59,141 nt of DNA, from positions 1-59,141 of the IMG/VR virus record IMGVR_UViG_3300031851_000029; one strand, written 5' to 3'. Positions 1 to 59,141 of this stretch are shown piece by piece (position 1 is the first letter of the stretch; every line of letters starts with the position of its first letter). Both the position numbers and the translations under genes were made by a program. Origin of the DNA: a virus. The notes under the pieces were generated by a model. It was not told where the DNA came from, did no database searches, and worked only from the letters and a program-made list of their open reading frames with translations.

Positions 1-1225
1 TGTTAACTTCAGTAGAATCGTAGCCATCTCTATGCAAGTATTGGGGCATCCAGTTTCCTGGCATACGGCTTTCTACATACTGGCCCTTCTCGGGATCATG
101 CTCTAAGATACCTGCAATATCTTCTACATGTACAGGAGGCTCTCCATAAGAGCCATCATGAGTGTGGTTATTTAACTTCCACCTTATATCATGAATATTC
201 TCTGTAATCGTAGAGCCAACAGTGAACGTAGTATACGTTGCCGATACATCTAACTCTACATTCTTTATATAGAAAGAACTTTCATTGCTATATACATATG
301 TTGCATCTGAATAAACCTTCCCTGTCTCGTTGTTTCTCAAGTATAAGAAGCCTTCGGGGATAGTATCTCCGACTGTAAAGCTTTCTTGCAAAACAACAGG
401 AAGGTAAAGCTGTTCTAAATAACTTGCATCATTATCATCTAAAGCGGTAGATGTTTCTGCTTGATTAATTTTTCCATGAGTAATGATAGGCAAAGCTATA
501 GTGTAGTAATCGTCTATTGCTGTTGCTGTGCAACCTGAGCCTGTAGCCGCTTGATTTATGTCGGGAATTACATTGTAAGTAGAGCCCTGTACAGCTGGAC
601 CACCACCCCACTCTACTGGAGAAGTTTCATAAGTTACATAGTAGCTGTCTGCAGTGGGAAGTGCATGAAAAGTAGTCAGCCTCCCATTTGCAGTAACGCA
701 CCAATCGCCTGAAGCGTTAACATCATCATGAGTTGTTTTTTGATTTACAAAGTAAACTGCTGGATCAAATGATCCAGCAACAGTTACTGCTGTCGTATCA
801 TAAGGATTATAGTTTAATACAAACTCACGCTTAGCTGCACCTGCAGTAGGCAATTGCTCATCAAGAATTTCTGTAGTATAACGAGCACTAGCACCTTCAG
901 GGCCATAATTAGAAAGTTCAATTGGATTTAAAGCTGAAGCAGGTCCAATAAGTCTAGCAATGTTTGCTATGTCCAAATATGATTCTTCAGCTCCAGGCAA
1001 AGAACCTGCATCATTCAGCTTTCTGCCGTATTCTAAAGTAAGCTTTGTGCTTGAAGCGTCACTATAGGGGTAAGACTCACCCCATACATCTCCTACAGCT
1101 TTTTCAAGCTCTGAAGATACTCTTGAAAGGATCGCACTGTAAGCGTTTAACTTGTTAGCAACTAGTTGTTCTCCATCGGTCCATACGATATCTACACTAT
1201 TGCCTGATATTTTTTTATCTGCCAT
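1..1225 (-). CDS. Partial tail fibre or baseplate-associated protein, C-terminus missing
   Basis: An open frame starts at ATG 1225-1223 (MADKKISGNSVDIVW) and runs off the left edge after 408 codons without a stop. A GAGG ribosome site lies 8 bases upstream, and the start is 2 bases past the stop of the preceding gene. The visible part is rich in Ser, Thr, Tyr and Asp with no hydrophobic segment, which suggests beta-rich virion structure. Around residues 347-370 it has an N-H-T-H-D-G motif followed by G-E-P-P-V-H. Such His-Asp-Gly stretches are common near the start of shaft or tip regions in phage fibres. Position downstream of the baseplate genes fits a fibre or fibre connector, but no family could be assigned. 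Confidence 0.7.
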   Translation of the reverse strand, partial: MADKKISGNSVDIVWTDGEQLVANKLNAYSAILSRVSSELEKAVGDVWGESYPYSDASSTKLTLEYGRKLNDAGSLPGAEESYLDIANIARLIGPASALNPIELSNYGPEGASARYTTEILDEQLPTAGAAKREFVLNYNPYDTTAVTVAGSFDPAVYFVNQKTTHDDVNASGDWCVTANGRLTTFHALPTADSYYVTYETSPVEWGGGPAVQGSTYNVIPDINQAATGSGCTATAIDDYYTIALPIITHGKINQAETSTALDDNDASYLEQLYLPVVLQESFTVGDTIPEGFLYLRNNETGKVYSDATYVYSNESSFYIKNVELDVSATYTTFTVGSTITENIHDIRWKLNNHTHDGSYGEPPVHVEDIAGILEHDPEKGQYVESRMPGNWMPQYLHRDGYDSTEVN

Positions 1226-1226
1226 T

Positions 1227-3875
1227 TTAATGTCCTCTAGAAACTGGCGTTATAAACAAGCTGTAAGAATTAATTCCGCTTGCTTTAGGATTAATTGTCA
1301 AGAAATTGGCCCCACCAACGCCTGTACCTATATTGAAATCTTCTGTTACAAATCTAGCTCCGTATGGTATCGGAAGCGCTGGATTGCTTTTATCTACTCC
1401 GTTTAAATAAGCTGGAAGATCTAATCTAATTTTAATAGTATTAGATACAATAACCCTGCCAGATACCGGATCTTTTGCATAAGCATAAAACTCTACCAAG
1501 TCTGGTATAACAGCCACATAGCCACCTAGATTGAAATCTTGAGTAAAAGGTTCAGGTATAGTTAACAGCCTGTTATAAAAAGTCATGCTCGTAGGCTGAA
1601 CCTCATCTGGTCTTAAAGGATAGTAAGCTCCAGAAGACATATCGTTGGGATTCAAGATATCTTCTCTCCATTCATACAATACAACATTTGTTCCATCTAG
1701 AAAGGTTCCATTCCATTCCATAGCGTGAGGCTCATATAGCCATGCATAGCTTAACGCGTTTGGTTCATCCATGCGTGGGCAAGTTTCCGTGAGTACTATT
1801 TTTAATCCAGTAATCATAGAATCTGTAGAATCGTACATATTGATGATTTCTGCTATCTTTCTTCTGTACTTAATGGTGCTTCCATCATAAGTTACAAGCA
1901 AGTCAACAAAGCCATCTTCATATTGTCCTACACCATCATCAAAAAAACCTTGAACAGTAAAAGCAGAGAACCCTAGGGAGGTTCCATCTTCAAATGTTGC
2001 TGCAATTTCTCCGCTACTATGATCACAAGTTACTTTGTTTCCTACAGTACCAATAATGGGGTCATGTTTCAAAACTTGAAATACAGTAACATCTTCAGTA
2101 GAGACCCCTGGAGGTCTCTCTTCAAACGTCATGACCGTGTCGCTTCCATCATGCTGAACAGTTTTTATTCTTGTTGATACAGAATCCCAGTCATACGGAG
2201 AATTGTATATTGCACATATCTGTCCTGCACTATTAGTTAGCGCAGTATAAGTACTAGATGTTCCATTCAAGCTCCCAACTGTCGCTGGACTTAGAACTAT
2301 TGTAGTTTCAATATCTTCTACAACGTTGCCAACCGAATCATACACAGTCGCACACAGCTCTGAAAAATCTGTTCCATAATAAACCGGCCCATAGAGCTCC
2401 CCACCAATAAAGTCAGCTGAAGTTTCAAGTACAATACTGTCCACATGCTTTTCTACTGAAGAGATTTGAATTATTTTATTTGAAGTAGCATTTTTTACCG
2501 CTTTTATATCTAACCAATCAGATTTGTTACCACTTCTTTCTACATGGCTAGTTACTTCGTACTGAACTCTTGGCACAGCTTTGTATCTTAAGTAAATCTG
2601 ACTACTATCAGAGAAACTCATTCCATGCTGTATGTCGCTTATCTTGCTGTAAGCTGAGTGAACTTGAGGAACTGTTCCATCATACCCTCTGACACAATCA
2701 TAGAAAGAAGAGATTCCTTTAGAATAATAGAGAATTTTCTCACTGCCTATAGTTATAATGCCTTGACTCGGGTAACCATCTGCTTTAATACCTTCTATTA
2801 AGAAGGGGATTTGATGATCGTCTTCGTCTATAGCGTTTGAAAGCAGAAGGTCTTGAGCCTTGTAACCACCTATAGTGACAATTCCAAGATCTTCATCTAC
2901 GGCGTAGTGAGGATCGGTACTTTCTGAGAAGTTCAAATTCTTGACTTCATTTAATGTCTGAAATTTCCCTGCGCTGTCTACCACAATTACTTCTGTTTCT
3001 CCAGAAGCTAAAGGGAAGTAATTTGAAAAACATAACCTTCCAGTAGAGTTTGACTGCCCACAAGACTGGTAATGTTGATCAAGGATTTCTTGACTAAGGC
3101 TTTCTGTATGAGAGCCTATATCAATTGCATGTTCTCCATTCAACCAAAGAACATTATCTTCATCCACTTTAAACTCTAATTTTCTGTCTGCAACATTCTC
3201 TCTTATTAAAGAGCCGTCTGCGTCAGTAGTGTCTAGTCTGTAAGAAATTTCTCCTGAATCATCTATTTTGCCTGTAAAGTCGCTTACATATTTGAAGGCC
3301 CAGTATGGTCTTTTTATTAAATCCTTATCTCTAGTAAAAAGATTTACACTCACAGTGCTAAGAAGACAATCTTCTCTAAGCTGCAAATAATATAAATTAT
3401 CTGTCACAAGTAGATGATCAACTTTAGTTGTAAACGAATAATCAGAAAACAATCTAATTAAATGCCAGAATACAGCGTAAGTGCCAGTTTCAACTTTTGG
3501 CGTCCAAGTAGTGTGATCTTTATTTTTAAAAGGAGTATTCTTTATAAACTCTACTCCTTCAATTGTTCCAGATTGCCAATACTTCTGGAGTACACCTTCT
3601 AGTAAGCCGTATCTGTGCCCACCAAGATAAGTATTATACATCGTTCTGATGTTTGCTTCATCGGGTAGCAGCTTCTTGTCCCACTCCCAGCCTTCAATGG
3701 AATAGTCAGGGCTATATATCCCTGTTAAAGGAACAGTATCGTAAATATTCGATACAATATTCTCTATACTAAGGACAACTTCAGTCTTTTCATTTGAAAT
3801 GAAATCAATGTCAGAGTTGCCTGCAACCCCAACAGATATTGAACCAGAAGTCATTCCATTTTCTTTTAAAGACAT
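1227..3875 (-). CDS. Large structural protein with an Ig-like domain, baseplate/fibre region
   Basis: This 882-residue protein has AGGAG 8 bases before its ATG. It is beta-rich with no transmembrane segment. Residues about 500-560 look like an invasin-type Ig-like repeat (Big_1 style): a V-Y-D-S-V-G-N-V-V strand, then V-L-S-P-A-T-V-G and a T-N-S-A-G-Q loop. Such modules are common in phage surface proteins and often help bind cell-surface carbohydrate. The N-terminal part (residues 60-200, rich in Trp and Tyr) is unlike anything I recognise. It lies between the baseplate-J block and the partial fibre gene, so a baseplate-attached arm or fibre adaptor is the likely role. This is inferred from context and the Ig module. 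Confidence 0.7.
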   Translation of the reverse strand: MSLKENGMTSGSISVGVAGNSDIDFISNEKTEVVLSIENIVSNIYDTVPLTGIYSPDYSIEGWEWDKKLLPDEANIRTMYNTYLGGHRYGLLEGVLQKYWQSGTIEGVEFIKNTPFKNKDHTTWTPKVETGTYAVFWHLIRLFSDYSFTTKVDHLLVTDNLYYLQLREDCLLSTVSVNLFTRDKDLIKRPYWAFKYVSDFTGKIDDSGEISYRLDTTDADGSLIRENVADRKLEFKVDEDNVLWLNGEHAIDIGSHTESLSQEILDQHYQSCGQSNSTGRLCFSNYFPLASGETEVIVVDSAGKFQTLNEVKNLNFSESTDPHYAVDEDLGIVTIGGYKAQDLLLSNAIDEDDHQIPFLIEGIKADGYPSQGIITIGSEKILYYSKGISSFYDCVRGYDGTVPQVHSAYSKISDIQHGMSFSDSSQIYLRYKAVPRVQYEVTSHVERSGNKSDWLDIKAVKNATSNKIIQISSVEKHVDSIVLETSADFIGGELYGPVYYGTDFSELCATVYDSVGNVVEDIETTIVLSPATVGSLNGTSSTYTALTNSAGQICAIYNSPYDWDSVSTRIKTVQHDGSDTVMTFEERPPGVSTEDVTVFQVLKHDPIIGTVGNKVTCDHSSGEIAATFEDGTSLGFSAFTVQGFFDDGVGQYEDGFVDLLVTYDGSTIKYRRKIAEIINMYDSTDSMITGLKIVLTETCPRMDEPNALSYAWLYEPHAMEWNGTFLDGTNVVLYEWREDILNPNDMSSGAYYPLRPDEVQPTSMTFYNRLLTIPEPFTQDFNLGGYVAVIPDLVEFYAYAKDPVSGRVIVSNTIKIRLDLPAYLNGVDKSNPALPIPYGARFVTEDFNIGTGVGGANFLTINPKASGINSYSLFITPVSRGH

Positions 3876-3914
3876 CTATAACTCCTGAAAAGTTTATGAG
3901 CAGATAACCTGAAG

Positions 3915-4799
3915 TTACTCTCCCCATTGTAAAGGATGCTCTATTAATATACTATTAGCTATCTTAGCACCATAAGAGTTAAGAAGCAACCTTTCTAAGT
4001 TACCTTCATCATTGATTAAAAGGTCTCTAGTTTTTTCTTTTAATGTGTCATCGTTAACTTCAAAAACTTTAACTGGTTGCCACATCATATTAAATGGAAA
4101 GCTAGAGTACACACCTTCAACTGATCCTCTTGCGATACTATAAGTAAACAGCCTACCGTTGATTTTATCAAAATAGTAATCACCAGGCTGAGTCATCGAA
4201 TTTAAATCTTCTACAGCGCTGGCAAAAACAAATGGATCTCCAAAATATGCAGACCTTACATTGCTTATAGGCAGCTGATTAAAAGTCGATCCATTTAAAA
4301 CAGATAGTCTATAAAAGACATCTGTATCATCAATCTTTATATTATAAGACTTCAAGTAATCTTCATACTCCAAAGACTTCTCTATTGAGAGAAATGGTAT
4401 CAGAGACAGCTGATTATAAACTTCTTTTAAGAAGTAAGCGTTTTCTTTTAAATTCGTATTGATTATATAGTCTGGATCAGACTTTCCGTAGTTCCAATTT
4501 TCCCAAACATGAATTTCACAAGACTTGATTTCAAGTCTTGGATCTTTTGCTAAAGGCACTCCTTCGCTATCGGTAACTAAAGAAATTTCAAGGACCCTTT
4601 TCTCAAAGAGTCCAACTTTTCTTTGTGGTGTCTGTACTATAGATTTTCTTTTAGGGGAGGGCGGCTCTTTTGAGTGAAGCAGCAACCTTCTTCGATATGC
4701 ATTCAGTGTCTCCTTTGGCAATCTTTGAAGCCCTAGATCTATGCCTATTTCATCAAGCGAAGTAGGAAACCTAAACTGCTCTGGAGTATACTTACTCAT
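3915..4799 (-). CDS. Uncharacterised baseplate-region protein
   Basis: The 294-residue protein starts at ATG 4799 behind GAGG, and its first codons overlap the upstream gene by 8 bases, so translation is probably coupled. Residues 20-60 hold a basic segment (L-Q-R-L-P-K-E-T-L, then R-R-R and a Pro/Lys-rich linker P-P-S-P-K-R-K). This could be a flexible tether to another baseplate protein. The rest is mixed alpha/beta with many aromatic residues. I do not recognise a family. Its place between the wedge genes and the Ig-domain protein suggests a peripheral baseplate component. Confidence 0.65.
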   Translation of the reverse strand: MSKYTPEQFRFPTSLDEIGIDLGLQRLPKETLNAYRRRLLLHSKEPPSPKRKSIVQTPQRKVGLFEKRVLEISLVTDSEGVPLAKDPRLEIKSCEIHVWENWNYGKSDPDYIINTNLKENAYFLKEVYNQLSLIPFLSIEKSLEYEDYLKSYNIKIDDTDVFYRLSVLNGSTFNQLPISNVRSAYFGDPFVFASAVEDLNSMTQPGDYYFDKINGRLFTYSIARGSVEGVYSSFPFNMMWQPVKVFEVNDDTLKEKTRDLLINDEGNLERLLLNSYGAKIANSILIEHPLQWGE

Positions 4800-6417
4800 G
4801 CTGTACCTCTACACTATCGTAATGTTCTTTAAGCAGAAGCTTTTGCTTATTGAAGTCAGAAATAAATACATCTGATTTTAAATCATAGCGATGATAAGAA
4901 TCACCTGCACTTATACATAAGAAATTTTCTTTATCAAAGAAAATATCTTCTCCTTCAATAGCTTCTGGAAGCACATCATAACTCTTTACAGCTTGAAGCG
5001 ATTCGCACATTACTGCAGTCCTGCTTGTAACTTGAACTGTTTCTAAGCCAAGCATTTTTGTTTCACAATAAAAGTTCCATTGCCCAAGTTGATCAAATTC
5101 AGTATAAAATTTAAAATCTTCCCAAGTATTCTCTGGAAATCCACCTTCTGGTGGCAGTATGTTGCCAGAAAAATAATGGTAAGGTGCACTCCAGCTTAAA
5201 TCATCTTGGAGATACTCTTCTGTACCGTCTGGTTTAGCTCTTTTTATTGAAACCTTCTGAACAGGTAACACTAATGCTCTAAACCAAGTCCAAAGAGGAA
5301 TGGTCTCATTTAAAATAACTCTGTCTTTTAACGAAATAATATCCATATATGTATCATCACTTGGCGGGGTTCCACTGTTACTAAAATCTGTTAAGCTAGG
5401 TTCATACAAATGTACTCTTCCTGAGCTGTCTAAAATAAAAACTCTAGAGTCAACGGGGTTAACCGCCATCCCTACACCTAAAAATGTATTTGCGTCATCA
5501 TCTAAAAGTCTTTGTATTGCAAGATCTTCTTCTATTTCTTCTTCAAGATCCAAAACATCCAATCTACGATACTGGTGACCTTTAAGGTACCTAACACTCG
5601 TAGATCTTAAATGAGCTATACTGTCTGTATTCTCTAAATAAAAAGCTAGCGGACCTGAAAGATTGTTAGTGTTGCCTGTCTCCCACTTACTTAGAATTCT
5701 TCCAAAATCAGCTAAACCTTCGTAGCCATTACATAAATATATCTCTATATCACCATCAAATCCGTCCCATTCTACTAATTCTAATTTCTTAAAAATGTTT
5801 CTAGTTCGGTACCAACCATCATCTCTTACAGAAATGATTTCATTTACCTCATTTAGCTCGTCATCATAACCTTGAAGCCTAACATAATGCAAGCCATAAA
5901 AAGGTAAATCTTCTTTAGTTTGGCTATTTTTTCTTTTATAAGAGTCACTATTGAACACTCTTACTAACAATCTCTCTGAAACAATGTAGTCGTCTTCGAA
6001 ATATTCTGGATCGCTTGAAGACCAAACTTCTTTCTTGGTTACTTGTATTTTATCTTTTTTAACAATTCTACTTGGTACAGAATAAAGAAAGTCTTCAATT
6101 GAAGTAGCTCTCAAGAGAGGTATTTTAATACCATCTATTTCACCAGTAACTTTTGGGATTTTAAATATTCTCCTACCGTTCATAGTGATGATTTCAATTT
6201 GATCATCACCGTCTAAATCTACTTCATAAAGATTTCCATTAGAAGTATCTTCTTGCAATACTTTTAACATCTCACTTATTTTAACAGCATCGCTACCGTT
6301 TTTCGTAGAGAGTCCAGCATATGCTGTTAAAAATATGTTACCAAACGAAGAAGGGTCCTTCCTCATTCTTGCCCAAGCAGGAAAAACGTAAGTAATTCTT
6401 TGTTCAAAATAAGCCAT
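4792..6417 (-). CDS. Uncharacterised baseplate wedge-associated protein
   Basis: This 541-residue protein starts 9 bases after the stop of the baseplate-J gene, with AGGA as ribosome site. It is rich in Asp, Glu, Tyr and Trp. Short repeats of the kind D-S-R-V-F-I-L-D-S-S-G-R-V-H-L-Y-E (around residues 315-335) resemble single blades of a beta-propeller, but I cannot confirm a full propeller. It has no signal peptide or membrane segment. In large myoviruses the gene after the J protein usually codes for another wedge or a connector to the fibres, so this is a reasonable inference without a recognised family. Confidence 0.65.
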   Translation of the reverse strand: MAYFEQRITYVFPAWARMRKDPSSFGNIFLTAYAGLSTKNGSDAVKISEMLKVLQEDTSNGNLYEVDLDGDDQIEIITMNGRRIFKIPKVTGEIDGIKIPLLRATSIEDFLYSVPSRIVKKDKIQVTKKEVWSSSDPEYFEDDYIVSERLLVRVFNSDSYKRKNSQTKEDLPFYGLHYVRLQGYDDELNEVNEIISVRDDGWYRTRNIFKKLELVEWDGFDGDIEIYLCNGYEGLADFGRILSKWETGNTNNLSGPLAFYLENTDSIAHLRSTSVRYLKGHQYRRLDVLDLEEEIEEDLAIQRLLDDDANTFLGVGMAVNPVDSRVFILDSSGRVHLYEPSLTDFSNSGTPPSDDTYMDIISLKDRVILNETIPLWTWFRALVLPVQKVSIKRAKPDGTEEYLQDDLSWSAPYHYFSGNILPPEGGFPENTWEDFKFYTEFDQLGQWNFYCETKMLGLETVQVTSRTAVMCESLQAVKSYDVLPEAIEGEDIFFDKENFLCISAGDSYHRYDLKSDVFISDFNKQKLLLKEHYDSVEVQHE

Positions 6418-6426
6418 TTACAAATC

Positions 6427-7698
6427 CTAAATTGCTAAGTCTAGTCTTTGAAACTTAATTTCTAGAGTTCCCAACTTTGCATATTCTTGTTTATCCACAC
6501 TGTAACTCATGGAGTCTAAAGTTAAACGTTCCGAGCTCTGAAGAGAACCTGAAAAACTTTTTCTTATGTAAACATGATCAAACATTTCCTCAGCAGTGCC
6601 ACGACCATGAATCGTAGATGTAATTCTAGCAGAAGAAGTTATTCGTGCATGAAGAGCCCTAAGTGAAACTTTGCTAATCACGCTATCTGTATTTTTTGAA
6701 AAATATTGATTCATAATCTGAATTATTTCTCTTCTAACAATATTTTGCGCTTCTATAGCTAACTTTTCTTTTGTATGAACTGTCAAGATAAAATCGAACT
6801 TAACTTCTACTCCAGGCATTGCTATTATTCTCAATCCTGCAGTTTGCAAACTAGATATTTTTTCTTGAACGGAGCCAACCATGTTCGTATTTGATTCTTT
6901 ATCAGTTCCAAAAACAAAAACAGCTGCAGTTCCGATTCCATAATAATTCGGAATTGTAGAAACGCTGCGAACTCCAGGAACAGTTAAGGCTCTCATGGCT
7001 ATTGCTGTTTCATTCGAAGAAGCTAAAGCAGTGTAATGGCTTGCAATCCTAAACCTTAAACTTTGATCATCTTCTAAATCTCTTCCATTTAGGATAGACC
7101 TTCTATTTTTACACAATAGTGTTTTTAGGTTAGATTGAGAATATCCAGTAAACGAATGAGAAAGCAAAACATTCTCTGCTACATTCATCGTTCTTCCAGC
7201 AGTCACAGCTTCAATTCCACAGTAAACTATACTGCCGCCAGCAGGAAGCGTATAAGCGCCCTTGGTCTTATAAGTAACTCTTTGCCCTGAAGCAATCCTA
7301 GAAGACGATTCTAAGGCTTCTCCTGCACTGACCACAGTGCCAGCAGGAATAGTAATGTCGCTTCCAGAATTAATATCTCCAAAAGTTCCAGAAGAAACAT
7401 AAAAGGCGAAATTCATTTCTATTGCATCACTGTTGGCAAACTGAACCTGAAGCCTACTTACTCCTCGATTTTCTCCAAGCGCATCTAAAGCTTTACCTTT
7501 AGCGCTTCCAATTTGTATGGCTTCAATAGCTTTCTCTGATCTTGCAGCGACAAGTCTATGCTCTGCAGTAGTTGCGTCAAGCAAACTCCTAGCTACACTA
7601 TCTGAAGCCCAGTGATTGACACCTGCTTTTTCTTTTAACTTGTTTTTTGTTCTGTCTACTACCTTGCTAAAGGGCTCTAAACTTGGTTTGATAGCCAT
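6427..7698 (-). CDS. Baseplate J-like wedge protein (T4 gp6 / Mu gp47 superfamily)
   Basis: The 423-residue protein has the usual length and order of the baseplate_J family. The N-terminus is helical with S-V-A-R-S-L-L-D-A. The central region has a G-T-V-V-S-A-G motif near residue 120. The family core N-E-T-A-I-A-M-R-A-L-T-V-P-G-V-R-S-V is followed by a Gly-rich strand ending V-F-V-F-G. These proteins form the wedge ring that opens when the tail contracts. The start ATG at 7698 has GAGG 9 bases upstream. The next gene upstream encodes the gp25-like wedge partner, the normal pairing for a contractile tail. Confidence 0.88.
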   Translation of the reverse strand: MAIKPSLEPFSKVVDRTKNKLKEKAGVNHWASDSVARSLLDATTAEHRLVAARSEKAIEAIQIGSAKGKALDALGENRGVSRLQVQFANSDAIEMNFAFYVSSGTFGDINSGSDITIPAGTVVSAGEALESSSRIASGQRVTYKTKGAYTLPAGGSIVYCGIEAVTAGRTMNVAENVLLSHSFTGYSQSNLKTLLCKNRRSILNGRDLEDDQSLRFRIASHYTALASSNETAIAMRALTVPGVRSVSTIPNYYGIGTAAVFVFGTDKESNTNMVGSVQEKISSLQTAGLRIIAMPGVEVKFDFILTVHTKEKLAIEAQNIVRREIIQIMNQYFSKNTDSVISKVSLRALHARITSSARITSTIHGRGTAEEMFDHVYIRKSFSGSLQSSERLTLDSMSYSVDKQEYAKLGTLEIKFQRLDLAI

Positions 7699-7705
7699 TT
7701 TTACC

Positions 7706-8134
7706 TCACACTAATCTTGGGATTAATCTATTTTCTCTCAAATCATATTCAATTTGTACATAAAGCGGTACATTAGAAGCAATTATTTTCCCATAAATTA
7801 ACACTGTAACTCTTGTCAATGCACTAGGTACTACTTCAACAACTAACGACTCAGGAGAAATTACCCCTTCAGCCATCAATACTGACTTGACTACACTTTT
7901 AATTCTTTCACCAGTTTCTCTGGTGTTTGGGAGTCCAGCAAAGCTGTCTAAACTTGCTCCAAATTCAGGGGACATGACCCAGTCTCCTCTAGATGACTGT
8001 AATCTTTTAATTATCGTTTGCTTTGCAACTCGACCTCCATCAGCAGTAGCTTTTTGAATGTCACCATTTGCTCCAAGCTTAAAGTCGCCTTCTTGACACC
8101 AGTGCAAGTCTATACTTTTTTTAGTAATTTTCAT
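7706..8134 (-). CDS. gpW/gp25-family baseplate wedge protein
   Basis: I place the start at ATG 8134 (142 residues), not at the in-frame TTG at 8164: AGGA lies 5 bases before the ATG, and the TTG would sit deep inside the upstream gene. The core matches the GPW_gp25 family: Q-T-I-I-K-R-L-Q-S-S-R-G-D-W, then S-P-E-F-G-A-S-L, and a C-terminal strand pair with V-T-V-L-I-Y-G. T4 gp25 initiates sheath polymerisation on the wedge. The length fits (T4 gp25 is about 130 residues). It is followed directly by the baseplate-J gene. Confidence 0.9.
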   Translation of the reverse strand: MKITKKSIDLHWCQEGDFKLGANGDIQKATADGGRVAKQTIIKRLQSSRGDWVMSPEFGASLDSFAGLPNTRETGERIKSVVKSVLMAEGVISPESLVVEVVPSALTRVTVLIYGKIIASNVPLYVQIEYDLRENRLIPRLV

Positions 8135-8141
8135 AACAATC

Positions 8142-8480
8142 CTAGTCTTTCTCTGAAGCTGCAATTGCGCTCAAAGCGGCAATTGCTCCCGAAGCAACTA
8201 CGACAGGAACCAACATCGGTAACAAATCCATAAAAGGCGGCATAAAGAGAGACTGAGGCATACTTATTGGTCCAGCAAACATATCCATTGGAAATGGCAT
8301 AGGCATCTCCCCTGGAGTCATAGGCTTGTTGCCCAATCTAACTGAACCGCCCAAGGATGCACCATCTTCTGAGACTACGATATTGCCGTCTCCAGAACCC
8401 GTATTGATGACTACCTGACCACCTTCTTGAAAAGAAATATTTGCATCAGGGTAACCCATAAATTTTGTATTTACTGACAT
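8142..8480 (-). CDS. Small baseplate protein with hydrophobic C-terminus
   Basis: This is a 112-residue protein starting at ATG 8480 behind GGAGG; the start overlaps the stop of the previous gene (TAATG). The N-terminal half is short beta strands and glycine turns (I-N-T-G-S-G-D-G-N-I-V-V). It is followed by a Met/Pro-rich linker and a C-terminal hydrophobic stretch of about 20 residues ending in Ala-rich sequence (residues 86-107). That could be a membrane-inserting or hub-buried helix. The strands could belong to a spike tip, but there is no PAAR motif. Function unknown. Its position between hub and gp25 argues for the central baseplate. Confidence 0.6.
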   Translation of the reverse strand: MSVNTKFMGYPDANISFQEGGQVVINTGSGDGNIVVSEDGASLGGSVRLGNKPMTPGEMPMPFPMDMFAGPISMPQSLFMPPFMDLLPMLVPVVVASGAIAALSAIAASEKD

Positions 8481-9031
8481 TATTTGCCTCCGTTAATTTT
8501 GCTCATAATCTGACCAAGATTAGGCATCTTAAATGTAAAGGGACCACAAAGTGAAGCTATGGAAACAGGAAAAGTGGACTCAAGCTTATTCGCTATTTTT
8601 GCATCAGGGTATCCAGGCATTCCTGGAACTCCTATATCATCTAACAAATAAGCTTTACCTCTAGCAAGGTCTGAGGTGTTTTGTGAAAAAGCCTTGATAT
8701 AGAAAAGCCTCCCAATATAGTTTTCTTCTAATATTCCTACACTGTCCATTCTATCCGATGTTAGTACGTCGTTGTCAACTCTAACCCAAAAAGTTTTTGA
8801 TCCATTTCCACTATTTATTTCACCAATAAACCATAAACCTTTCTCATGCTCTAATTTTTCTGGTTCAAGACCGATACCTTCTATTCCACATATGTTTTTG
8901 ATTCGATAAGGACCGAAGCGTTTTAATTCCCTACTTGAGTGTATAGAAGCCTGTCTGCTTTCCTTATTGATTCTAGAACTGATAGCACTCTTGTTGCTAT
9001 CTCTTCCTTTATTTTTAAAAATATTTTCCAT
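8480..9031 (-). CDS. Uncharacterised baseplate hub-associated protein
   Basis: The 183-residue protein starts at ATG 9031 just after the stop of the 3176-residue hub gene, with AAGG 6 bases ahead. A basic N-terminal 45 residues (many Ser, Arg, Lys) are followed by beta-rich sequence from about residue 45 to 125 and a C-terminal segment with G-V-P-G-M-P-G-Y-P-D-A-K. The G-Y-P-D-A element also occurs at the start of the next gene product (G-Y-P-D-A-N), which may reflect a shared interface. No recognised family. Position suggests a hub or spike accessory. Confidence 0.6.
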   Translation of the reverse strand: MENIFKNKGRDSNKSAISSRINKESRQASIHSSRELKRFGPYRIKNICGIEGIGLEPEKLEHEKGLWFIGEINSGNGSKTFWVRVDNDVLTSDRMDSVGILEENYIGRLFYIKAFSQNTSDLARGKAYLLDDIGVPGMPGYPDAKIANKLESTFPVSIASLCGPFTFKMPNLGQIMSKINGGK

Positions 9032-9033
9032 TT

Positions 9034-12000
9034 TTACCTTGGTCCATCTGGAAGTGTTGCTTTCCAGTCATTGAAGAATGACACCCTATGAGCCATTTTA
9101 TCTATAAAGCCTGATCTACCTTGATGTAATTCATCAAAAGCTGCCCACGAATGCTCTCTGTATCTTGAGTACTCCTCATTAAGTGTCGTAATACCATTTA
9201 TTGTATCTTCTGCAGAATTAGTAACTGCACCAAGAATACTACTAAACATTTCCGCTGGGCTCTTTAAAGTTAACCCAGCAACAATTGGTTTTCCATTTTT
9301 AAGTAATGGAATTACATTTACCGTCTCCTCTTCCATAGCTTTAGAAAAGAGCAGATTCATTCCAACCATCCATGCTGCCGAATTGGCAAGGTGCTTCCTA
9401 TTGTTCCATACTATGGTTCCTCCAGCCCCCGCTCCTGCAGCGCCCCCTAAGAAGCCCATCAATCTCTTGCCTCCGCTAAGCCATGGACTCAATGTTCTCG
9501 CTCCACCAAATACTAAAGCTGCACTTCCAAACACGGCTGCAAGGCCACTTGTAGTAGTTGTTCCAAATCTTGGCGCTATCATATCAATACCTGTAGCTTG
9601 ACCAAGATCGCTTTCTCGTAAAACATTTCTAAACTCATCTATTGGATTATCAGTACCAAAAGTTGCAGCGTACCTTTCTCTAAAATGCTCAATGTTTCGG
9701 ATATCATCTGCGCTCATGTTTTCATCAGTAAACCTATCTACAACAGCACTACTCCCACCAACTAAACGTGTAGCACCGATGTCATTATCTAACCGAGAAG
9801 CAATAGTCTTTGAATCACTATTCAGAGACTGGTAAGCCATTGCAAACAATTTGACCCCTTCTAGAACTGGCCAGCTTGATATTTCATTTGCATAGACGAG
9901 AGCATTTGGTTTTATTTCAGTTAAGAAACCTGTTTCGTGGCTAAACATGTGTATTACAGATTCAACTTCTACTGGTCCAGCCATATCGTTGTAATCATCC
10001 ATTAATATACAGACATCCCATGGACGAATTCTAGCATTACCTAAAATCATTATTTCACCCTTGTACATGCTTTTTAGCCCTGTCATAAGGGATCCTTGAC
10101 CATATCTAACTGCCATGCCATATCCGGTACAGTTTGGATATTGAACTGTTGCCATGTTAAGCATATAGTCGGGTATAGAACTGCTTGCTTGCATATCTAA
10201 ACTCTGCACTGTATTTGTTACAGACCCAGTTTCCGAATCCATTTTCAGGTACGAAACAAGTACATTGTTAACCACGCTAGTTTCGCTTGAAACTATACCG
10301 TTTGAAACAATATCTTGATCAGAGGAAAGTATGTGATACCTTCTGAATGGAACAAATCTTTGCTCCATTCCTGATAAGTATTCAGGTATGAGTTTCGTAA
10401 GCGCTGCTTGTTTCAACATGTTTTTGTGCTCAGTTCCTCCGCGAACAAGCACTGGTGGCGTAGGGGCGTTTGGTCCAGTTTGGCTTTCACGCAAACCTAT
10501 GTCTGCAAGTGCAGCCCAAGCCTCATCAGACATTCTTTCCGATTCTTCTGAACCGTAAGCTTCTTTAAGCTGAGCCTCCATGACAGAAACATCGATTTCA
10601 TCTTGTTCAATCATAGAGACAATGTAACTATGCAGCTTGTTGATTCTCGTAATAAAGTCTCTTGATCCCGGCTTGGACCAATACCTTTGGCTAGGTAAAC
10701 CAAAAAACATTGTGTATCTGAATTCATTTCCATATGGCCTTGCACCATAAATCCAACCAGGATGCCTTAAAGACATTTCTTCAAATGTATCGAAAATAGT
10801 TTGATTCACAAGCTTATATCTACAAGCTGTAGGCCTTACTCTTTTTTCAAGCATGTGAGGATCAGGCATTTCAAATGCCTTCTTCCACCAATCCCGAATG
10901 GTCGTGATTGTTGTCCCTGTAAAAGTTGCTGCAATTCCTGCAGCAAACTGCCTCGTCCACAGTGTCGTTTTTTCCCAGACTCCTTTTCTTTGCCAAAACC
11001 CAAGCGTCATGTACGAAGCAGGATTTGGAGGAAATAAGTTGTCGTCTGCTGGACTCAGTTTCAGTCTAGCTCTAACTCTTGCCATATCTTTTTTGTAAGA
11101 ACCAACCAGGCTACCATATCCCGACTTCATAAATCCCAGCAAGATGTCTAAACCCGCAGCACCGATTGCCATCGGAATAGCCATACGCAATACAGCACTT
11201 GGAGCTTTAATCAAAACATTTCCTACTGTTATTGCGCCAATATGCTTCAAAGGATTTGGAGAAGAAAGTAGCTTTCCCCAAGATGGAGTATTGCCGAAAC
11301 CTGGCCACCATACAGCTCTAGCTGTAAGCATATTCGTTTGCGCCGAAGTAACTGCAGCTCTAAGAGCTGGTCCGCTGGTACGAGATGTTATCAAAGGCAC
11401 AAGCGCTTTACCTGCTTGCCCTCCTTCGAGAACTAGTTGCTGCACAGCTTGTGCTCTAGCAAGGCTCCTACCTTTCAAGACACTAGCTGCTGGTGCGTTT
11501 ATGAAGGTAAGGATTTCGTCAGCGTTCGCTGCAATATCATCTATACTTGCTCCAAGCGGCCTTCCAACACTCATACCTCTAGACCCGTGCATTACTCCAG
11601 CCTTTACACCTCCCCCCGATCTGACTGTCCTGAAGAATGTTCCAACCCTAGTTGCTGCATTTACTCCAACGCCCCTTGTTGCTATCCTGCTGATGCCACT
11701 CAGCGTTGCCGCAATAGGTGCTCCTATAAGCCTCGAAACTGAAAAAGGTTTTGAAACTGCGGCTGATCCCTTAGCAGCTTGCCCAGCCGCCAATCTTGCA
11801 CCTGCAAACCTTATCATCACAACGCTACCTATCAATGCCCCGATTCCCGTCATTATTGGATGAGCTGTCATTGTATCTAAGAGCGAATTAACTACAGGCC
11901 AAGACCCTTGAAAGCCTTCCTTATGGTAAGGGTAGAAGTCTAAATCTGCATTCTTATCTTCACCGATTTGCCTTAAAGTGCCATACTCCCATCGACCAAA

Positions 12001-15000
12001 ATGAGCAACTTCTGGCTGCATCATCATTGCACCAAGCAATTGATGAGTTGTGTAATAAATCTTGTCGTGCCAGTCTGTGCTCCAATCGTTACCTTCAATA
12101 CCTTTGATTTTCTGAGTTAATTCAGTTCCAAAAGATTGGACAACTATATTGCAAAGATCTCCATTAGAGTTCCAAGACAAATCAACTATTCTGCCATTAA
12201 TTAAAACTTCCAACATATTTGGATCATTAGAGTAGCCAACTCTTAACTGAACATTTAATCCTGGACGAAGAACTATTGCTCCAAAAGGCTGCTCTTCTCC
12301 ACTATTGTGCATATGGTCATCACTTTCTGTAGTGATGCTTGGATCAGTATCCAACCCCTGTCTTTCTATTTCTTTTTGATTAAAATAATCCAAATCTACA
12401 GTAACATTTCTTTTTGTTCCATCTAGTGTTCCATTGATGTTTTGTAGAGTTATTTGAGCGGTATCTCCAGGATTTTTTCTAGTAGAATAAAAAGTAAATT
12501 CTTTTACCCCATTGAAAGAATAAAAATCATCCATGTTGAGCATTCTTGATTCATATTCATCTTCTTCAACAAAGAACAGCTTAAACGTAGGATATGCTCT
12601 TCTTACAGAAAGCTTATTTGATATAACATCACTAGCTGAAGAAGCCGCAAGCATCTGTAAGTTTTCTGGTTTATAGAAATTGTCGAATTCATTAAAAGCG
12701 CCAAGTCTTGTGTCGACAACAATATCTGCAGTTGCTTGAGCAGTTTCTTCTGTTACTACATTGCCCATATAGCCTTCTCTGCTACCCATCATTGCAGATA
12801 TAGAATCCATCTTAGTTACTAGCTCTTCGTAATTTTCGCGCTCTCCTGCCCATCCACTGATATTTAGAGTATTCCCATCATTTCCTGATAGTGGTGGTGG
12901 GTTGTCAATAATGGATTCACCAAGCTCTGTCTTTAAACTGCTAGTTGTTCCCGCTGGGGCTTGTGACTCATCTTCTGTTGCAGCTAAGATAAATGCCTCT
13001 CTAGTGAGAGCCTTTGCTCCAGCGGTCCCGCCACCTTTTGTAGTGGTTCCCGCTGAATATTGATGTTCAGCTGCTGCATTCTCTACCAAGACGCCTATAG
13101 CAGCTTGACTATCTGCTTGATAGTTAGCAAGTTGAGCCTCTTGACCCTCACCCTTTGCGCTGCCATAAAATGGATTTCCGGTAGGACCTGTGCTGACCCA
13201 AGCGCTGCTATTGTTTGGACCTACTGGTTTACCGTAAACCCTGCCTGCAGCAGCATCTTCACTATTCGTGCCCCCAGCCCACTCGTAAGTTGCATCGCTT
13301 CTCATCAAGTCTACTTCATCGCTAGCTTCTGGATGTGAAACTATTCTTGAAATTCTTTGCGTTACGTCAGAAGAATGATTGAATATCCCCAAGCCTCCAT
13401 CAGAATTAGGCTCGAGACCTTCTCTTTGCATTCTTTTGTGATGATGATAAGCGCTATGTACAACTGTACTAGTCTTTGCAAAGACTTCATCATAAATTGC
13501 ATCTTTTACTTCAAGGCTTGCATCTTCTGCTGCATTCCACATGTAGAAATCAGGCGAAACTGCATAATTGAATCTTGTAGTATAATAGGGATGATTTGGT
13601 AAATCTAAATCAGGGTAAGCAGGCATACCAGTATATTCATCTACAAGATCAGAAAAACTAGGTACTTCGATATTGTCTAAACCAAGTGAGACAATTAAGC
13701 CCTCATCACTTATAACTATATCTGCAACTTCTTTTAATATCTTCCTTAATTCTTGTAACTTTGCAGTTTCTCCTGCAATCGTACCTATAGAGGCAACATC
13801 GGGATCTGGAACTATACCTGCTTGAGTTTGCCCAATGTAGGAGTCTTCAGTAGGTGATTCGCCCTGAATGATTTCGTCGCCGTCAACCATTTCTACGGTT
13901 GCGCCAACCCCTCCGCCAGCTAAACCAGCAATTCCAATAGTGGCCATTTGTCCACTAATAGAACCAGCAGTTGCAAAAGCTGACCACGCCCCGCCAGCTG
14001 CCCCGGTCAAAGCAGCATCAGTTGGATCTGGAACTAATAGCCAACCCGCAATTGCTACAATAGTCAAAACTGTAGCCGTAGCCCCCATAGCAACTCCAGA
14101 GTAATTCGCTGCAGTAGACATTGCCTCGACCCATCGACTTGTCATAGGAGAGTTTGACAAGTACACAGGGCTAAAGAACCAATCATTAAAATAATCGAAT
14201 TCAAGTGCAGTTGGTACTCTTGTCATATAAAGCGCAGAGTTCCAGTCAGCAACCAGGGATGCTGCAAGCGTTGGAGTGAAGATGTCGAAAATTCCAGCTT
14301 CAATATTTTGATTGATGCTTATTACTTCGGACATGTAATTTTTTCTAATATTTTTAACTTGCTCCCTGTAAAGGGCCAAAGTTGAGTTTGCATTATCTTG
14401 ATTGCCATGAATTCCATCTCCTGAAAGAAGTAGCATACCGCCATCTATACTGCCCTCCCAGGCTTCCCCTGCGACACCCTTTATTGTCCCCATGAAGCCT
14501 TCTACATCGTCCCCTGCCATCCCTGCTGCTACGTGGACTATATAGCCTCTATCATCGTCACTCAGCTCTATTGACATATCAGAAACTATTCTATCTGCTA
14601 AACCACCCATGGCTGCATCTTTGGCATCCATAGTCAAACCCAAAGTCGAAGCCAAACTTCTATAACTATCGTAGCCAGCGTTGTTGGCTATAGCTTCTGT
14701 AAGAAATGCTTCTACATAAGTGACATATCCAGTCCATTGCCGCCCAGCGACATACTCTTCTGGCATGTTGAAAAGCCTTTGCATCACTTCTTGTCTAGGC
14801 AGACTGTTAGGCAAAGTATCCTCTCTTAACGAGAGTCTTGCAGATCTAAGAGTATTATAGACCGTATAGTATAAGCCTTGAAGCTTTGCCATAGTCATGT
14901 TGTCAGCCCCATCACCAGACAATCTTGCTTCTAGTTGAGGATGTATGTTGTAAAAATCAGTTGTATCAACAATGAACTTATCAGTTCCCGTATCAACTAC

Positions 15001-18000
15001 GTTGGAAAAGCTTCCTAGATTTACAACCGTTGGAATCACAGAAACGCTTGGATCTATACCATGAGCCTCCGAGGTGCCAAAAACAGAACCTTCGCTTCTT
15101 GCATCTATTGTACTCAGTATACTGTTGGTGCTTAATATGTAAAAGTCGCTTTCACCTGAAGAGTCGCCTGATTCGTATATTCGATCTATGGAGCCTCCTC
15201 CCTGCCCTGCACCATCTTCGTCAATAAACCTATCTCCAACATAAACTGTAGGGCCAGACCAACCACCCCCATAGCTACCAGATGGAGCGAGTTCGGTTTG
15301 AGATTGTCCGGTTACATGTCCAGAAGCTATCATTTGTTGCCAAAATGCTCCATCTCCTGATTCCGTTACAATTGCCTTTCTGTCAGCGGTAGATTGCGTC
15401 CCAGCCATAAAGCGCGTATGGATTATACGATCTGTATCTATCATAGCTAACGACTTTATACTTTCTATATTTTCGTAGCCGAAGTCCTCAGGAGTAAGCT
15501 CGTGTTCTTCAAGAAGCGCAGCTATATCATCTTGTTCATAGTATCTGTCTGATATTTGATTAAGAAGTAAGTTGCTTACACCTTCTCCAGTCAAATTTAA
15601 GCTTAGTATGCATTTGAGAATCGCTTCTCTAACCTTGTCTAAAGGTTCTTTTGATGGACCAGCAAAATCTAAAGCTTCCGTATTGTATGGATTCGTTTCA
15701 GACAATTCAAAAACCATAGAGCTCATACCAGCATAACCCTCAATAGTATTAGTAGAGGTTCTATGAATTACAGTTCTTTTCTTAAGGAATTCTTGTGCAC
15801 TTTCTTCTGGGATGACAAAATCATTCACTTTATAAGTGCCCAGCAACCTGGTAATAAAGGTTCTTGTAGCAACAGCGTGTCCGTCTGGAATTGCTCTAAA
15901 TTTTCTAGCATTAGATTGAAGCTTTTGCCTCATATATTCAAGCAATGCGCCTTCTTCAGAAAGGTTGTCGTTTCTAGAATTATCTGCGCTAGTTGAGAAT
16001 TCAAAAACATAGCTTGGCTCCATTGAGCCCAGGTGCTGATGCGTTGGGAATTCGTGACCAAGTATAGGTATGTTAGCAACAATATGAGTTAGAGACCCTA
16101 CTACGTTTGTCATGACTAAATTGTCTGGAGACTTTACTGCAAAGATTGAATCCCTTCCATGCTCTTGAAACCCGACTGAACTTCTTCCGTTATACATGCT
16201 CTGAGTGACTGGCATATTGTAATCTGGCTGAATTCCTGGAACAAAGTTTGAATTTTGTAGTAAGAAACTATAGTTTACAGTTCTTTTGAGAATATTTGTA
16301 GCTTCAGTTGTATCTTCATAAGGTACCCATCCATCCCTATACATATCCATAAAATAATTATTTATTTCTTCTTTTTCTTCATCTGTTAAAGTTGTCCCAC
16401 TGCTAGCAGCTGGAGGTGAAGTTACTATTGCCGGATCTGGTATTCCTGTTAAAGACTCTTCGTCTACCTCTTCTTCGCAAACCTCAGCGTCGTCATAACC
16501 TGGATCAGCAGATTCAGCTGGCAGCATGTTTATGTATCTTGGATGATTTCCTGCATACTGGAATGTACCGTCTTCCGCTTGTTGGAGATGAAGCGCTAAC
16601 TCTGGGTCAATTATGCTACCATTTACATAAACTTCGTAGTGTAAGTGTGGGTTTGTAGAGGTTCCAGTATTCCCTACATAGCCGATAATATCTCCTCTTT
16701 CGACAGTAACCCTTGTGAATCCATTTCCAGTAGCTGCTCTACTAGTGCCCTGAATTCTTGCATTGTCTACTATTCCACCAAAAGCTTCACCGAAATTATC
16801 TAAGTGTAAGAAGTTGAAAGAGTATTCGATTAACGTTCCGTCATCACCTTCAACACTCCCTTCAAGGCGTAACTGGTTACCTCCATAGGAAGTTATTCCG
16901 TATTGCTGCTTAGCGTAATCAAGAGCAAGCTGTTTTCTAGCAGTGCTTTTGCCATCAAATTCATCAGCGCTCGTCCCTTGTGCATTCACCGCAAAGGCGT
17001 CTAATAAGTAGTCGTATCCAAGGTAACGCCCATCATAGTTCCAACTTGGTGGTGGAGCTAAAACGTTTACTGGCTGAATTGATCTTACGGTCAAGGTACC
17101 GCTTATTGGAGCGTAAATAGGGGTACCTATTCCTCCAGTGATATCAACACCTTTATGCGAATTGCTCTTGCTAGTGCCTACTCTGTATCCAAAGTCCCCG
17201 CTTACATTCTTCGAATCTACAACTGGATGAAAAACATACTCTGCTTCGTTAGCTATTCCTGGAGTTGTAAAGTCTGTACCACTGCGATCAGTTACTCTTT
17301 GACTAGTTTCGGTAGCACTGTTATGGTCCCATGCTTCTACATAGCTAAAGTCTACTTCTGGATTAGACGTAGAGCCTTGACTTACTGATGCAGTTCCAGC
17401 TCGTGATTGTCTTGCTACTTCCGATATAGTTCTAGCAGCATCATGAAGCTTTTGACGTTCTGGTGTGACTGCTTCCTCTCTACGATCTACTCTCATCTGT
17501 ATGATGCGCGGGTCTACTTGATAAGAAGTATACTCAGTCCAAACGAAGTCGATACCAAGAGTATGTTTCATTACCTGGTCTATTATTTCATTTCTATGAG
17601 TTTTCAAAGTGCGTGGGCCATGAAGAGCATCAACGATTAGATAATTTTCAAGACCTGGTGCTTCGTCATCAGTGAAACCTTCTGGAAATCTGCCTGAAGT
17701 GTATCTTATCCATTCGCCTGCAAAACCACCCATAATATCTGCTGCATCTACATCGAAGCATTCGTAAAGATTTTTTTGCTGTAAATAATTTGAGTAACGT
17801 ATATAGATATTCGAAAGGTTAGGTACCACTGCAGCAGCTCGAGACATTACAGACGGTCTTGCAGCAAGATCAAAAGTCGTTCCCGAATGAGTTAGCAGCA
17901 TATCTTCAAAAGTTCTTCCACCAACAATGTTTAATGTCCTTTCAGAAACTACATCGTATGTTCTTATTTCTGCAGGAGTATCAGCGATTTCACCAACAAA

Positions 18001-18564
18001 AGTTGGCCTACGTTGCATTTGAGCACCAAAAGTATCTATAGTTCTCTTAATGCTGCCACCCGTAGATGTTTCAAACGATTTAGTTGCCCATTCATTTCTA
18101 TATAGCCAATTTGAAGAGTATGGAAAATAGTTAAACCATCTCAAGTCCAAATCTAGAACCCAGGTGCCAGGACTTCCTTTAAAGTTTTGAATAGTCAAAT
18201 TTGTTAAAGTGAAAGCCATATTCTGGTAGCGTGGCCACGTAGGACATATACTGTCTCTCAAGTATGCATTTTGTACGTAACAAAAAGGGCTTTCCCTGAA
18301 TTGGCATATGAGCCTGTGCATATGTAAAAATAGATCTGGAGTAAAAACTATTCTTACCGATACCTGAACAACACCATGCCCAGAAGGTATTTTTGTAGAA
18401 ACTTTAGTACGTAAAGTTTTCCACTGCCACATCATGTCTTCTTTTCTAATAGAAATATTAGTAGGTGGAATTAAAAGATCTACATCGTTAATTTGAAATA
18501 TAACTTCAGTTGCATCTCTTTCCGAGTCTACAGTAGACGAGACTATTGATTCTTTTGTTGGCAT
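9034..18564 (-). CDS. Giant baseplate hub protein with M23 peptidoglycan endopeptidase
   Basis: This 3176-residue protein starts at ATG 18564 in a TGATG overlap. Residues 1-165 are a beta-rich, Trp/Phe-rich hub-like domain. Residues about 446-657 are an M23 (LytM-type) metallopeptidase with the expected residues: H470 and D474 (S-H-K-G-V-D), H587 (F-L-H-L-D), and H640/H642 (P-H-L-H-Y-E-V). Residues about 1985-2150 and 2835-2885 resemble tail hub or late-control-D-like sequence (G-N-A-R-I-R-P-W-D-V, then D-M-A-G-P-V-E-V). Hydrophobic glycine/alanine segments lie near 1490-1510, 2235-2255 and in the last 250 residues. The family role is to cap the tube and digest cell wall at injection. A fusion this large is unusual. 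Domain borders are approximate. Confidence 0.82.
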   Translation of the reverse strand: MPTKESIVSSTVDSERDATEVIFQINDVDLLIPPTNISIRKEDMMWQWKTLRTKVSTKIPSGHGVVQVSVRIVFTPDLFLHMHRLICQFRESPFCYVQNAYLRDSICPTWPRYQNMAFTLTNLTIQNFKGSPGTWVLDLDLRWFNYFPYSSNWLYRNEWATKSFETSTGGSIKRTIDTFGAQMQRRPTFVGEIADTPAEIRTYDVVSERTLNIVGGRTFEDMLLTHSGTTFDLAARPSVMSRAAAVVPNLSNIYIRYSNYLQQKNLYECFDVDAADIMGGFAGEWIRYTSGRFPEGFTDDEAPGLENYLIVDALHGPRTLKTHRNEIIDQVMKHTLGIDFVWTEYTSYQVDPRIIQMRVDRREEAVTPERQKLHDAARTISEVARQSRAGTASVSQGSTSNPEVDFSYVEAWDHNSATETSQRVTDRSGTDFTTPGIANEAEYVFHPVVDSKNVSGDFGYRVGTSKSNSHKGVDITGGIGTPIYAPISGTLTVRSIQPVNVLAPPPSWNYDGRYLGYDYLLDAFAVNAQGTSADEFDGKSTARKQLALDYAKQQYGITSYGGNQLRLEGSVEGDDGTLIEYSFNFLHLDNFGEAFGGIVDNARIQGTSRAATGNGFTRVTVERGDIIGYVGNTGTSTNPHLHYEVYVNGSIIDPELALHLQQAEDGTFQYAGNHPRYINMLPAESADPGYDDAEVCEEEVDEESLTGIPDPAIVTSPPAASSGTTLTDEEKEEINNYFMDMYRDGWVPYEDTTEATNILKRTVNYSFLLQNSNFVPGIQPDYNMPVTQSMYNGRSSVGFQEHGRDSIFAVKSPDNLVMTNVVGSLTHIVANIPILGHEFPTHQHLGSMEPSYVFEFSTSADNSRNDNLSEEGALLEYMRQKLQSNARKFRAIPDGHAVATRTFITRLLGTYKVNDFVIPEESAQEFLKKRTVIHRTSTNTIEGYAGMSSMVFELSETNPYNTEALDFAGPSKEPLDKVREAILKCILSLNLTGEGVSNLLLNQISDRYYEQDDIAALLEEHELTPEDFGYENIESIKSLAMIDTDRIIHTRFMAGTQSTADRKAIVTESGDGAFWQQMIASGHVTGQSQTELAPSGSYGGGWSGPTVYVGDRFIDEDGAGQGGGSIDRIYESGDSSGESDFYILSTNSILSTIDARSEGSVFGTSEAHGIDPSVSVIPTVVNLGSFSNVVDTGTDKFIVDTTDFYNIHPQLEARLSGDGADNMTMAKLQGLYYTVYNTLRSARLSLREDTLPNSLPRQEVMQRLFNMPEEYVAGRQWTGYVTYVEAFLTEAIANNAGYDSYRSLASTLGLTMDAKDAAMGGLADRIVSDMSIELSDDDRGYIVHVAAGMAGDDVEGFMGTIKGVAGEAWEGSIDGGMLLLSGDGIHGNQDNANSTLALYREQVKNIRKNYMSEVISINQNIEAGIFDIFTPTLAASLVADWNSALYMTRVPTALEFDYFNDWFFSPVYLSNSPMTSRWVEAMSTAANYSGVAMGATATVLTIVAIAGWLLVPDPTDAALTGAAGGAWSAFATAGSISGQMATIGIAGLAGGGVGATVEMVDGDEIIQGESPTEDSYIGQTQAGIVPDPDVASIGTIAGETAKLQELRKILKEVADIVISDEGLIVSLGLDNIEVPSFSDLVDEYTGMPAYPDLDLPNHPYYTTRFNYAVSPDFYMWNAAEDASLEVKDAIYDEVFAKTSTVVHSAYHHHKRMQREGLEPNSDGGLGIFNHSSDVTQRISRIVSHPEASDEVDLMRSDATYEWAGGTNSEDAAAGRVYGKPVGPNNSSAWVSTGPTGNPFYGSAKGEGQEAQLANYQADSQAAIGVLVENAAAEHQYSAGTTTKGGGTAGAKALTREAFILAATEDESQAPAGTTSSLKTELGESIIDNPPPLSGNDGNTLNISGWAGERENYEELVTKMDSISAMMGSREGYMGNVVTEETAQATADIVVDTRLGAFNEFDNFYKPENLQMLAASSASDVISNKLSVRRAYPTFKLFFVEEDEYESRMLNMDDFYSFNGVKEFTFYSTRKNPGDTAQITLQNINGTLDGTKRNVTVDLDYFNQKEIERQGLDTDPSITTESDDHMHNSGEEQPFGAIVLRPGLNVQLRVGYSNDPNMLEVLINGRIVDLSWNSNGDLCNIVVQSFGTELTQKIKGIEGNDWSTDWHDKIYYTTHQLLGAMMMQPEVAHFGRWEYGTLRQIGEDKNADLDFYPYHKEGFQGSWPVVNSLLDTMTAHPIMTGIGALIGSVVMIRFAGARLAAGQAAKGSAAVSKPFSVSRLIGAPIAATLSGISRIATRGVGVNAATRVGTFFRTVRSGGGVKAGVMHGSRGMSVGRPLGASIDDIAANADEILTFINAPAASVLKGRSLARAQAVQQLVLEGGQAGKALVPLITSRTSGPALRAAVTSAQTNMLTARAVWWPGFGNTPSWGKLLSSPNPLKHIGAITVGNVLIKAPSAVLRMAIPMAIGAAGLDILLGFMKSGYGSLVGSYKKDMARVRARLKLSPADDNLFPPNPASYMTLGFWQRKGVWEKTTLWTRQFAAGIAATFTGTTITTIRDWWKKAFEMPDPHMLEKRVRPTACRYKLVNQTIFDTFEEMSLRHPGWIYGARPYGNEFRYTMFFGLPSQRYWSKPGSRDFITRINKLHSYIVSMIEQDEIDVSVMEAQLKEAYGSEESERMSDEAWAALADIGLRESQTGPNAPTPPVLVRGGTEHKNMLKQAALTKLIPEYLSGMEQRFVPFRRYHILSSDQDIVSNGIVSSETSVVNNVLVSYLKMDSETGSVTNTVQSLDMQASSSIPDYMLNMATVQYPNCTGYGMAVRYGQGSLMTGLKSMYKGEIMILGNARIRPWDVCILMDDYNDMAGPVEVESVIHMFSHETGFLTEIKPNALVYANEISSWPVLEGVKLFAMAYQSLNSDSKTIASRLDNDIGATRLVGGSSAVVDRFTDENMSADDIRNIEHFRERYAATFGTDNPIDEFRNVLRESDLGQATGIDMIAPRFGTTTTSGLAAVFGSAALVFGGARTLSPWLSGGKRLMGFLGGAAGAGAGGTIVWNNRKHLANSAAWMVGMNLLFSKAMEEETVNVIPLLKNGKPIVAGLTLKSPAEMFSSILGAVTNSAEDTINGITTLNEEYSRYREHSWAAFDELHQGRSGFIDKMAHRVSFFNDWKATLPDGPR

Positions 18565-21500
18565 CAGTCCTCCATGATCCTGTTAATTTGATGTGCAGTT
18601 ATAGGCCTTCTTGTATCGTTTACCACGATACTTCCAGAAGATCCAGTCCTAGACATCATACTCATTATATCACTCATTCCCGATCTATTCACTATTTCTC
18701 CACGCATTCTATAAGCATTATTTCTCTGCATTCTAGCTTGCCCAAGATTGATTGGCCTATTGAGCATTTCTGGGTCCGATTGTTGTGGAAGTGAATTTGG
18801 CTGAATGTGTCTATCTGTAGCAGTTCCAGACATAATAGATGCGTTCACTTTAGCATCTGAGAATTCACCAGGTTGAATTATTGGAGTAGGCGAATAGCCA
18901 CTATCTCCAAGTAACGAGCCAACCCCTATACTTGCAACAGCACCTAAGGCTAACGGACCCATCATTTTTGTAGAAGTTAAAGCCTGAGCTCTTCTTATTG
19001 CTTTTGATCCCCTATTCATGAAAGCGCCAATTTGTTCTGCTTGATTTCTTCCTGCAGCCATCATCTGTCCTTGAACGGAGCCTGCTTCTGCAATGCTTGA
19101 TTGCCACATTCTTAATGCATCTGCAGAATCCATCTTGGCCATATTCGATAGTCTTCTCATAGTCTTTACGCCTTCAACTCCGGTTTCTCTAGCCGTGCTA
19201 GAAGCTAACTTGAGGCTTTGCATAATTTCACTTAAATCCACTGAGGTTCCTACTAAAGCATTATTAATCTTCTTTCTTGTTGCAACATCTAAAATGTCAG
19301 AAGTGTCTATTCCAGTAATAGTCATTTTACCTGCTTCTAGATCTGTTCCTCTAAAAACAGTTTTTCTAATAAAGGCTTCAAAAGCTTCAGTGCTTTCGCC
19401 TCCAGAACGAATCATTTGATTAATAGCTTTTTCACCAGCTTCTGTGACTTCTAAACCGACACCAAGCTTCTTAGCTTTGATACCTACTTCTTCTACAGCA
19501 GTTAAAAGGGACATTGCTTGCTGTTGCTTTGCAACATCGCCTGGTCCAAGAGTTGTTCCAACTAGCCCCATTCTTAGCTGATCTAGCGCAACGTCATACC
19601 TACCAACATCTTTTGCAATACGCTCTTTAATAGCCTCTTGATAAGCAAACTGACCCACATCTAGGGGTTGACCAGTTTTTATATGCTCACCTAAATTTTC
19701 AAGACCCTCTTTAGAAGCGTCTACCATCATCCTAGTATGAGCTCTATATTTTATATCTTGTGATAAGATTTCTTCTGATTTTTGATGAATCATTTTTCTC
19801 ATATTCTTACCAGGGAATATGAGTTTATATAAGTCACCATCGAAGTCACCAATCATGCCAGAAGCAATAGACATGTCTAAGGGTCTTACTTTCTGACCAT
19901 AGTGAACCCCAATCTGCATATTGGGGAATAGCAGTCTTGCACCACCTTCACCTGAAGAGTACTTCGTTATGTTCTGAGCCATAGTTGTAAAGAATGCTTT
20001 TTTAGCACCTGCAGTGCCTTTTTCCATATTGGAAATATCTGCAAAGCTAGTTATATTCTTTCCAGCTGCTTTGTTTATTCTGGCTAAAGCTCGATTTCCT
20101 TCTTCTGTAGCTGTGAATGCTTTAAATACAGCGTCATCTGCACCATACCCAACTTCTGCAGCATGCCTAAAGATGCTTGAAGGTGCGATATGGCCTGGGC
20201 CTAACTGAGGATCTCTAACTACAAAAGCATCAACACCAGTCATTTTATCAGATTCCATCCCTGTAAAGAATCTTTCAAAGATTGTGCCAGCATCTTGTGC
20301 TGCTTTCGCTCCAGAACCACCTTCACCTAAAGCTGTTAATGAATTCTTTTCTCCAGCTATGTATTGGCTCATAGCTGAAAGAAAAGTTTCAGTTTCAGCA
20401 AAAACTGCTCTACCTTTAGTATGTCCAAAAGCTTTTTTTGCCCTACCTATTTGTTCATCGTTCAGATCCCAAGAAGGAGAGCTTTTAGTTGAAAGCGTTT
20501 CTCTACGCCCAGAGCTATATTCTGCTGCTGCTTCTTTACCCTGAACACCACTAACTGAATCCCCAGGCATTCCGCCTAAAGATACACTTTGACCTACAGC
20601 CATAGCTGAGCCACGTAGCTTCCCTCTTAGAAGTCCTCTGTTAGTTGCTGCCCATATTTCTGCCATGTCTCCTTTAAAGGAACGCATTGCTTCAACCGAT
20701 CTTCCCATATCTTCTGTTGATCTCATTGAGATAGAATCTATTCGAGCTAAATCTCCTGAAAAAGTAGACATTCTTCTTACATATTCGTTTTCGATAGTCA
20801 TGGCACCTTCCAGTCCTGGAATCTTAGTACCTTTCATCATGTCGATTGTGTCTCCACCAGCAACAAAGAAACCCCCAGAATGACCAAAAGCAGTTTTAGC
20901 AGCATTTTTGATATTGCCACTTCCTTCAAAATCAAGCATAAAGCCGCCAGCGCCTCTAAATCTTTCGCTTCTAAGGAAAGACTTCATGCTCTCTGGATCT
21001 CTACCCATCAGCTCTTTGTAGCTAACTCTCTCCATTTTTTGAAATCTAGATTGCTCGGTTATTCTAGTGTTGCCAGCAATAGACTCTTCCATCCTAGTAA
21101 GGGACCTAAGTGTTGATAACTCTTTTTCAGTACCTTCTTTTCTTGCAAGGAGCCCTGTCATGAAATCTGATACAGTATCTACGGGTAAGCCCATAATATT
21201 TTGCAACCTATGTTGCAAGAACTGATAAGTTCTAGGCTCCATTGAGCCTAAATTTCTTCTATATTCAGAAGCTTGCGGTCCTGGAACCAAAGAGCCTAAA
21301 CCTAGCGCCCAACCTTCTTTTGCAACCTTGATTATTTCCTCCGCATTATGCCCACCAAGATGCTTGCTTATCAGCCTTCCAACAGCTTTGTCAGCATCTT
21401 TAATTCCTGCTTTTTGACCTATCTTTCCTAAATGTTCTTGAACTCCAGCAAAAGCCATTCCTGCTAATCTTGGGTTTATAGGCTGGCCAGATTTAGCCAG

Positions 21501-23897
21501 ACCTTGAGCTGTAGCCTCAATTACTGAAGTTAAATACTTATATTGCTTTTTAAAAGCCATAGTCTCTTTGCCGTAATCAAGTTTGCTTAATGCACCACTA
21601 GCCAAACTGTTTACTTCTGATCTAAATGCATTCGCATTTTGACCTGTAATCAAAGTGGCCCCTCCAACTAGTTGGTTTGCCAAATAAGCAGGACTCTTCT
21701 TCAGCATCGATCCTTCAGTCAAAAGCATGTTTGATTCATTTATGTTGGCTGATCGTAAAACCTCAGTCATTGAGACTCCACCAACTTGCTGTTGTGCTAT
21801 TCGAGAACTAACGTTTTCATTTATAGGCTTTACAGTTCCCTTGAATAGGGGGCCGAACACTTTAGCAAAAGCAGATTGAACAGTATATTGCCCTGAAAAA
21901 TGAAGCATCTTCTTTTGTGTAGTGCTTGTCATTTCTTCTAAACCGATATCTAAAGACTTAATTCCAGCCCATCTAGGCAATCCTACTTCTCCCAAGTTTT
22001 CATTAAAACCCATCAAAGCCATTCCCCCGTCTTTGCCGCCAAACACTTTGTAAAAATCATCCATACTGCTGATAGTTTGCCCTGCTAAACTTGGGCTAAG
22101 GAGCTTTGTGCTTTGCCCTTGGCCAACTTTAAGCCTGCCTCCAGCTTGTTGCTGGTGCATCAATTCATTTGTCAATAGAGTTGAGATTTTTTTGTGACCG
22201 CTAGTCCTTGGATCTACAATAGTCTTAGTTAAATCATTAGTAACCATCAGACCCCTCTTGGGATCTCCCATGTAAGCTTCACCCTCACCAAGACCGAGCC
22301 CCCTACCTTTAACATCTAGTACGTGGGCTCTTTGAATTGCACCACTTGCAACGTCTGCTGCCAAGTCTAGACTTTGTCCTACTGAACGAACTGTTCCTGA
22401 AACTCCGAAACCAGGCAAAGGATTGAAGCCTTGATTGCTGAATATAGAGGATCTACCAATAAACTGCTTTTCTCTTGCAGTTACAGGCTGTAGGGTTCTG
22501 TCTAATTCTATACCAATGCCTCTCATCTTCGAAAGAGTTCCCCCCTCTCTCATAGACATGGAAAAATATGCACTTTCATCTTTCATCAAATTGACCATTG
22601 GGTCTCCAGCAGTATCTAAGAATCCTGGGCTATTAGCACCTAACAATGCTCTAAAAACTCTATTCTCACTCCTTGTAAGCTTCTGCGCATCTAAGAAAGT
22701 TACCGTATTCTGCTGAACTGCAAGGTTACCTTGCATCTTGTTGAAAAGTGCTCCACTATGCCTAAAGGACCTTGGCATCTGTTCCGACACGTCAGTTAAG
22801 GCGCTATGGTAAAATTTAGGCTGTAGATATTCTAAGCCACGCTTACCTGCCATCTCTTCAAATTTGCGTACTGCAAATTCGCTGAATGTGAAAAACGCTC
22901 CGTTCTTTTTACCAAGTTCACCTACCACCATAGACTGAGTGAGGCTTTTGCTGCCTCCACTAGTCATTCTTGAAACTTCTGGAGCATCTCCATAAAGCCT
23001 TCTTGTTGCATACGTAGTAGTTCCTTGCCCGCCTCTGTATATACCAACATGCCCTATACTTCCCTTGTTTTGTACAAGGGCGCTTGCCAACTGTATAGGG
23101 ACATTGATGAAATTAGAAGTTCCTCTACTCGCTGCAAGAGGGCTCTTGTATACTCTTGCATATGTAGAAGTGCCACCACCTTCTTTGATCTGGCCTAATT
23201 GAACTAAATCTTTAGCGTTTGCACCTGCAGCTTTCATTATCCTGCTATACCTACTCCTTGCTAAAGGATCTAAGTCATCTGGATTTAGTATTGGGTTGAA
23301 TTTTGGGCTTAAGCCTTGAAGGTCGACTTGTGCTGGGCCAGTAATTACGTTTGCATATGGACTAAGATTTTTGAAGAGTCTTCTTGCCTTGCCTTTTCTC
23401 TCTTCATCTCCAGATGACATCACAGATTCCATAACTTGTTTTATCATCTTTTCTTCAGATTCGATCATACTGCTTTGATCTTTAGATAAGAGTTCTAACA
23501 ATTGGTCTTTTATTCCTGGGGCAAGTCCACTGTCTGATTGATCAACTAGCTCAATAGCACTACCAATAAGTACTCTTCTGCTTTCTGCGCCTTCTTCAAG
23601 CATTTTTCTAATTTGGCCTCCCTCAAGAAGGCTTTGCCTCAAGTTGTCAGCTTTGATTCGGTTGTTTCTTTCTAGAAGCTTGTCTAGATTCTCACCGACT
23701 CTCATGTTCGCTTCTTTTATACCGTTATTGATGCCACCACCCAATAGTGCCCTATTAGACTTTATTCCATTGAGTGCAAAAGCGCCGCCGACAAACATTG
23801 GTGCTATTCCAATTGCTCTCCCAACAAGAGAGCCTGCTAGCGTAGCATCTGATAGAATTTGATTTTTCTTATCATTAGGATCATCACTGAATGACAT
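18564..23897 (-). CDS. Candidate virion RNA polymerase (DFDGD, two-barrel type) in the tail module
   Basis: This 1777-residue protein starts at ATG 23897 behind GGAGG. The N-terminus has a hydrophobic Gly/Ala segment (residues about 20-50). Residues 1345-1360 read S-G-M-I-G-D-F-D-G-D-L-Y-K-L, with D1351, D1353 and D1355 in the metal-binding order of RNA polymerase beta-prime, YonO and QDE-1-type enzymes. Upstream lies V-V-R-D-P-Q-L-G-P-G-H-I (R1228), matching the R-x-P loop of the same barrel; L-F-P and R-P elements between them also fit. A lysine pair at K1022/K1025 could belong to the first barrel, but this is a guess. The gene lies between a putative tape measure and the hub, so the protein is probably packaged. 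Alternatives are a tape-measure domain with a calcium loop, or a degenerate enzyme. Confidence 0.55.
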   Translation of the reverse strand: MSFSDDPNDKKNQILSDATLAGSLVGRAIGIAPMFVGGAFALNGIKSNRALLGGGINNGIKEANMRVGENLDKLLERNNRIKADNLRQSLLEGGQIRKMLEEGAESRRVLIGSAIELVDQSDSGLAPGIKDQLLELLSKDQSSMIESEEKMIKQVMESVMSSGDEERKGKARRLFKNLSPYANVITGPAQVDLQGLSPKFNPILNPDDLDPLARSRYSRIMKAAGANAKDLVQLGQIKEGGGTSTYARVYKSPLAASRGTSNFINVPIQLASALVQNKGSIGHVGIYRGGQGTTTYATRRLYGDAPEVSRMTSGGSKSLTQSMVVGELGKKNGAFFTFSEFAVRKFEEMAGKRGLEYLQPKFYHSALTDVSEQMPRSFRHSGALFNKMQGNLAVQQNTVTFLDAQKLTRSENRVFRALLGANSPGFLDTAGDPMVNLMKDESAYFSMSMREGGTLSKMRGIGIELDRTLQPVTAREKQFIGRSSIFSNQGFNPLPGFGVSGTVRSVGQSLDLAADVASGAIQRAHVLDVKGRGLGLGEGEAYMGDPKRGLMVTNDLTKTIVDPRTSGHKKISTLLTNELMHQQQAGGRLKVGQGQSTKLLSPSLAGQTISSMDDFYKVFGGKDGGMALMGFNENLGEVGLPRWAGIKSLDIGLEEMTSTTQKKMLHFSGQYTVQSAFAKVFGPLFKGTVKPINENVSSRIAQQQVGGVSMTEVLRSANINESNMLLTEGSMLKKSPAYLANQLVGGATLITGQNANAFRSEVNSLASGALSKLDYGKETMAFKKQYKYLTSVIEATAQGLAKSGQPINPRLAGMAFAGVQEHLGKIGQKAGIKDADKAVGRLISKHLGGHNAEEIIKVAKEGWALGLGSLVPGPQASEYRRNLGSMEPRTYQFLQHRLQNIMGLPVDTVSDFMTGLLARKEGTEKELSTLRSLTRMEESIAGNTRITEQSRFQKMERVSYKELMGRDPESMKSFLRSERFRGAGGFMLDFEGSGNIKNAAKTAFGHSGGFFVAGGDTIDMMKGTKIPGLEGAMTIENEYVRRMSTFSGDLARIDSISMRSTEDMGRSVEAMRSFKGDMAEIWAATNRGLLRGKLRGSAMAVGQSVSLGGMPGDSVSGVQGKEAAAEYSSGRRETLSTKSSPSWDLNDEQIGRAKKAFGHTKGRAVFAETETFLSAMSQYIAGEKNSLTALGEGGSGAKAAQDAGTIFERFFTGMESDKMTGVDAFVVRDPQLGPGHIAPSSIFRHAAEVGYGADDAVFKAFTATEEGNRALARINKAAGKNITSFADISNMEKGTAGAKKAFFTTMAQNITKYSSGEGGARLLFPNMQIGVHYGQKVRPLDMSIASGMIGDFDGDLYKLIFPGKNMRKMIHQKSEEILSQDIKYRAHTRMMVDASKEGLENLGEHIKTGQPLDVGQFAYQEAIKERIAKDVGRYDVALDQLRMGLVGTTLGPGDVAKQQQAMSLLTAVEEVGIKAKKLGVGLEVTEAGEKAINQMIRSGGESTEAFEAFIRKTVFRGTDLEAGKMTITGIDTSDILDVATRKKINNALVGTSVDLSEIMQSLKLASSTARETGVEGVKTMRRLSNMAKMDSADALRMWQSSIAEAGSVQGQMMAAGRNQAEQIGAFMNRGSKAIRRAQALTSTKMMGPLALGAVASIGVGSLLGDSGYSPTPIIQPGEFSDAKVNASIMSGTATDRHIQPNSLPQQSDPEMLNRPINLGQARMQRNNAYRMRGEIVNRSGMSDIMSMMSRTGSSGSIVVNDTRRPITAHQINRIMED

Positions 23898-26800
23898 TAT
23901 AATACTCCTCCGTAAGCACCAAGCGCACCCATAATCTCTGTAGATCTATCATCATTCATGTAGAAGTTTCCGTGACCTTGATTCATCATACCCTCAAGCC
24001 TAGACACAGATGCTTCACCAGGCGACCTATACTGAACCCCTGGCCCTCTACCAGCATTAAAGATTTGTCCAGCAATACTGAACGGGTCTGGGCCAGGAAG
24101 TTTTCGTAAGAAGTCATCAGAGCCTTCAAGGTAAGGTTTTCTTGCGTTATTTCTAACTGCTGAATGCCAATATCCGTACTCATGTAAATCTTTTCCTAAA
24201 TTATCAATATATTTTACTTCAACATCGTCTATATTAACATCTTCGTGCCAGCCAATCCAGTCTGTACTAGGCATCATACCGCTATATTTGTGTTGCTGTA
24301 AGTTATTAAATTGACTACCCAAATGAGAATCTGAAGCTGCCGTTTGAGAACCAACGTATAGACTTGGGTCACCTCTGTCAGATCTATCCCAGATTGCCTT
24401 ATAAAGATGATGCTGATCTTTAGGAATCATACTTAAGATCTTGCTCCTTTCTTTTGGACCAGCCATGCTGAATGCATCAAAGAAAGGTTTTTCAGAATCT
24501 GGCAATGTCATATAGATTGACATTGCATCTGATTGGGGGTTGACACCATATCTCGTTTGAGAAGCCATATTTGTGTGGAACCGCTGATCTCCACTTCTGC
24601 CTTGCATTTGAGCCATAGAAGCTAATTGCATTTGCTTTTGAAATTCAAGCTTATCGAAAAAGCTTTGCTGCTCATCAGCTTCTCTTCGCCACAAAGGCTT
24701 GCCTGCGATGTCTAAGGGATCCATAAAGTCTATAGCGCTATAAAAAGCAGGTCTGAACCAGTCTCTTATTGGTTTGTCCCAAAAAGCAAATTGACTACCA
24801 TACATTCTCTGATACTGATATTCTTCAATCATGTCTCGATCAGACATAAGTTTTTGCACTGGCCTGAAACCACCAGGAACCATGTACTCCACAGGAGCAA
24901 CTGCTTTTCTTATAAATTTTTGAGCTGAAGCTTGAGCTCCCTGAGTTATATTAGATAAGAGGGGAACCTCTATAGCGTTTGGATCAACCCTGTCAAAGGT
25001 TCTACTGATTCTTTCGTTGTAAAGTCGGTCAACGCCATCCATCATGGCGTTTTCTGCATCAGTTGTTATTCCTTCTGATCTTTTTGTATATAACCTTTGT
25101 CTAATGTTCTTGAACTCTTTAGACATAGGCGCAACGTCTGCAAGGATAGCCATCTTAAAAATATCTGGATAATCTTCTTTAGAAAACCCTTTTAAAGCTG
25201 GATTGATAGCTTCATAACCGCTACCCGGAAGTCTAAGGTGTCCTTCATCAATAAGCCTGTAAGGATCTCCATGCTTAAATCTATCTGGAAGCCAATAAGG
25301 CATCCTATTCATTAGGGGATTATACTCTTCTATTTCTCCTCTCTTCTTTGGCAAAAAACGTCTAATTGGCTCAGTCATAAAAAGACCACCACCAAGATTT
25401 AAGTCCCAAAAAGCTTCTCCAGGATCAGTCATTGATCCTGCACTTGCCATTATCGGTCTTTGTGTTCCAAAAGTTTCTATGCCTGTGTTTGCTTTTTGAA
25501 CCATGTTTTTGGCCCAACCCGTCAAGCCTTCTAGTTCTCTAAACTGATGCTGCATGCCTCCAGCAATATATCCTGCAGAAAACGGAGAGTAAGGAACACC
25601 CGCTGACTTGCCTCCAAGTCCAGGAGCCGCTCCTCTTATTTCGGGCTTGTGCTTAAACTCTATACTTCCATCAGGGCCCTCCCTCATGTATTCTGAAGTA
25701 TGCATGAGCTTTGCAGGCTTTATTAGTCTGCCAATGGTTCCAGAAAGCAACCCTCCTATAACTGGAACATCTTCAAATGCTGCACCACTAATTGGGTAGG
25801 GTCTATCCCAATAGTTTTCTTTTTCTATGTGGTAAGTAAAGTTCTTTAAAAAGAATTTTCTAATTGGAGATATTTCATCTTCATTTTCACCCCAAGCAGA
25901 CTTCTGTCTAGCTCGGCTCATCATAGCTACGTATGCATGAGGTCTATGATATTTTACTTCAGCGCCCTCAAATGGTGTACCACCACCTTCCCACCACCTA
26001 CCTCTTTTGACAGCTACTTGCTTCTGACCACTATATATTGCACTAAGCTCAGAAGGACCTTCCATGCTTCCTAAAAGAGCACCAGTGGCAAGCTGTTGAA
26101 AAGCTAGAGCTCCAGCAAATAAAGTTCCAACTCTGCCAAGTCTACTTTTAAAACCATGTTTTGCCAGAACTCCAACTTCTCCTCTAACTTGGTTTCCATG
26201 CAGGGCTTCTCCCTGCATATTTGCACCAAAGAGGCTGTGTATGAATTTTGCTCCAAATCCATGAAGCCCTCTAGCTATTTTTGCAGCGTTGCCATCACCT
26301 TGGTACTTTAATCCAATATCATCCAATCTCTCAGCAAGAGCTTTGTTCACAATATTATTATTTTTTAACTCTTCTCTTCTCGTTTCAGTTGCAGTCTCAA
26401 ACACATGATGCAACTCTCTAAGCATACCATCTACTGGGCCAGCACCTTTTGAAGAAGCATGCTTATAGAGGTAAGAGTAAAGCTTAGATCTTTGCCTTCT
26501 GGTTCTTAAGTCTTCTGGGCCTTTGATACCCATTTGATCTAAGAAGGGTTCTATCTCAGATAAGTTCTTTCTTAAGTAACTATTTATAGGTGAAGTGCCG
26601 TCTTTTAAGTTTGGACTTTCTCTAAGTATTTTATAAAGAGATTCTCCTACACCAGTACTTAAAGATTTTGGTAGATCTGTTGTGGTGGCGTTTATCATTG
26701 ATTGGCCCAAGCCAATACTCTTCCTTAAGTCACCAGACATGTGCTCTAGCATTTTGCCAGTGAGCCCACCTCTCATGAATAAATCTGGCATACTCATTAT

Positions 26801-28201
26801 GCCAAGACCTATTCCCATCAAGGCCCCAGTCTTCCAGTCTGAAATACCTGGAAGGAACCCCTCCATTGTTCTTCTATAAGTATTCATTCCAGTTACAGCG
26901 CCTATTGCAGACTTTGCAATATGCATCTTAGTTGCTGTAGTAGCTATGCCTTCTATTACTCCCTGATCGAAACCAGGCAGTATGACCTGACCAAAAAAGC
27001 TTGCAACACCAACTGCAAACGCTGCTTTTGGTGAACCACCCTTTCTTACCTTATTGAACAAATAAGCTGCAGTAGCAGACACTGCTCCTGATGCTATAAA
27101 TTCACCAGGAAGACTGTAGTTCCTCCTTACCCAGTCAACTTGTTGTAGTGCTGCATAGCCTGCACCTATCTTTGCAGCTTTGCCTCCATACCTTAAGAAC
27201 ATGTTGAGTGGCTTACCAGAAGTAACGCCAAGCTTCATTCCTAAGCTTTTTTCAAGATGTGGTGTTGCGTTCTGTAAAAATGGTACTTGCTCAATTACTC
27301 CTTGCAGGAGCCTGTTGAACCTTTCCATTCCAAATGCAAGGGGAACTTGTGCATAGCTAGCAGCTAGCTTTGCGCCTCCCATTGCCCCCGCTTTTTCAAG
27401 CGGGATCGGAGCAAAACCTTTTCTAGATTTAAATTGACCTTCTGAAAAATTAGCAAAAAGTCTATCAGCTTTAGTTTGTGAGCCAACGCCCCATTTGTCT
27501 GTAATGCCAAGTGATTGCAATACGGAATAGAAAGCAGTATTAACTTTAGCAGAAGTGGAATGCCTGCCTTTATGAATTCCTTTTTCAAAAACATCTGCTT
27601 CAAATGGAGCTGTCTCCATTAATGCAGCTTTATTAGAGACAACTGTCCAATTGCCTTTTGTAGACTTGCCACCTATACTAGGAGTCATTCTCCTACTTAA
27701 AAGCTTACCTGTTCTAGAGTTTAGATCTTGCTCATATCTGAGTTCAAAATCAGATAAATCCATCCCTGCTTTTGCAAAATTCTCTTCACCAATTATTTGT
27801 CTTAAGTATTGTTTTGTTTCATCTGTGGATGTAAACTCAGCTCCATATTCATAGAAGCCAACTTTTTTTGTTGCATCAATTACAGATTTGCCAACATCTA
27901 AATTCTTGGCTGCACCAGATGTAAAAGGCGATAAGAACTCAGAGACTCTAAAAGTATTCAGTAAAGAGAAAGGAGTTCTTTCAGCAAAGGCTCTCCAATG
28001 CGATTGTGCTAAGTCTATCCCGAACCTAGATTGACCTTGCGGTCCTTTACCTACTCTTGTATTGGCTGCTACGCCAAAAGCACCAGCACCTAAAGCTGCA
28101 CTTACAGCTAAGTTTTTAAACCCTTCTTGAGGGGGCGACCAAGGAGTGTATTCTTCAGAGCTCCATATAGGCGATGCACTAGAATATGGTTGATATGCCA
28201 T
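23897..28201 (-). CDS. Large tail-interior protein, candidate tape measure or ejected protein
   Basis: This 1434-residue protein has a strong ribosome site (AAGGAGGT) before ATG 28201 and a TAATG overlap with the next gene. It follows the two chaperone-position genes, where the tape measure normally lies. It is not a simple coiled coil. The first 500 residues carry several Gly/Ala hydrophobic segments (near residues 30-50, 340-400 and 430-480). The second half is polar, with Trp- and Arg-rich segments such as K-R-G-R-W-W-E-G-G-G-T-P-F-E-G (about residue 735). Such a mix suits a protein stored in the tube or head and ejected into the membrane. It may pair with the polymerase candidate that follows it. 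Confidence 0.6.
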   Translation of the reverse strand: MAYQPYSSASPIWSSEEYTPWSPPQEGFKNLAVSAALGAGAFGVAANTRVGKGPQGQSRFGIDLAQSHWRAFAERTPFSLLNTFRVSEFLSPFTSGAAKNLDVGKSVIDATKKVGFYEYGAEFTSTDETKQYLRQIIGEENFAKAGMDLSDFELRYEQDLNSRTGKLLSRRMTPSIGGKSTKGNWTVVSNKAALMETAPFEADVFEKGIHKGRHSTSAKVNTAFYSVLQSLGITDKWGVGSQTKADRLFANFSEGQFKSRKGFAPIPLEKAGAMGGAKLAASYAQVPLAFGMERFNRLLQGVIEQVPFLQNATPHLEKSLGMKLGVTSGKPLNMFLRYGGKAAKIGAGYAALQQVDWVRRNYSLPGEFIASGAVSATAAYLFNKVRKGGSPKAAFAVGVASFFGQVILPGFDQGVIEGIATTATKMHIAKSAIGAVTGMNTYRRTMEGFLPGISDWKTGALMGIGLGIMSMPDLFMRGGLTGKMLEHMSGDLRKSIGLGQSMINATTTDLPKSLSTGVGESLYKILRESPNLKDGTSPINSYLRKNLSEIEPFLDQMGIKGPEDLRTRRQRSKLYSYLYKHASSKGAGPVDGMLRELHHVFETATETRREELKNNNIVNKALAERLDDIGLKYQGDGNAAKIARGLHGFGAKFIHSLFGANMQGEALHGNQVRGEVGVLAKHGFKSRLGRVGTLFAGALAFQQLATGALLGSMEGPSELSAIYSGQKQVAVKRGRWWEGGGTPFEGAEVKYHRPHAYVAMMSRARQKSAWGENEDEISPIRKFFLKNFTYHIEKENYWDRPYPISGAAFEDVPVIGGLLSGTIGRLIKPAKLMHTSEYMREGPDGSIEFKHKPEIRGAAPGLGGKSAGVPYSPFSAGYIAGGMQHQFRELEGLTGWAKNMVQKANTGIETFGTQRPIMASAGSMTDPGEAFWDLNLGGGLFMTEPIRRFLPKKRGEIEEYNPLMNRMPYWLPDRFKHGDPYRLIDEGHLRLPGSGYEAINPALKGFSKEDYPDIFKMAILADVAPMSKEFKNIRQRLYTKRSEGITTDAENAMMDGVDRLYNERISRTFDRVDPNAIEVPLLSNITQGAQASAQKFIRKAVAPVEYMVPGGFRPVQKLMSDRDMIEEYQYQRMYGSQFAFWDKPIRDWFRPAFYSAIDFMDPLDIAGKPLWRREADEQQSFFDKLEFQKQMQLASMAQMQGRSGDQRFHTNMASQTRYGVNPQSDAMSIYMTLPDSEKPFFDAFSMAGPKERSKILSMIPKDQHHLYKAIWDRSDRGDPSLYVGSQTAASDSHLGSQFNNLQQHKYSGMMPSTDWIGWHEDVNIDDVEVKYIDNLGKDLHEYGYWHSAVRNNARKPYLEGSDDFLRKLPGPDPFSIAGQIFNAGRGPGVQYRSPGEASVSRLEGMMNQGHGNFYMNDDRSTEIMGALGAYGGVL

Positions 28202-28204
28202 GCG

Positions 28205-28870
28205 TTACCTCCTTTGACTTAGCTTACGTAACTGCCCCTTGCTCAATTTGCCTTGCTGAGCTTCTTCAATATCGAACGCTCCCATAGCCTTCTTGATAGC
28301 TCTGTTATCTGCAGCAAAGTCAATGCCGTGACCTTGGTCCCGCTTACTTTCACTTCGAACTTCTTCAAGAGTCTTAATCTGTGACAAATCAAGCTTTTCA
28401 TAATCTGGGTTCTGTTTAGAAAGTATATTCTCAGCAATAGTAAAATTTCTTAAGAATGTTGGCCTTGACCAACTTTCCATTTCTTGAATCTTGTAACTAA
28501 AAACAGTCATTACTACAGATCTCATATACTCAAATACAGTATCGGATGGATGCTGTCTTCTCAATACAGCCAAATCATCTCTTAAGGTTTCTTGATCACA
28601 GTCTCCAGATAAAAACAGAATCAGCCGACCCACTGACATAGTGAGGCCGGCTGACAAGTTATCAGACAATAATCTGTAGTTACCTATATAGCAACGCTCA
28701 AATACTAAGTCCCAAAGCTCGAATTCTGAATAAACCCCAGCCTCTCTAAGGCTTCTGAAAACCTTATACTCGTGTATAGATAGCAACCTATAGGACAGCT
28801 TAATATCTTCATTGGGAAACCAAGTCTGGTATAAGTTGCCACTAGCTTCTATAATGGCATCTATATCCAT
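28205..28870 (-). CDS. Tail assembly chaperone-position protein 2
   Basis: This 221-residue, mostly helical protein starts at ATG 28870, 8 bases after the stop of the previous gene, and ends just before the 1434-residue gene. The C-terminus is basic and Gln-rich (K-L-S-K-G-Q-L-R-K-L-S-Q-R-R). In long-tailed phages two proteins between tube and tape measure bind the tape measure during assembly, the second often made by a minus-one frameshift. Here the two are separate cistrons and I found no slippery site in the short overlap between frames. The assignment rests on position and helical character only. Confidence 0.5.
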   Translation of the reverse strand: MDIDAIIEASGNLYQTWFPNEDIKLSYRLLSIHEYKVFRSLREAGVYSEFELWDLVFERCYIGNYRLLSDNLSAGLTMSVGRLILFLSGDCDQETLRDDLAVLRRQHPSDTVFEYMRSVVMTVFSYKIQEMESWSRPTFLRNFTIAENILSKQNPDYEKLDLSQIKTLEEVRSESKRDQGHGIDFAADNRAIKKAMGAFDIEEAQQGKLSKGQLRKLSQRR

Positions 28871-28877
28871 TGTAACT

Positions 28878-29675
28878 CTATAGCTGCGTTGTGAGCATCA
28901 TCGCTTGCTGTGGTGACAGGAAGTATGAATTAAGCAGTATCACCTGATAAAGGCTATCTACTACTCCTGCTTTTGAGTTATAAAAGAACTCAACAGGAAG
29001 TGGCTTTGGCCATAAAGTACAATAAGTTACAACTTTTTCTTTAAGAGCATCTTCAACGTCAGTTGAGCCAGTCTCTTGAGCCTTAGCCATTAACTCTTGA
29101 ATCTTCTTCCACTGACCTCGTTTAAGGTGTGTAAAGATATATACATCGCCTTCACCGAAAGCCATTACATGTACAGCATTTTTTCCCAACTGCGCTTTCC
29201 ATCTCTCAATAGTAGCGAGGTTAGGTGCTCCTGGGGTATTAGAAAGTAGCTCCATGATTTGTCCTTTCATGGTGTCTGCACCTTCTACCTCAGCTGCATC
29301 TGCATCTGCGCTGGTAGCTCTAGCATCAAGCTCATTTGCTGCTGCTTCTAATTCTTGATCAAAGTCCATATTTGCTGCTCCTTTGGGCTGACGCTCTGGC
29401 GGAATTTGTGTCCGTAAAGCAGACTTGCTTTGCTGCTTCTTTACTCTTTTTGCCGTGGGCGCTGCTGCCTTCGGCCCTGCAGTTTTTGGTAGAGCCTGCT
29501 GCTCTGCGTTATTTACATCGTATCCACTTTCGACAATTTCATCATTCAAATCTTCTAAATTGGTCAATACATCTTCTGCACTTACAGAAATACTGCTAAG
29601 TGCTTGTACTTGGTCTTGTGAGAGTTCGCCTCCAACGGCGAGAGTCTCACCAACTTGTTTTGCAGAAATTGGCAT
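28878..29675 (-). CDS. Tail assembly chaperone-like protein
   Basis: This is a 265-residue protein with AGGAG before ATG 29675. The first 130 residues are a low-complexity Ala/Gln/Lys linker (a K-R-V-K-K-Q-Q-S-K stretch near residue 80). The C-terminal 120 residues form a folded domain: D-V-Y-I-F-T-H-L-K-R-G-Q-W-K-K-I, then V-V-T-Y-C-T-L-W-P, then S-K-A-G-V-V-D-S-L-Y-Q-V-I-L. That pattern (a basic aromatic strand, C-x-L-W-P, then a helix starting A-G) resembles C-terminal domains of tail assembly chaperones in large myoviruses. It would bind the tape measure and not be part of the finished tail. Confidence 0.55.
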   Translation of the reverse strand: MPISAKQVGETLAVGGELSQDQVQALSSISVSAEDVLTNLEDLNDEIVESGYDVNNAEQQALPKTAGPKAAAPTAKRVKKQQSKSALRTQIPPERQPKGAANMDFDQELEAAANELDARATSADADAAEVEGADTMKGQIMELLSNTPGAPNLATIERWKAQLGKNAVHVMAFGEGDVYIFTHLKRGQWKKIQELMAKAQETGSTDVEDALKEKVVTYCTLWPKPLPVEFFYNSKAGVVDSLYQVILLNSYFLSPQQAMMLTTQL

Positions 29676-29693
29676 TATAATATCTCCTATTGA

Positions 29694-29915
29694 TTATATC
29701 CAGACAATAATGTTGTCTTTAGTATTGTTTATAATATCTTTTATTTCATATGCTGTCAACGTATCGTTGACTCTTGAATTCCCTGAAAGGAAGTTCTTTT
29801 TTATAGCTTTGGTGTCTTGATTAAGTATAACAACTTTTGTTCTATCGGGATAGAAAAAGTTATAATGTCCCACCTCACTTAAATAAACTTTTGTACCTTT
29901 CTCAAGCAACATCAT
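29694..29915 (-). CDS. Small hypothetical protein in the tail module
   Basis: This 73-residue protein begins M-M-L-L-E-K at ATG 29915 behind AGGAG, overlapping the stop of the third tube-like gene (TAATG). It is predicted mixed alpha/beta, with a V-V-I-L-N-Q strand and a C-terminal N-I-I-V-W-I strand. No motif was recognised. The coupling and good ribosome site support it being a real gene, probably a small tail assembly factor. Confidence 0.6.
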   Translation of the reverse strand: MMLLEKGTKVYLSEVGHYNFFYPDRTKVVILNQDTKAIKKNFLSGNSRVNDTLTAYEIKDIINNTKDNIIVWI

Positions 29916-30649
29916 TAATCTCCTACTGATAGTGCTCTTGCGAAAAAACTATACTCTTCTAATATCACATTTTCATCTATCTGTATACCTGAAGACCTAC
30001 TTACAAAAAAAGCACTGTGAAGCTCTACATTGAATTGGTTGGCAAATTCAATTTTAATGTTTGTTGGACCAATAAGAGTCAAGTCAGTATTTCTATATTG
30101 TTGTCCCCCACGTGCAGCAGCCTCAGCTTCCGCTTGAGTCATATTCAATAAGCCAGCCCTATCCCAGTAGTGAGATTGCAATTCAGAAGTAAGAAATTGT
30201 ATATTTTTGTCTATGTCTAATACACCACTGTCTGCAGCTTCATATCCATTTTGTGCTATTCCACCAGTTCCACCAGTTCTCCACAAATCGCCTATATTCC
30301 TTGCGTAAGTAGGTGGGCGCTGATCTCCAGGTGTAATAACTACACCTTCATCATCTACAAGAGCGCTACGTGTGAGCTCCTCTAATGGACTACCACTAGT
30401 ATCTCTACCCATCAGTATAGATTCAAATAAATAATCTGGATCTACTTGGTTGACAACAAGTGTACCTTGTATGATCTTTTGTCCTGGAGCTACAGCGTCA
30501 AACAGACGAGAAGAATAGCCGTATATTGGCTGCATAGAGTCTTGTTCAGTATAAGATATGCCAGCAGCTTCCAACAGTGGTTGACCGTCAACAGTTATGA
30601 AGACGTTAGCACCGCAAAAGTAATCATATGGATAAAAATTAGTAGCCAT
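29915..30649 (-). CDS. Tail tube-like protein, third paralog
   Basis: The 244-residue protein starts at ATG 30649 with AGGA upstream. It has the tube-fold layout seen in the two preceding genes: a short strand with A-G-I-S-Y, then Q-P-I-Y-G-Y-S-S-R-L-F-D-A-V-A, then I-I-Q-G-T-L-V-V-N as the core strand. The C-terminal part has S-S-G-I-Q-I-D-E-N-V-I-L-E-E-Y-S-F-F-A. It is the most diverged of the three. It may form a distinct ring at the tube end or an initiator on the baseplate, but this is inferred. Confidence 0.6.
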   Translation of the reverse strand: MATNFYPYDYFCGANVFITVDGQPLLEAAGISYTEQDSMQPIYGYSSRLFDAVAPGQKIIQGTLVVNQVDPDYLFESILMGRDTSGSPLEELTRSALVDDEGVVITPGDQRPPTYARNIGDLWRTGGTGGIAQNGYEAADSGVLDIDKNIQFLTSELQSHYWDRAGLLNMTQAEAEAAARGGQQYRNTDLTLIGPTNIKIEFANQFNVELHSAFFVSRSSGIQIDENVILEEYSFFARALSVGD

Positions 30650-30655
30650 TATTCA

Positions 30656-31936
30656 CTATCCTACATCATAGCCAGGTGGCCTACCGTTGATAGTTGCTGG
30701 AAGTTCAACACCCTCTTGGCTCTGCGCCTCTCTAATCACTCTTCTGGTAGCTCTAGCCTTACTCAGCCTGGACTTAAGGGCTGTTTCTTGCGCTTTCATA
30801 CCGTCTTTAATGTCCCCACGAACTTGACTAGTCATGCTTTCAGCTTCACCTCTCAACTGAGCAAAGACTTCTGGAGGAAGTTCATCTGGACGGTAAGAAA
30901 GTATAGAGCTTTCGTGAATTGTGCTTAATTGTTTAACATCTTGCGCTACAAACTGTATAACGACTTCTGTCACCATATCGTTTACTGAAGTTGTGATCCC
31001 TTCTGATATTATTTCAATCCCTTCGATCATCATAGTTGCAACTTTAGGAACGTTAAAAGCAACTGAAGAAACTCCAAGATATGGATCTTTCATCGAAAGC
31101 CTTCTGTCTCTTCTTGCTGCTCTGCTTCTTCCTTGTGCGTCTTTTACTATATTGGTTCCGTCTAATACGGGATCAGGCCAATTTGTTTCTGAAGGGTGCT
31201 CCTCTCTAAAAGCCTCTACAGCCTCATTTGCACTAACTGTAAAGTTTACTTTTGACTTTGGAAGCACTTCTGACTGATAACGCAGAATCATGTCAAAAGG
31301 TTTGAGAAGTGTAGATATGCGAGTGTTCCCTGGATAAGTATCCAGAGTACCTGGCTGGCGATAACCGCCTTGGCCTAATGAATCCATGTCTAAAGAAAAG
31401 CTACTATCAGATGGATTAAATTTTGACTGGGGCTGATATGCAAGTTTTCTAAGTGGATGGTCTTCTACGACTAATAGAACCATTGTCCCAGCAATGGTTC
31501 TTACTGACCTTGCAAAGCCTTTAGTTCCTCTATGCCCAAGTGCTCTTACCGGAGCTTTCGGCTCATGTATTGAGATTGAGACAGTTGCAAGACTTTCTAA
31601 ATGAACTGGTGTCCCAGCTCTAATCTTTTCTTCTAATCTGTTTATGTCGCTTTGCAAGGCTTCTATGTAGCGCCTCTCTCCTCCTAGCTCCTGTGGTCCA
31701 GCCATAGTCGTGTCAGTTGATTCTGCCGCAAGTGCTCTGCCAGATCCACTGACAGCGCTCATCTCACTTCCAGCTGCAGTTACTACAGAGTCCGTGTTGA
31801 TCGCCGCAAGTCTGGCCTTCTGTATTCTAAGTTGAGCAATATCGTGTTCACTAGGCGCAGAAGTATGCCCATAGTAAGCGAATGCTGCTACATCTGAACC
31901 TGAAAAAGAGTATCTATTTTGATCGTAGTATGCCAT
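30656..31936 (-). CDS. Tail tube-like protein with N-terminal extension, second paralog
   Basis: I set the start at ATG 31936 (426 residues). The longer frame would need a TTG at 31984, which falls inside the hairpin after the tube gene. Residues 1-110 are Ala/Ser/Glu-rich and helical. From about residue 115 the tube-like core begins: L-A-T-V-S-I-S-I-H-E-P-K-A-P-V, then R-S-V-R-T-I-A-G-T-M-V-L-L-V-V-E-D-H. It ends with G-I-E-I-I-S-E-G-I-T-T-S-V-N-D-M-V-T-E-V. These line up with the 211-residue tube protein, with an insertion of roughly 100 residues between them. It could be a tube-terminal ring or a tube subunit with a decoration domain. Confidence 0.65.
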   Translation of the reverse strand: MAYYDQNRYSFSGSDVAAFAYYGHTSAPSEHDIAQLRIQKARLAAINTDSVVTAAGSEMSAVSGSGRALAAESTDTTMAGPQELGGERRYIEALQSDINRLEEKIRAGTPVHLESLATVSISIHEPKAPVRALGHRGTKGFARSVRTIAGTMVLLVVEDHPLRKLAYQPQSKFNPSDSSFSLDMDSLGQGGYRQPGTLDTYPGNTRISTLLKPFDMILRYQSEVLPKSKVNFTVSANEAVEAFREEHPSETNWPDPVLDGTNIVKDAQGRSRAARRDRRLSMKDPYLGVSSVAFNVPKVATMMIEGIEIISEGITTSVNDMVTEVVIQFVAQDVKQLSTIHESSILSYRPDELPPEVFAQLRGEAESMTSQVRGDIKDGMKAQETALKSRLSKARATRRVIREAQSQEGVELPATINGRPPGYDVG

Positions 31937-31952
31937 GGAAGCCCCAATAGGT

Positions 31953-31986
31953 AGTTGCAGTGGAAGCCTAAACTCCCACTGCAACT
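31953..31986 (-). promoter_or_regulatory. RNA hairpin after the tail tube gene
   Basis: A perfect 11-base-pair inverted repeat (31953-31963 with 31976-31986, 12-base loop) lies in the 63-base gap between the main tube gene and the next start. On the minus-strand transcript no T-run follows the stem, so it is not a classic terminator. It more likely stabilises the 3' end of the tube message or marks a processing site. Confidence 0.6.
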
Positions 31987-31999
31987 TTTAAACTAAATA

Positions 32000-32635
32000 T
32001 TAAGGCGCGCCCATTGATGATCCAGCCGTACTCATGTCCCATTGACCTAACTGCTGCCATGGAAGTATAGTTCTGCAAACGTAAGTCATCTGATTTTCAA
32101 TAACAATATCGTCAATTGAGAAACCAGAACCTTCGTTGAGAATTTCAACACCATAGATACGCATAGTAGCAGCCTTTCCATATTCGTTAGCAGCAACAAT
32201 CGTTACATCGAATGGTGGAAGTTGGTCTACATAAAATGCGCCTCTAACAGTAAAGTTGTCACCGATATCTGCCGCATCGAATGTGACTCCAGCGGGGTCC
32301 GTTAGATCAGCCGTGCTTGAAGCATCGTTTAGATCTGCAGGTGATGAGAAGATCTCATCTTTGTCAGCAAGGAAATTCATATTGGAAAACGGTGTTCCAA
32401 ACAGAATGTGCTGATCGAGTAAAAGGGAAATAAGAGTCCCGGCAATACCACGCTTGCCACGAGAGAAAGAAAGTGGATCAACTCTACCCATAACATATAT
32501 GGGGGCCTTCTCACGCTGTACTGCATAAGAGATAGCCTGGAGCTGACCTACGGTCTCGCCATCGATAACGGCTCTGATATCTACGCCTGAAAAACTTGTA
32601 TAAGTTCTTGATAATTCTAATGCTGTTGTAGCCAT
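32000..32635 (-). CDS. Major tail tube protein
   Basis: This 211-residue protein follows directly after the tail sheath gene, where the tube gene is expected. AGGAG lies before ATG 32635. Characteristic elements are S-G-V-D-I-R-A-V-I-D-G, L-Q-A-I-S-Y-A-V-Q-R-E-K-A-P-I-Y-V-M-G, and R-G-K-R-G-I-A-G-T-L-I. The C-terminal half has M-R-I-Y-G-V-E-I-L-N-E-G-S-G-F-S-I-D-D-I. This is the pattern of tube proteins in large SPO1-like and related myoviruses; stacked hexamers form the DNA channel inside the sheath. The hairpin after it fits a need for high expression. Confidence 0.78.
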   Translation of the reverse strand: MATTALELSRTYTSFSGVDIRAVIDGETVGQLQAISYAVQREKAPIYVMGRVDPLSFSRGKRGIAGTLISLLLDQHILFGTPFSNMNFLADKDEIFSSPADLNDASSTADLTDPAGVTFDAADIGDNFTVRGAFYVDQLPPFDVTIVAANEYGKAATMRIYGVEILNEGSGFSIDDIVIENQMTYVCRTILPWQQLGQWDMSTAGSSMGAP

Positions 32636-32645
32636 GTTCTATCTC

Positions 32646-34703
32646 CTAGCTTGTTAGCTCTGTCTCTTCTGCTGCAAGAGAAGTTTCGATTGTGATTGCC
32701 TCAATAGAGAACGGTGGAATCATTTTCAACTTAATTGTAAGTCTACCCATGATTTTGTCTTGTCTCGTATAAGACATGCTTGCAATAGCACCCTGGTTAA
32801 AGCCGAGTGCCTTTTCTGCCTTCAAGAAGCCGTCAATTGCAGTTTGTAAAGACATAAGTCTAGTACTTGAGAATTCCTTACCAATGTAATTCTTGGCAAT
32901 GTCTCTAATACCATCAATCTGTCTATTAACGGATCTAATTGTTGACAATCTTGTATAGTCTGAATTGGGGTGAGCTGCAGTTCTGCACGAAACAATAATG
33001 AAGCCAACGCCATCTTCTCTTCTAAGTCCACATGTTCTAGCTCTTGCAAGCTGGTTCATTTGTGGGCCTCGGAGCCTGATTGGCGAACTAACCCTTCTAA
33101 CTCTACCATTGATACCAATTGGCTCTTCATTTTGTGGGGTAACAGCAATCTTGCCTGCAAGACTAGCTGAAAACTGTCCACGATAATTAGAGCCACCATT
33201 GTATGAGTTTCTGTGCACTGGGTGCTCATAGCTAAACAATACATGCTTGCCAATATCAACTGGCTTGTCATTAGCATCTAGCAATTCATCTGCATCTCCT
33301 ATACCGTAAACAAAGTTGGTTCCATTTGGCAAAGACTCACCTTTTGTAAGAATGAGACCACCGTAAGCAGCACCATCACCAGAAGTTGAGTCGTCAAGAA
33401 TACCATCTCTGTAACCAGCTTGACCACCAACGAATGTGTGACCAAGCACACCATCGCCACCATCTGCGGATCCGTCAATACCAAGATCTGTTCCAAAGTA
33501 AGTATAAGATGGAAGCTCGCCTGCCCACTCAGCAACAGTCATTCTGTCATAAGCTGCAGGTGGAGAGAAAGAGATAAATCCAAGCATTGACTTCCATACA
33601 GTAGAAGCTCTGTAACAAAAACTAGCAAGCTGGTGAGCATAGCTACATTCTCTTACTTCTGCTTCTGTGGCAGCAGCCCACTTTGTTGCAACGGCAGCAG
33701 GGACAGTGTCACCTGTTAACTGTGCATGAGTCAGTGTATTAGTTGCTAAAGCGGGATCTCCATCATCAAGGAAGTAAGTATAAACTTTTCCTCGATACTG
33801 GTATTGCCACAACCAACCAAGAACATCGTTAGCTGTATCGCCAGCAGTAGGTACTGACGAATAGTCTGGTGTATAAAGAGCAGAACCTGATGCAGTAGAC
33901 CAGTGAGAGAAGTTGTCTTGATCTACGATATTTCGTGAATCGACATAAGTCCCACATGGAATAACATAGTCTCCATCTCTATAGTCAAGCATAGAGTATG
34001 CATGCTCAAGTGCAGCATATCTTTCAAGTAAAGACATTGCCGCACCATCATCGCCAGCAGCAGAACCAAGATAAGTCCAAGTACCGGCTGACCATGTTGG
34101 GACTACCGAAGCAAACGGACCTTCTGTTGAAGCACCTAAAGTACCAACAAGATCTGCAAGCACTGGTGTTAAATCTGGATCATCTGGATTGTTGATATCT
34201 CCAATAGTGAAGGCACCAAGTGCTGCAGTATCTACAACAACACTTAATACTCCAATATCTACGACAAGGATTTCTGAGCTATCATAAGCCCAAGAACCAT
34301 CCTCTCTGTCCCAGAGAAGTATTCTCGGGTCACCAGCTGAATCAGCAGTAACGATAAGAGAGTACCTGTCTAGGATTTGTTCATCTCTATACTCGGGAGT
34401 AATAGAGATAGCTTGCACTCCAGATTCGAGTGCCAAAAAGGCACCCTTTTGACCACCAATACGCATCACTGCAATATTGTCGGATCCTTGAGCAAGCGCC
34501 TCATGAAGAGGCTTCATTATTTCGGCTGTAGCGCCAAATTCTTTTTCTGCAGCAGACACACTACGGACATTGTATAGTCTGTAAGTTAAACCACTGCTTG
34601 CTGAACCAAGAATTATTATTCTTGGCTGTGTCGAAACTGAAGGAGAATGGAATGCACCATCTAAATAAGTGGCTCCAACTCCTGGTATACTTTCGTAAGG
34701 CAT
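32646..34703 (-). CDS. Tail sheath protein
   Basis: This 685-residue protein has a near-perfect ribosome site (AGGAGGTC) before ATG 34703. The N-terminus P-G-V-G-A-T-Y-L-D-G-A is typical of sheath proteins. The C-terminal conserved region is clear: R-L-S-T-I-R-S-V-N-R-Q-I-D-G-I-R-D-I-A, then a final strand region with L-T-I-K-L-K-M-I-P-P-F-S-I-E-A-I. A variable surface insertion occupies the middle. Sheath subunits form the contractile sleeve and hook to neighbours through their N- and C-terminal strands. It is followed by the tube gene, the classic order. Confidence 0.92.
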   Translation of the reverse strand: MPYESIPGVGATYLDGAFHSPSVSTQPRIIILGSASSGLTYRLYNVRSVSAAEKEFGATAEIMKPLHEALAQGSDNIAVMRIGGQKGAFLALESGVQAISITPEYRDEQILDRYSLIVTADSAGDPRILLWDREDGSWAYDSSEILVVDIGVLSVVVDTAALGAFTIGDINNPDDPDLTPVLADLVGTLGASTEGPFASVVPTWSAGTWTYLGSAAGDDGAAMSLLERYAALEHAYSMLDYRDGDYVIPCGTYVDSRNIVDQDNFSHWSTASGSALYTPDYSSVPTAGDTANDVLGWLWQYQYRGKVYTYFLDDGDPALATNTLTHAQLTGDTVPAAVATKWAAATEAEVRECSYAHQLASFCYRASTVWKSMLGFISFSPPAAYDRMTVAEWAGELPSYTYFGTDLGIDGSADGGDGVLGHTFVGGQAGYRDGILDDSTSGDGAAYGGLILTKGESLPNGTNFVYGIGDADELLDANDKPVDIGKHVLFSYEHPVHRNSYNGGSNYRGQFSASLAGKIAVTPQNEEPIGINGRVRRVSSPIRLRGPQMNQLARARTCGLRREDGVGFIIVSCRTAAHPNSDYTRLSTIRSVNRQIDGIRDIAKNYIGKEFSSTRLMSLQTAIDGFLKAEKALGFNQGAIASMSYTRQDKIMGRLTIKLKMIPPFSIEAITIETSLAAEETELTS

Positions 34704-34724
34704 AAGACCTCCTAAAACCTATAA

Positions 34725-35495
34725 TTATAAATTGCGTTTCATTTCAGATTCTGATAAATCAATACCTGCACTGAATTCTATTGTTCTGAGCAACGGTGTT
34801 GCCTTTAATTCGAACTCCCTAAATCTAACAAAAAAGTTGATAGGGCGATATAATAATCTTTGACCTCCAGAGGTCATGTAAGTGTCGGGTCCTCGACCCT
34901 TCCAAAAAAATCTTTCCACTCCCTGGACTTCAAAAGCCCAAGCATGATTTACAAATAACTTTTCCAACCAAAGTGCTCTTTCATTAGCAAGCTTATTTGT
35001 TTTAGCCCAACAAGAGAACTCAATTAAATGGTCTATTGGTCTGGACTCTACTATTACTGCTTTGTTTGGATAGTCTGCGCTTCTTGCTTCATAAGAGTGG
35101 ATACTCTTTCTTTGTGGTCTTCCCGTACCTTTTGTATTCATATTTGCAGGCTCTCTTTTGAGAACCCTAAAGCAAATAACTTCATTACCAAAATCACTAA
35201 TTCTATCTGGTGGATATTCTTCTACCAGCGAAACAGTGCTTTCAGAATTTGTTGCGTCTCTTTCTTGAGCATCTTTAATAATATCAGATGCTATTTCAAA
35301 AAAACGTGTCAAACTCATTGGTGTTGTATTGGGTAAGAATCTACTCGCGTCAAATTCCCAAGGATTTGTAAGCTTAGTAGCTACTTCATACTTATGAGTA
35401 ACTGAGTCACCTTCAACAACAGACACTTGAAAGACTTCTCTTTCATCAAGAAGCTCTTCTGGTACAGTTTCTGTTAGTGTTGTTATTTCAGACAT
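34725..35495 (-). CDS. Tail terminator/completion-like protein
   Basis: This 256-residue protein is coupled to the upstream gene by TAATG. Position just before the sheath fits the tail terminator or neck completion protein of contractile phages. The C-terminal region has F-F-W-K-G-R-G-P-D-T-Y, then Y-R-P-I-N-F-F-V-R-F-R-E-F, a strand-rich pattern. A helix with L-A-N-E-R-A-L-W-L-E-K-L-F precedes it. Family recognition is weak; the call depends mainly on gene order. Confidence 0.55.
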   Translation of the reverse strand: MSEITTLTETVPEELLDEREVFQVSVVEGDSVTHKYEVATKLTNPWEFDASRFLPNTTPMSLTRFFEIASDIIKDAQERDATNSESTVSLVEEYPPDRISDFGNEVICFRVLKREPANMNTKGTGRPQRKSIHSYEARSADYPNKAVIVESRPIDHLIEFSCWAKTNKLANERALWLEKLFVNHAWAFEVQGVERFFWKGRGPDTYMTSGGQRLLYRPINFFVRFREFELKATPLLRTIEFSAGIDLSESEMKRNL

Positions 35496-36070
35496 TACTT
35501 ATCTAGCCTTATTGCGTCATCTTCTCTGCAATGAATAGCGATATATTCAATGCGACCATAATCTGCGCGGTATTTGTTTATAGTTTGTGGTTTATAAATC
35601 GATTCTCTACTATATGGTACTATTATGTCTCCTTCAGTATCAAGTTCTATCTCAACTATCTTATCTCTATAAGAGATAGATGTGTCATACCTAAAGTAGA
35701 AGATTTTTGTATCTACTCTAATCTGACCCGGAAATAGCTGACGAACTCTAGTCGAGAGACCACCATCTGCACCTACATAAGTAGAGTAACACGTTTCTTT
35801 CTTTTCGTCCCAATAGAAACCTTCTCCTAAGCAAAATTTGCAATCAGGATCAGCTTCTTTTGTTAATTCATCTTTACAAACGCAAGCCACTGGCTTGTCA
35901 TCTGAGTCTAACCTAGCTCTTCTTACTAAAACTGTCTTTCCGTGAGGAAGAGAAGTTGGGCCTCCAAAGACTATTTCATCAAATTCAGAACGCAAGTCTA
36001 TTTCCCTACCAGAACTGGAGGGGTTGTTAGTTTGCGATCTATTTGGAAATAATTTTCTTTTGAAAGACAT
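35495..36070 (-). CDS. Head-tail connector protein with cysteine cluster
   Basis: This 191-residue protein overlaps the following start by TAATG. Residues about 63-94 hold five cysteines: C-V-C-K-D-E, then D-C-K-F-C-L-G-E-G-F-Y-W and a further C, arranged like a small zinc knuckle. The C-terminal half is beta-rich. Neck proteins with such C-x-x-C-x-G-x-G segments occur beside the tail terminator in large myoviruses. It probably joins the portal side to the tail tube. Zinc binding is inferred from cysteine spacing alone. Confidence 0.55.
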   Translation of the reverse strand: MSFKRKLFPNRSQTNNPSSSGREIDLRSEFDEIVFGGPTSLPHGKTVLVRRARLDSDDKPVACVCKDELTKEADPDCKFCLGEGFYWDEKKETCYSTYVGADGGLSTRVRQLFPGQIRVDTKIFYFRYDTSISYRDKIVEIELDTEGDIIVPYSRESIYKPQTINKYRADYGRIEYIAIHCREDDAIRLDK

Positions 36071-36075
36071 TCTTA

Positions 36076-37104
36076 TTACTCGTCATCTGGTTCGTTCGAG
36101 CCTATAGGGCGTCGATTAACATAACCAGTTTTAAATTTTCTCTGACTCGTCCTTCTAAGCTTTTTGTTTCCAGCTGGAACTGGATAGTAAAAGTCTACAG
36201 GATTGTGCCAAAGTCTTCCGACTCTACGTCGGTCTGGATCGCGTTTTCCTTTTACGGCTACTTCAGGACTGAACCCTTGGCCAGGAACAATGCTTCCACC
36301 AGCGTTTACAACGCGCCACCACTCATCTCTACTATCTTTAATATCTTTAATAGTAGCTCTTGCATCTGAAGAGTTGGAGATCATTAAATCTCCAAGATTC
36401 TTCTTTTTCCCACCAACGTTTGCAGGTAGCAAGAGTAGTCTGAGCGCCGCGTCGTATATTACAAACTTAACCCTAGCCATAGAAAGCATACTTCCTACTG
36501 GACCATGAGTTATTCTGTCTGCCTCTATAGAAGACCAATGAATCATTAAGCTCAATGTGTCGTCTGGAATACTTTCGACCCAGTTGCCACACTCGAGTCT
36601 CAATAAGTCTGGTGAAGCATAATAAGGGCGATATTGCGTTGAAAAGGTAAGTTGTTCATCTGAAGCTAAAGTGTTACCACTTGTTCCAGCAACTGTATCT
36701 TCTATAATTACTACAATTAAAGTGTTTTTAGCAATATCTTGTATAGATATTACTGGAGGCTCTTCAACTCTAAAATTTAATACAGCATAAACCGTGTTGC
36801 CTGAAACTTGAGAAACCCAGACATCTTGAAATACTCCAGCAGAAGTACTAGAGGGAACAGTGTAGGTTGCTTCATAAAACCCAGTAGATATATTAGCGAC
36901 AGTGACACTTATATCTTCTAGTTCCGATGTATACACTCCAGAATCCACTTCAGCAGCTATTGTTGCGCTATCTACAGAGCTTGAGCCAGGGTATACGTGG
37001 CATTCTGGTGCAGAGTCTGCATCTATGAATTCACCACAAGCATCTCTGAGGGTCATTCTCAATGTGACCGAATCTCCAGGATTAACACAAGCTCTAGTAG
37101 ACAT
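36076..37104 (-). CDS. Neck/head-completion protein with N-terminal Ig-like domain
   Basis: The 342-residue protein has AAGG before ATG 37104. Residues 1-115 look like an Ig-like sandwich: P-G-D-S-V-T-L-R-M-T-L-R-D, then G-F-Y-E-A-T-Y-T-V-P and a closing strand A-V-L-N-F-R-V. The C-terminal 200 residues are helical and basic, with an R-D-E-W-W-R motif and a very basic tail. Head-tail connectors often have such helical cores. I infer that the core binds the portal or neck and the Ig domain is displayed outward. Confidence 0.6.
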   Translation of the reverse strand: MSTRACVNPGDSVTLRMTLRDACGEFIDADSAPECHVYPGSSSVDSATIAAEVDSGVYTSELEDISVTVANISTGFYEATYTVPSSTSAGVFQDVWVSQVSGNTVYAVLNFRVEEPPVISIQDIAKNTLIVVIIEDTVAGTSGNTLASDEQLTFSTQYRPYYASPDLLRLECGNWVESIPDDTLSLMIHWSSIEADRITHGPVGSMLSMARVKFVIYDAALRLLLLPANVGGKKKNLGDLMISNSSDARATIKDIKDSRDEWWRVVNAGGSIVPGQGFSPEVAVKGKRDPDRRRVGRLWHNPVDFYYPVPAGNKKLRRTSQRKFKTGYVNRRPIGSNEPDDE

Positions 37105-37113
37105 TTCTTTACC

Positions 37114-38220
37114 TTAAAGTTCTATAGTCAGTATATCATCACTGACTGTTAGTTTTTTAGCCAACTCTACAGGTTCTCCTGCATTACTTAATGCAGTATC
37201 GAAATTGCCTGATATTGGATAAGCAAGAACAGTTACAGTTGCATCAGTTACAGTACTGACATCTAACTCTTCTGAAAAAGTAACAGTAATAGTTCTGTTT
37301 TTAAAAGATTGATGAGTAGCTCCATCTGAAGGAAGCATTTCTATAACTGTCAAAGCAGTGGCATCACTTGTAAGTGATGTTTCTGTGCCTATTATAGAAG
37401 TAGAAGCTGTTTCTGGAACGCTTGTTATCGCTGCGCTGCCAGCAGTAAAGCTGAAACTATATGAAGTCGACATTAGAGCTTTTGCTCTTACGTTGACAGT
37501 ATAAATGTCATCTACAGCAAAGCCTGAGCCACTGAATCTAACTTGAACGCCACTGTCGGCGTCAAGCCTTCTGAATCTTCTAGAAGTAACTCTTCCAGTT
37601 ACTGCGTTAGCTTCTATATCTGAAGCTGGCCAGTATTTATACTGAGCAGTTCCTATATCGCCAGCTTGAGTAATTTTAATATTATATTGGTCGTCAGAGG
37701 TTCCTTCATAGCTTCCATATGTATGAAGCAGCCCTGTAGTTGAAACTACAGCAGTATAGTCTGGATCCCAAACAGTTCTGTGAGATATCCCCCTTGATGT
37801 GCCATCTGAACTATCGCCAATAAGGTATACATTATACTCTGTATCTGGCTTCAATAAGCTCTTAGGCCTAAGTAACAACTTATGCCTGCTGACACCTTCA
37901 TCTGTAGAAGAAGTATATTCTGGTGACGGATCTATTTCCGCTCCAGTCACATCAACATAAACAAAATCAAAACTACATTCTACCGTTCCTGTAAATCCGG
38001 GAGAATTCAGAAAGAAAGGGTTGCTTCCAGTATCTGAGTCTATCCAGGTAGCAGAATCAGGACCCGATGTTTGATCATAGTCTGGGCCGTAAGCAACTAC
38101 ACAATCTTTAACAGATTGCAAGTCTACACCTTGATCAAAGGTGATCTGTATAGTTGCTCCTACAGGTACTCCTGTAGCCTCATCATTCGGATATATTGCT
38201 GATATAGACGGTGCTGACAT
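37114..38220 (-). CDS. Ig-like (Big_5-type) virion surface protein
   Basis: This 368-residue protein starts at ATG 38220 behind GAGGAAG, inside the end of the previous gene (38-base overlap). It holds two copies of a Big_5-like module. The first begins P-N-D-E-A-T-G-V-P-V-G-A-T-I-Q-I-T-F (residue about 11). The second begins P-S-D-G-A-T-H-Q-S-F-K-N-R-T-I-T-V-T-F (residue about 298). Between them is other beta-rich sequence. Such domains decorate capsids and necks and may help attachment. No catalytic motif is visible. Confidence 0.65.
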   Translation of the reverse strand: MSAPSISAIYPNDEATGVPVGATIQITFDQGVDLQSVKDCVVAYGPDYDQTSGPDSATWIDSDTGSNPFFLNSPGFTGTVECSFDFVYVDVTGAEIDPSPEYTSSTDEGVSRHKLLLRPKSLLKPDTEYNVYLIGDSSDGTSRGISHRTVWDPDYTAVVSTTGLLHTYGSYEGTSDDQYNIKITQAGDIGTAQYKYWPASDIEANAVTGRVTSRRFRRLDADSGVQVRFSGSGFAVDDIYTVNVRAKALMSTSYSFSFTAGSAAITSVPETASTSIIGTETSLTSDATALTVIEMLPSDGATHQSFKNRTITVTFSEELDVSTVTDATVTVLAYPISGNFDTALSNAGEPVELAKKLTVSDDILTIEL

Positions 38221-38416
38221 TTTCTTCCTCTTCTACAGTTTCTTCTTCTTCCATGAAGCTTACTTCTGGTAACAGATCGCTTCTTATTTCGATTGTTACA
38301 AATTCTCCTTCCTCTTCAATCTTACTAACTCTGCGTCTTAGCTTACCTTTTCTTCTACTTCTGATATCAATAACTTTACTGTCTTTGATTTCTTCTTCGG
38401 TTTTAAACCAACCCAT
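38183..38416 (-). CDS. Small highly charged protein after the capsid terminator
   Basis: The 77-residue product starts at ATG 38416 with GGAG 6 bases ahead. It is split into a basic middle (R-S-R-R-K-G-K-L-R-R-R) and an acidic C-terminus (M-E-E-E-E-T-V-E-E-E-E-N). It lies immediately downstream of the major capsid terminator, so it needs either read-through or its own promoter; I see no convincing promoter in the 24 bases between terminator and gene. Function unknown. Confidence 0.6.
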   Translation of the reverse strand: MGWFKTEEEIKDSKVIDIRSRRKGKLRRRVSKIEEEGEFVTIEIRSDLLPEVSFMEEEETVEEEENVSTVYISNISE

Positions 38417-38439
38417 GTGATCTCCAAGGTAGTTTTATT

Positions 38440-38469
38440 AAAAAAGGGGGGTGAGAAGCCTCACCCCCC
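38440..38469 (-). terminator. Strong intrinsic terminator after the major capsid gene
   Basis: A perfect 10-base-pair stem (38446-38455 with 38460-38469, six G-C pairs at the base, 4-base loop) is followed on the minus strand by six T residues (38445-38440). It lies 41 bases after the capsid stop. It is the only classic terminator I found inside the 57 kb minus-strand operon. It would lower tail gene expression relative to capsid. Confidence 0.88.
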
Positions 38470-38509
38470 TCAATAAGTAGAGGCCTTAAGTTAAAACTTA
38501 ACTCAAAGC

Positions 38510-39832
38510 TTATACAGTAGCTGTGCCAGGAGGCAGAGGAATAGCGTCACCAGTGTAACCGGCACCTGCAGGATCTACGTTAACAGCAACATTGCCATCG
38601 AAGTAGTTTCTACCAGCGAATACATTCTTGAAGACACCAACGCCTTGACCTTCGTGTGCTACAGCAAAGCCGTAACGCTCGCGGATCTTGACCTTGACAA
38701 CGTCAACGTTCTCTTCACGCCACTCAACAGTCTGAGGATCCTCATCAACCATGTAGAAGCCAACGTTCCCTTGGGAAAGGAGGAATACATCGCCAACGTT
38801 TGCATCAACATCGAATGGTACGAGTGGTGAAGCAACAACGCGGAAGTTGAAGGGGAAGTAACCTGGGACATTAGGTGCAGAAGTAGCGTTCTGGCTGTAA
38901 GCTTCAACAGCTGAAGCTGGATCACCAGAAGGAGATCCACCTGGAACTAGAGCGCGACCAGCACTTGGACCCATGGCACCCATAGCTCCGTTACCCCAAG
39001 GGGCTTGAGGACCTGGATTACCAGAATACTGGTTAAACCAAGCTCCACCACCGTGGGCAAGCATCATAGTTCTTAGAACTGGATCTTGCAACCAAGAGTA
39101 GAACTGAAGCGGGTGACAAAGTAGGATATTCGGTGTGAATCCTTCCTGACTCATGTGGGCAAAACCTCTCATGAGATCATCCATTGTCATGGAACCATTA
39201 CCTGCAAGAGCACCATCACGACCAGCAGTTACACCATAAAGTGAATTGGCTGGAGTGCGGTTGTCGTACATGGTGGTACCAAGAGCTTGGAGGAAAGAAG
39301 CAGCCTTTTGCTCCTTGTGGCGAACAAGAGCCTGGCCCATAAGGCGAAGGTTCATTGCCATGATATCCCAAGTCGAGTAGCGAAGTGCTTCATCAGTGAA
39401 AGCAGCAGCGATACCACACTTCCCGATCCAAGCAGTGCTTACTGCACCACCAATCTGGAAGTTGACTTCTGGATACTGACCATGCTCCTGAATATCCTGA
39501 GCGTAAACAGCACCCATGGCTCCAGCTAGAACTTGTGTGTTCAGGCCTTGAGACTGAACTTTATTGTAAAGTCCAGTGATAACCATGTTAGGCTCGAGTG
39601 GCTCACGGATTATAATTTCAGTAGCTTTAGCAAGAAGAGGAGTAATCTCTGAACTTCTTACAAGGTCTCTGTTTTTAGGGGAAATGGTCTCTGCAAAAGT
39701 AGACCATTCGATTCTTTCGTCACTGTCTGGAAGGTGACCTCTATTTAGGATGATATCTGCTACATAACGAGCAGCTGCATCCTCATTCGAGGGTAGCTCT
39801 AAGACGCGACCATCAGTTAATTTGAAACTCAT
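38510..39832 (-). CDS. Major capsid protein
   Basis: This 440-residue protein has AGGAG before ATG 39832 and a dedicated terminator after it. The N-terminal part holds E-I-T-P-L-L-A-K-A-T-E-I-I-I-R-E-P-L-E-P, then a helix-rich core with Q-E-H-G-Q-Y-P-E-V-N-F and a Met/Gly-rich loop. Its order after scaffold and protease, its length and a P-domain-like central helix region fit the HK97-fold capsid of large myoviruses. Codons are visibly more G/C-ending than in nearby genes, consistent with high expression. The fold itself was not computed. Confidence 0.82.
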   Translation of the reverse strand: MSFKLTDGRVLELPSNEDAAARYVADIILNRGHLPDSDERIEWSTFAETISPKNRDLVRSSEITPLLAKATEIIIREPLEPNMVITGLYNKVQSQGLNTQVLAGAMGAVYAQDIQEHGQYPEVNFQIGGAVSTAWIGKCGIAAAFTDEALRYSTWDIMAMNLRLMGQALVRHKEQKAASFLQALGTTMYDNRTPANSLYGVTAGRDGALAGNGSMTMDDLMRGFAHMSQEGFTPNILLCHPLQFYSWLQDPVLRTMMLAHGGGAWFNQYSGNPGPQAPWGNGAMGAMGPSAGRALVPGGSPSGDPASAVEAYSQNATSAPNVPGYFPFNFRVVASPLVPFDVDANVGDVFLLSQGNVGFYMVDEDPQTVEWREENVDVVKVKIRERYGFAVAHEGQGVGVFKNVFAGRNYFDGNVAVNVDPAGAGYTGDAIPLPPGTATV

Positions 39833-39841
39833 TTTCGTCTC

Positions 39842-41245
39842 CTATAGAAAGTTAACCAACAGAACAGCGACACGGTCGGCTACTGTTTCATTGCTTAGGG
39901 TTATTAAATCAGTAAATCCACCAGTAGCACTACCGGGCATCTGCATAGATGCATCGAAACTGCTGCCTTCGAATCCTGTACGAACTCTGTCCATAAGTCC
40001 TCTTGGCTCTTCCTTAATAGCGATAACTCTTCCAAGAGTACCAGTAGCATCGACAGTCAAGTTTGACCATTCGTCGAATCCAATAGTATCTCCTGGCTTT
40101 GCATCGGTAACTGCAAGCAGAGACACAAGACGGTCATCTGAAGAAGCAGCAGGAGTAGCAGAGTCATGATGGTAATAGCTAAGCGTTGTAGCTAAGCCTG
40201 TGTTTGAGGCACCAGTAGCATCCCAAGCATCAGAGCGAACAATAACGAGTCCAGCTTCAGCGTCTACAAAGAAATCGCCAGAGTTACGTAAAGAAGCAAC
40301 GTTGTCTCTCTTGTTTGTAAAGATGCCAGCAGAAGCCCCATCAGCAAATGGGGTACGATCTGTATGGCGAGCTAGCGAGCCGCCAGCACTATCAGTTGCT
40401 AAAGCGTAGCCAATGACAGGGTCACCAGCCTCAATTAGCATTGAAGCTCTATCGTCATCACTGTAGCGTGCAAGAGCAGAAAGCTCTGCTGAGCTTGCCC
40501 AAACCACTCCACCACCAACCGAAGCCGGGAAGCTAGTACCTGAGGCACCAAAAGCAGTGGCACCAGAAACGTCTACACCAGTTGTTTGAGCGAGGCCAAT
40601 AACTGGCATCTGCATTTGCGCTTGTGTAAAGAACTGAACCAAGTGTTGCTTCTGATAGTTTGTGAAATCGAGTCCACGCTCATCTGTAAGCTCACCGCCC
40701 CATGAATAAACATCATAAGCTGAAACTCCAATTGGAGCTGAGATGAAATCATTCAGAACAGCTTGAACGTCAGCAATAAGAGTATTGTCATACGGAGCAC
40801 CTGTTCCGCAAACTTCTTCTCTTACCAAACCTCGATCAACGAGGCCATCTGCAACGTCTGCAAGGCTAAGAGCACCTGCAGCAACTTCTAGAGCTGTAAC
40901 GTCTTGACCAGTGGTAACGTTCTTAGTTTTAGCTTCAACGTCTGCACTTGTGTAAGTGATGCAAGCATCACCAACGGCAGCAGTTCCAGCGTTAATAGTG
41001 GCGTTGAGACCACCAAGGCAAATATTGCCTCTTTTTGTCATAGAAACTACTTTTCCAGAACCTATAACGAAATAGTCCTGGGAAGCAGTTCCTTGCCAAG
41101 CAACAGGTAGCCAGTCGGCGGGCTTAAATTCCCCTGCAGGAACAGCGACACCACCAGTTGGAGTAACTACTATGTTGTTTGGCGTAATGTTATCGAATAC
41201 ATCATCACGAGTTCTAAAGGAACTCGAAAATCTTTTAACAGCCAT
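39842..41245 (-). CDS. Capsid-associated (decoration or minor capsid) protein
   Basis: This 467-residue protein starts at ATG 41245 behind AGGAG and ends 9 bases before the capsid start. It is rich in Ala, Gly, Thr and Asp, has no membrane segment, and shares the high-expression codon look of the capsid gene. Recognisable elements are Q-K-Q-H-L-V-Q-F-F-T-Q-A-Q-M-Q-M-P-V-I-G (residue about 199) and a C-terminus E-T-V-A-D-R-V-A-V-L-L-V-N-F-L. Proteins between scaffold and capsid are usually decoration or minor capsid proteins. No enzyme motif is seen. Confidence 0.65.
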   Translation of the reverse strand: MAVKRFSSSFRTRDDVFDNITPNNIVVTPTGGVAVPAGEFKPADWLPVAWQGTASQDYFVIGSGKVVSMTKRGNICLGGLNATINAGTAAVGDACITYTSADVEAKTKNVTTGQDVTALEVAAGALSLADVADGLVDRGLVREEVCGTGAPYDNTLIADVQAVLNDFISAPIGVSAYDVYSWGGELTDERGLDFTNYQKQHLVQFFTQAQMQMPVIGLAQTTGVDVSGATAFGASGTSFPASVGGGVVWASSAELSALARYSDDDRASMLIEAGDPVIGYALATDSAGGSLARHTDRTPFADGASAGIFTNKRDNVASLRNSGDFFVDAEAGLVIVRSDAWDATGASNTGLATTLSYYHHDSATPAASSDDRLVSLLAVTDAKPGDTIGFDEWSNLTVDATGTLGRVIAIKEEPRGLMDRVRTGFEGSSFDASMQMPGSATGGFTDLITLSNETVADRVAVLLVNFL

Positions 41246-41246
41246 T

Positions 41247-42344
41247 TTAATCTCCTAATTGGATGTAATTTTTGGGATGAAAACCACGCCTTAAGTAGCG
41301 CCTCTTGCTTTTTAGATAATTCTCAGCAAAATTCAGTCCATCTTTTTCAAGTAATTTTGAATATGTTTCTACTACCTTCTTTTCGAAGGCTCCTAATTTT
41401 TTAGATCCAACACTTTCTCTTGGTGAGGAAGTGTCATCTGCTGTAGTGATTGAAGGATTTTCAATCATTTTTACAGTCTTAACTTCGTTACTTTGAACAT
41501 TTGTATCATCTTTCTTAATACTATCAAACCACTCTACCATATCTGCAAGTCTTGGATCTTCTTTTTGTAAAGAAATTTCTTTATTTACTTTACTATTTAA
41601 ATAATTTAAAGCTTGAGACAGTTGTTTTTCCAAATCCTCAACTCTCAATAGCGCATTAGTATAATCTGTTTTCAGCTCTTGGCTAGAATTATTTTCCCAA
41701 CCCATAATCAAAGCTTCTTTGTTTAAAGCTTCTTGCTTAAGTTCAGATGACCACTCAGAGTCACGTTCACAAGATGGTAAACCCCAGCCTTGTTCATCGG
41801 ACTTTTTAGAAATACACTCTTCAATCTTTCTATAGAGTGCAGGCGATGCATGCTGTTCGGCTCTAGAGAGAACGCTCACTGCATGCTCTGCATCTACAAC
41901 CGGATAAGTTCTATCCGGTCCACAAAAAGTAGAATCTTTTAATACTTCTTCTTTTTTACTTTCTTCTTCTTCTTCTTCTTCTTGATTATTGGCATCGGCC
42001 TGGTTTTGAATACTGGCTTTTGCTTCATCTTGTGCTCCTGCGATAGTTTCTAGAACTTTCTTAGCAACCGCTTCAACAATTGAATCGAAATTCAATGGCT
42101 CTTCAGAAGCTGGAGTATTTTCTAATTCTTGTACCTTTTCTTCAACTGAGTCTAGAATAGCTTCAGTTTCAGGATTGGCGTCGTCGATTAATTCAGCAGA
42201 ATCTGAGTCTTCCGAACCGAAAGAAGCGTCATGCTCCTCTTGCTCTTCGGCTGTCGGTTCAACAGCTGGTGCAGTAAGAGTTTCATCTTCTCCAGTTAAG
42301 GAATCGACTTCGATTTCTGTTTCATTGTCATGATTTTCCATCAT
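41247..42344 (-). CDS. Capsid scaffold-like acidic protein
   Basis: The 365-residue product starts at ATG 42344 in an ATGA overlap with the protease gene. The first 130 residues are very acidic (Glu/Asp), with a seven-Glu run. Next is a small conserved segment F-C-G-P-D-R-T-Y-P-V-V-D-A-E-H-A (residues about 138-153), found in scaffold-linked proteins of other large phages. A coiled-coil stretch follows, and a basic C-terminus (K-S-K-R-R-Y-L-R-R-G-F-H-P) would bind capsid protein. The acidic body, coiled coil, basic tail and position between protease and capsid all suit a scaffold. Confidence 0.7.
   Translation of the reverse strand: MMENHDNETEIEVDSLTGEDETLTAPAVEPTAEEQEEHDASFGSEDSDSAELIDDANPETEAILDSVEEKVQELENTPASEEPLNFDSIVEAVAKKVLETIAGAQDEAKASIQNQADANNQEEEEEEESKKEEVLKDSTFCGPDRTYPVVDAEHAVSVLSRAEQHASPALYRKIEECISKKSDEQGWGLPSCERDSEWSSELKQEALNKEALIMGWENNSSQELKTDYTNALLRVEDLEKQLSQALNYLNSKVNKEISLQKEDPRLADMVEWFDSIKKDDTNVQSNEVKTVKMIENPSITTADDTSSPRESVGSKKLGAFEKKVVETYSKLLEKDGLNFAENYLKSKRRYLRRGFHPKNYIQLGD
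41961..41981. repeat. Trinucleotide repeat (TTC)7 coding for a Glu run
   Basis: Seven perfect TTC repeats encode the poly-glutamate run of the scaffold-like protein on the minus strand. Such a tract may change length by slippage without breaking the frame. Confidence 0.9.
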
Positions 42345-43648
42345 TCCCTTCCTTTACTTTTCATTGTATGACCAGCTGGTAATAGATCATTATCAACTGT
42401 ATATTTTGGATTGCTAGGCTTGCCTTCCTTAGCTAAAGTTAAAAATGCATTAACTCTAGCCATGGCCCACCCTCTTTTTATATAAATATTAGACTTTGAT
42501 TTTGGAAATGATTTCATACCTCTATCATAAACAGTCGTCAATGTATTAAATTCAATTTTATTGCTCTCTGCACAATTAGAATTGTGCTTTGCAGCTTTTT
42601 TCTGTAAGGACTGCAACACGCTAAGCGAATCATCACTTACAGAGCTTTTTACATCATTATCGTAAGTAAGCTTAATTTTGATTTCTTCCTTACCAGACTT
42701 AGTAATTATCTCTGCCTCTCCTGAAGAGTGCAGAGTCTTCATTGCTTGTTCTGAAATGTCTAACATATGATCGTATTCTTTGCTTTCTATATCTTTGACA
42801 TCTTCTAAAGAAGCACCAATATTCGTATTATCTTTAATAGAATACATAGAATCTGTCAAATAAACAGTATGCTTGTCAACTTTAATTGTTGAAAGATCTT
42901 GTATCTGAACAGAATCAGAAAGTTCCATAGATAAGACTTGAGACAAATCATCTGCTGGCATATTGACTACAGATCCTTCAAGAACTTCAAATTTGCCAGT
43001 AACGAATACACATAAATCGTTATCATAAATGTTCCCATGCCTATGCTCACACATATCGCCTAAAGCCCAATCGTTTAAACAAACAGAGCAAACGTGCCTG
43101 TCTGTTGTTGAGCCTGCAGAAAAAGTAATATACCTGCCGTCAAGGAATTTTTCAATAGCATCTTGCTCTGAAATTCTAGCAGTAACCCTCATTCTTCCCA
43201 ATCCAGGCCAAGACTTTCTAGTTAAAAGGCCATATTTTTTCATAGCCTTATAGATTCTTTCTGGATCGTCAGCGTCAAAGGCTGACTGAACATTCATATA
43301 GTCGTTAACGTTATCAAAAAAGCCAATAGCTTCTTCAGAAGTGTCATCCCAGTAGCCACTTACAAATCTTCCAATTGGTTCATTTTGCTCATCATGGTTT
43401 CGGATAATTGGTTTGGGATACGGATTTAACAAGCTCTGAATTCCAGCTTGCTGACCAGCCACTGTATAGATTCTGTTGTTAATTCTTCTTCCAGAATGAC
43501 TTAGGTCGTAAGTAACATACAAGCCTTTTTTGTCGTCAGCTCTGCTAAATAAAGAATCAATTACACCTATCTTGTCTTTTCGTGACAAAGTGGCGTAAGA
43601 AGGGTCTGGGTTTATTTTAATAAAATCAACTAGTTTTAGTTTACTCAT
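42341..43648 (-). CDS. Prohead maturation protease-like protein with zinc-finger-like insert
   Basis: This 435-residue protein is coupled to the portal gene by a 4-base ATGA overlap. The N-terminal 185 residues resemble prohead serine proteases: P-K-P-I-I-R-N-H-D-E-Q-N-E-P-I-G-R-F gives the candidate catalytic H85, and Y-I-T-F-S-A-G-S gives the candidate S177. Directly after comes a Cys/His cluster, C187-x2-C190 then C200-x-H202-x-H204, likely a zinc knuckle. The C-terminal 200 residues are charged and helical and may act as internal scaffold. The enzyme would cut scaffold and capsid during maturation. Confidence 0.7.
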   Translation of the reverse strand: MSKLKLVDFIKINPDPSYATLSRKDKIGVIDSLFSRADDKKGLYVTYDLSHSGRRINNRIYTVAGQQAGIQSLLNPYPKPIIRNHDEQNEPIGRFVSGYWDDTSEEAIGFFDNVNDYMNVQSAFDADDPERIYKAMKKYGLLTRKSWPGLGRMRVTARISEQDAIEKFLDGRYITFSAGSTTDRHVCSVCLNDWALGDMCEHRHGNIYDNDLCVFVTGKFEVLEGSVVNMPADDLSQVLSMELSDSVQIQDLSTIKVDKHTVYLTDSMYSIKDNTNIGASLEDVKDIESKEYDHMLDISEQAMKTLHSSGEAEIITKSGKEEIKIKLTYDNDVKSSVSDDSLSVLQSLQKKAAKHNSNCAESNKIEFNTLTTVYDRGMKSFPKSKSNIYIKRGWAMARVNAFLTLAKEGKPSNPKYTVDNDLLPAGHTMKSKGRE

Positions 43649-45546
43649 ACTTGCCTCTGGGCATCAAATCGCGCAGTAGAATTAGGCGGAATTTCATTCA
43701 AGTCTATACTATATACATTTATACTACTATCCAGCAACCTTATACAAGTATCGCTATCCATTTTGGCATTATCAACACCAATCAATCTGTTTAGTTCTCT
43801 TTTTGAATCTTTTATTTTTGCAGATACTATAACACCGTAATTAAAAGCTTTGCAAGCATACACTGTTGTTATTGCATCTATTCTTATTTTAAGATTATTA
43901 AATATAGCAATATCGCTGACGTTAGAGTTAGCGACTATGTCCTGTCTTGAAGAGATTAAAGAATTGATTTGATTGTATTCAAATTTATAGTCTTGAATGA
44001 TTTTCTTTTTAATATCTAGCAATTCATCTGCCGATATATTTGAGTCAGCGAGACCATCAAATAGCTTATCTTCTATAAGTGATATAGAAGAGGAGTATTC
44101 ATCTGAGAGTAATCTATCTAGTGTCGGTGCAGTTTTCTTTCCAAACTGATTTTCCGGCGCAGATTGATTTTCTGACTCATTTGTAGAAAATAAAGAACCC
44201 TTCAACAATGCTAAAGGTTTCTCGAAAAGCTCAAAGTAGGTTTCTCCCATTTCATTACTAGACATTGGGGCTTCACCTATTCTCTTTCTAGCTTCGCTTA
44301 AAGTGATCAATTTGTTTGCAAAGAGCTGTATCGTTTGATTTTCAATTTTAATTTTTTGCTCTTTGTCTACTGAACCAAATTTAATGTTGACCCTTTTCAT
44401 AGGGTCAAATGCATCAAATTCGTAGCCACCTTCAAGAAGCATTTCGTTAAATACTGCATGCTCTACAAATATTTTAATTATCTGTTGAAGGGCTTCTACG
44501 TCTTGAATAGCACTTTTAGAAAGTACGTTTGCTGTCGCTCTGTTTGCCGTGTCACCTTCGCCCATATCTACAGACGAGACCCCAAGTCCTGCAAACACTC
44601 TCTTCTTAAAATAATCTAAGTAGCCTTCAATCCTAAGGGCTCTACCCTCAGAACCAACTGATTTTATACTGTGTCTATGATCTGAAACGTAGACACCTCC
44701 TGCAGGCATATAATCGATTGCCTCTCTTACAACTTCAGTTTCTTTCTTGCCTTCTGGACCATATCGTTCTGGAAATTCATCAGAACCTACCGTGTAGTGG
44801 AATAGCGGAAAAAGATTTGACTCTATGAGCTCTTCTACATTTTCTTCTAATCTTCTAAGCAGTGCAATATCATCTAGCACAGGAAGCAACTCGGGCGTAC
44901 CCATTGCAAAGCCTGCTTTCTTGTTATCATAAAAGTGTATAAGATCGTGTGGAAAGAACTCTTTAGTTTCACCTGTTGGCGTCTGCTGTAGGACTTTCTT
45001 CACTTCACCGTTTTTAGAACTTTTAAAATATAAGGTTTCAAATGGCAGGATAAAGTAACCAGCTACAGGATCAACAGTCCTTCCAGTAGTTAAGGTTCTC
45101 ACTTTTCCTCTAGAGCCTCGCACATCTCTAGCTTTTACCCACATGCAGTTTGAGAATCGAACTAAATCATAAGCAGTTTCTGCCAGCAGTATTGAAAATG
45201 GTTTGCCTGTAGCAATCTCCATTTCTGCAACTCTAGTCTTTATGTATTTTACGTAATCTTCGTTTAAGCCTACGATTTCAAAACCAGAAACAAGGAATCT
45301 ATTAGTTTTCTTTTTAATTGCTCTAAAAATATAACCGTCTGTATCTTGTGCAATAGATATTTCTTCTAAATCATACTCTGGCTTATACCAGCTACCCCTG
45401 TGCCTTTCAGTGTAATGAAGCCCGCGATTAGCAACCTTTATTACTCCAGGCTTAGATGGAAAAAGTGTTCTAGAATCTTCTAAAGATTTAGATACTTTTT
45501 TATCTTCTATAACGCCTAAGGCTAATTTAAATAAATCTGATCTCAT
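43645..45546 (-). CDS. Portal protein
   Basis: This 633-residue protein follows its upstream gene in a TAATG overlap with AGGA ahead. It has the phage portal pattern: a wing with I-A-Q-D-T-D-G-Y-I-F-R-A-I-K-K-K, V-A-G-Y-F-I-L-P-F-E-T-L-Y-F, then D-L-I-H-F-Y-D-N-K. The stem/crown core holds F-A-G-L-G-V-S-S-V-D-M-G-E-G-D-T-A-N-R. The C-terminal region has S-E-A-R-K-R-I-G-E-A-P, typical of the crown. It forms the 12-mer DNA entry ring and docks the terminase encoded 4 kb upstream. Confidence 0.9.
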   Translation of the reverse strand: MRSDLFKLALGVIEDKKVSKSLEDSRTLFPSKPGVIKVANRGLHYTERHRGSWYKPEYDLEEISIAQDTDGYIFRAIKKKTNRFLVSGFEIVGLNEDYVKYIKTRVAEMEIATGKPFSILLAETAYDLVRFSNCMWVKARDVRGSRGKVRTLTTGRTVDPVAGYFILPFETLYFKSSKNGEVKKVLQQTPTGETKEFFPHDLIHFYDNKKAGFAMGTPELLPVLDDIALLRRLEENVEELIESNLFPLFHYTVGSDEFPERYGPEGKKETEVVREAIDYMPAGGVYVSDHRHSIKSVGSEGRALRIEGYLDYFKKRVFAGLGVSSVDMGEGDTANRATANVLSKSAIQDVEALQQIIKIFVEHAVFNEMLLEGGYEFDAFDPMKRVNIKFGSVDKEQKIKIENQTIQLFANKLITLSEARKRIGEAPMSSNEMGETYFELFEKPLALLKGSLFSTNESENQSAPENQFGKKTAPTLDRLLSDEYSSSISLIEDKLFDGLADSNISADELLDIKKKIIQDYKFEYNQINSLISSRQDIVANSNVSDIAIFNNLKIRIDAITTVYACKAFNYGVIVSAKIKDSKRELNRLIGVDNAKMDSDTCIRLLDSSINVYSIDLNEIPPNSTARFDAQRQV

Positions 45547-47312
45547 TATGAATTTCCTGTTATTCTTGAAATTCTATTCCTGATTCTTGACCTGTCTTCT
45601 TCAGTAAGGTCACCAGTGCAACCTGGTAAAGGAATCAATCTTTCTTGATATAAGTTTGAAACTTGAATCGCATCCCCCTTGGAAGTTAATGAAAGCTTTT
45701 CATTAGGATATACTATACTAATAGCTTGCATAACTTTTTCAGGGTTCTCTTTCAAGTCATCACAATTTTTTAATCCGCCTTTTCCTAGGGCTATAACAAT
45801 CTGAATTAATTTAATTAAGTCTGTAATTAGCATTATTATACCCATAGCCTCTATATTCAAAGCAAGTTTTCCACCAAAAAGACTATTGAGGCTCTTCACT
45901 ACAAAAAGTATTTGACTAAAGAAGTCAGCAATCATTTGTTTAAAATCTTGCAATGCAAGTATGCTTTTTTGAAAAGTTTTTATATCTCCAATAGCTGGGA
46001 CTTTATTGGTTCCGTCTTCCCTGCTTTTTCTTCTTTTATCCATAAAGGATTGGAATGTATCGCTAACTCCAACTGTAAAGCCGGTAGGAATAGTACCCGG
46101 CATAGCATTTTCTGAAGCAGCGCCAGAGCTGTTTCTGTCAAAAGATAAGAATCCACTAGTTGCATCAGATACCGCTTGCCCTGCAGAGTTGGTAACGTCT
46201 CTTGCGAGCGAGAAACCCGCGTTTGCAGTCTCTATGGGGTCGCCACTTTCGGTCCACCTTTCACTTCCTTCAAGGTCTCCACCCATGAAGCCGCCAGGCA
46301 TATTTGCTGCAGTTGTTGCAGTTATGCCTGGAGTGGGAGATACGGAAAGGTTGGGACCACTGCCACCAACCATGTCGCCTAAAGCCGAACCAGCAGCCAT
46401 CATAGTGTCTTGCAATTCATCTGCAGCATCAATTAGCTCTTGAACTGTTCTCATGGCTCCAATTGCGCAATCAATTGGTGCCATAACCAATTGCATCACT
46501 TGCTGTATTAGTGCAGCTATTGCATCTACGATCCATTTGATAATGGGTCCGAGAATCATAGTCCAATCAATACTAATACTGAGTGCCATCATTATGTATT
46601 TCTTTATTAGCATGCTCAATGCTAATAGAAGCATAATTAAATCTGGTATACAAATCAGACTAAAGCCGTCAAAAAAATCACAAAGGTCGACTAGCATGTC
46701 CATTGGGTCGAGCATTTTCCCAATGGCATCCATTATCTCTTCGATATCTTTCAAAAAGTCTTCAAAGCCTAACAATAAATTCAAAGGCTGAATTTGCCAA
46801 CTGAACTCTGTTTTAAGATCGCAATCAAAGCAATCATCAAAATAGTCTAGGATTTCGTCTGCTGATAATATCTCTGAAGATACACCCATTTCGTCTAGTG
46901 ACTTTTGAAGCATACTTTTATATGGTTGGCTCTTTTCAATAACAGTGCCACCCAAAGAAACATTAAGTACTGAGTTCTTGCTAGGGTCTCCTAAGTTTAT
47001 ATCAACTTCTGCATCACAAAAACTTTCTTCACCTGAGCCTTGAGAGGCGCCTCTACCTGCAGGGGGTACGGATACGCTCTTTTTGCTTTTCGCCGCCTGT
47101 TCACTTGCTTTTTGTGCTAAGAAATCGTTTGCTTTTCCAAAACGATTTAAAGACACTTCTGTACTGTCCACAGCCATTGAGCAAGTTTGAACAGAATGCC
47201 ATGTTGCTGCAGTAGCACCCTCTCTGGTGCCAGCTCGTTTTGCTGCTTGTTCATACCTTTGGCAAATAAGCGAAAGGTAAACATACCTGTAATGTTCGTC
47301 GCTACTACTCAT
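45546..47312 (-). CDS. Hydrophobic virion protein, possible membrane-active component
   Basis: The 588-residue product starts at ATG 47312, one base pair past the stop of the previous gene. Residues about 216-287 form a long hydrophobic region with several potential transmembrane helices (I-P-D-L-I-M-L-L-L-A-L-S-M-L-I, then I-I-K-W-I-V-D-A-I-A-A-L-I). A second hydrophobic cluster lies near residues 460-520. A flexible Gly/Ser/Pro region separates them. Cysteines near 157-165 (D-D-C-F-D-C-D) may bind metal. In the portal neighbourhood, a protein like this could be a virion component that forms a channel in the cell membrane. I recognise no family. Confidence 0.6.
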   Translation of the reverse strand: MSSSDEHYRYVYLSLICQRYEQAAKRAGTREGATAATWHSVQTCSMAVDSTEVSLNRFGKANDFLAQKASEQAAKSKKSVSVPPAGRGASQGSGEESFCDAEVDINLGDPSKNSVLNVSLGGTVIEKSQPYKSMLQKSLDEMGVSSEILSADEILDYFDDCFDCDLKTEFSWQIQPLNLLLGFEDFLKDIEEIMDAIGKMLDPMDMLVDLCDFFDGFSLICIPDLIMLLLALSMLIKKYIMMALSISIDWTMILGPIIKWIVDAIAALIQQVMQLVMAPIDCAIGAMRTVQELIDAADELQDTMMAAGSALGDMVGGSGPNLSVSPTPGITATTAANMPGGFMGGDLEGSERWTESGDPIETANAGFSLARDVTNSAGQAVSDATSGFLSFDRNSSGAASENAMPGTIPTGFTVGVSDTFQSFMDKRRKSREDGTNKVPAIGDIKTFQKSILALQDFKQMIADFFSQILFVVKSLNSLFGGKLALNIEAMGIIMLITDLIKLIQIVIALGKGGLKNCDDLKENPEKVMQAISIVYPNEKLSLTSKGDAIQVSNLYQERLIPLPGCTGDLTEEDRSRIRNRISRITGNS

Positions 47313-47313
47313 A

Positions 47314-47622
47314 CTAGTCTTCTGTCAAATCTATTAAGTCGAATGCTTGCATTCTTTCTGACTCGCCAGAATCGATTAAATCTTTATAAAAAACAGCTCT
47401 AGTCATTACAGCTGAGTTCTGCTTAATTTGTATATTGTGTTGCTCATTGGGGTCAATTATTTTGATAATTGATTCTATGATTTCAGCAAGATCGTCTACG
47501 TGAACAAAATCTCTGCCAATTTTCATATAAAGTCTTTGATAAGTTTCTTCTAGAGCTTTAGGATCTTTATTCTCCTCTTCATCTGGAGTCTTCCCATCCA
47601 TTTCATCTTTTAAAAAACCCAT
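47314..47622 (-). CDS. Small head-region protein
   Basis: This 102-residue, acidic, mostly helical protein starts at ATG 47622 and overlaps the stop of its upstream neighbour by one base. A helix with V-D-D-L-A-E-I-I-E-S-I-I-K-I-I is followed by a second with E-S-E-R-M-Q-A-F-D-L-I-D-L. No known family. Coupled genes of this size next to the portal often encode head assembly factors. Confidence 0.6.
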   Translation of the reverse strand: MGFLKDEMDGKTPDEEENKDPKALEETYQRLYMKIGRDFVHVDDLAEIIESIIKIIDPNEQHNIQIKQNSAVMTRAVFYKDLIDSGESERMQAFDLIDLTED

Positions 47623-48155
47623 TACATTACACCCTTGAGTAAGTCTGTAATATTCTGACCTGAACTGTCAGAATCTTCTTCAAACATACTATCAGAATCT
47701 TCTTTCTCTAGGGCAATTTTTTCTTCTAATGCTTGTCTATACATAGTAAAGCTAATTTCATCTGCTTTGAATCCAAAGACAACTTTAGTAGCTTTTCTTA
47801 ACTTAGGTCTTTTCGAGATATCCATTTTAAAAGTTGGCAAGTCTGGATTTCCTTCCAGCTGGTTTAAAATTTTCTTTTCAACAGCTTCTGTCTTGGATCT
47901 AATCCTATCTATTTGAGCTCTAAGAACATCAATTCTATCGTTGACAACTTTTGCCTCATCCATAGTCAAAGGCTTCTGTGTAGAGAAAGACCCATCATCT
48001 TTGTAATTGAAGGGTTGTGACTCTTTGTTAAGAACTCTTTTGGCAGTTGTAGAAGCGTCTGTTGGGGACGCACCATTATTTCTTTTCAGCTTATCTTGTA
48101 CATTAGGCTTGGTTGGGTCATATATTCTTTTAAAAACATCATCAACTTTACTCAT
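47622..48155 (-). CDS. Coiled-coil head-region protein
   Basis: This is a 177-residue protein starting at ATG 48155 in a TAATG overlap. The first 60 residues are polar and likely flexible. Residues about 65-105 form a probable coiled coil (V-V-N-D-R-I-D-V-L-R-A-Q-I-D-R-I-R). The C-terminus is a basic strand pair followed by a Ser/Asp/Glu-rich tail. Function unknown; it is coupled to small head genes on both sides. Confidence 0.6.
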   Translation of the reverse strand: MSKVDDVFKRIYDPTKPNVQDKLKRNNGASPTDASTTAKRVLNKESQPFNYKDDGSFSTQKPLTMDEAKVVNDRIDVLRAQIDRIRSKTEAVEKKILNQLEGNPDLPTFKMDISKRPKLRKATKVVFGFKADEISFTMYRQALEEKIALEKEDSDSMFEEDSDSSGQNITDLLKGVM

Positions 48156-48598
48156 TAGGCACCAACTTTTCTGAGGAAGTAAGAAACTCTTAACTGCATG
48201 TTCTCTCTTATTTGAGCACTTTCGTTACCAGGGCAATAAAGTCTAACCCATATCGGATGATTTGTAAAAGTATCTGCAGCTTCTGTAGTTCCTATATCTG
48301 GTATAGATATACTTTCTCCAGACTTGACTAAGTCCCACTCTGATTCAGTTGGTCTTCTTTTCCCATACATCAATTTAATCCCCCAACCAGTCAATCCGAA
48401 CTCACCTGCATCATTGTAGCCACCAATCATTTCTGGAGTTATAACAATATCTGTATAGTAAACTGAAGGATCTCTGTTTCTTAAAAAGAAAACCTGTTCG
48501 TGAGAATTACCAATATGGCCGTTATGAAATGATCTTAGTGGATCTTCATCAAAAGCTTCATAGTTTTCATTATAAAATATTAATCTTTCACTAGCCAT
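48155..48598 (-). CDS. Small beta-rich virion protein
   Basis: This 147-residue protein starts at ATG 48598 (TAATG overlap). It looks like a compact beta sandwich: S-V-Y-Y-T-D-I-V-I-T-P, then W-G-I-K-L-M-Y-G-K-R-R-P-T-E-S-E-W, then P-I-W-V-R-L-Y-C-P-G-N. Strand pairs separated by short Gly/Pro turns suit a virion decoration or connector protein. No family recognised. Confidence 0.6.
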   Translation of the reverse strand: MASERLIFYNENYEAFDEDPLRSFHNGHIGNSHEQVFFLRNRDPSVYYTDIVITPEMIGGYNDAGEFGLTGWGIKLMYGKRRPTESEWDLVKSGESISIPDIGTTEAADTFTNHPIWVRLYCPGNESAQIRENMQLRVSYFLRKVGA

Positions 48599-49407
48599 TA
48601 GAATCTACTACCTCTACTTTGATTGAACCCTCTACTGTGGCTCTTGCCTTCTCTTTGTCCACCAAACATTACTCCTGAAAGCCCTGCCCCACCCATCATT
48701 GCATTTCTTGCTTTCATTGTTTGTAATCCTGTGCCTGCACTATTTAACACGGAAGACATTACTCCGCGAGCGCCATCTGCATTATCGAACTTTTTAGTCA
48801 TTGTCAAACCACCACTTGGACTAGCTTGATTGTTCAAAGCAGCTCTTTTTAATCCTCTGGCAGCAAAGCCACCAGCTGCACCAACTGCAAAACCTTGTCC
48901 AAATTCACCACCAGTAGCATATGAAGTTGTACCGCCAATAAGCCCCATACCCAAAGCTGATCCAATCTGACCCATCCCAGATTGTATTCCCATAGCAGAC
49001 TTGGAATGTTCAGCAGCAGACCACGAGGATCCGTGTACTGCTCCTTCAGGAGGAGGAGTAACAGGCTTATTAGCTGCTACGCCTGGAGCCAATTTGGGGC
49101 CCACTGATGGTGGAGGAGAGTTTTTTGGGATTACTCCACTAGCGACATCTCTTTTGTGATGAAAGCTTGCATTCGCCTGCATTGTTTCAAAGAAGTCAGC
49201 CATTCTGTTTCCTGGACGAGATGACGCAGGACCCATGGTTTGAACTTCTACTGCTGGCGATTTTTTTGCCTCTGGCATTACGGTTTTACTTCTAGGTGCT
49301 CTAGTAGGTCCGCTTGGCACCCAAAGACCACTACTGCCCATCTTGAAGCCTGCCGTAGACACACCTTCACCAATAACCTGGCCTACTAAGTTTGTAGCTG
49401 CTCTCAT
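48598..49407 (-). CDS. Glycine-rich low-complexity virion protein
   Basis: The 269-residue product starts at ATG 49407 behind AGGAG, just after TerL. The N-terminal half is Pro/Ser/Lys-rich and likely disordered. Residues about 140-190 form a Gly/Ala zipper segment (G-S-A-L-G-M-G-L-I-G-G, then G-F-A-V-G-A-A-G-G-F-A) that could insert in a membrane. The C-terminus is Arg/Ser/Gly-rich. A similar protein lies on the other side of TerL. Such proteins are often packaged and ejected. This is inferred from composition only. Confidence 0.6.
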   Translation of the reverse strand: MRAATNLVGQVIGEGVSTAGFKMGSSGLWVPSGPTRAPRSKTVMPEAKKSPAVEVQTMGPASSRPGNRMADFFETMQANASFHHKRDVASGVIPKNSPPPSVGPKLAPGVAANKPVTPPPEGAVHGSSWSAAEHSKSAMGIQSGMGQIGSALGMGLIGGTTSYATGGEFGQGFAVGAAGGFAARGLKRAALNNQASPSGGLTMTKKFDNADGARGVMSSVLNSAGTGLQTMKARNAMMGGAGLSGVMFGGQREGKSHSRGFNQSRGSRF

Positions 49408-49416
49408 TTTAAACTC

Positions 49417-51603
49417 CTATTTCTTTTTCCAGCTTCTGCTTCCTCTTTTGCTTCTTCGGGGTCCCGAACGCTGAGGGGAACTAAACTGGTTTGATTGATT
49501 TTGAATTGATTCTAAAACACTAGGTTCTGTTTTCTTTTTATGAAATATATCACCTCTAGAGCGTTTTTCTCTAGTTTTTTCTTGTGTTCTATATTTTTGT
49601 TTAACTGATCTATCAGAATCAATACTTCCTTCGCCTCTCATTATTCTCATGATTTCCAAAGCTCCTGGAAACCCAGCTTTCTTAAGCGCTCTAGCGTTTT
49701 GATCTACATCATCGTCAGGAGAACTATACCAGTCGCTTTTCTTGCGTCTTTCAACTAAGCCTGGTTTTGAGTAAGGAAGGTTATTCTTACTATAGATGGA
49801 CTCTTCTAGAGAGAGTCCAGCTAAAGCTAACATCATTGCATCTAATCTGTGATCGCCTATGCTTTTCTTTTCCATTCCATAGACAGGCTTATTTGTTGTA
49901 GCATGCCTTCTGAGAACGATATAGTTTAGAAATTGTTTTGCTAAAACTTCGTCCCTGTGTGGGAAGTGGAATCTATTGTCTTCAAGAACTCGTACAGCAT
50001 TTTCTACTAGGTAATGCTTTCCCGACTTAACTATTGTCTGGCCAGTAAGAGGGTCTTTAAGATTTATGTTCTTGGAAAAGTTGAAAGATACTAGACGATC
50101 TACTATTTTTGAAGTTTCTTCGTCCATGGCAGACTTATGACTTTTCCCTCTTTTTCTATGAGATAATAATTTTAAGTCTTCTATAATTGTGTGACCGTAG
50201 CCTTCGTCAGCGTAGATGTAGTCTGGCTTCCACTTAAAGTTTAATCTAATGACTTCCTCTACCCATCTTTTTGCAGAATACTCAGAAGCTCCGACATTGT
50301 GAGCTTCAAGTGCTACCCACTTGCCAACAGAAGCAGAGAATCCAATTACAAAGAATTCTGTTCCTGCGTTTTTGTTCCAGTCGATTCCAATACACTTAAT
50401 CATATTGGCAGGGTCTGGTATTCCTAAATTAGTCCTAAGATAGGAGTAATCCATCGTAGCTGCGTATTCATAATCTGCTCTTGCATTATGAACCCAGTCC
50501 ATTTTGAATACACCGCTCCCACCTTCAATAAACTGAGCCATATACTCAGCTACAAAACCTTCTGAAGTACTTTCTGCTTCTAGCTCTTCTTTGATCTCGC
50601 TCCAATGCGGAAGCACTGTTGATGGATAATAGTCTTCCTTATAGTCTGCTCTTTCAAGACACCATTCGTGAAACTTTCCTTTCTTTCCGATAGGGGTAGA
50701 AGTAGCAATCATTATTGTGTCAGATCTAGTAAGCAAAATAGGTGTAACTACTTTCTCTAATATCTCTTCTGGAATCATATCCATTTCGTCAAGATATATG
50801 ATGTCAGCGCTCTGACCACGTATCGTACCACCACCAGAACCATCAGTTTTCACACCCATTCCAGAAACAAAGCCTGAAATCTTAGCTTTAGTATTATCGC
50901 TAAGCTTAAACTCCATTCTAAAAAATGGACTCTTTACATAGAGTCCATTAGCTGAAGACGTTGACACATAAGAGCATAGCTCTTCGTTTCTTTTTAAAAG
51001 CTTTTCCATTTCGTTAAAAATGTTTGTTAACTGTGCTTGGTAGGGAGTGACTACCATTATTTCTGGTCCAGCAAAAAGTTCTTTGCCAGCAGAATCCTTA
51101 CCTCTTCTAAGCCTTAAGTTATATATGTAATAAATTAGTTTGAGTGCAATAATGAAGGTCTTTCCAGATCGACGACCTTCCCTAACCACGGTTCTTTTAG
51201 AAGAACATCTAAGTTGCTCTTTCTGATAATCTCTAATATGCCAGTTTGGGTCATCGTCGCTAAAGCCAAACATTAACTCTGCCCAGGCAACTGGGTCTAT
51301 CGTAGACAAGAGTATCTTTCTAGCTCGATCTAGCGGAATATCTGACTGCATTGCTATTTCTTTTGCTTTTGCAGCAGAACCTCTAGGGAGTCCTCTTTTG
51401 ATAAAACCACAATTGACTTTAAATTCTCCATACTTGTCTACTTGTCTTAGTTGACAATTGATACAAGTTCTATGTGCGTCTGTATTCAAGTTATACTTTT
51501 CAGCAAACTCTTCTACTAATTCTTCTGATATTGAGGCAGAAGGATCTTGATGCGTATACCCGTATTCGTTAGTTCTGTAGAGTTTTTTAAGTCTTTTATC
51601 CAT
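49417..51603 (-). CDS. terL: Terminase large subunit
   Basis: This 728-residue protein starts at ATG 51603 behind AAGGATG. The ATPase half has Walker A R-E-G-R-R-S-G-K-T (G143-T149) and Walker B I-I-Y-L-D-E-M-D (D271, E272). A helix before the ATPase holds C47/C50 and C65, an unusual cysteine cluster. The RNase-H-like nuclease half has acidic residues at D407 (C-I-G-I-D-W), D465/E466 (Y-A-D-E-G-Y-G-H) and D583/D587 (I-G-D-H-R-L-D-A). The C-terminus is Arg/Lys-rich. It drives DNA into the head through the portal and cuts concatemers. Glycine-rich genes lie on both sides. Confidence 0.95.
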   Translation of the reverse strand: MDKRLKKLYRTNEYGYTHQDPSASISEELVEEFAEKYNLNTDAHRTCINCQLRQVDKYGEFKVNCGFIKRGLPRGSAAKAKEIAMQSDIPLDRARKILLSTIDPVAWAELMFGFSDDDPNWHIRDYQKEQLRCSSKRTVVREGRRSGKTFIIALKLIYYIYNLRLRRGKDSAGKELFAGPEIMVVTPYQAQLTNIFNEMEKLLKRNEELCSYVSTSSANGLYVKSPFFRMEFKLSDNTKAKISGFVSGMGVKTDGSGGGTIRGQSADIIYLDEMDMIPEEILEKVVTPILLTRSDTIMIATSTPIGKKGKFHEWCLERADYKEDYYPSTVLPHWSEIKEELEAESTSEGFVAEYMAQFIEGGSGVFKMDWVHNARADYEYAATMDYSYLRTNLGIPDPANMIKCIGIDWNKNAGTEFFVIGFSASVGKWVALEAHNVGASEYSAKRWVEEVIRLNFKWKPDYIYADEGYGHTIIEDLKLLSHRKRGKSHKSAMDEETSKIVDRLVSFNFSKNINLKDPLTGQTIVKSGKHYLVENAVRVLEDNRFHFPHRDEVLAKQFLNYIVLRRHATTNKPVYGMEKKSIGDHRLDAMMLALAGLSLEESIYSKNNLPYSKPGLVERRKKSDWYSSPDDDVDQNARALKKAGFPGALEIMRIMRGEGSIDSDRSVKQKYRTQEKTREKRSRGDIFHKKKTEPSVLESIQNQSNQFSSPQRSGPRRSKRGSRSWKKK

Positions 51604-52424
51604 TACATCCTTCTATAGTTTGAAAAGTAGTCTCTAGGCTGGTGCATGTAAGTTGCTTCCATACCCATAGCACTTCTTGCGTTAAGGTGTGAGTTTTGCA
51701 TTGCAGACACAGCTCTTTGTCTTTGCGTAAAAGCGTTTCCAGTCATAAACGAAGCAGTACTACCGGCAGTATCAATCCTTCTTTTCATTCTTTCTCTTTG
51801 GTAGCCAGCTTTTAAATAATTAACACCATTTTTAACTACAGAGTTTCCTACCATGCCTAAACCAATCGCCGCTGCAGTAATCACTGGGTGCCTTCCCATT
51901 TTTGCTCCAACAATAGCTCCAAAAAAAGTTCCTGGAATACCTGCAATTTCTCCACCCATTTGTGCACCCATGAAGCCCATACCCATTGTACTAAAGCCCT
52001 TAATCATGCCCGGTGGCTTAACTTTACTAATGTTTGGAAGAGTAGACTTTGGAAACAATACAGCGTTTGATGCTGCCATTACGGCAACATCTGTGTAGGC
52101 TGCATTGATTGCACCACCCATCCCCCCTTCTTTTGCACCAAGGTACACGTTATAGGCGCTACCAGCTACGCCGAGACCAGCCATCCCGTAGCCACCCAAC
52201 CTTCCTGCAGGTAGCTTGTGGCCAGTTACTTCTGGCATCTTCACTCTGTTAGCAACCCCACCCTCAATGGAATTTCTAAAAATATGAGGACCCCAAGATT
52301 CGTATCTGACTCCGGGTCCAGCAGGTGCAAGACCAGCTCTTGCTATCTCTTCAGGGGATAATGGCCAGAAGCCAGCGCTTAATCGAGCTCCTTGCTCTAC
52401 ATAATTAAATAAGGAATCTAACAT
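51603..52424 (-). CDS. Glycine-zipper virion protein
   Basis: This is a 273-residue protein with AGGATG before ATG 52424. Residues about 75-190 are a series of Gly/Ala/Met hydrophobic segments (G-Y-G-M-A-G-L-G-V-A-G-S-A, then G-M-G-F-M-G-A-Q-M-G-G). The polar C-terminus holds F-T-Q-R-Q-R-A-V-S-A-M-Q-N-S-H-L-N-A-R-S, likely a helix. The composition resembles the N-terminal parts of the two giant tail-module proteins, so all may share a route into the virion or the cell membrane. No catalytic motif was seen. Confidence 0.6.
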   Translation of the reverse strand: MLDSLFNYVEQGARLSAGFWPLSPEEIARAGLAPAGPGVRYESWGPHIFRNSIEGGVANRVKMPEVTGHKLPAGRLGGYGMAGLGVAGSAYNVYLGAKEGGMGGAINAAYTDVAVMAASNAVLFPKSTLPNISKVKPPGMIKGFSTMGMGFMGAQMGGEIAGIPGTFFGAIVGAKMGRHPVITAAAIGLGMVGNSVVKNGVNYLKAGYQRERMKRRIDTAGSTASFMTGNAFTQRQRAVSAMQNSHLNARSAMGMEATYMHQPRDYFSNYRRM

Positions 52425-52426
52425 TT

Positions 52427-55400
52427 CTACATCCTGTGGTGGTTGATTGGGCTATTGAACATTTGATGATTTTGATGGCGTTGAAGTTGGGCCATCTCCT
52501 CTCTTCTTCTACGATGATTTGACTGATACATTGAGTAAGCAGCTGGAGTTCTTTTGTTCCAGATTGAAGTACTTGTACCAAGCGTATCAAGAGTTAAGGC
52601 TTTATCTAAAGAGCCATAACCCATTCTATGTGATAACTTGTACTTATGTCTACCTCCTTTGGTAGCCATAAGCTCTCCTCCTTCGAAAAGTAACTGATTC
52701 ATATAATCTTTATGTGGAGTGTTTGACCAGTTAAATAACTTTGGAGCCTTATAGTCTGCATCAAAACCCATTTCGGAGTATCGTTCACCTATAGACGCCG
52801 CTTCAGTAGCCATAGCATTGTTGTAAAAGCCTTGCTCTTGAGCTGACCACATTAATGCTCTAGTAGACATCAGGTTTGCATTTTTGGCAACTGAGGAAGG
52901 GTTGACTAATGTGTTGAAGGTTATTGTGCTGCCAGAAGCAGCTACTACATCTGCATATGCTTTGTACATAGGCATGCCCCACATATTTCTTTCAGAACCT
53001 TGAGCTAATGCTGCAGTTCTAGAAAAAATCTGTGAATTGTACATTTCTTTACTACCCTTCTTTCGGAAAGGAAGGTAAGAAGCGCTACCTCTTCTTAGGA
53101 GTTCTAAGTTCAAGTTCACGCCATCTGCAAAGACGAAACCAACTGAACGTCCATACGTTTGGTTTTTTGGGTCAATTAACAATTCAATGTTATCTCCCCC
53201 ATTAAGCATTGACCTTAAAGCAGCAGTTGCATTGTCAGCATAAGGCATTGCAGATCTACCTGCGTGAGCGGTTTCTGGAGCATCAATACCAGCCATACGA
53301 ATTTTTATTGATTCATTTAGGCCAAAGAAGTCAGAGAGTGCATTTGTCCCTTTTTGTTTAAGTACAATTGTATCTGCATCTTCTGCGGAGAGCTTGTAGT
53401 TGTTAATATTTACTTTTAACAAGTTACCTTTAGCCATACCTTCATAGCCAGCCAAATCTACATAATTCGTACCTTCTGCTTGCTGGTATCTTGTATAGTG
53501 AACGCTGCTGCTGCGCACCATGTCTCTGATACTCGCGCCGACAGATCGGGCATCGCCTCCTGGAGCTAATCTAAACTTCTTCCAATACTGTCCAATAGAA
53601 CTATTTTCGTCGAAGTGGTTTACGTTATAAACCTCACGAATATATTTCTCTCGCTCAGCTAGCATATCTTGGTGTTCAAAAATAAACGTAGATGCTATTG
53701 GCCCTCTATATGGAGAACCAAAGTCAGTCATACTTTTTCTTCTTTGTGCATTTAGACCATTATCTAAGAAGCCAGATTCGCCTTTATGTGGCATTTCCAT
53801 GCTTGAGAATTCAGCTTGACCTTCAAGCCAACGCTCGTAGTTCATAGTTCTAAAAGTCTCTGGACCTTGCCTTTGTCTTCTTACGTCATGCTTATGCCCA
53901 GCAAGTGCACCTAATAGTGTTACACCACCTGCAAACATGCCTGCGTATCTGAATACTCTTCCAGCTTTCACATCCATTGCTTTCCAGCCAGCCCACTTGG
54001 CTTTATCTCCACCAACTATTCTTCCGCCTGATTCAGCTGCTGCTTCCATATCGCTAAACATTTTAGCTTTTGATTGACCGCTTACTGTGTTTGCAACCTT
54101 AGAAAAATGGTCGTCCAAATATTCGCTTCCTGAATTCACAAGAGAGGTTAAAGCATTTGTGAACTCGCGCGAATTTACTGGATTGTGGGTTCTGCTGTTA
54201 GCATCTAAGAACCCTTTTCTTACAAAATCTTCTTCCATGTCAGATGCGACTTTTGCCACATCTACCAAAGCATATTTGCCTTGAGATTTCACATGCTCTA
54301 CTACTTCACCTATATTGGTGAAAGGAGTTCTCATCGGTATTGCAATGGGAACACTTCTTGGAACGCCTTGCGGATCTATTCTTTTTACTTGACCAAGCCT
54401 GTAGCCATTACTTTGGTGGGTTACACCTTCTTTAGTAATATCTAGCCAAGCTCTAGAAAATCTTTTTTGTAATTCTGCTTTTTGAGTTACCTTTCCTATT
54501 TCTTCTGCTGCTGAAGCATATCTTAAAGCAGCATGGAACGCTCCCTTACCTTCTTGCGCTTGCTGTAGTAGTCTAAGTCCTTCTTTGCTTCCTGATGCTA
54601 CTTCTCTAAGTGCTGAAGTCTGTCTAAGGGATTGTTTAAGTACGAGGTTCTCGGTAACGCCTGCATCCATAAAGGCTGCGTGTACCTCTTTACTTGTTAG
54701 CGCTTTCCACGCTTCCTCTTTTGTTTTAGCTATTGAGTAGCCGTAGAGCCTTGCCTGAACATCCATTCCCAGAGAGAAAGGACTTTTGCCTTTCATTATT
54801 CCCAAGCCTTGGGAATGCGATTGTTGCGCTTTTACAACATCGATAATGTCTCTTACGTCACCTTTACCAGTGTTTTTGAGGTAGGCTTCAAATACTCCAG
54901 TCCAGTCCCCTGTAATCAGCGCAGCTGCTCGCGCGCGGTTGACTTCTTTACCAGTTACTGCAAGCACATCGCTAGTACTTAAAGAGGTCTCTGCTATTAC
55001 GTTTCTGAAGCCGGAAACTTTTTTTATTTTTTGGATATATTCCGACTGGCTGATTTTCTGCCCAAAGAATTCGTCTCTTGCTCCTTGTTCGAGCGCAGCG
55101 AGTTTCGCGCCGATTTGTTTTGATTCGAAATTTGCGTTAGCGATCCATATTGCGTTTCCTTTTGCTTTTCTAAGGAATGCACCCTCTGGGTCGAATATTT
55201 GATCAATACTAATGTTTTGTGCTGTAGCTACCCTTACGTCTGATCCAGCCTTCTTCATGCGTTGCTTGATCGCTTCGTCACTCAGCGCTTGGTCTCTGAC
55301 TTTGCCTTCTAAATCTGCAAGCCAAGGGTACTTGCCTTCCTGAAGCCACTTGTGAATAATAGGCTCTCGTGCCGAGAGTTCGCTTTGCAGGTCTGCAAGC

Positions 55401-55756
55401 GACATGCTACGGATTTCTTTTACTGTAAGCCCTCTAGTTCTCCCTTCTTCCGAACCCTTTGCCATGAGGACTTGAGCGACCAGTGAGTCCTTCCAGGTTG
55501 CCTCTCCCCTCGCTATAAGCTGCTGTAGGCCTGGGTGTGCTTGATGCACATCGCTAGCTGATGTAGCAAGCCTAAGTATGTCTTGATCTCTCTTACCTGG
55601 CTTCACTACAGTCAGGTTGGGTTCTATGACAAACTGATTTATCTCTTTGTTGCTGGTATTATATAAAGCAATTTCATGGATACCTACACCCCTACCGAGA
55701 CCCATGGTCTCGATATCCATAATTACGGCTTGCTTATATAATTGCTTCCAGTCCAA
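52427..55756 (-). CDS. DnaQ-like exonuclease / staphylococcal-nuclease fusion protein
   Basis: The 1109-residue protein appears to use TTG 55756 as start (AAGG upstream); the next ATG would cut through the first catalytic strand. The N-terminal DEDDh-type domain has D14 and E16 (V-I-M-D-I-E-T-M-G), N-A-N-F-E ending at E211 (Asp replaced by Glu), and H359/D364 (V-H-A-A-F-M-D-A). A hydrophobic segment lies near residue 610. The C-terminal SNase-like domain has D795, R820, D825 and E828 (R-M-A-G-I-D-A-P-E-T) and R870 (Y-G-R). The two nuclease types in one virion-operon protein would degrade or trim DNA or RNA, perhaps of the host. Long spacers separate the exonuclease motifs, so its activity is less certain than that of the SNase part. 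Confidence 0.8.
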   Translation of the reverse strand: MDWKQLYKQAVIMDIETMGLGRGVGIHEIALYNTSNKEINQFVIEPNLTVVKPGKRDQDILRLATSASDVHQAHPGLQQLIARGEATWKDSLVAQVLMAKGSEEGRTRGLTVKEIRSMSLADLQSELSAREPIIHKWLQEGKYPWLADLEGKVRDQALSDEAIKQRMKKAGSDVRVATAQNISIDQIFDPEGAFLRKAKGNAIWIANANFESKQIGAKLAALEQGARDEFFGQKISQSEYIQKIKKVSGFRNVIAETSLSTSDVLAVTGKEVNRARAAALITGDWTGVFEAYLKNTGKGDVRDIIDVVKAQQSHSQGLGIMKGKSPFSLGMDVQARLYGYSIAKTKEEAWKALTSKEVHAAFMDAGVTENLVLKQSLRQTSALREVASGSKEGLRLLQQAQEGKGAFHAALRYASAAEEIGKVTQKAELQKRFSRAWLDITKEGVTHQSNGYRLGQVKRIDPQGVPRSVPIAIPMRTPFTNIGEVVEHVKSQGKYALVDVAKVASDMEEDFVRKGFLDANSRTHNPVNSREFTNALTSLVNSGSEYLDDHFSKVANTVSGQSKAKMFSDMEAAAESGGRIVGGDKAKWAGWKAMDVKAGRVFRYAGMFAGGVTLLGALAGHKHDVRRQRQGPETFRTMNYERWLEGQAEFSSMEMPHKGESGFLDNGLNAQRRKSMTDFGSPYRGPIASTFIFEHQDMLAEREKYIREVYNVNHFDENSSIGQYWKKFRLAPGGDARSVGASIRDMVRSSSVHYTRYQQAEGTNYVDLAGYEGMAKGNLLKVNINNYKLSAEDADTIVLKQKGTNALSDFFGLNESIKIRMAGIDAPETAHAGRSAMPYADNATAALRSMLNGGDNIELLIDPKNQTYGRSVGFVFADGVNLNLELLRRGSASYLPFRKKGSKEMYNSQIFSRTAALAQGSERNMWGMPMYKAYADVVAASGSTITFNTLVNPSSVAKNANLMSTRALMWSAQEQGFYNNAMATEAASIGERYSEMGFDADYKAPKLFNWSNTPHKDYMNQLLFEGGELMATKGGRHKYKLSHRMGYGSLDKALTLDTLGTSTSIWNKRTPAAYSMYQSNHRRRREEMAQLQRHQNHQMFNSPINHHRM

Positions 55757-55766
55757 AATCAGTACC

Positions 55767-56561
55767 TTAGTCTAACAATATCTCATCATCATCGTCTTGG
55801 TTGCCAGGAAGAGCTTTAGATTTATCAACCCCTTCCAACTCTGTCAGTGCCTCACGTAGTTTTTGAATTTCTGTCAAAATCTTACTCTCATTATTCCCAC
55901 CGCCAACTTTAAGCATCCAGTCGGCTTTAGATTTACGAGTTTCCATAAGTTTATCAAGCCACTTTTCTCTACGACGTTCTAGACGATCTAGCATATCAAC
56001 TGCTGGGTGCAGTTTTGCAGTTTCTGCTTTTTCTCCTGATTCGCTGAATCCTAAAACATCTACCCTCATGAAGTCTCTACCTTGTCCTGACTTGTCTCCA
56101 ACAGCCATTATCATTAAGGTTCTATTCTTATAGAGGTCAATAAGTGCTAGTTCATTAACTACTGACATTTCCACTGGATTAGCAGGGTCTACATTTAGGT
56201 GGGTAACGTACTCTATGATCTTCTGCTGCATGTAGAACTTTTCGAGGATACACTCTCGGCCTATTGGGTAATTGGCGTCGGGTCCATAGTCAAGCTTGTT
56301 ATCAGCGCCCCTCTCGGGGATAGGGCAGCGCTCTACAAAGGGACACTTCTTGGGGCCTAAGCACATCACTGGGGCTACTGCATGTAGCCCTGTCTGTATT
56401 CGGTTGATAGAGTTGGTTATCTTCTGCTGCTTTTCAGGTGCGAGAGAAGTGAAATACTCCATATATTCTGGTTCTACTTGCTGAATCTCAGCAATAGCCT
56501 GCTCTTGAGAACGTACTAAGTTTAAACCAATTGGCTCTAATTCTTTTTTGTCATCACTCAT
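55767..56561 (-). CDS. Four-cysteine protein, possible small terminase or packaging partner
   Basis: This 264-residue protein starts at ATG 56561 with only a weak GAG ribosome site. Residues 67-104 have C67, C73, C79 and C104 (C-L-G-P-K-K-C-P-F-V-E-R-C-P, then G-R-E-C-I), a spacing that could hold zinc or an iron-sulfur cluster. The C-terminal 90 residues are charged and helical (L-D-R-L-E-R-R-R-E-K-W-L-D-K-L), probably a coiled coil. Its place two genes upstream of TerL suggests a TerS-like DNA-recognition protein. No clear helix-turn-helix motif was found. Confidence 0.5.
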   Translation of the reverse strand: MSDDKKELEPIGLNLVRSQEQAIAEIQQVEPEYMEYFTSLAPEKQQKITNSINRIQTGLHAVAPVMCLGPKKCPFVERCPIPERGADNKLDYGPDANYPIGRECILEKFYMQQKIIEYVTHLNVDPANPVEMSVVNELALIDLYKNRTLMIMAVGDKSGQGRDFMRVDVLGFSESGEKAETAKLHPAVDMLDRLERRREKWLDKLMETRKSKADWMLKVGGGNNESKILTEIQKLREALTELEGVDKSKALPGNQDDDDEILLD

Positions 56562-56634
56562 TGGGTAATCTCGGAAAAACTATTCATATAGTGTGTGAAT
56601 ATTTGTAATAATAATATAAAGTTAGGCCGCAAAG

Positions 56635-56922
56635 CTAGTCTAGGTCGGTATCAGGTTCAGTTTGGTTCGCGAGAAGCTCTTCAAGGCACTCGATAAGCAT
56701 GTCTGGGACTAATTCGGAGTTATCTTTAAGCATATCTATGAAGCCTGGCTCAAAGGTGAGTGCTAAATCAACAGTCTTTCTAGCGTAGACACAATCAATT
56801 CCTCGTTCAGAGGAATCGGCAAGAACTGAATGCCTATAGTAGTGAGTACCAACTATCTTCTTAGCAAAGTCGACATAAGCATTGAGTAGTTTGGAATATT
56901 TATAAAATTCTTCGTGGTTCAT
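56635..56922 (-). CDS. Small acidic protein, first gene of the minus-strand operon
   Basis: This 95-residue, helical, acidic protein starts at ATG 56922 with GGAG 8 bases upstream. It has two Cys (residues 44 and 83) and a C-terminal Asp-rich tail (T-E-P-D-T-D-L-D). It is separated from the next gene by 73 bases in which I see no terminator. A promoter-like sequence lies just upstream. No known family. Confidence 0.6.
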   Translation of the reverse strand: MNHEEFYKYSKLLNAYVDFAKKIVGTHYYRHSVLADSSERGIDCVYARKTVDLALTFEPGFIDMLKDNSELVPDMLIECLEELLANQTEPDTDLD

Positions 56923-57222
56923 ATACTGGCTCCATGAAAGTATAACATAACAAAAAATAACATCAAAGTCTCTATATAAAAAGGCGAAAACTAGATATTT
57001 CTAAAATTTTCAAAAAGGTTTTGTGGCGCGCGGCGAAAAAAGCCGAAAACTAATCCTAATTAGGCAGAATGAAAATATATACTCTATTTATACCTATTAT
57101 ATATTATAGAATAGAATTGAACGGTCCTAACGAGCCCACCCCGGTCTACGCATGACTAACTCCTTTTTTTAATGGTCATCATAAGATGGCTGTAATTGAT
57201 AGCAACACACAGGAGTACTGCT
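56923..57222. other. Divergent intergenic region between minus and plus operons
   Basis: No gene is seen in these 300 bases. The stretch is AT-rich. It contains a candidate minus-strand promoter (56939-56966), two copies of CGAAAACTA (56985-56993 and 57043-57051), a palindrome CCTAATTAGG (57054-57063), a GC-rich CGGC/GCCG hairpin (57037-57047) and a TATAAATA sequence on the minus strand (57085-57092). It ends with a T-rich TTTTTTTAATGG box (57164-57175) just before the first plus-strand gene. Confidence 0.7.
56939..56966 (-). promoter_or_regulatory. Candidate sigma-70-type promoter for the late operon
   Basis: Read on the minus strand: TTGATG (56966-56961), a 16-base spacer, then TATACT (56944-56939), with TG one base ahead of the minus-10 hexamer (extended minus-10). 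The expected transcription start is near 56932, very close to the ribosome site of the first gene, so the leader would be short. Confidence 0.45.
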
Positions 57223-57546
57223 ATGCAAGCAAATAACGTAATCCAGCTTCCTCTCGTTCCCAATCCCGAAAGTGTCGAGGGTTTCTGGCTCAAGGTCTAC
57301 ATGGTTCTTACCAAAATGGTCGCTGATCCAGAGACCAAAGTCAAAGTCCGCTCTAACGAGATCCAGTTCTTCCTTAACGGCCTGCGGGTCGATCTGCGGA
57401 AGTTCCACATCTACGTCAAGAACGAGGGGAGCGAGATGCTGTCTGTACCTAACCCTAGCTGCATGCAAGCAGCATTCGGGCAGGCAATCCAAGACGCTAA
57501 CAAGGGTAGCATCGAAGACATCTTCGACGACTTCCTTGGTCTTTAG
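57223..57546 (+). CDS. Small soluble protein, first plus-strand gene
   Basis: I choose ATG 57223 (107 residues) because AGGAG lies 7 bases ahead; an upstream TTG at 57196 lacks a ribosome site. The sequence is a mix of helices and strands with L-K-V-Y-M-V-L-T-K-M-V, K-V-R-S-N-E-I-Q-F-F-L-N-G and a helical C-terminus rich in Asp/Phe. There is no signal peptide and no family that I recognise. It ends 9 bases before an intrinsic terminator and looks more GC-rich than the minus-strand genes. Probably an early accessory protein. Confidence 0.7.
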   Translation: MQANNVIQLPLVPNPESVEGFWLKVYMVLTKMVADPETKVKVRSNEIQFFLNGLRVDLRKFHIYVKNEGSEMLSVPNPSCMQAAFGQAIQDANKGSIEDIFDDFLGL

Positions 57547-57555
57547 ATAGGATTA

Positions 57556-57593
57556 GGTGCTCATCGCAAGATGGGCACCTTTTTCTTTAATGG
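57556..57593 (+). terminator. Intrinsic terminator with GCAA tetraloop and TTTAATGG box
   Basis: The stem 57556-57565 pairs with 57570-57579 (10 pairs, one G-U; an 11th A-T pair is possible). The loop is GCAA. A T-rich run TTTTTCTTT follows and leads into AATGG at 57589-57593. This box recurs after the other terminators of the plus-strand arm. Confidence 0.85.
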
Positions 57594-57640
57594 TCTATAG
57601 CGGGCAATCAAGCCTACTATCTATACACTTTGGAGGTGTC

Positions 57641-58057
57641 ATGACCACATTCGTAAAGACAATCGCAGCCATTCTGTTAACCCTGGTGGCGGTAGGTATC
57701 ATCGACTTCAACATGAGAGCGGAAGAGGAGAGCACATGCTCATTCTCATCTGCTGAGTGGTGTGGGATGATGTACCAGGACAGATTAGCTGATGCTCATC
57801 AAGAGCTGGCTAGCTGTCAGATGCAGCATCCACAAGGTCCTCATGCCAACCACGATGAGGGCTGCATCCATAGCCTCTGTGATGAGAGTACGGAAGCATT
57901 CACTCAGTGGGTGTTTCCAGCCAACTCATACCTGCTCAGGCGAGTAGAGCTCTCTGACAAGGACTATGAGCTTCAGGTATTGCTTGCCGAGCACATCGGT
58001 GGCACACCCGAGCAGTGGCCTATGCCAGTCAAAACAGTAGCAGAGATGGGCTACTAG
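57641..58057 (+). CDS. Small secreted or membrane-anchored cysteine-containing protein
   Basis: I choose ATG 57641 (138 residues), as GGAGG lies 5-8 bases ahead; in-frame upstream starts have none. Residues 3-24 form a hydrophobic segment after one Lys (K-T-I-A-A-I-L-L-T-L-V-A-V-G-I-I-D-F), a signal anchor or uncleaved signal peptide. The remaining domain has five Cys (C33, C41, C59, C75, C80) and is acidic and His-rich. Even numbers usually pair into disulfides; one here may be free. It would face the periplasm or outer side of the membrane. A role in altering the host surface is possible but not shown. Confidence 0.7.
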   Translation: MTTFVKTIAAILLTLVAVGIIDFNMRAEEESTCSFSSAEWCGMMYQDRLADAHQELASCQMQHPQGPHANHDEGCIHSLCDESTEAFTQWVFPANSYLLRRVELSDKDYELQVLLAEHIGGTPEQWPMPVKTVAEMGY

Positions 58058-58067
58058 CAGAAGATAG

Positions 58068-58119
58068 GGTAAGTCCTATTCAGTAGAAATACTGGGTAGG
58101 CACCTTTTTCTTTTAATGG
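58068..58119 (+). terminator. Intrinsic terminator with GAAA tetraloop and TTTAATGG box
   Basis: The stem 58075-58085 pairs with 58090-58100 (11 pairs, two G-U) around a GAAA loop. Outer GGT/ACC pairs (58068-58070 with 58102-58104) may extend it to the T-run TTTTTCTTTT. AATGG follows at 58115-58119. Confidence 0.8.
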
Positions 58120-58145
58120 CAATTTTGCCATACATGGAGTCAAAA

Positions 58146-58400
58146 ATGACTGGCCCTGACGCACATGCTCATTCTCTGAAGTTTCTTGAGATTGCATGCA
58201 GTTTGGATTCGAACGATGTGGAAGGTTGGACTAACCTTCTTCAGGAGGCTGGAGATTCAATGTCTCTTCACAATCACACCAACGGGCACTGGTTCGGCGG
58301 GTATGCCAGCCTGAATGGTAGCTGGATTGTGCATTGTACGTATTGGGTCTACCCTATCCGCATTGACTGCGGAGAAGAAGTTTCAAAGCGACTTGAGTGA
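58146..58400 (+). CDS. Small soluble protein, third plus-strand gene
   Basis: I choose ATG 58146 (84 residues) because GGAG lies 6 bases ahead. An in-frame ATG at 58116 is part of the repeated TTTAATGG box, and one at 58134 overlaps the ribosome site. The protein begins M-T-G-P-D-A-H-A-H-S-L-K-F and has helices followed by Trp-rich strands (H-W-F-G-G-Y-A-S-L-N-G-S-W-I-V-H-C-T-Y-W). There is no signal peptide and no family I recognise. A terminator follows 15 bases after the stop. Confidence 0.65.
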   Translation: MTGPDAHAHSLKFLEIACSLDSNDVEGWTNLLQEAGDSMSLHNHTNGHWFGGYASLNGSWIVHCTYWVYPIRIDCGEEVSKRLE

Positions 58401-58415
58401 AAGCAAAAAGACTAA

Positions 58416-58455
58416 GGTGCTCATCTTCGGGTGAGTGCCTTTTCTTTTTTAATGG
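58416..58455 (+). terminator. Intrinsic terminator with UUCG tetraloop and TTTAATGG box
   Basis: The stem 58416-58425 pairs with 58430-58439 around a C(UUCG)G loop, the most stable tetraloop type; some pairs are G-U. The T-tract TTTTCTTTTTT runs directly into AATGG at 58451-58455. It has the same layout as the two previous terminators, with a different loop. Confidence 0.85.
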
Positions 58456-58618
58456 CGCTATTAGTGACTCTATAGCGTAAGTCAGATCCTTCAAGTGGTG
58501 TTGGGGACGAGGGCGTGTCGATAACTGCAGGTTATTGTAAGTGTGATGAGTCTTAAGTCACACAAGCAGTAATGGTTATCGGCATTAAGGGGGATTGTGT
58601 ACCTGCCATGTATCCCCC

Positions 58619-58651
58619 ACCTATCTCAGGTTATTAACCTATCTCAGGTTA
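58619..58651 (+). repeat. Two tandem 15-base repeats forming identical small hairpins
   Basis: ACCTATCTCAGGTTA occurs at 58619-58633 and 58637-58651 (18-base period). Each copy folds as ACCT/AGGT around the same ATCTC loop. They could be a paired protein-binding site in RNA or an operator in DNA. Confidence 0.8.
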
Positions 58652-58854
58652 AAGTCTAAGCTTGTTGGAACATACCGAAACGTAATGCTACCTGTACTGA
58701 TTCAAACTCAGTATTTAAGGTAGACGATCTGGTGCTGATAGTTAGCGTAAAAACCAGTAAGGTATTTGGCCACACCAAGAACAAAGAAGTAGCTTCTTTC
58801 GAGGAGCTATATGTGGCAACATTCGCATCATTATGATGCAACATCGCCCTAGAG

Positions 58855-58880
58855 GCAACAACAACAACAACAACAAGGAG
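58855..58880 (+). promoter_or_regulatory. CAA-repeat leader and ribosome site
   Basis: About seven CAA repeats directly precede AAGGAG (58875-58880), which is 7 bases from ATG 58888. CAA repeats do not fold, so they keep the ribosome site open after the hairpin-rich region upstream. This suggests strong translation of the following gene. Confidence 0.65.
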
Positions 58881-58887
58881 TAACTAC

Positions 58888-59141
58888 ATGTTTACACATG
58901 AAGTTCAAATCGGAGCAATCGATCTGGTTGCTCAAAACGTGGAAGGACTCAATAGTGAGCTCTTCTACATCATGGTGGCAAATGTCACCTTCTTCGTACT
59001 CATCTTTGCCGTTGAGTACATCACCCTGAAGGTACAGGCACGTCGTCTGAACACCTTCATCAACAACAACAACAACGTCCAGGAGGACACCATGGCAAAC
59101 GCCAACAATCAAGATCAAGACAACAACACTGAAACCACCAC
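58888..59141 (+). CDS. Partial small membrane protein, Asn/Gln-rich after the membrane helix
   Basis: The frame starts at ATG 58888 behind AAGGAG and runs off the right edge after 84 codons. Residues about 25-47 form one transmembrane helix (F-Y-I-M-V-A-N-V-T-F-F-V-L-I-F-A-V). A basic stretch (Q-A-R-R-L) and an Asn run (I-N-N-N-N-N) follow. A second in-frame ATG at 59092 has its own GGAGG site (59082-59086), so a shorter product without the membrane helix may also be made. No family recognised. By position it is another early accessory gene. Confidence 0.65.
   Translation, partial: MFTHEVQIGAIDLVAQNVEGLNSELFYIMVANVTFFVLIFAVEYITLKVQARRLNTFINNNNNVQEDTMANANNQDQDNNTETT

Follow-up and report, generated by a model that had tools for sequence, protein, structure and literature searches.

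Within a 59,141-nucleotide stretch of viral DNA (IMG/VR record IMGVR_UViG_3300031851_000029, hereafter the window), we identify a gene predicted by sequence and structure modelling to encode one long phage protein with two different types of nuclease, located two places 5′ of the gene for the terminase large subunit (TerL). The gene (52427..55756, TTG start; minus strand, like every feature of it given below) is defined by ORF calling, Pfam and AF2 modelling and specifies 1109 amino acids in the order DEDDh exonuclease, middle region, hydrophobic segment, linker, staphylococcal nuclease (SNase) domain, helical C-terminus and conserved tail. A sequence-only reading had proposed both nucleases from individual residues (D14/E16, E211, H359–D364 and D795/R820/D825/E828/R870), and these numbers are exact in the 1109-residue protein. 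The same reading noted a hydrophobic segment between the nuclease halves, which we place at residues 598–622, and a position two genes 5′ of TerL among structural genes, which the annotated neighbourhood supports. It took the fusion for an isolated case; comparison of related loci instead shows it to be one variant of a modular protein family that is widespread and that, on sequence evidence, occupies a fixed slot between a gene of the 264-aa type and the Gly-rich gene preceding TerL.

The SNase domain is the part of the 1109-residue protein that sequence assigns with certainty. The domain covers residues 787–932 (52961..53398) and was delimited by Pfam, a PDB thermonuclease match and conservation: PF00565 aligns to residues 818–926 with E=1e-14 (55.3 bits against a cut-off of 21), and phmmer aligns residues 815–927 to S. 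aureus nuclease with E=6e-9. Residues D795, R820, D825, E828 and R870 follow the catalytic Asp-Arg-Asp-Glu-Arg order, and each is present in all members of a conservation set of 36 distinct complete sequences, homologues 26–67% identical to the window protein. The original SNase call thus stands on both the Pfam match and the catalytic residues. In the full-length AF2 model (pLDDT 75) the SNase region is confident and the stretch 585–688 is poor. SNases are usually secreted, Ca2+-dependent enzymes, and a Ca2+-type SNase is expected to have little activity in the cytoplasm.

The N-terminal half is, on model and sequence evidence, a DEDDh fold with predicted 3′–5′ exonuclease activity. This domain (residues 1–388, 54593..55756), defined by AF2, Foldseek and motif conservation, contains Exo I (D14-x-E16, 55709..55717, 36/36 homologues), Exo II (N207-A-N-F-E211, 55124..55138), Exo III (H359-x4-D364, 54665..54682, 36/36) and a V-R-D-I-x-D element at residues 301–306 (54839..54856; D303 and D306 in 36/36) that resembles the invariant R-D element of T4 DexA, in which D156 and R158 are invariant and R155 is nearly so. 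Glu replaces the usual Asp at the end of Exo II in 35 of the 36 homologues, with Asp in one, and Glu also occupies this position in ME3_11 of Acinetobacter phage ME3. Because D14, E16, H359 and D364 are invariant down to 26% identity and E211 is kept in all homologues but one, the pattern lies far beyond chance motif matching. Loss of catalytic residues in close homologues had been named as one outcome that would overturn the sequence-only reading, and across both halves they are retained, E211 being the sole position below 36/36.

Sequence searches and structure contribute differently to this assignment. With the window protein alone, the DEDDh half had no Pfam or PDB sequence match, and its sole faint profile match, in PHROGs, was phrog_192 ‘DNA polymerase exonuclease subunit’ over residues 8–47 (E=0.013). 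Neither Pfam applied to 30 N-terminal halves nor a PDB profile search returned a convincing DnaQ match; the sole PDB profile hit, an iota-carbonic anhydrase, covers a helical stretch only and looks like an artefact. Profile–profile comparison with DexA, DnaQ and ME3_11 aligned over Exo I only (pairwise E=0.0044 against DexA), and the argument for an exonuclease therefore rests on structure and motif conservation. An AF2 model of residues 1–420 built from a 30-sequence alignment reached a mean pLDDT of 91 and a pTM of 0.91. Foldseek comparison of this model with the PDB gave no match below E 0.001, and the top 31 matches, each weak (E 0.1–0.9), were all DEDD-exonuclease proteins, including T4 DexA, the exonuclease domains of RB69 and T4 DNA polymerases and an arenavirus-type NP exonuclease; because the PDB holds many RB69 polymerase entries, the count of 31 overstates independence, and DexA and NP are the informative matches. 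The low TM-scores probably reflect large insertions between the motifs. Distant homologues from the same gene slot add profile matches to the DEDD superfamily: L256 passes the Pfam cut-offs (DNA_pol_B_exo1 1.5e-5, RNase_H_2 3.5e-5), L224 and L134 match at 7e-4 and 3e-3, and the distant group A7 has all five DEDDh residues with Asp in Exo II. The earlier proposal of a DnaQ-like N-terminus is upheld by the modelled fold and by the motifs kept in homologues. As a separate observation, the L053 homologue (3163–7014) carries an intein-like insert at the active site, directly after the Exo II Glu (NAPFE | CLGADTLV...LVVHN | SKQFG), and the L155 homologue has an intein (PF14890 2.9e-10) also in the DEDDh domain.

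Residues outside the two nucleases include elements that recur across the family. The middle region (389–597, 53966..54592) is modelled in the full-length prediction as helices and a beta hairpin, with no known domain and no Pfam match, and is followed by a Gly/Ala-rich hydrophobic helix (598–622, 53891..53965) located by hydropathy scan. Using a mean hydropathy of ≥1.0 over 19 residues as the criterion, we found a hydrophobic stretch in 33/36 homologues, mostly at the 598–622 position; the segment is weak in L021, L023 and L024. In the full-length model of the window protein it has low pLDDT. A linker at residues 655–690 (53687..53794) reads ...GLxxxGxxxxxRKxxTDFGSPYxGP, with D678–Y683 present in 36/36. 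Its family form comprises 40 residues (...EGLxHxGxAxxxRKxxTDFGSGYxG) and occurs in up to four copies in several slot proteins: the profile part around DFGS matches 2–4 times within L134, L138, L140, L235 and L243 (domain E down to 3e-11), with two copies in each of L134, L138 and L235 and four in L243. In relatives the linker is present in 2–4 repeats and usually precedes a cargo domain. Among named phages the motif gave one weak hit, a ‘tail fiber’ of Enterobacter phage EC151 (E=0.3), which we do not believe. The protein ends in a conserved tail (residues 1092–1109, 52430..52483; QRHQNHQMFNSPINHHRM) with R1108 in 34/36 and M1109 in 35/36 homologues. The pattern H-[HTYNQSMV]-x-[MYI] falls within the last 26 residues of 82/105 slot proteins, compared to 3.4% for shuffled sequences and 5.7% for other ORFs, a control that includes some redundant slot proteins; the pattern was written after the tails had been seen, and the comparison measures specificity and not the significance of a discovery.

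The slot lies among late virion genes for TerL, portal, head and sheath. Between the nuclease gene and TerL (49417..51603, minus strand; phrog_2 1.5e-31) there is always a Gly-rich hydrophobic protein of 273 aa (51603..52424, minus strand) that matches ME3_12 (2.8e-6) and gp009 of Bacillus phage KLEB27-3 (2.4e-9), and the portal protein is encoded at 43645..45546 (minus strand; phrog_9232 2.1e-50). A conserved 264-aa protein with no assigned function (55767..56561, minus strand) precedes the slot and matches ME3_9 (4.7e-16) and KLEB27-3 gp005 (1.6e-14). The 273-aa protein has a conserved end, RQRAVSAMQNSHLNARSAMGMEA, of which the ME3 and KLEB27-3 relatives keep LN-x-R-(A/S)-x-x-G-x-E. ME3_9 (L055 4012–5307) is annotated as an RNA (guanine-N1-)-methyltransferase yet is homologous to the 264-aa gene, and that annotation is doubtful. 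Elsewhere in the window, two proteins with hydrophobic stretches and no family match lie between TerL and portal (48598–49407 and 45546–47312) and are candidate internal head proteins, and a 3176-aa protein (9034–18564) with an endolysin/metallo-endopeptidase region near residues 620–665 is probably a tail-tip protein. There was no Rfam match anywhere in the window.

We used scans for the fusion and for TerL to follow the slot across other loci. A direct scan returned one full-length relative at 65–67% identity. A TerL scan returned 51 loci, and a homologue of the fusion is present in 45/45 whose sequence continues upstream beyond the 273-aa gene; the remaining six start at TerL or the 273-aa gene, or within one of these, and L043 and L051, contigs that were searched whole, carry the fusion at the other end. 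A chance or local assembly join is ruled out by these 45 loci, some of them near-identical. A scan of cellular genomes, limited to two peptide patterns, found only ordinary SNases. Three wider TerL scans added about 210 further loci; both border genes are present in 108, which represent 69 distinct arrangements.

Comparison of proteins in these slots demonstrates that enzymatic domains vary within a common framework. The usual constant parts are the DEDDh domain, the hydrophobic segment and the C-terminal tail (...IGHHRM). Motifs D-x-E, N/H-x-x-F-[DE] and H-x4-D occur in order in most slot proteins longer than 480 aa; this regular expression is permissive and single cases are no proof, and stronger evidence comes from Pfam, which matches L256 above cut-off and also L224 and L134, and from a group of 975–1415 aa proteins with internal DEDD motifs that are invariant in 8 aligned members. 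SNase domains are found in the window clade, L134, L243, L261 and L262. Several polypeptides combine enzymatic domains, as the window protein does with two: L138 (4951–7419) joins a DEDD domain (PF10108 1.1e-4, just under cut-off) to a protein kinase (Pkinase 1.3e-10, with HGDLHFKN and DFG), and L243 (2023–5856) joins an SNase (3.2e-14) to a kinase-like HGDLNFGN motif and, by motif only, a possible nucleotidyltransferase. HExxH motifs in L140 (4062–7097) and L136 (3515–5857) mark candidate peptidases, and a region in L140 and L235 (4082–6760) reads like a RecB-type PD-(D/E)XK nuclease by motif only; phmmer of the L140 region against the PDB found nothing. L155, whose TerL scored best in a comparison of wider loci, encodes a slot protein that aligns to profile positions 10–697 and 991–1079 and skips 697–991, and the SNase module is therefore absent as a unit. 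ME3_11 and L224 likewise have the exonuclease without an SNase. In KLEB27-3 the slot is occupied by gp006, which is 257 aa long, has no nuclease motif and ends ...RIGHHKMGNSKFQ (an IGHHKM tail), and immediately before TerL there is again a homologue of the 273-aa gene (2.4e-9).

Known proteins resemble the window protein in part. ME3_11 escaped an initial profile comparison with ME3, KLEB27-3 and MTATph1 and was revealed by fold search and synteny: among viral models, Foldseek matched the window exonuclease to this 529-aa ‘hypothetical’ protein (A0A172PZZ4) with E=1.2e-5 and probability 1.00. Like the window gene, ME3_11 is the second gene ahead of TerL and comes after the same conserved neighbour, and the protein has D-x-E, N-H-R-F-E and H-x4-D motifs, a hydrophobic segment near its C-terminus and a match to phrog_192 (4.7e-5). 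Unlike the window protein it lacks the SNase and the linker, and the SNase of ME3 is instead in the baseplate hub ME3_37. A0A6J5NQ80, a 1342-aa protein of an uncultured Caudovirales phage, is a full-length structural relative (E=3e-46) whose public name, ‘SNase-like, OB-fold’, covers the SNase only and leaves the exonuclease half unnamed. Of the single-domain enzymes with solved structures, T4 DexA (8ken, 8kel) has the closest fold; it shares D-x-E, H-x4-D and, in the interval from Exo II to Exo III, an R-D element with the window half, but is a single-domain protein of 227 aa with an Exo II ending in Asp. The baseplate hub protein of BtI1 has an N-terminal SNase (PMC2147016) and is similar in that a virion-type protein carries this domain, in a related superfamily of phages; it differs as a tail-hub protein with no exonuclease partner reported (PMC2147016). 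Iyer et al. 2017 (PMC5512222) described polyvalent phage proteins, whose genes neighbour those of the virion, whose enzymatic domains include kinases and HExxH peptidases, and for which packaging and injection are proposed; the main text of this founding paper does not mention SNase, DEDDh or DnaQ. Polyvalent and slot proteins are alike in being large, multidomain, located beside virion genes and variable in their enzymatic domains. Polyvalent-class domains are absent from the window protein and appear in its relatives, the kinase by Pfam and HExxH by motif only, and the slot family differs in its usual constant DEDDh domain, its own linker repeat, its conserved short tail and its fixed place before TerL.

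The SNase module itself has a varied distribution. Each of 12 records searched contains at most one SNase, which the window clade has in the slot protein, ME3 in the hub (KU935715 37999–44988) and Moorella phage MTATph1 in a 2.2-kaa tail-region protein annotated as endolysin (OR602862 37880–44557); KLEB27-3 has none. MTATph1 also has a gene annotated as DNA repair exonuclease between TerL and portal (OR602862 2677–3537). In a tree of this short domain, slot SNases stand apart from hub (ME3, MTATph1) and cellular SNases with 0.94 local support; transfer between slot and hub is thus unsupported, and independent gains are the more likely origin.

Two nuclease domains, conserved active sites, a fixed slot and exchange of cargo in relatives were all computed directly. 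Taken with the comparison above, they make it fairly probable that the gene encodes a polyvalent-type multidomain effector that is taken into the capsid as this assembles and is ejected along with the DNA, a reading in which virion location, ejection, activity and target are what we infer. The 3′–5′ exonuclease would be the older part, with other enzymes added between linker repeats so that the linker marks the insertion site of extra domains; the hydrophobic helix could cross or tether to a membrane during ejection, and the C-terminal tail ending -HHRM would probably serve assembly or loading. A requirement for Ca2+ may keep the SNase quiet in the producing cell, and the target would be host DNA, RNA or nucleic-acid defence signals. 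Sequence comparison is consistent with an ejected effector: the slot is fixed near portal and capsid genes in 45/45 clade loci with upstream DNA and also in distant phages, the active sites are invariant down to 26% identity, the cargo varies within one frame and the linker recurs inside several relatives; the published polyvalent proteins (PMC5512222) offer a precedent. Counting against it are the weak hydrophobic segment of L021, L023 and L024, the motif-level basis of the PD-(D/E)XK and nucleotidyltransferase calls and PDB Foldseek matches that all fall short of E 0.001. The main rival, which we consider unlikely, is a packaging-associated nuclease that acts alongside terminase and portal inside the infected cell, trimming or clearing DNA ends during packaging or head completion, with no injection. 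TerL and portal are nearby in all loci, no catalytic part of the slot is more widespread than the DEDDh domain, and in ME3 a ‘head closure’/endonuclease-like gene precedes ME3_11, each of which fits such a role, but kinase and HExxH inserts make no sense for DNA trimming and a Ca2+-type SNase should be little active in the cytoplasm. Between the two roles offered by the sequence-only reading, the comparative evidence favours a packaged nuclease that accompanies the DNA over a packaging trimmer, because the slot accepts interchangeable effector-type domains that a trimming enzyme would not need and in KLEB27-3 lacks both nucleases.

Somewhat less likely again is a capsid-internal structural or ejection-channel protein whose nucleases act mainly outside the cytoplasm, in the periplasm or at the cell surface, for example by cutting extracellular DNA at entry. 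The hydrophobic helix and the usual secretion of SNases agree with this explanation, as do the SNases of the ME3 baseplate hub, the MTATph1 tail-region protein and the BtI1 hub (PMC2147016); the DEDDh and kinase partners, however, are intracellular types, and hub and slot SNases do not group in the tree. A replication or nucleotide-salvage nuclease present in the virion operon by happenstance is very improbable: the close structural match T4 DexA carries annotations for replication and for breakdown of host DNA, but synteny with head genes is strict over very distant phages, and a soluble DNA enzyme needs neither a hydrophobic segment nor a conserved tail. Extending the effector reading, we tentatively consider a general phage cargo system, itself a possibility that we rate below even, in which a constant carrier formed by the hydrophobic helix and an -IGHHRM type tail loads any fused enzyme into the capsid and then into the cell, and enzymes are exchanged between linker repeats as in polymorphic toxins. 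If so, the tail would be a portable tag for capsid loading and delivery, and the enzyme-free gp006 of KLEB27-3, with its IGHHKM tail, would be the bare carrier.

Existing annotation names at most the SNase of this protein and usually nothing. Viewed as a family, these proteins define one fixed slot in many uncultured large-phage contigs, where gene position is enough to list candidate injected enzymes, the linker marking domain borders and the short tail testable as a loading signal. The slot family thereby turns what phages deliver besides DNA into a directly testable question.
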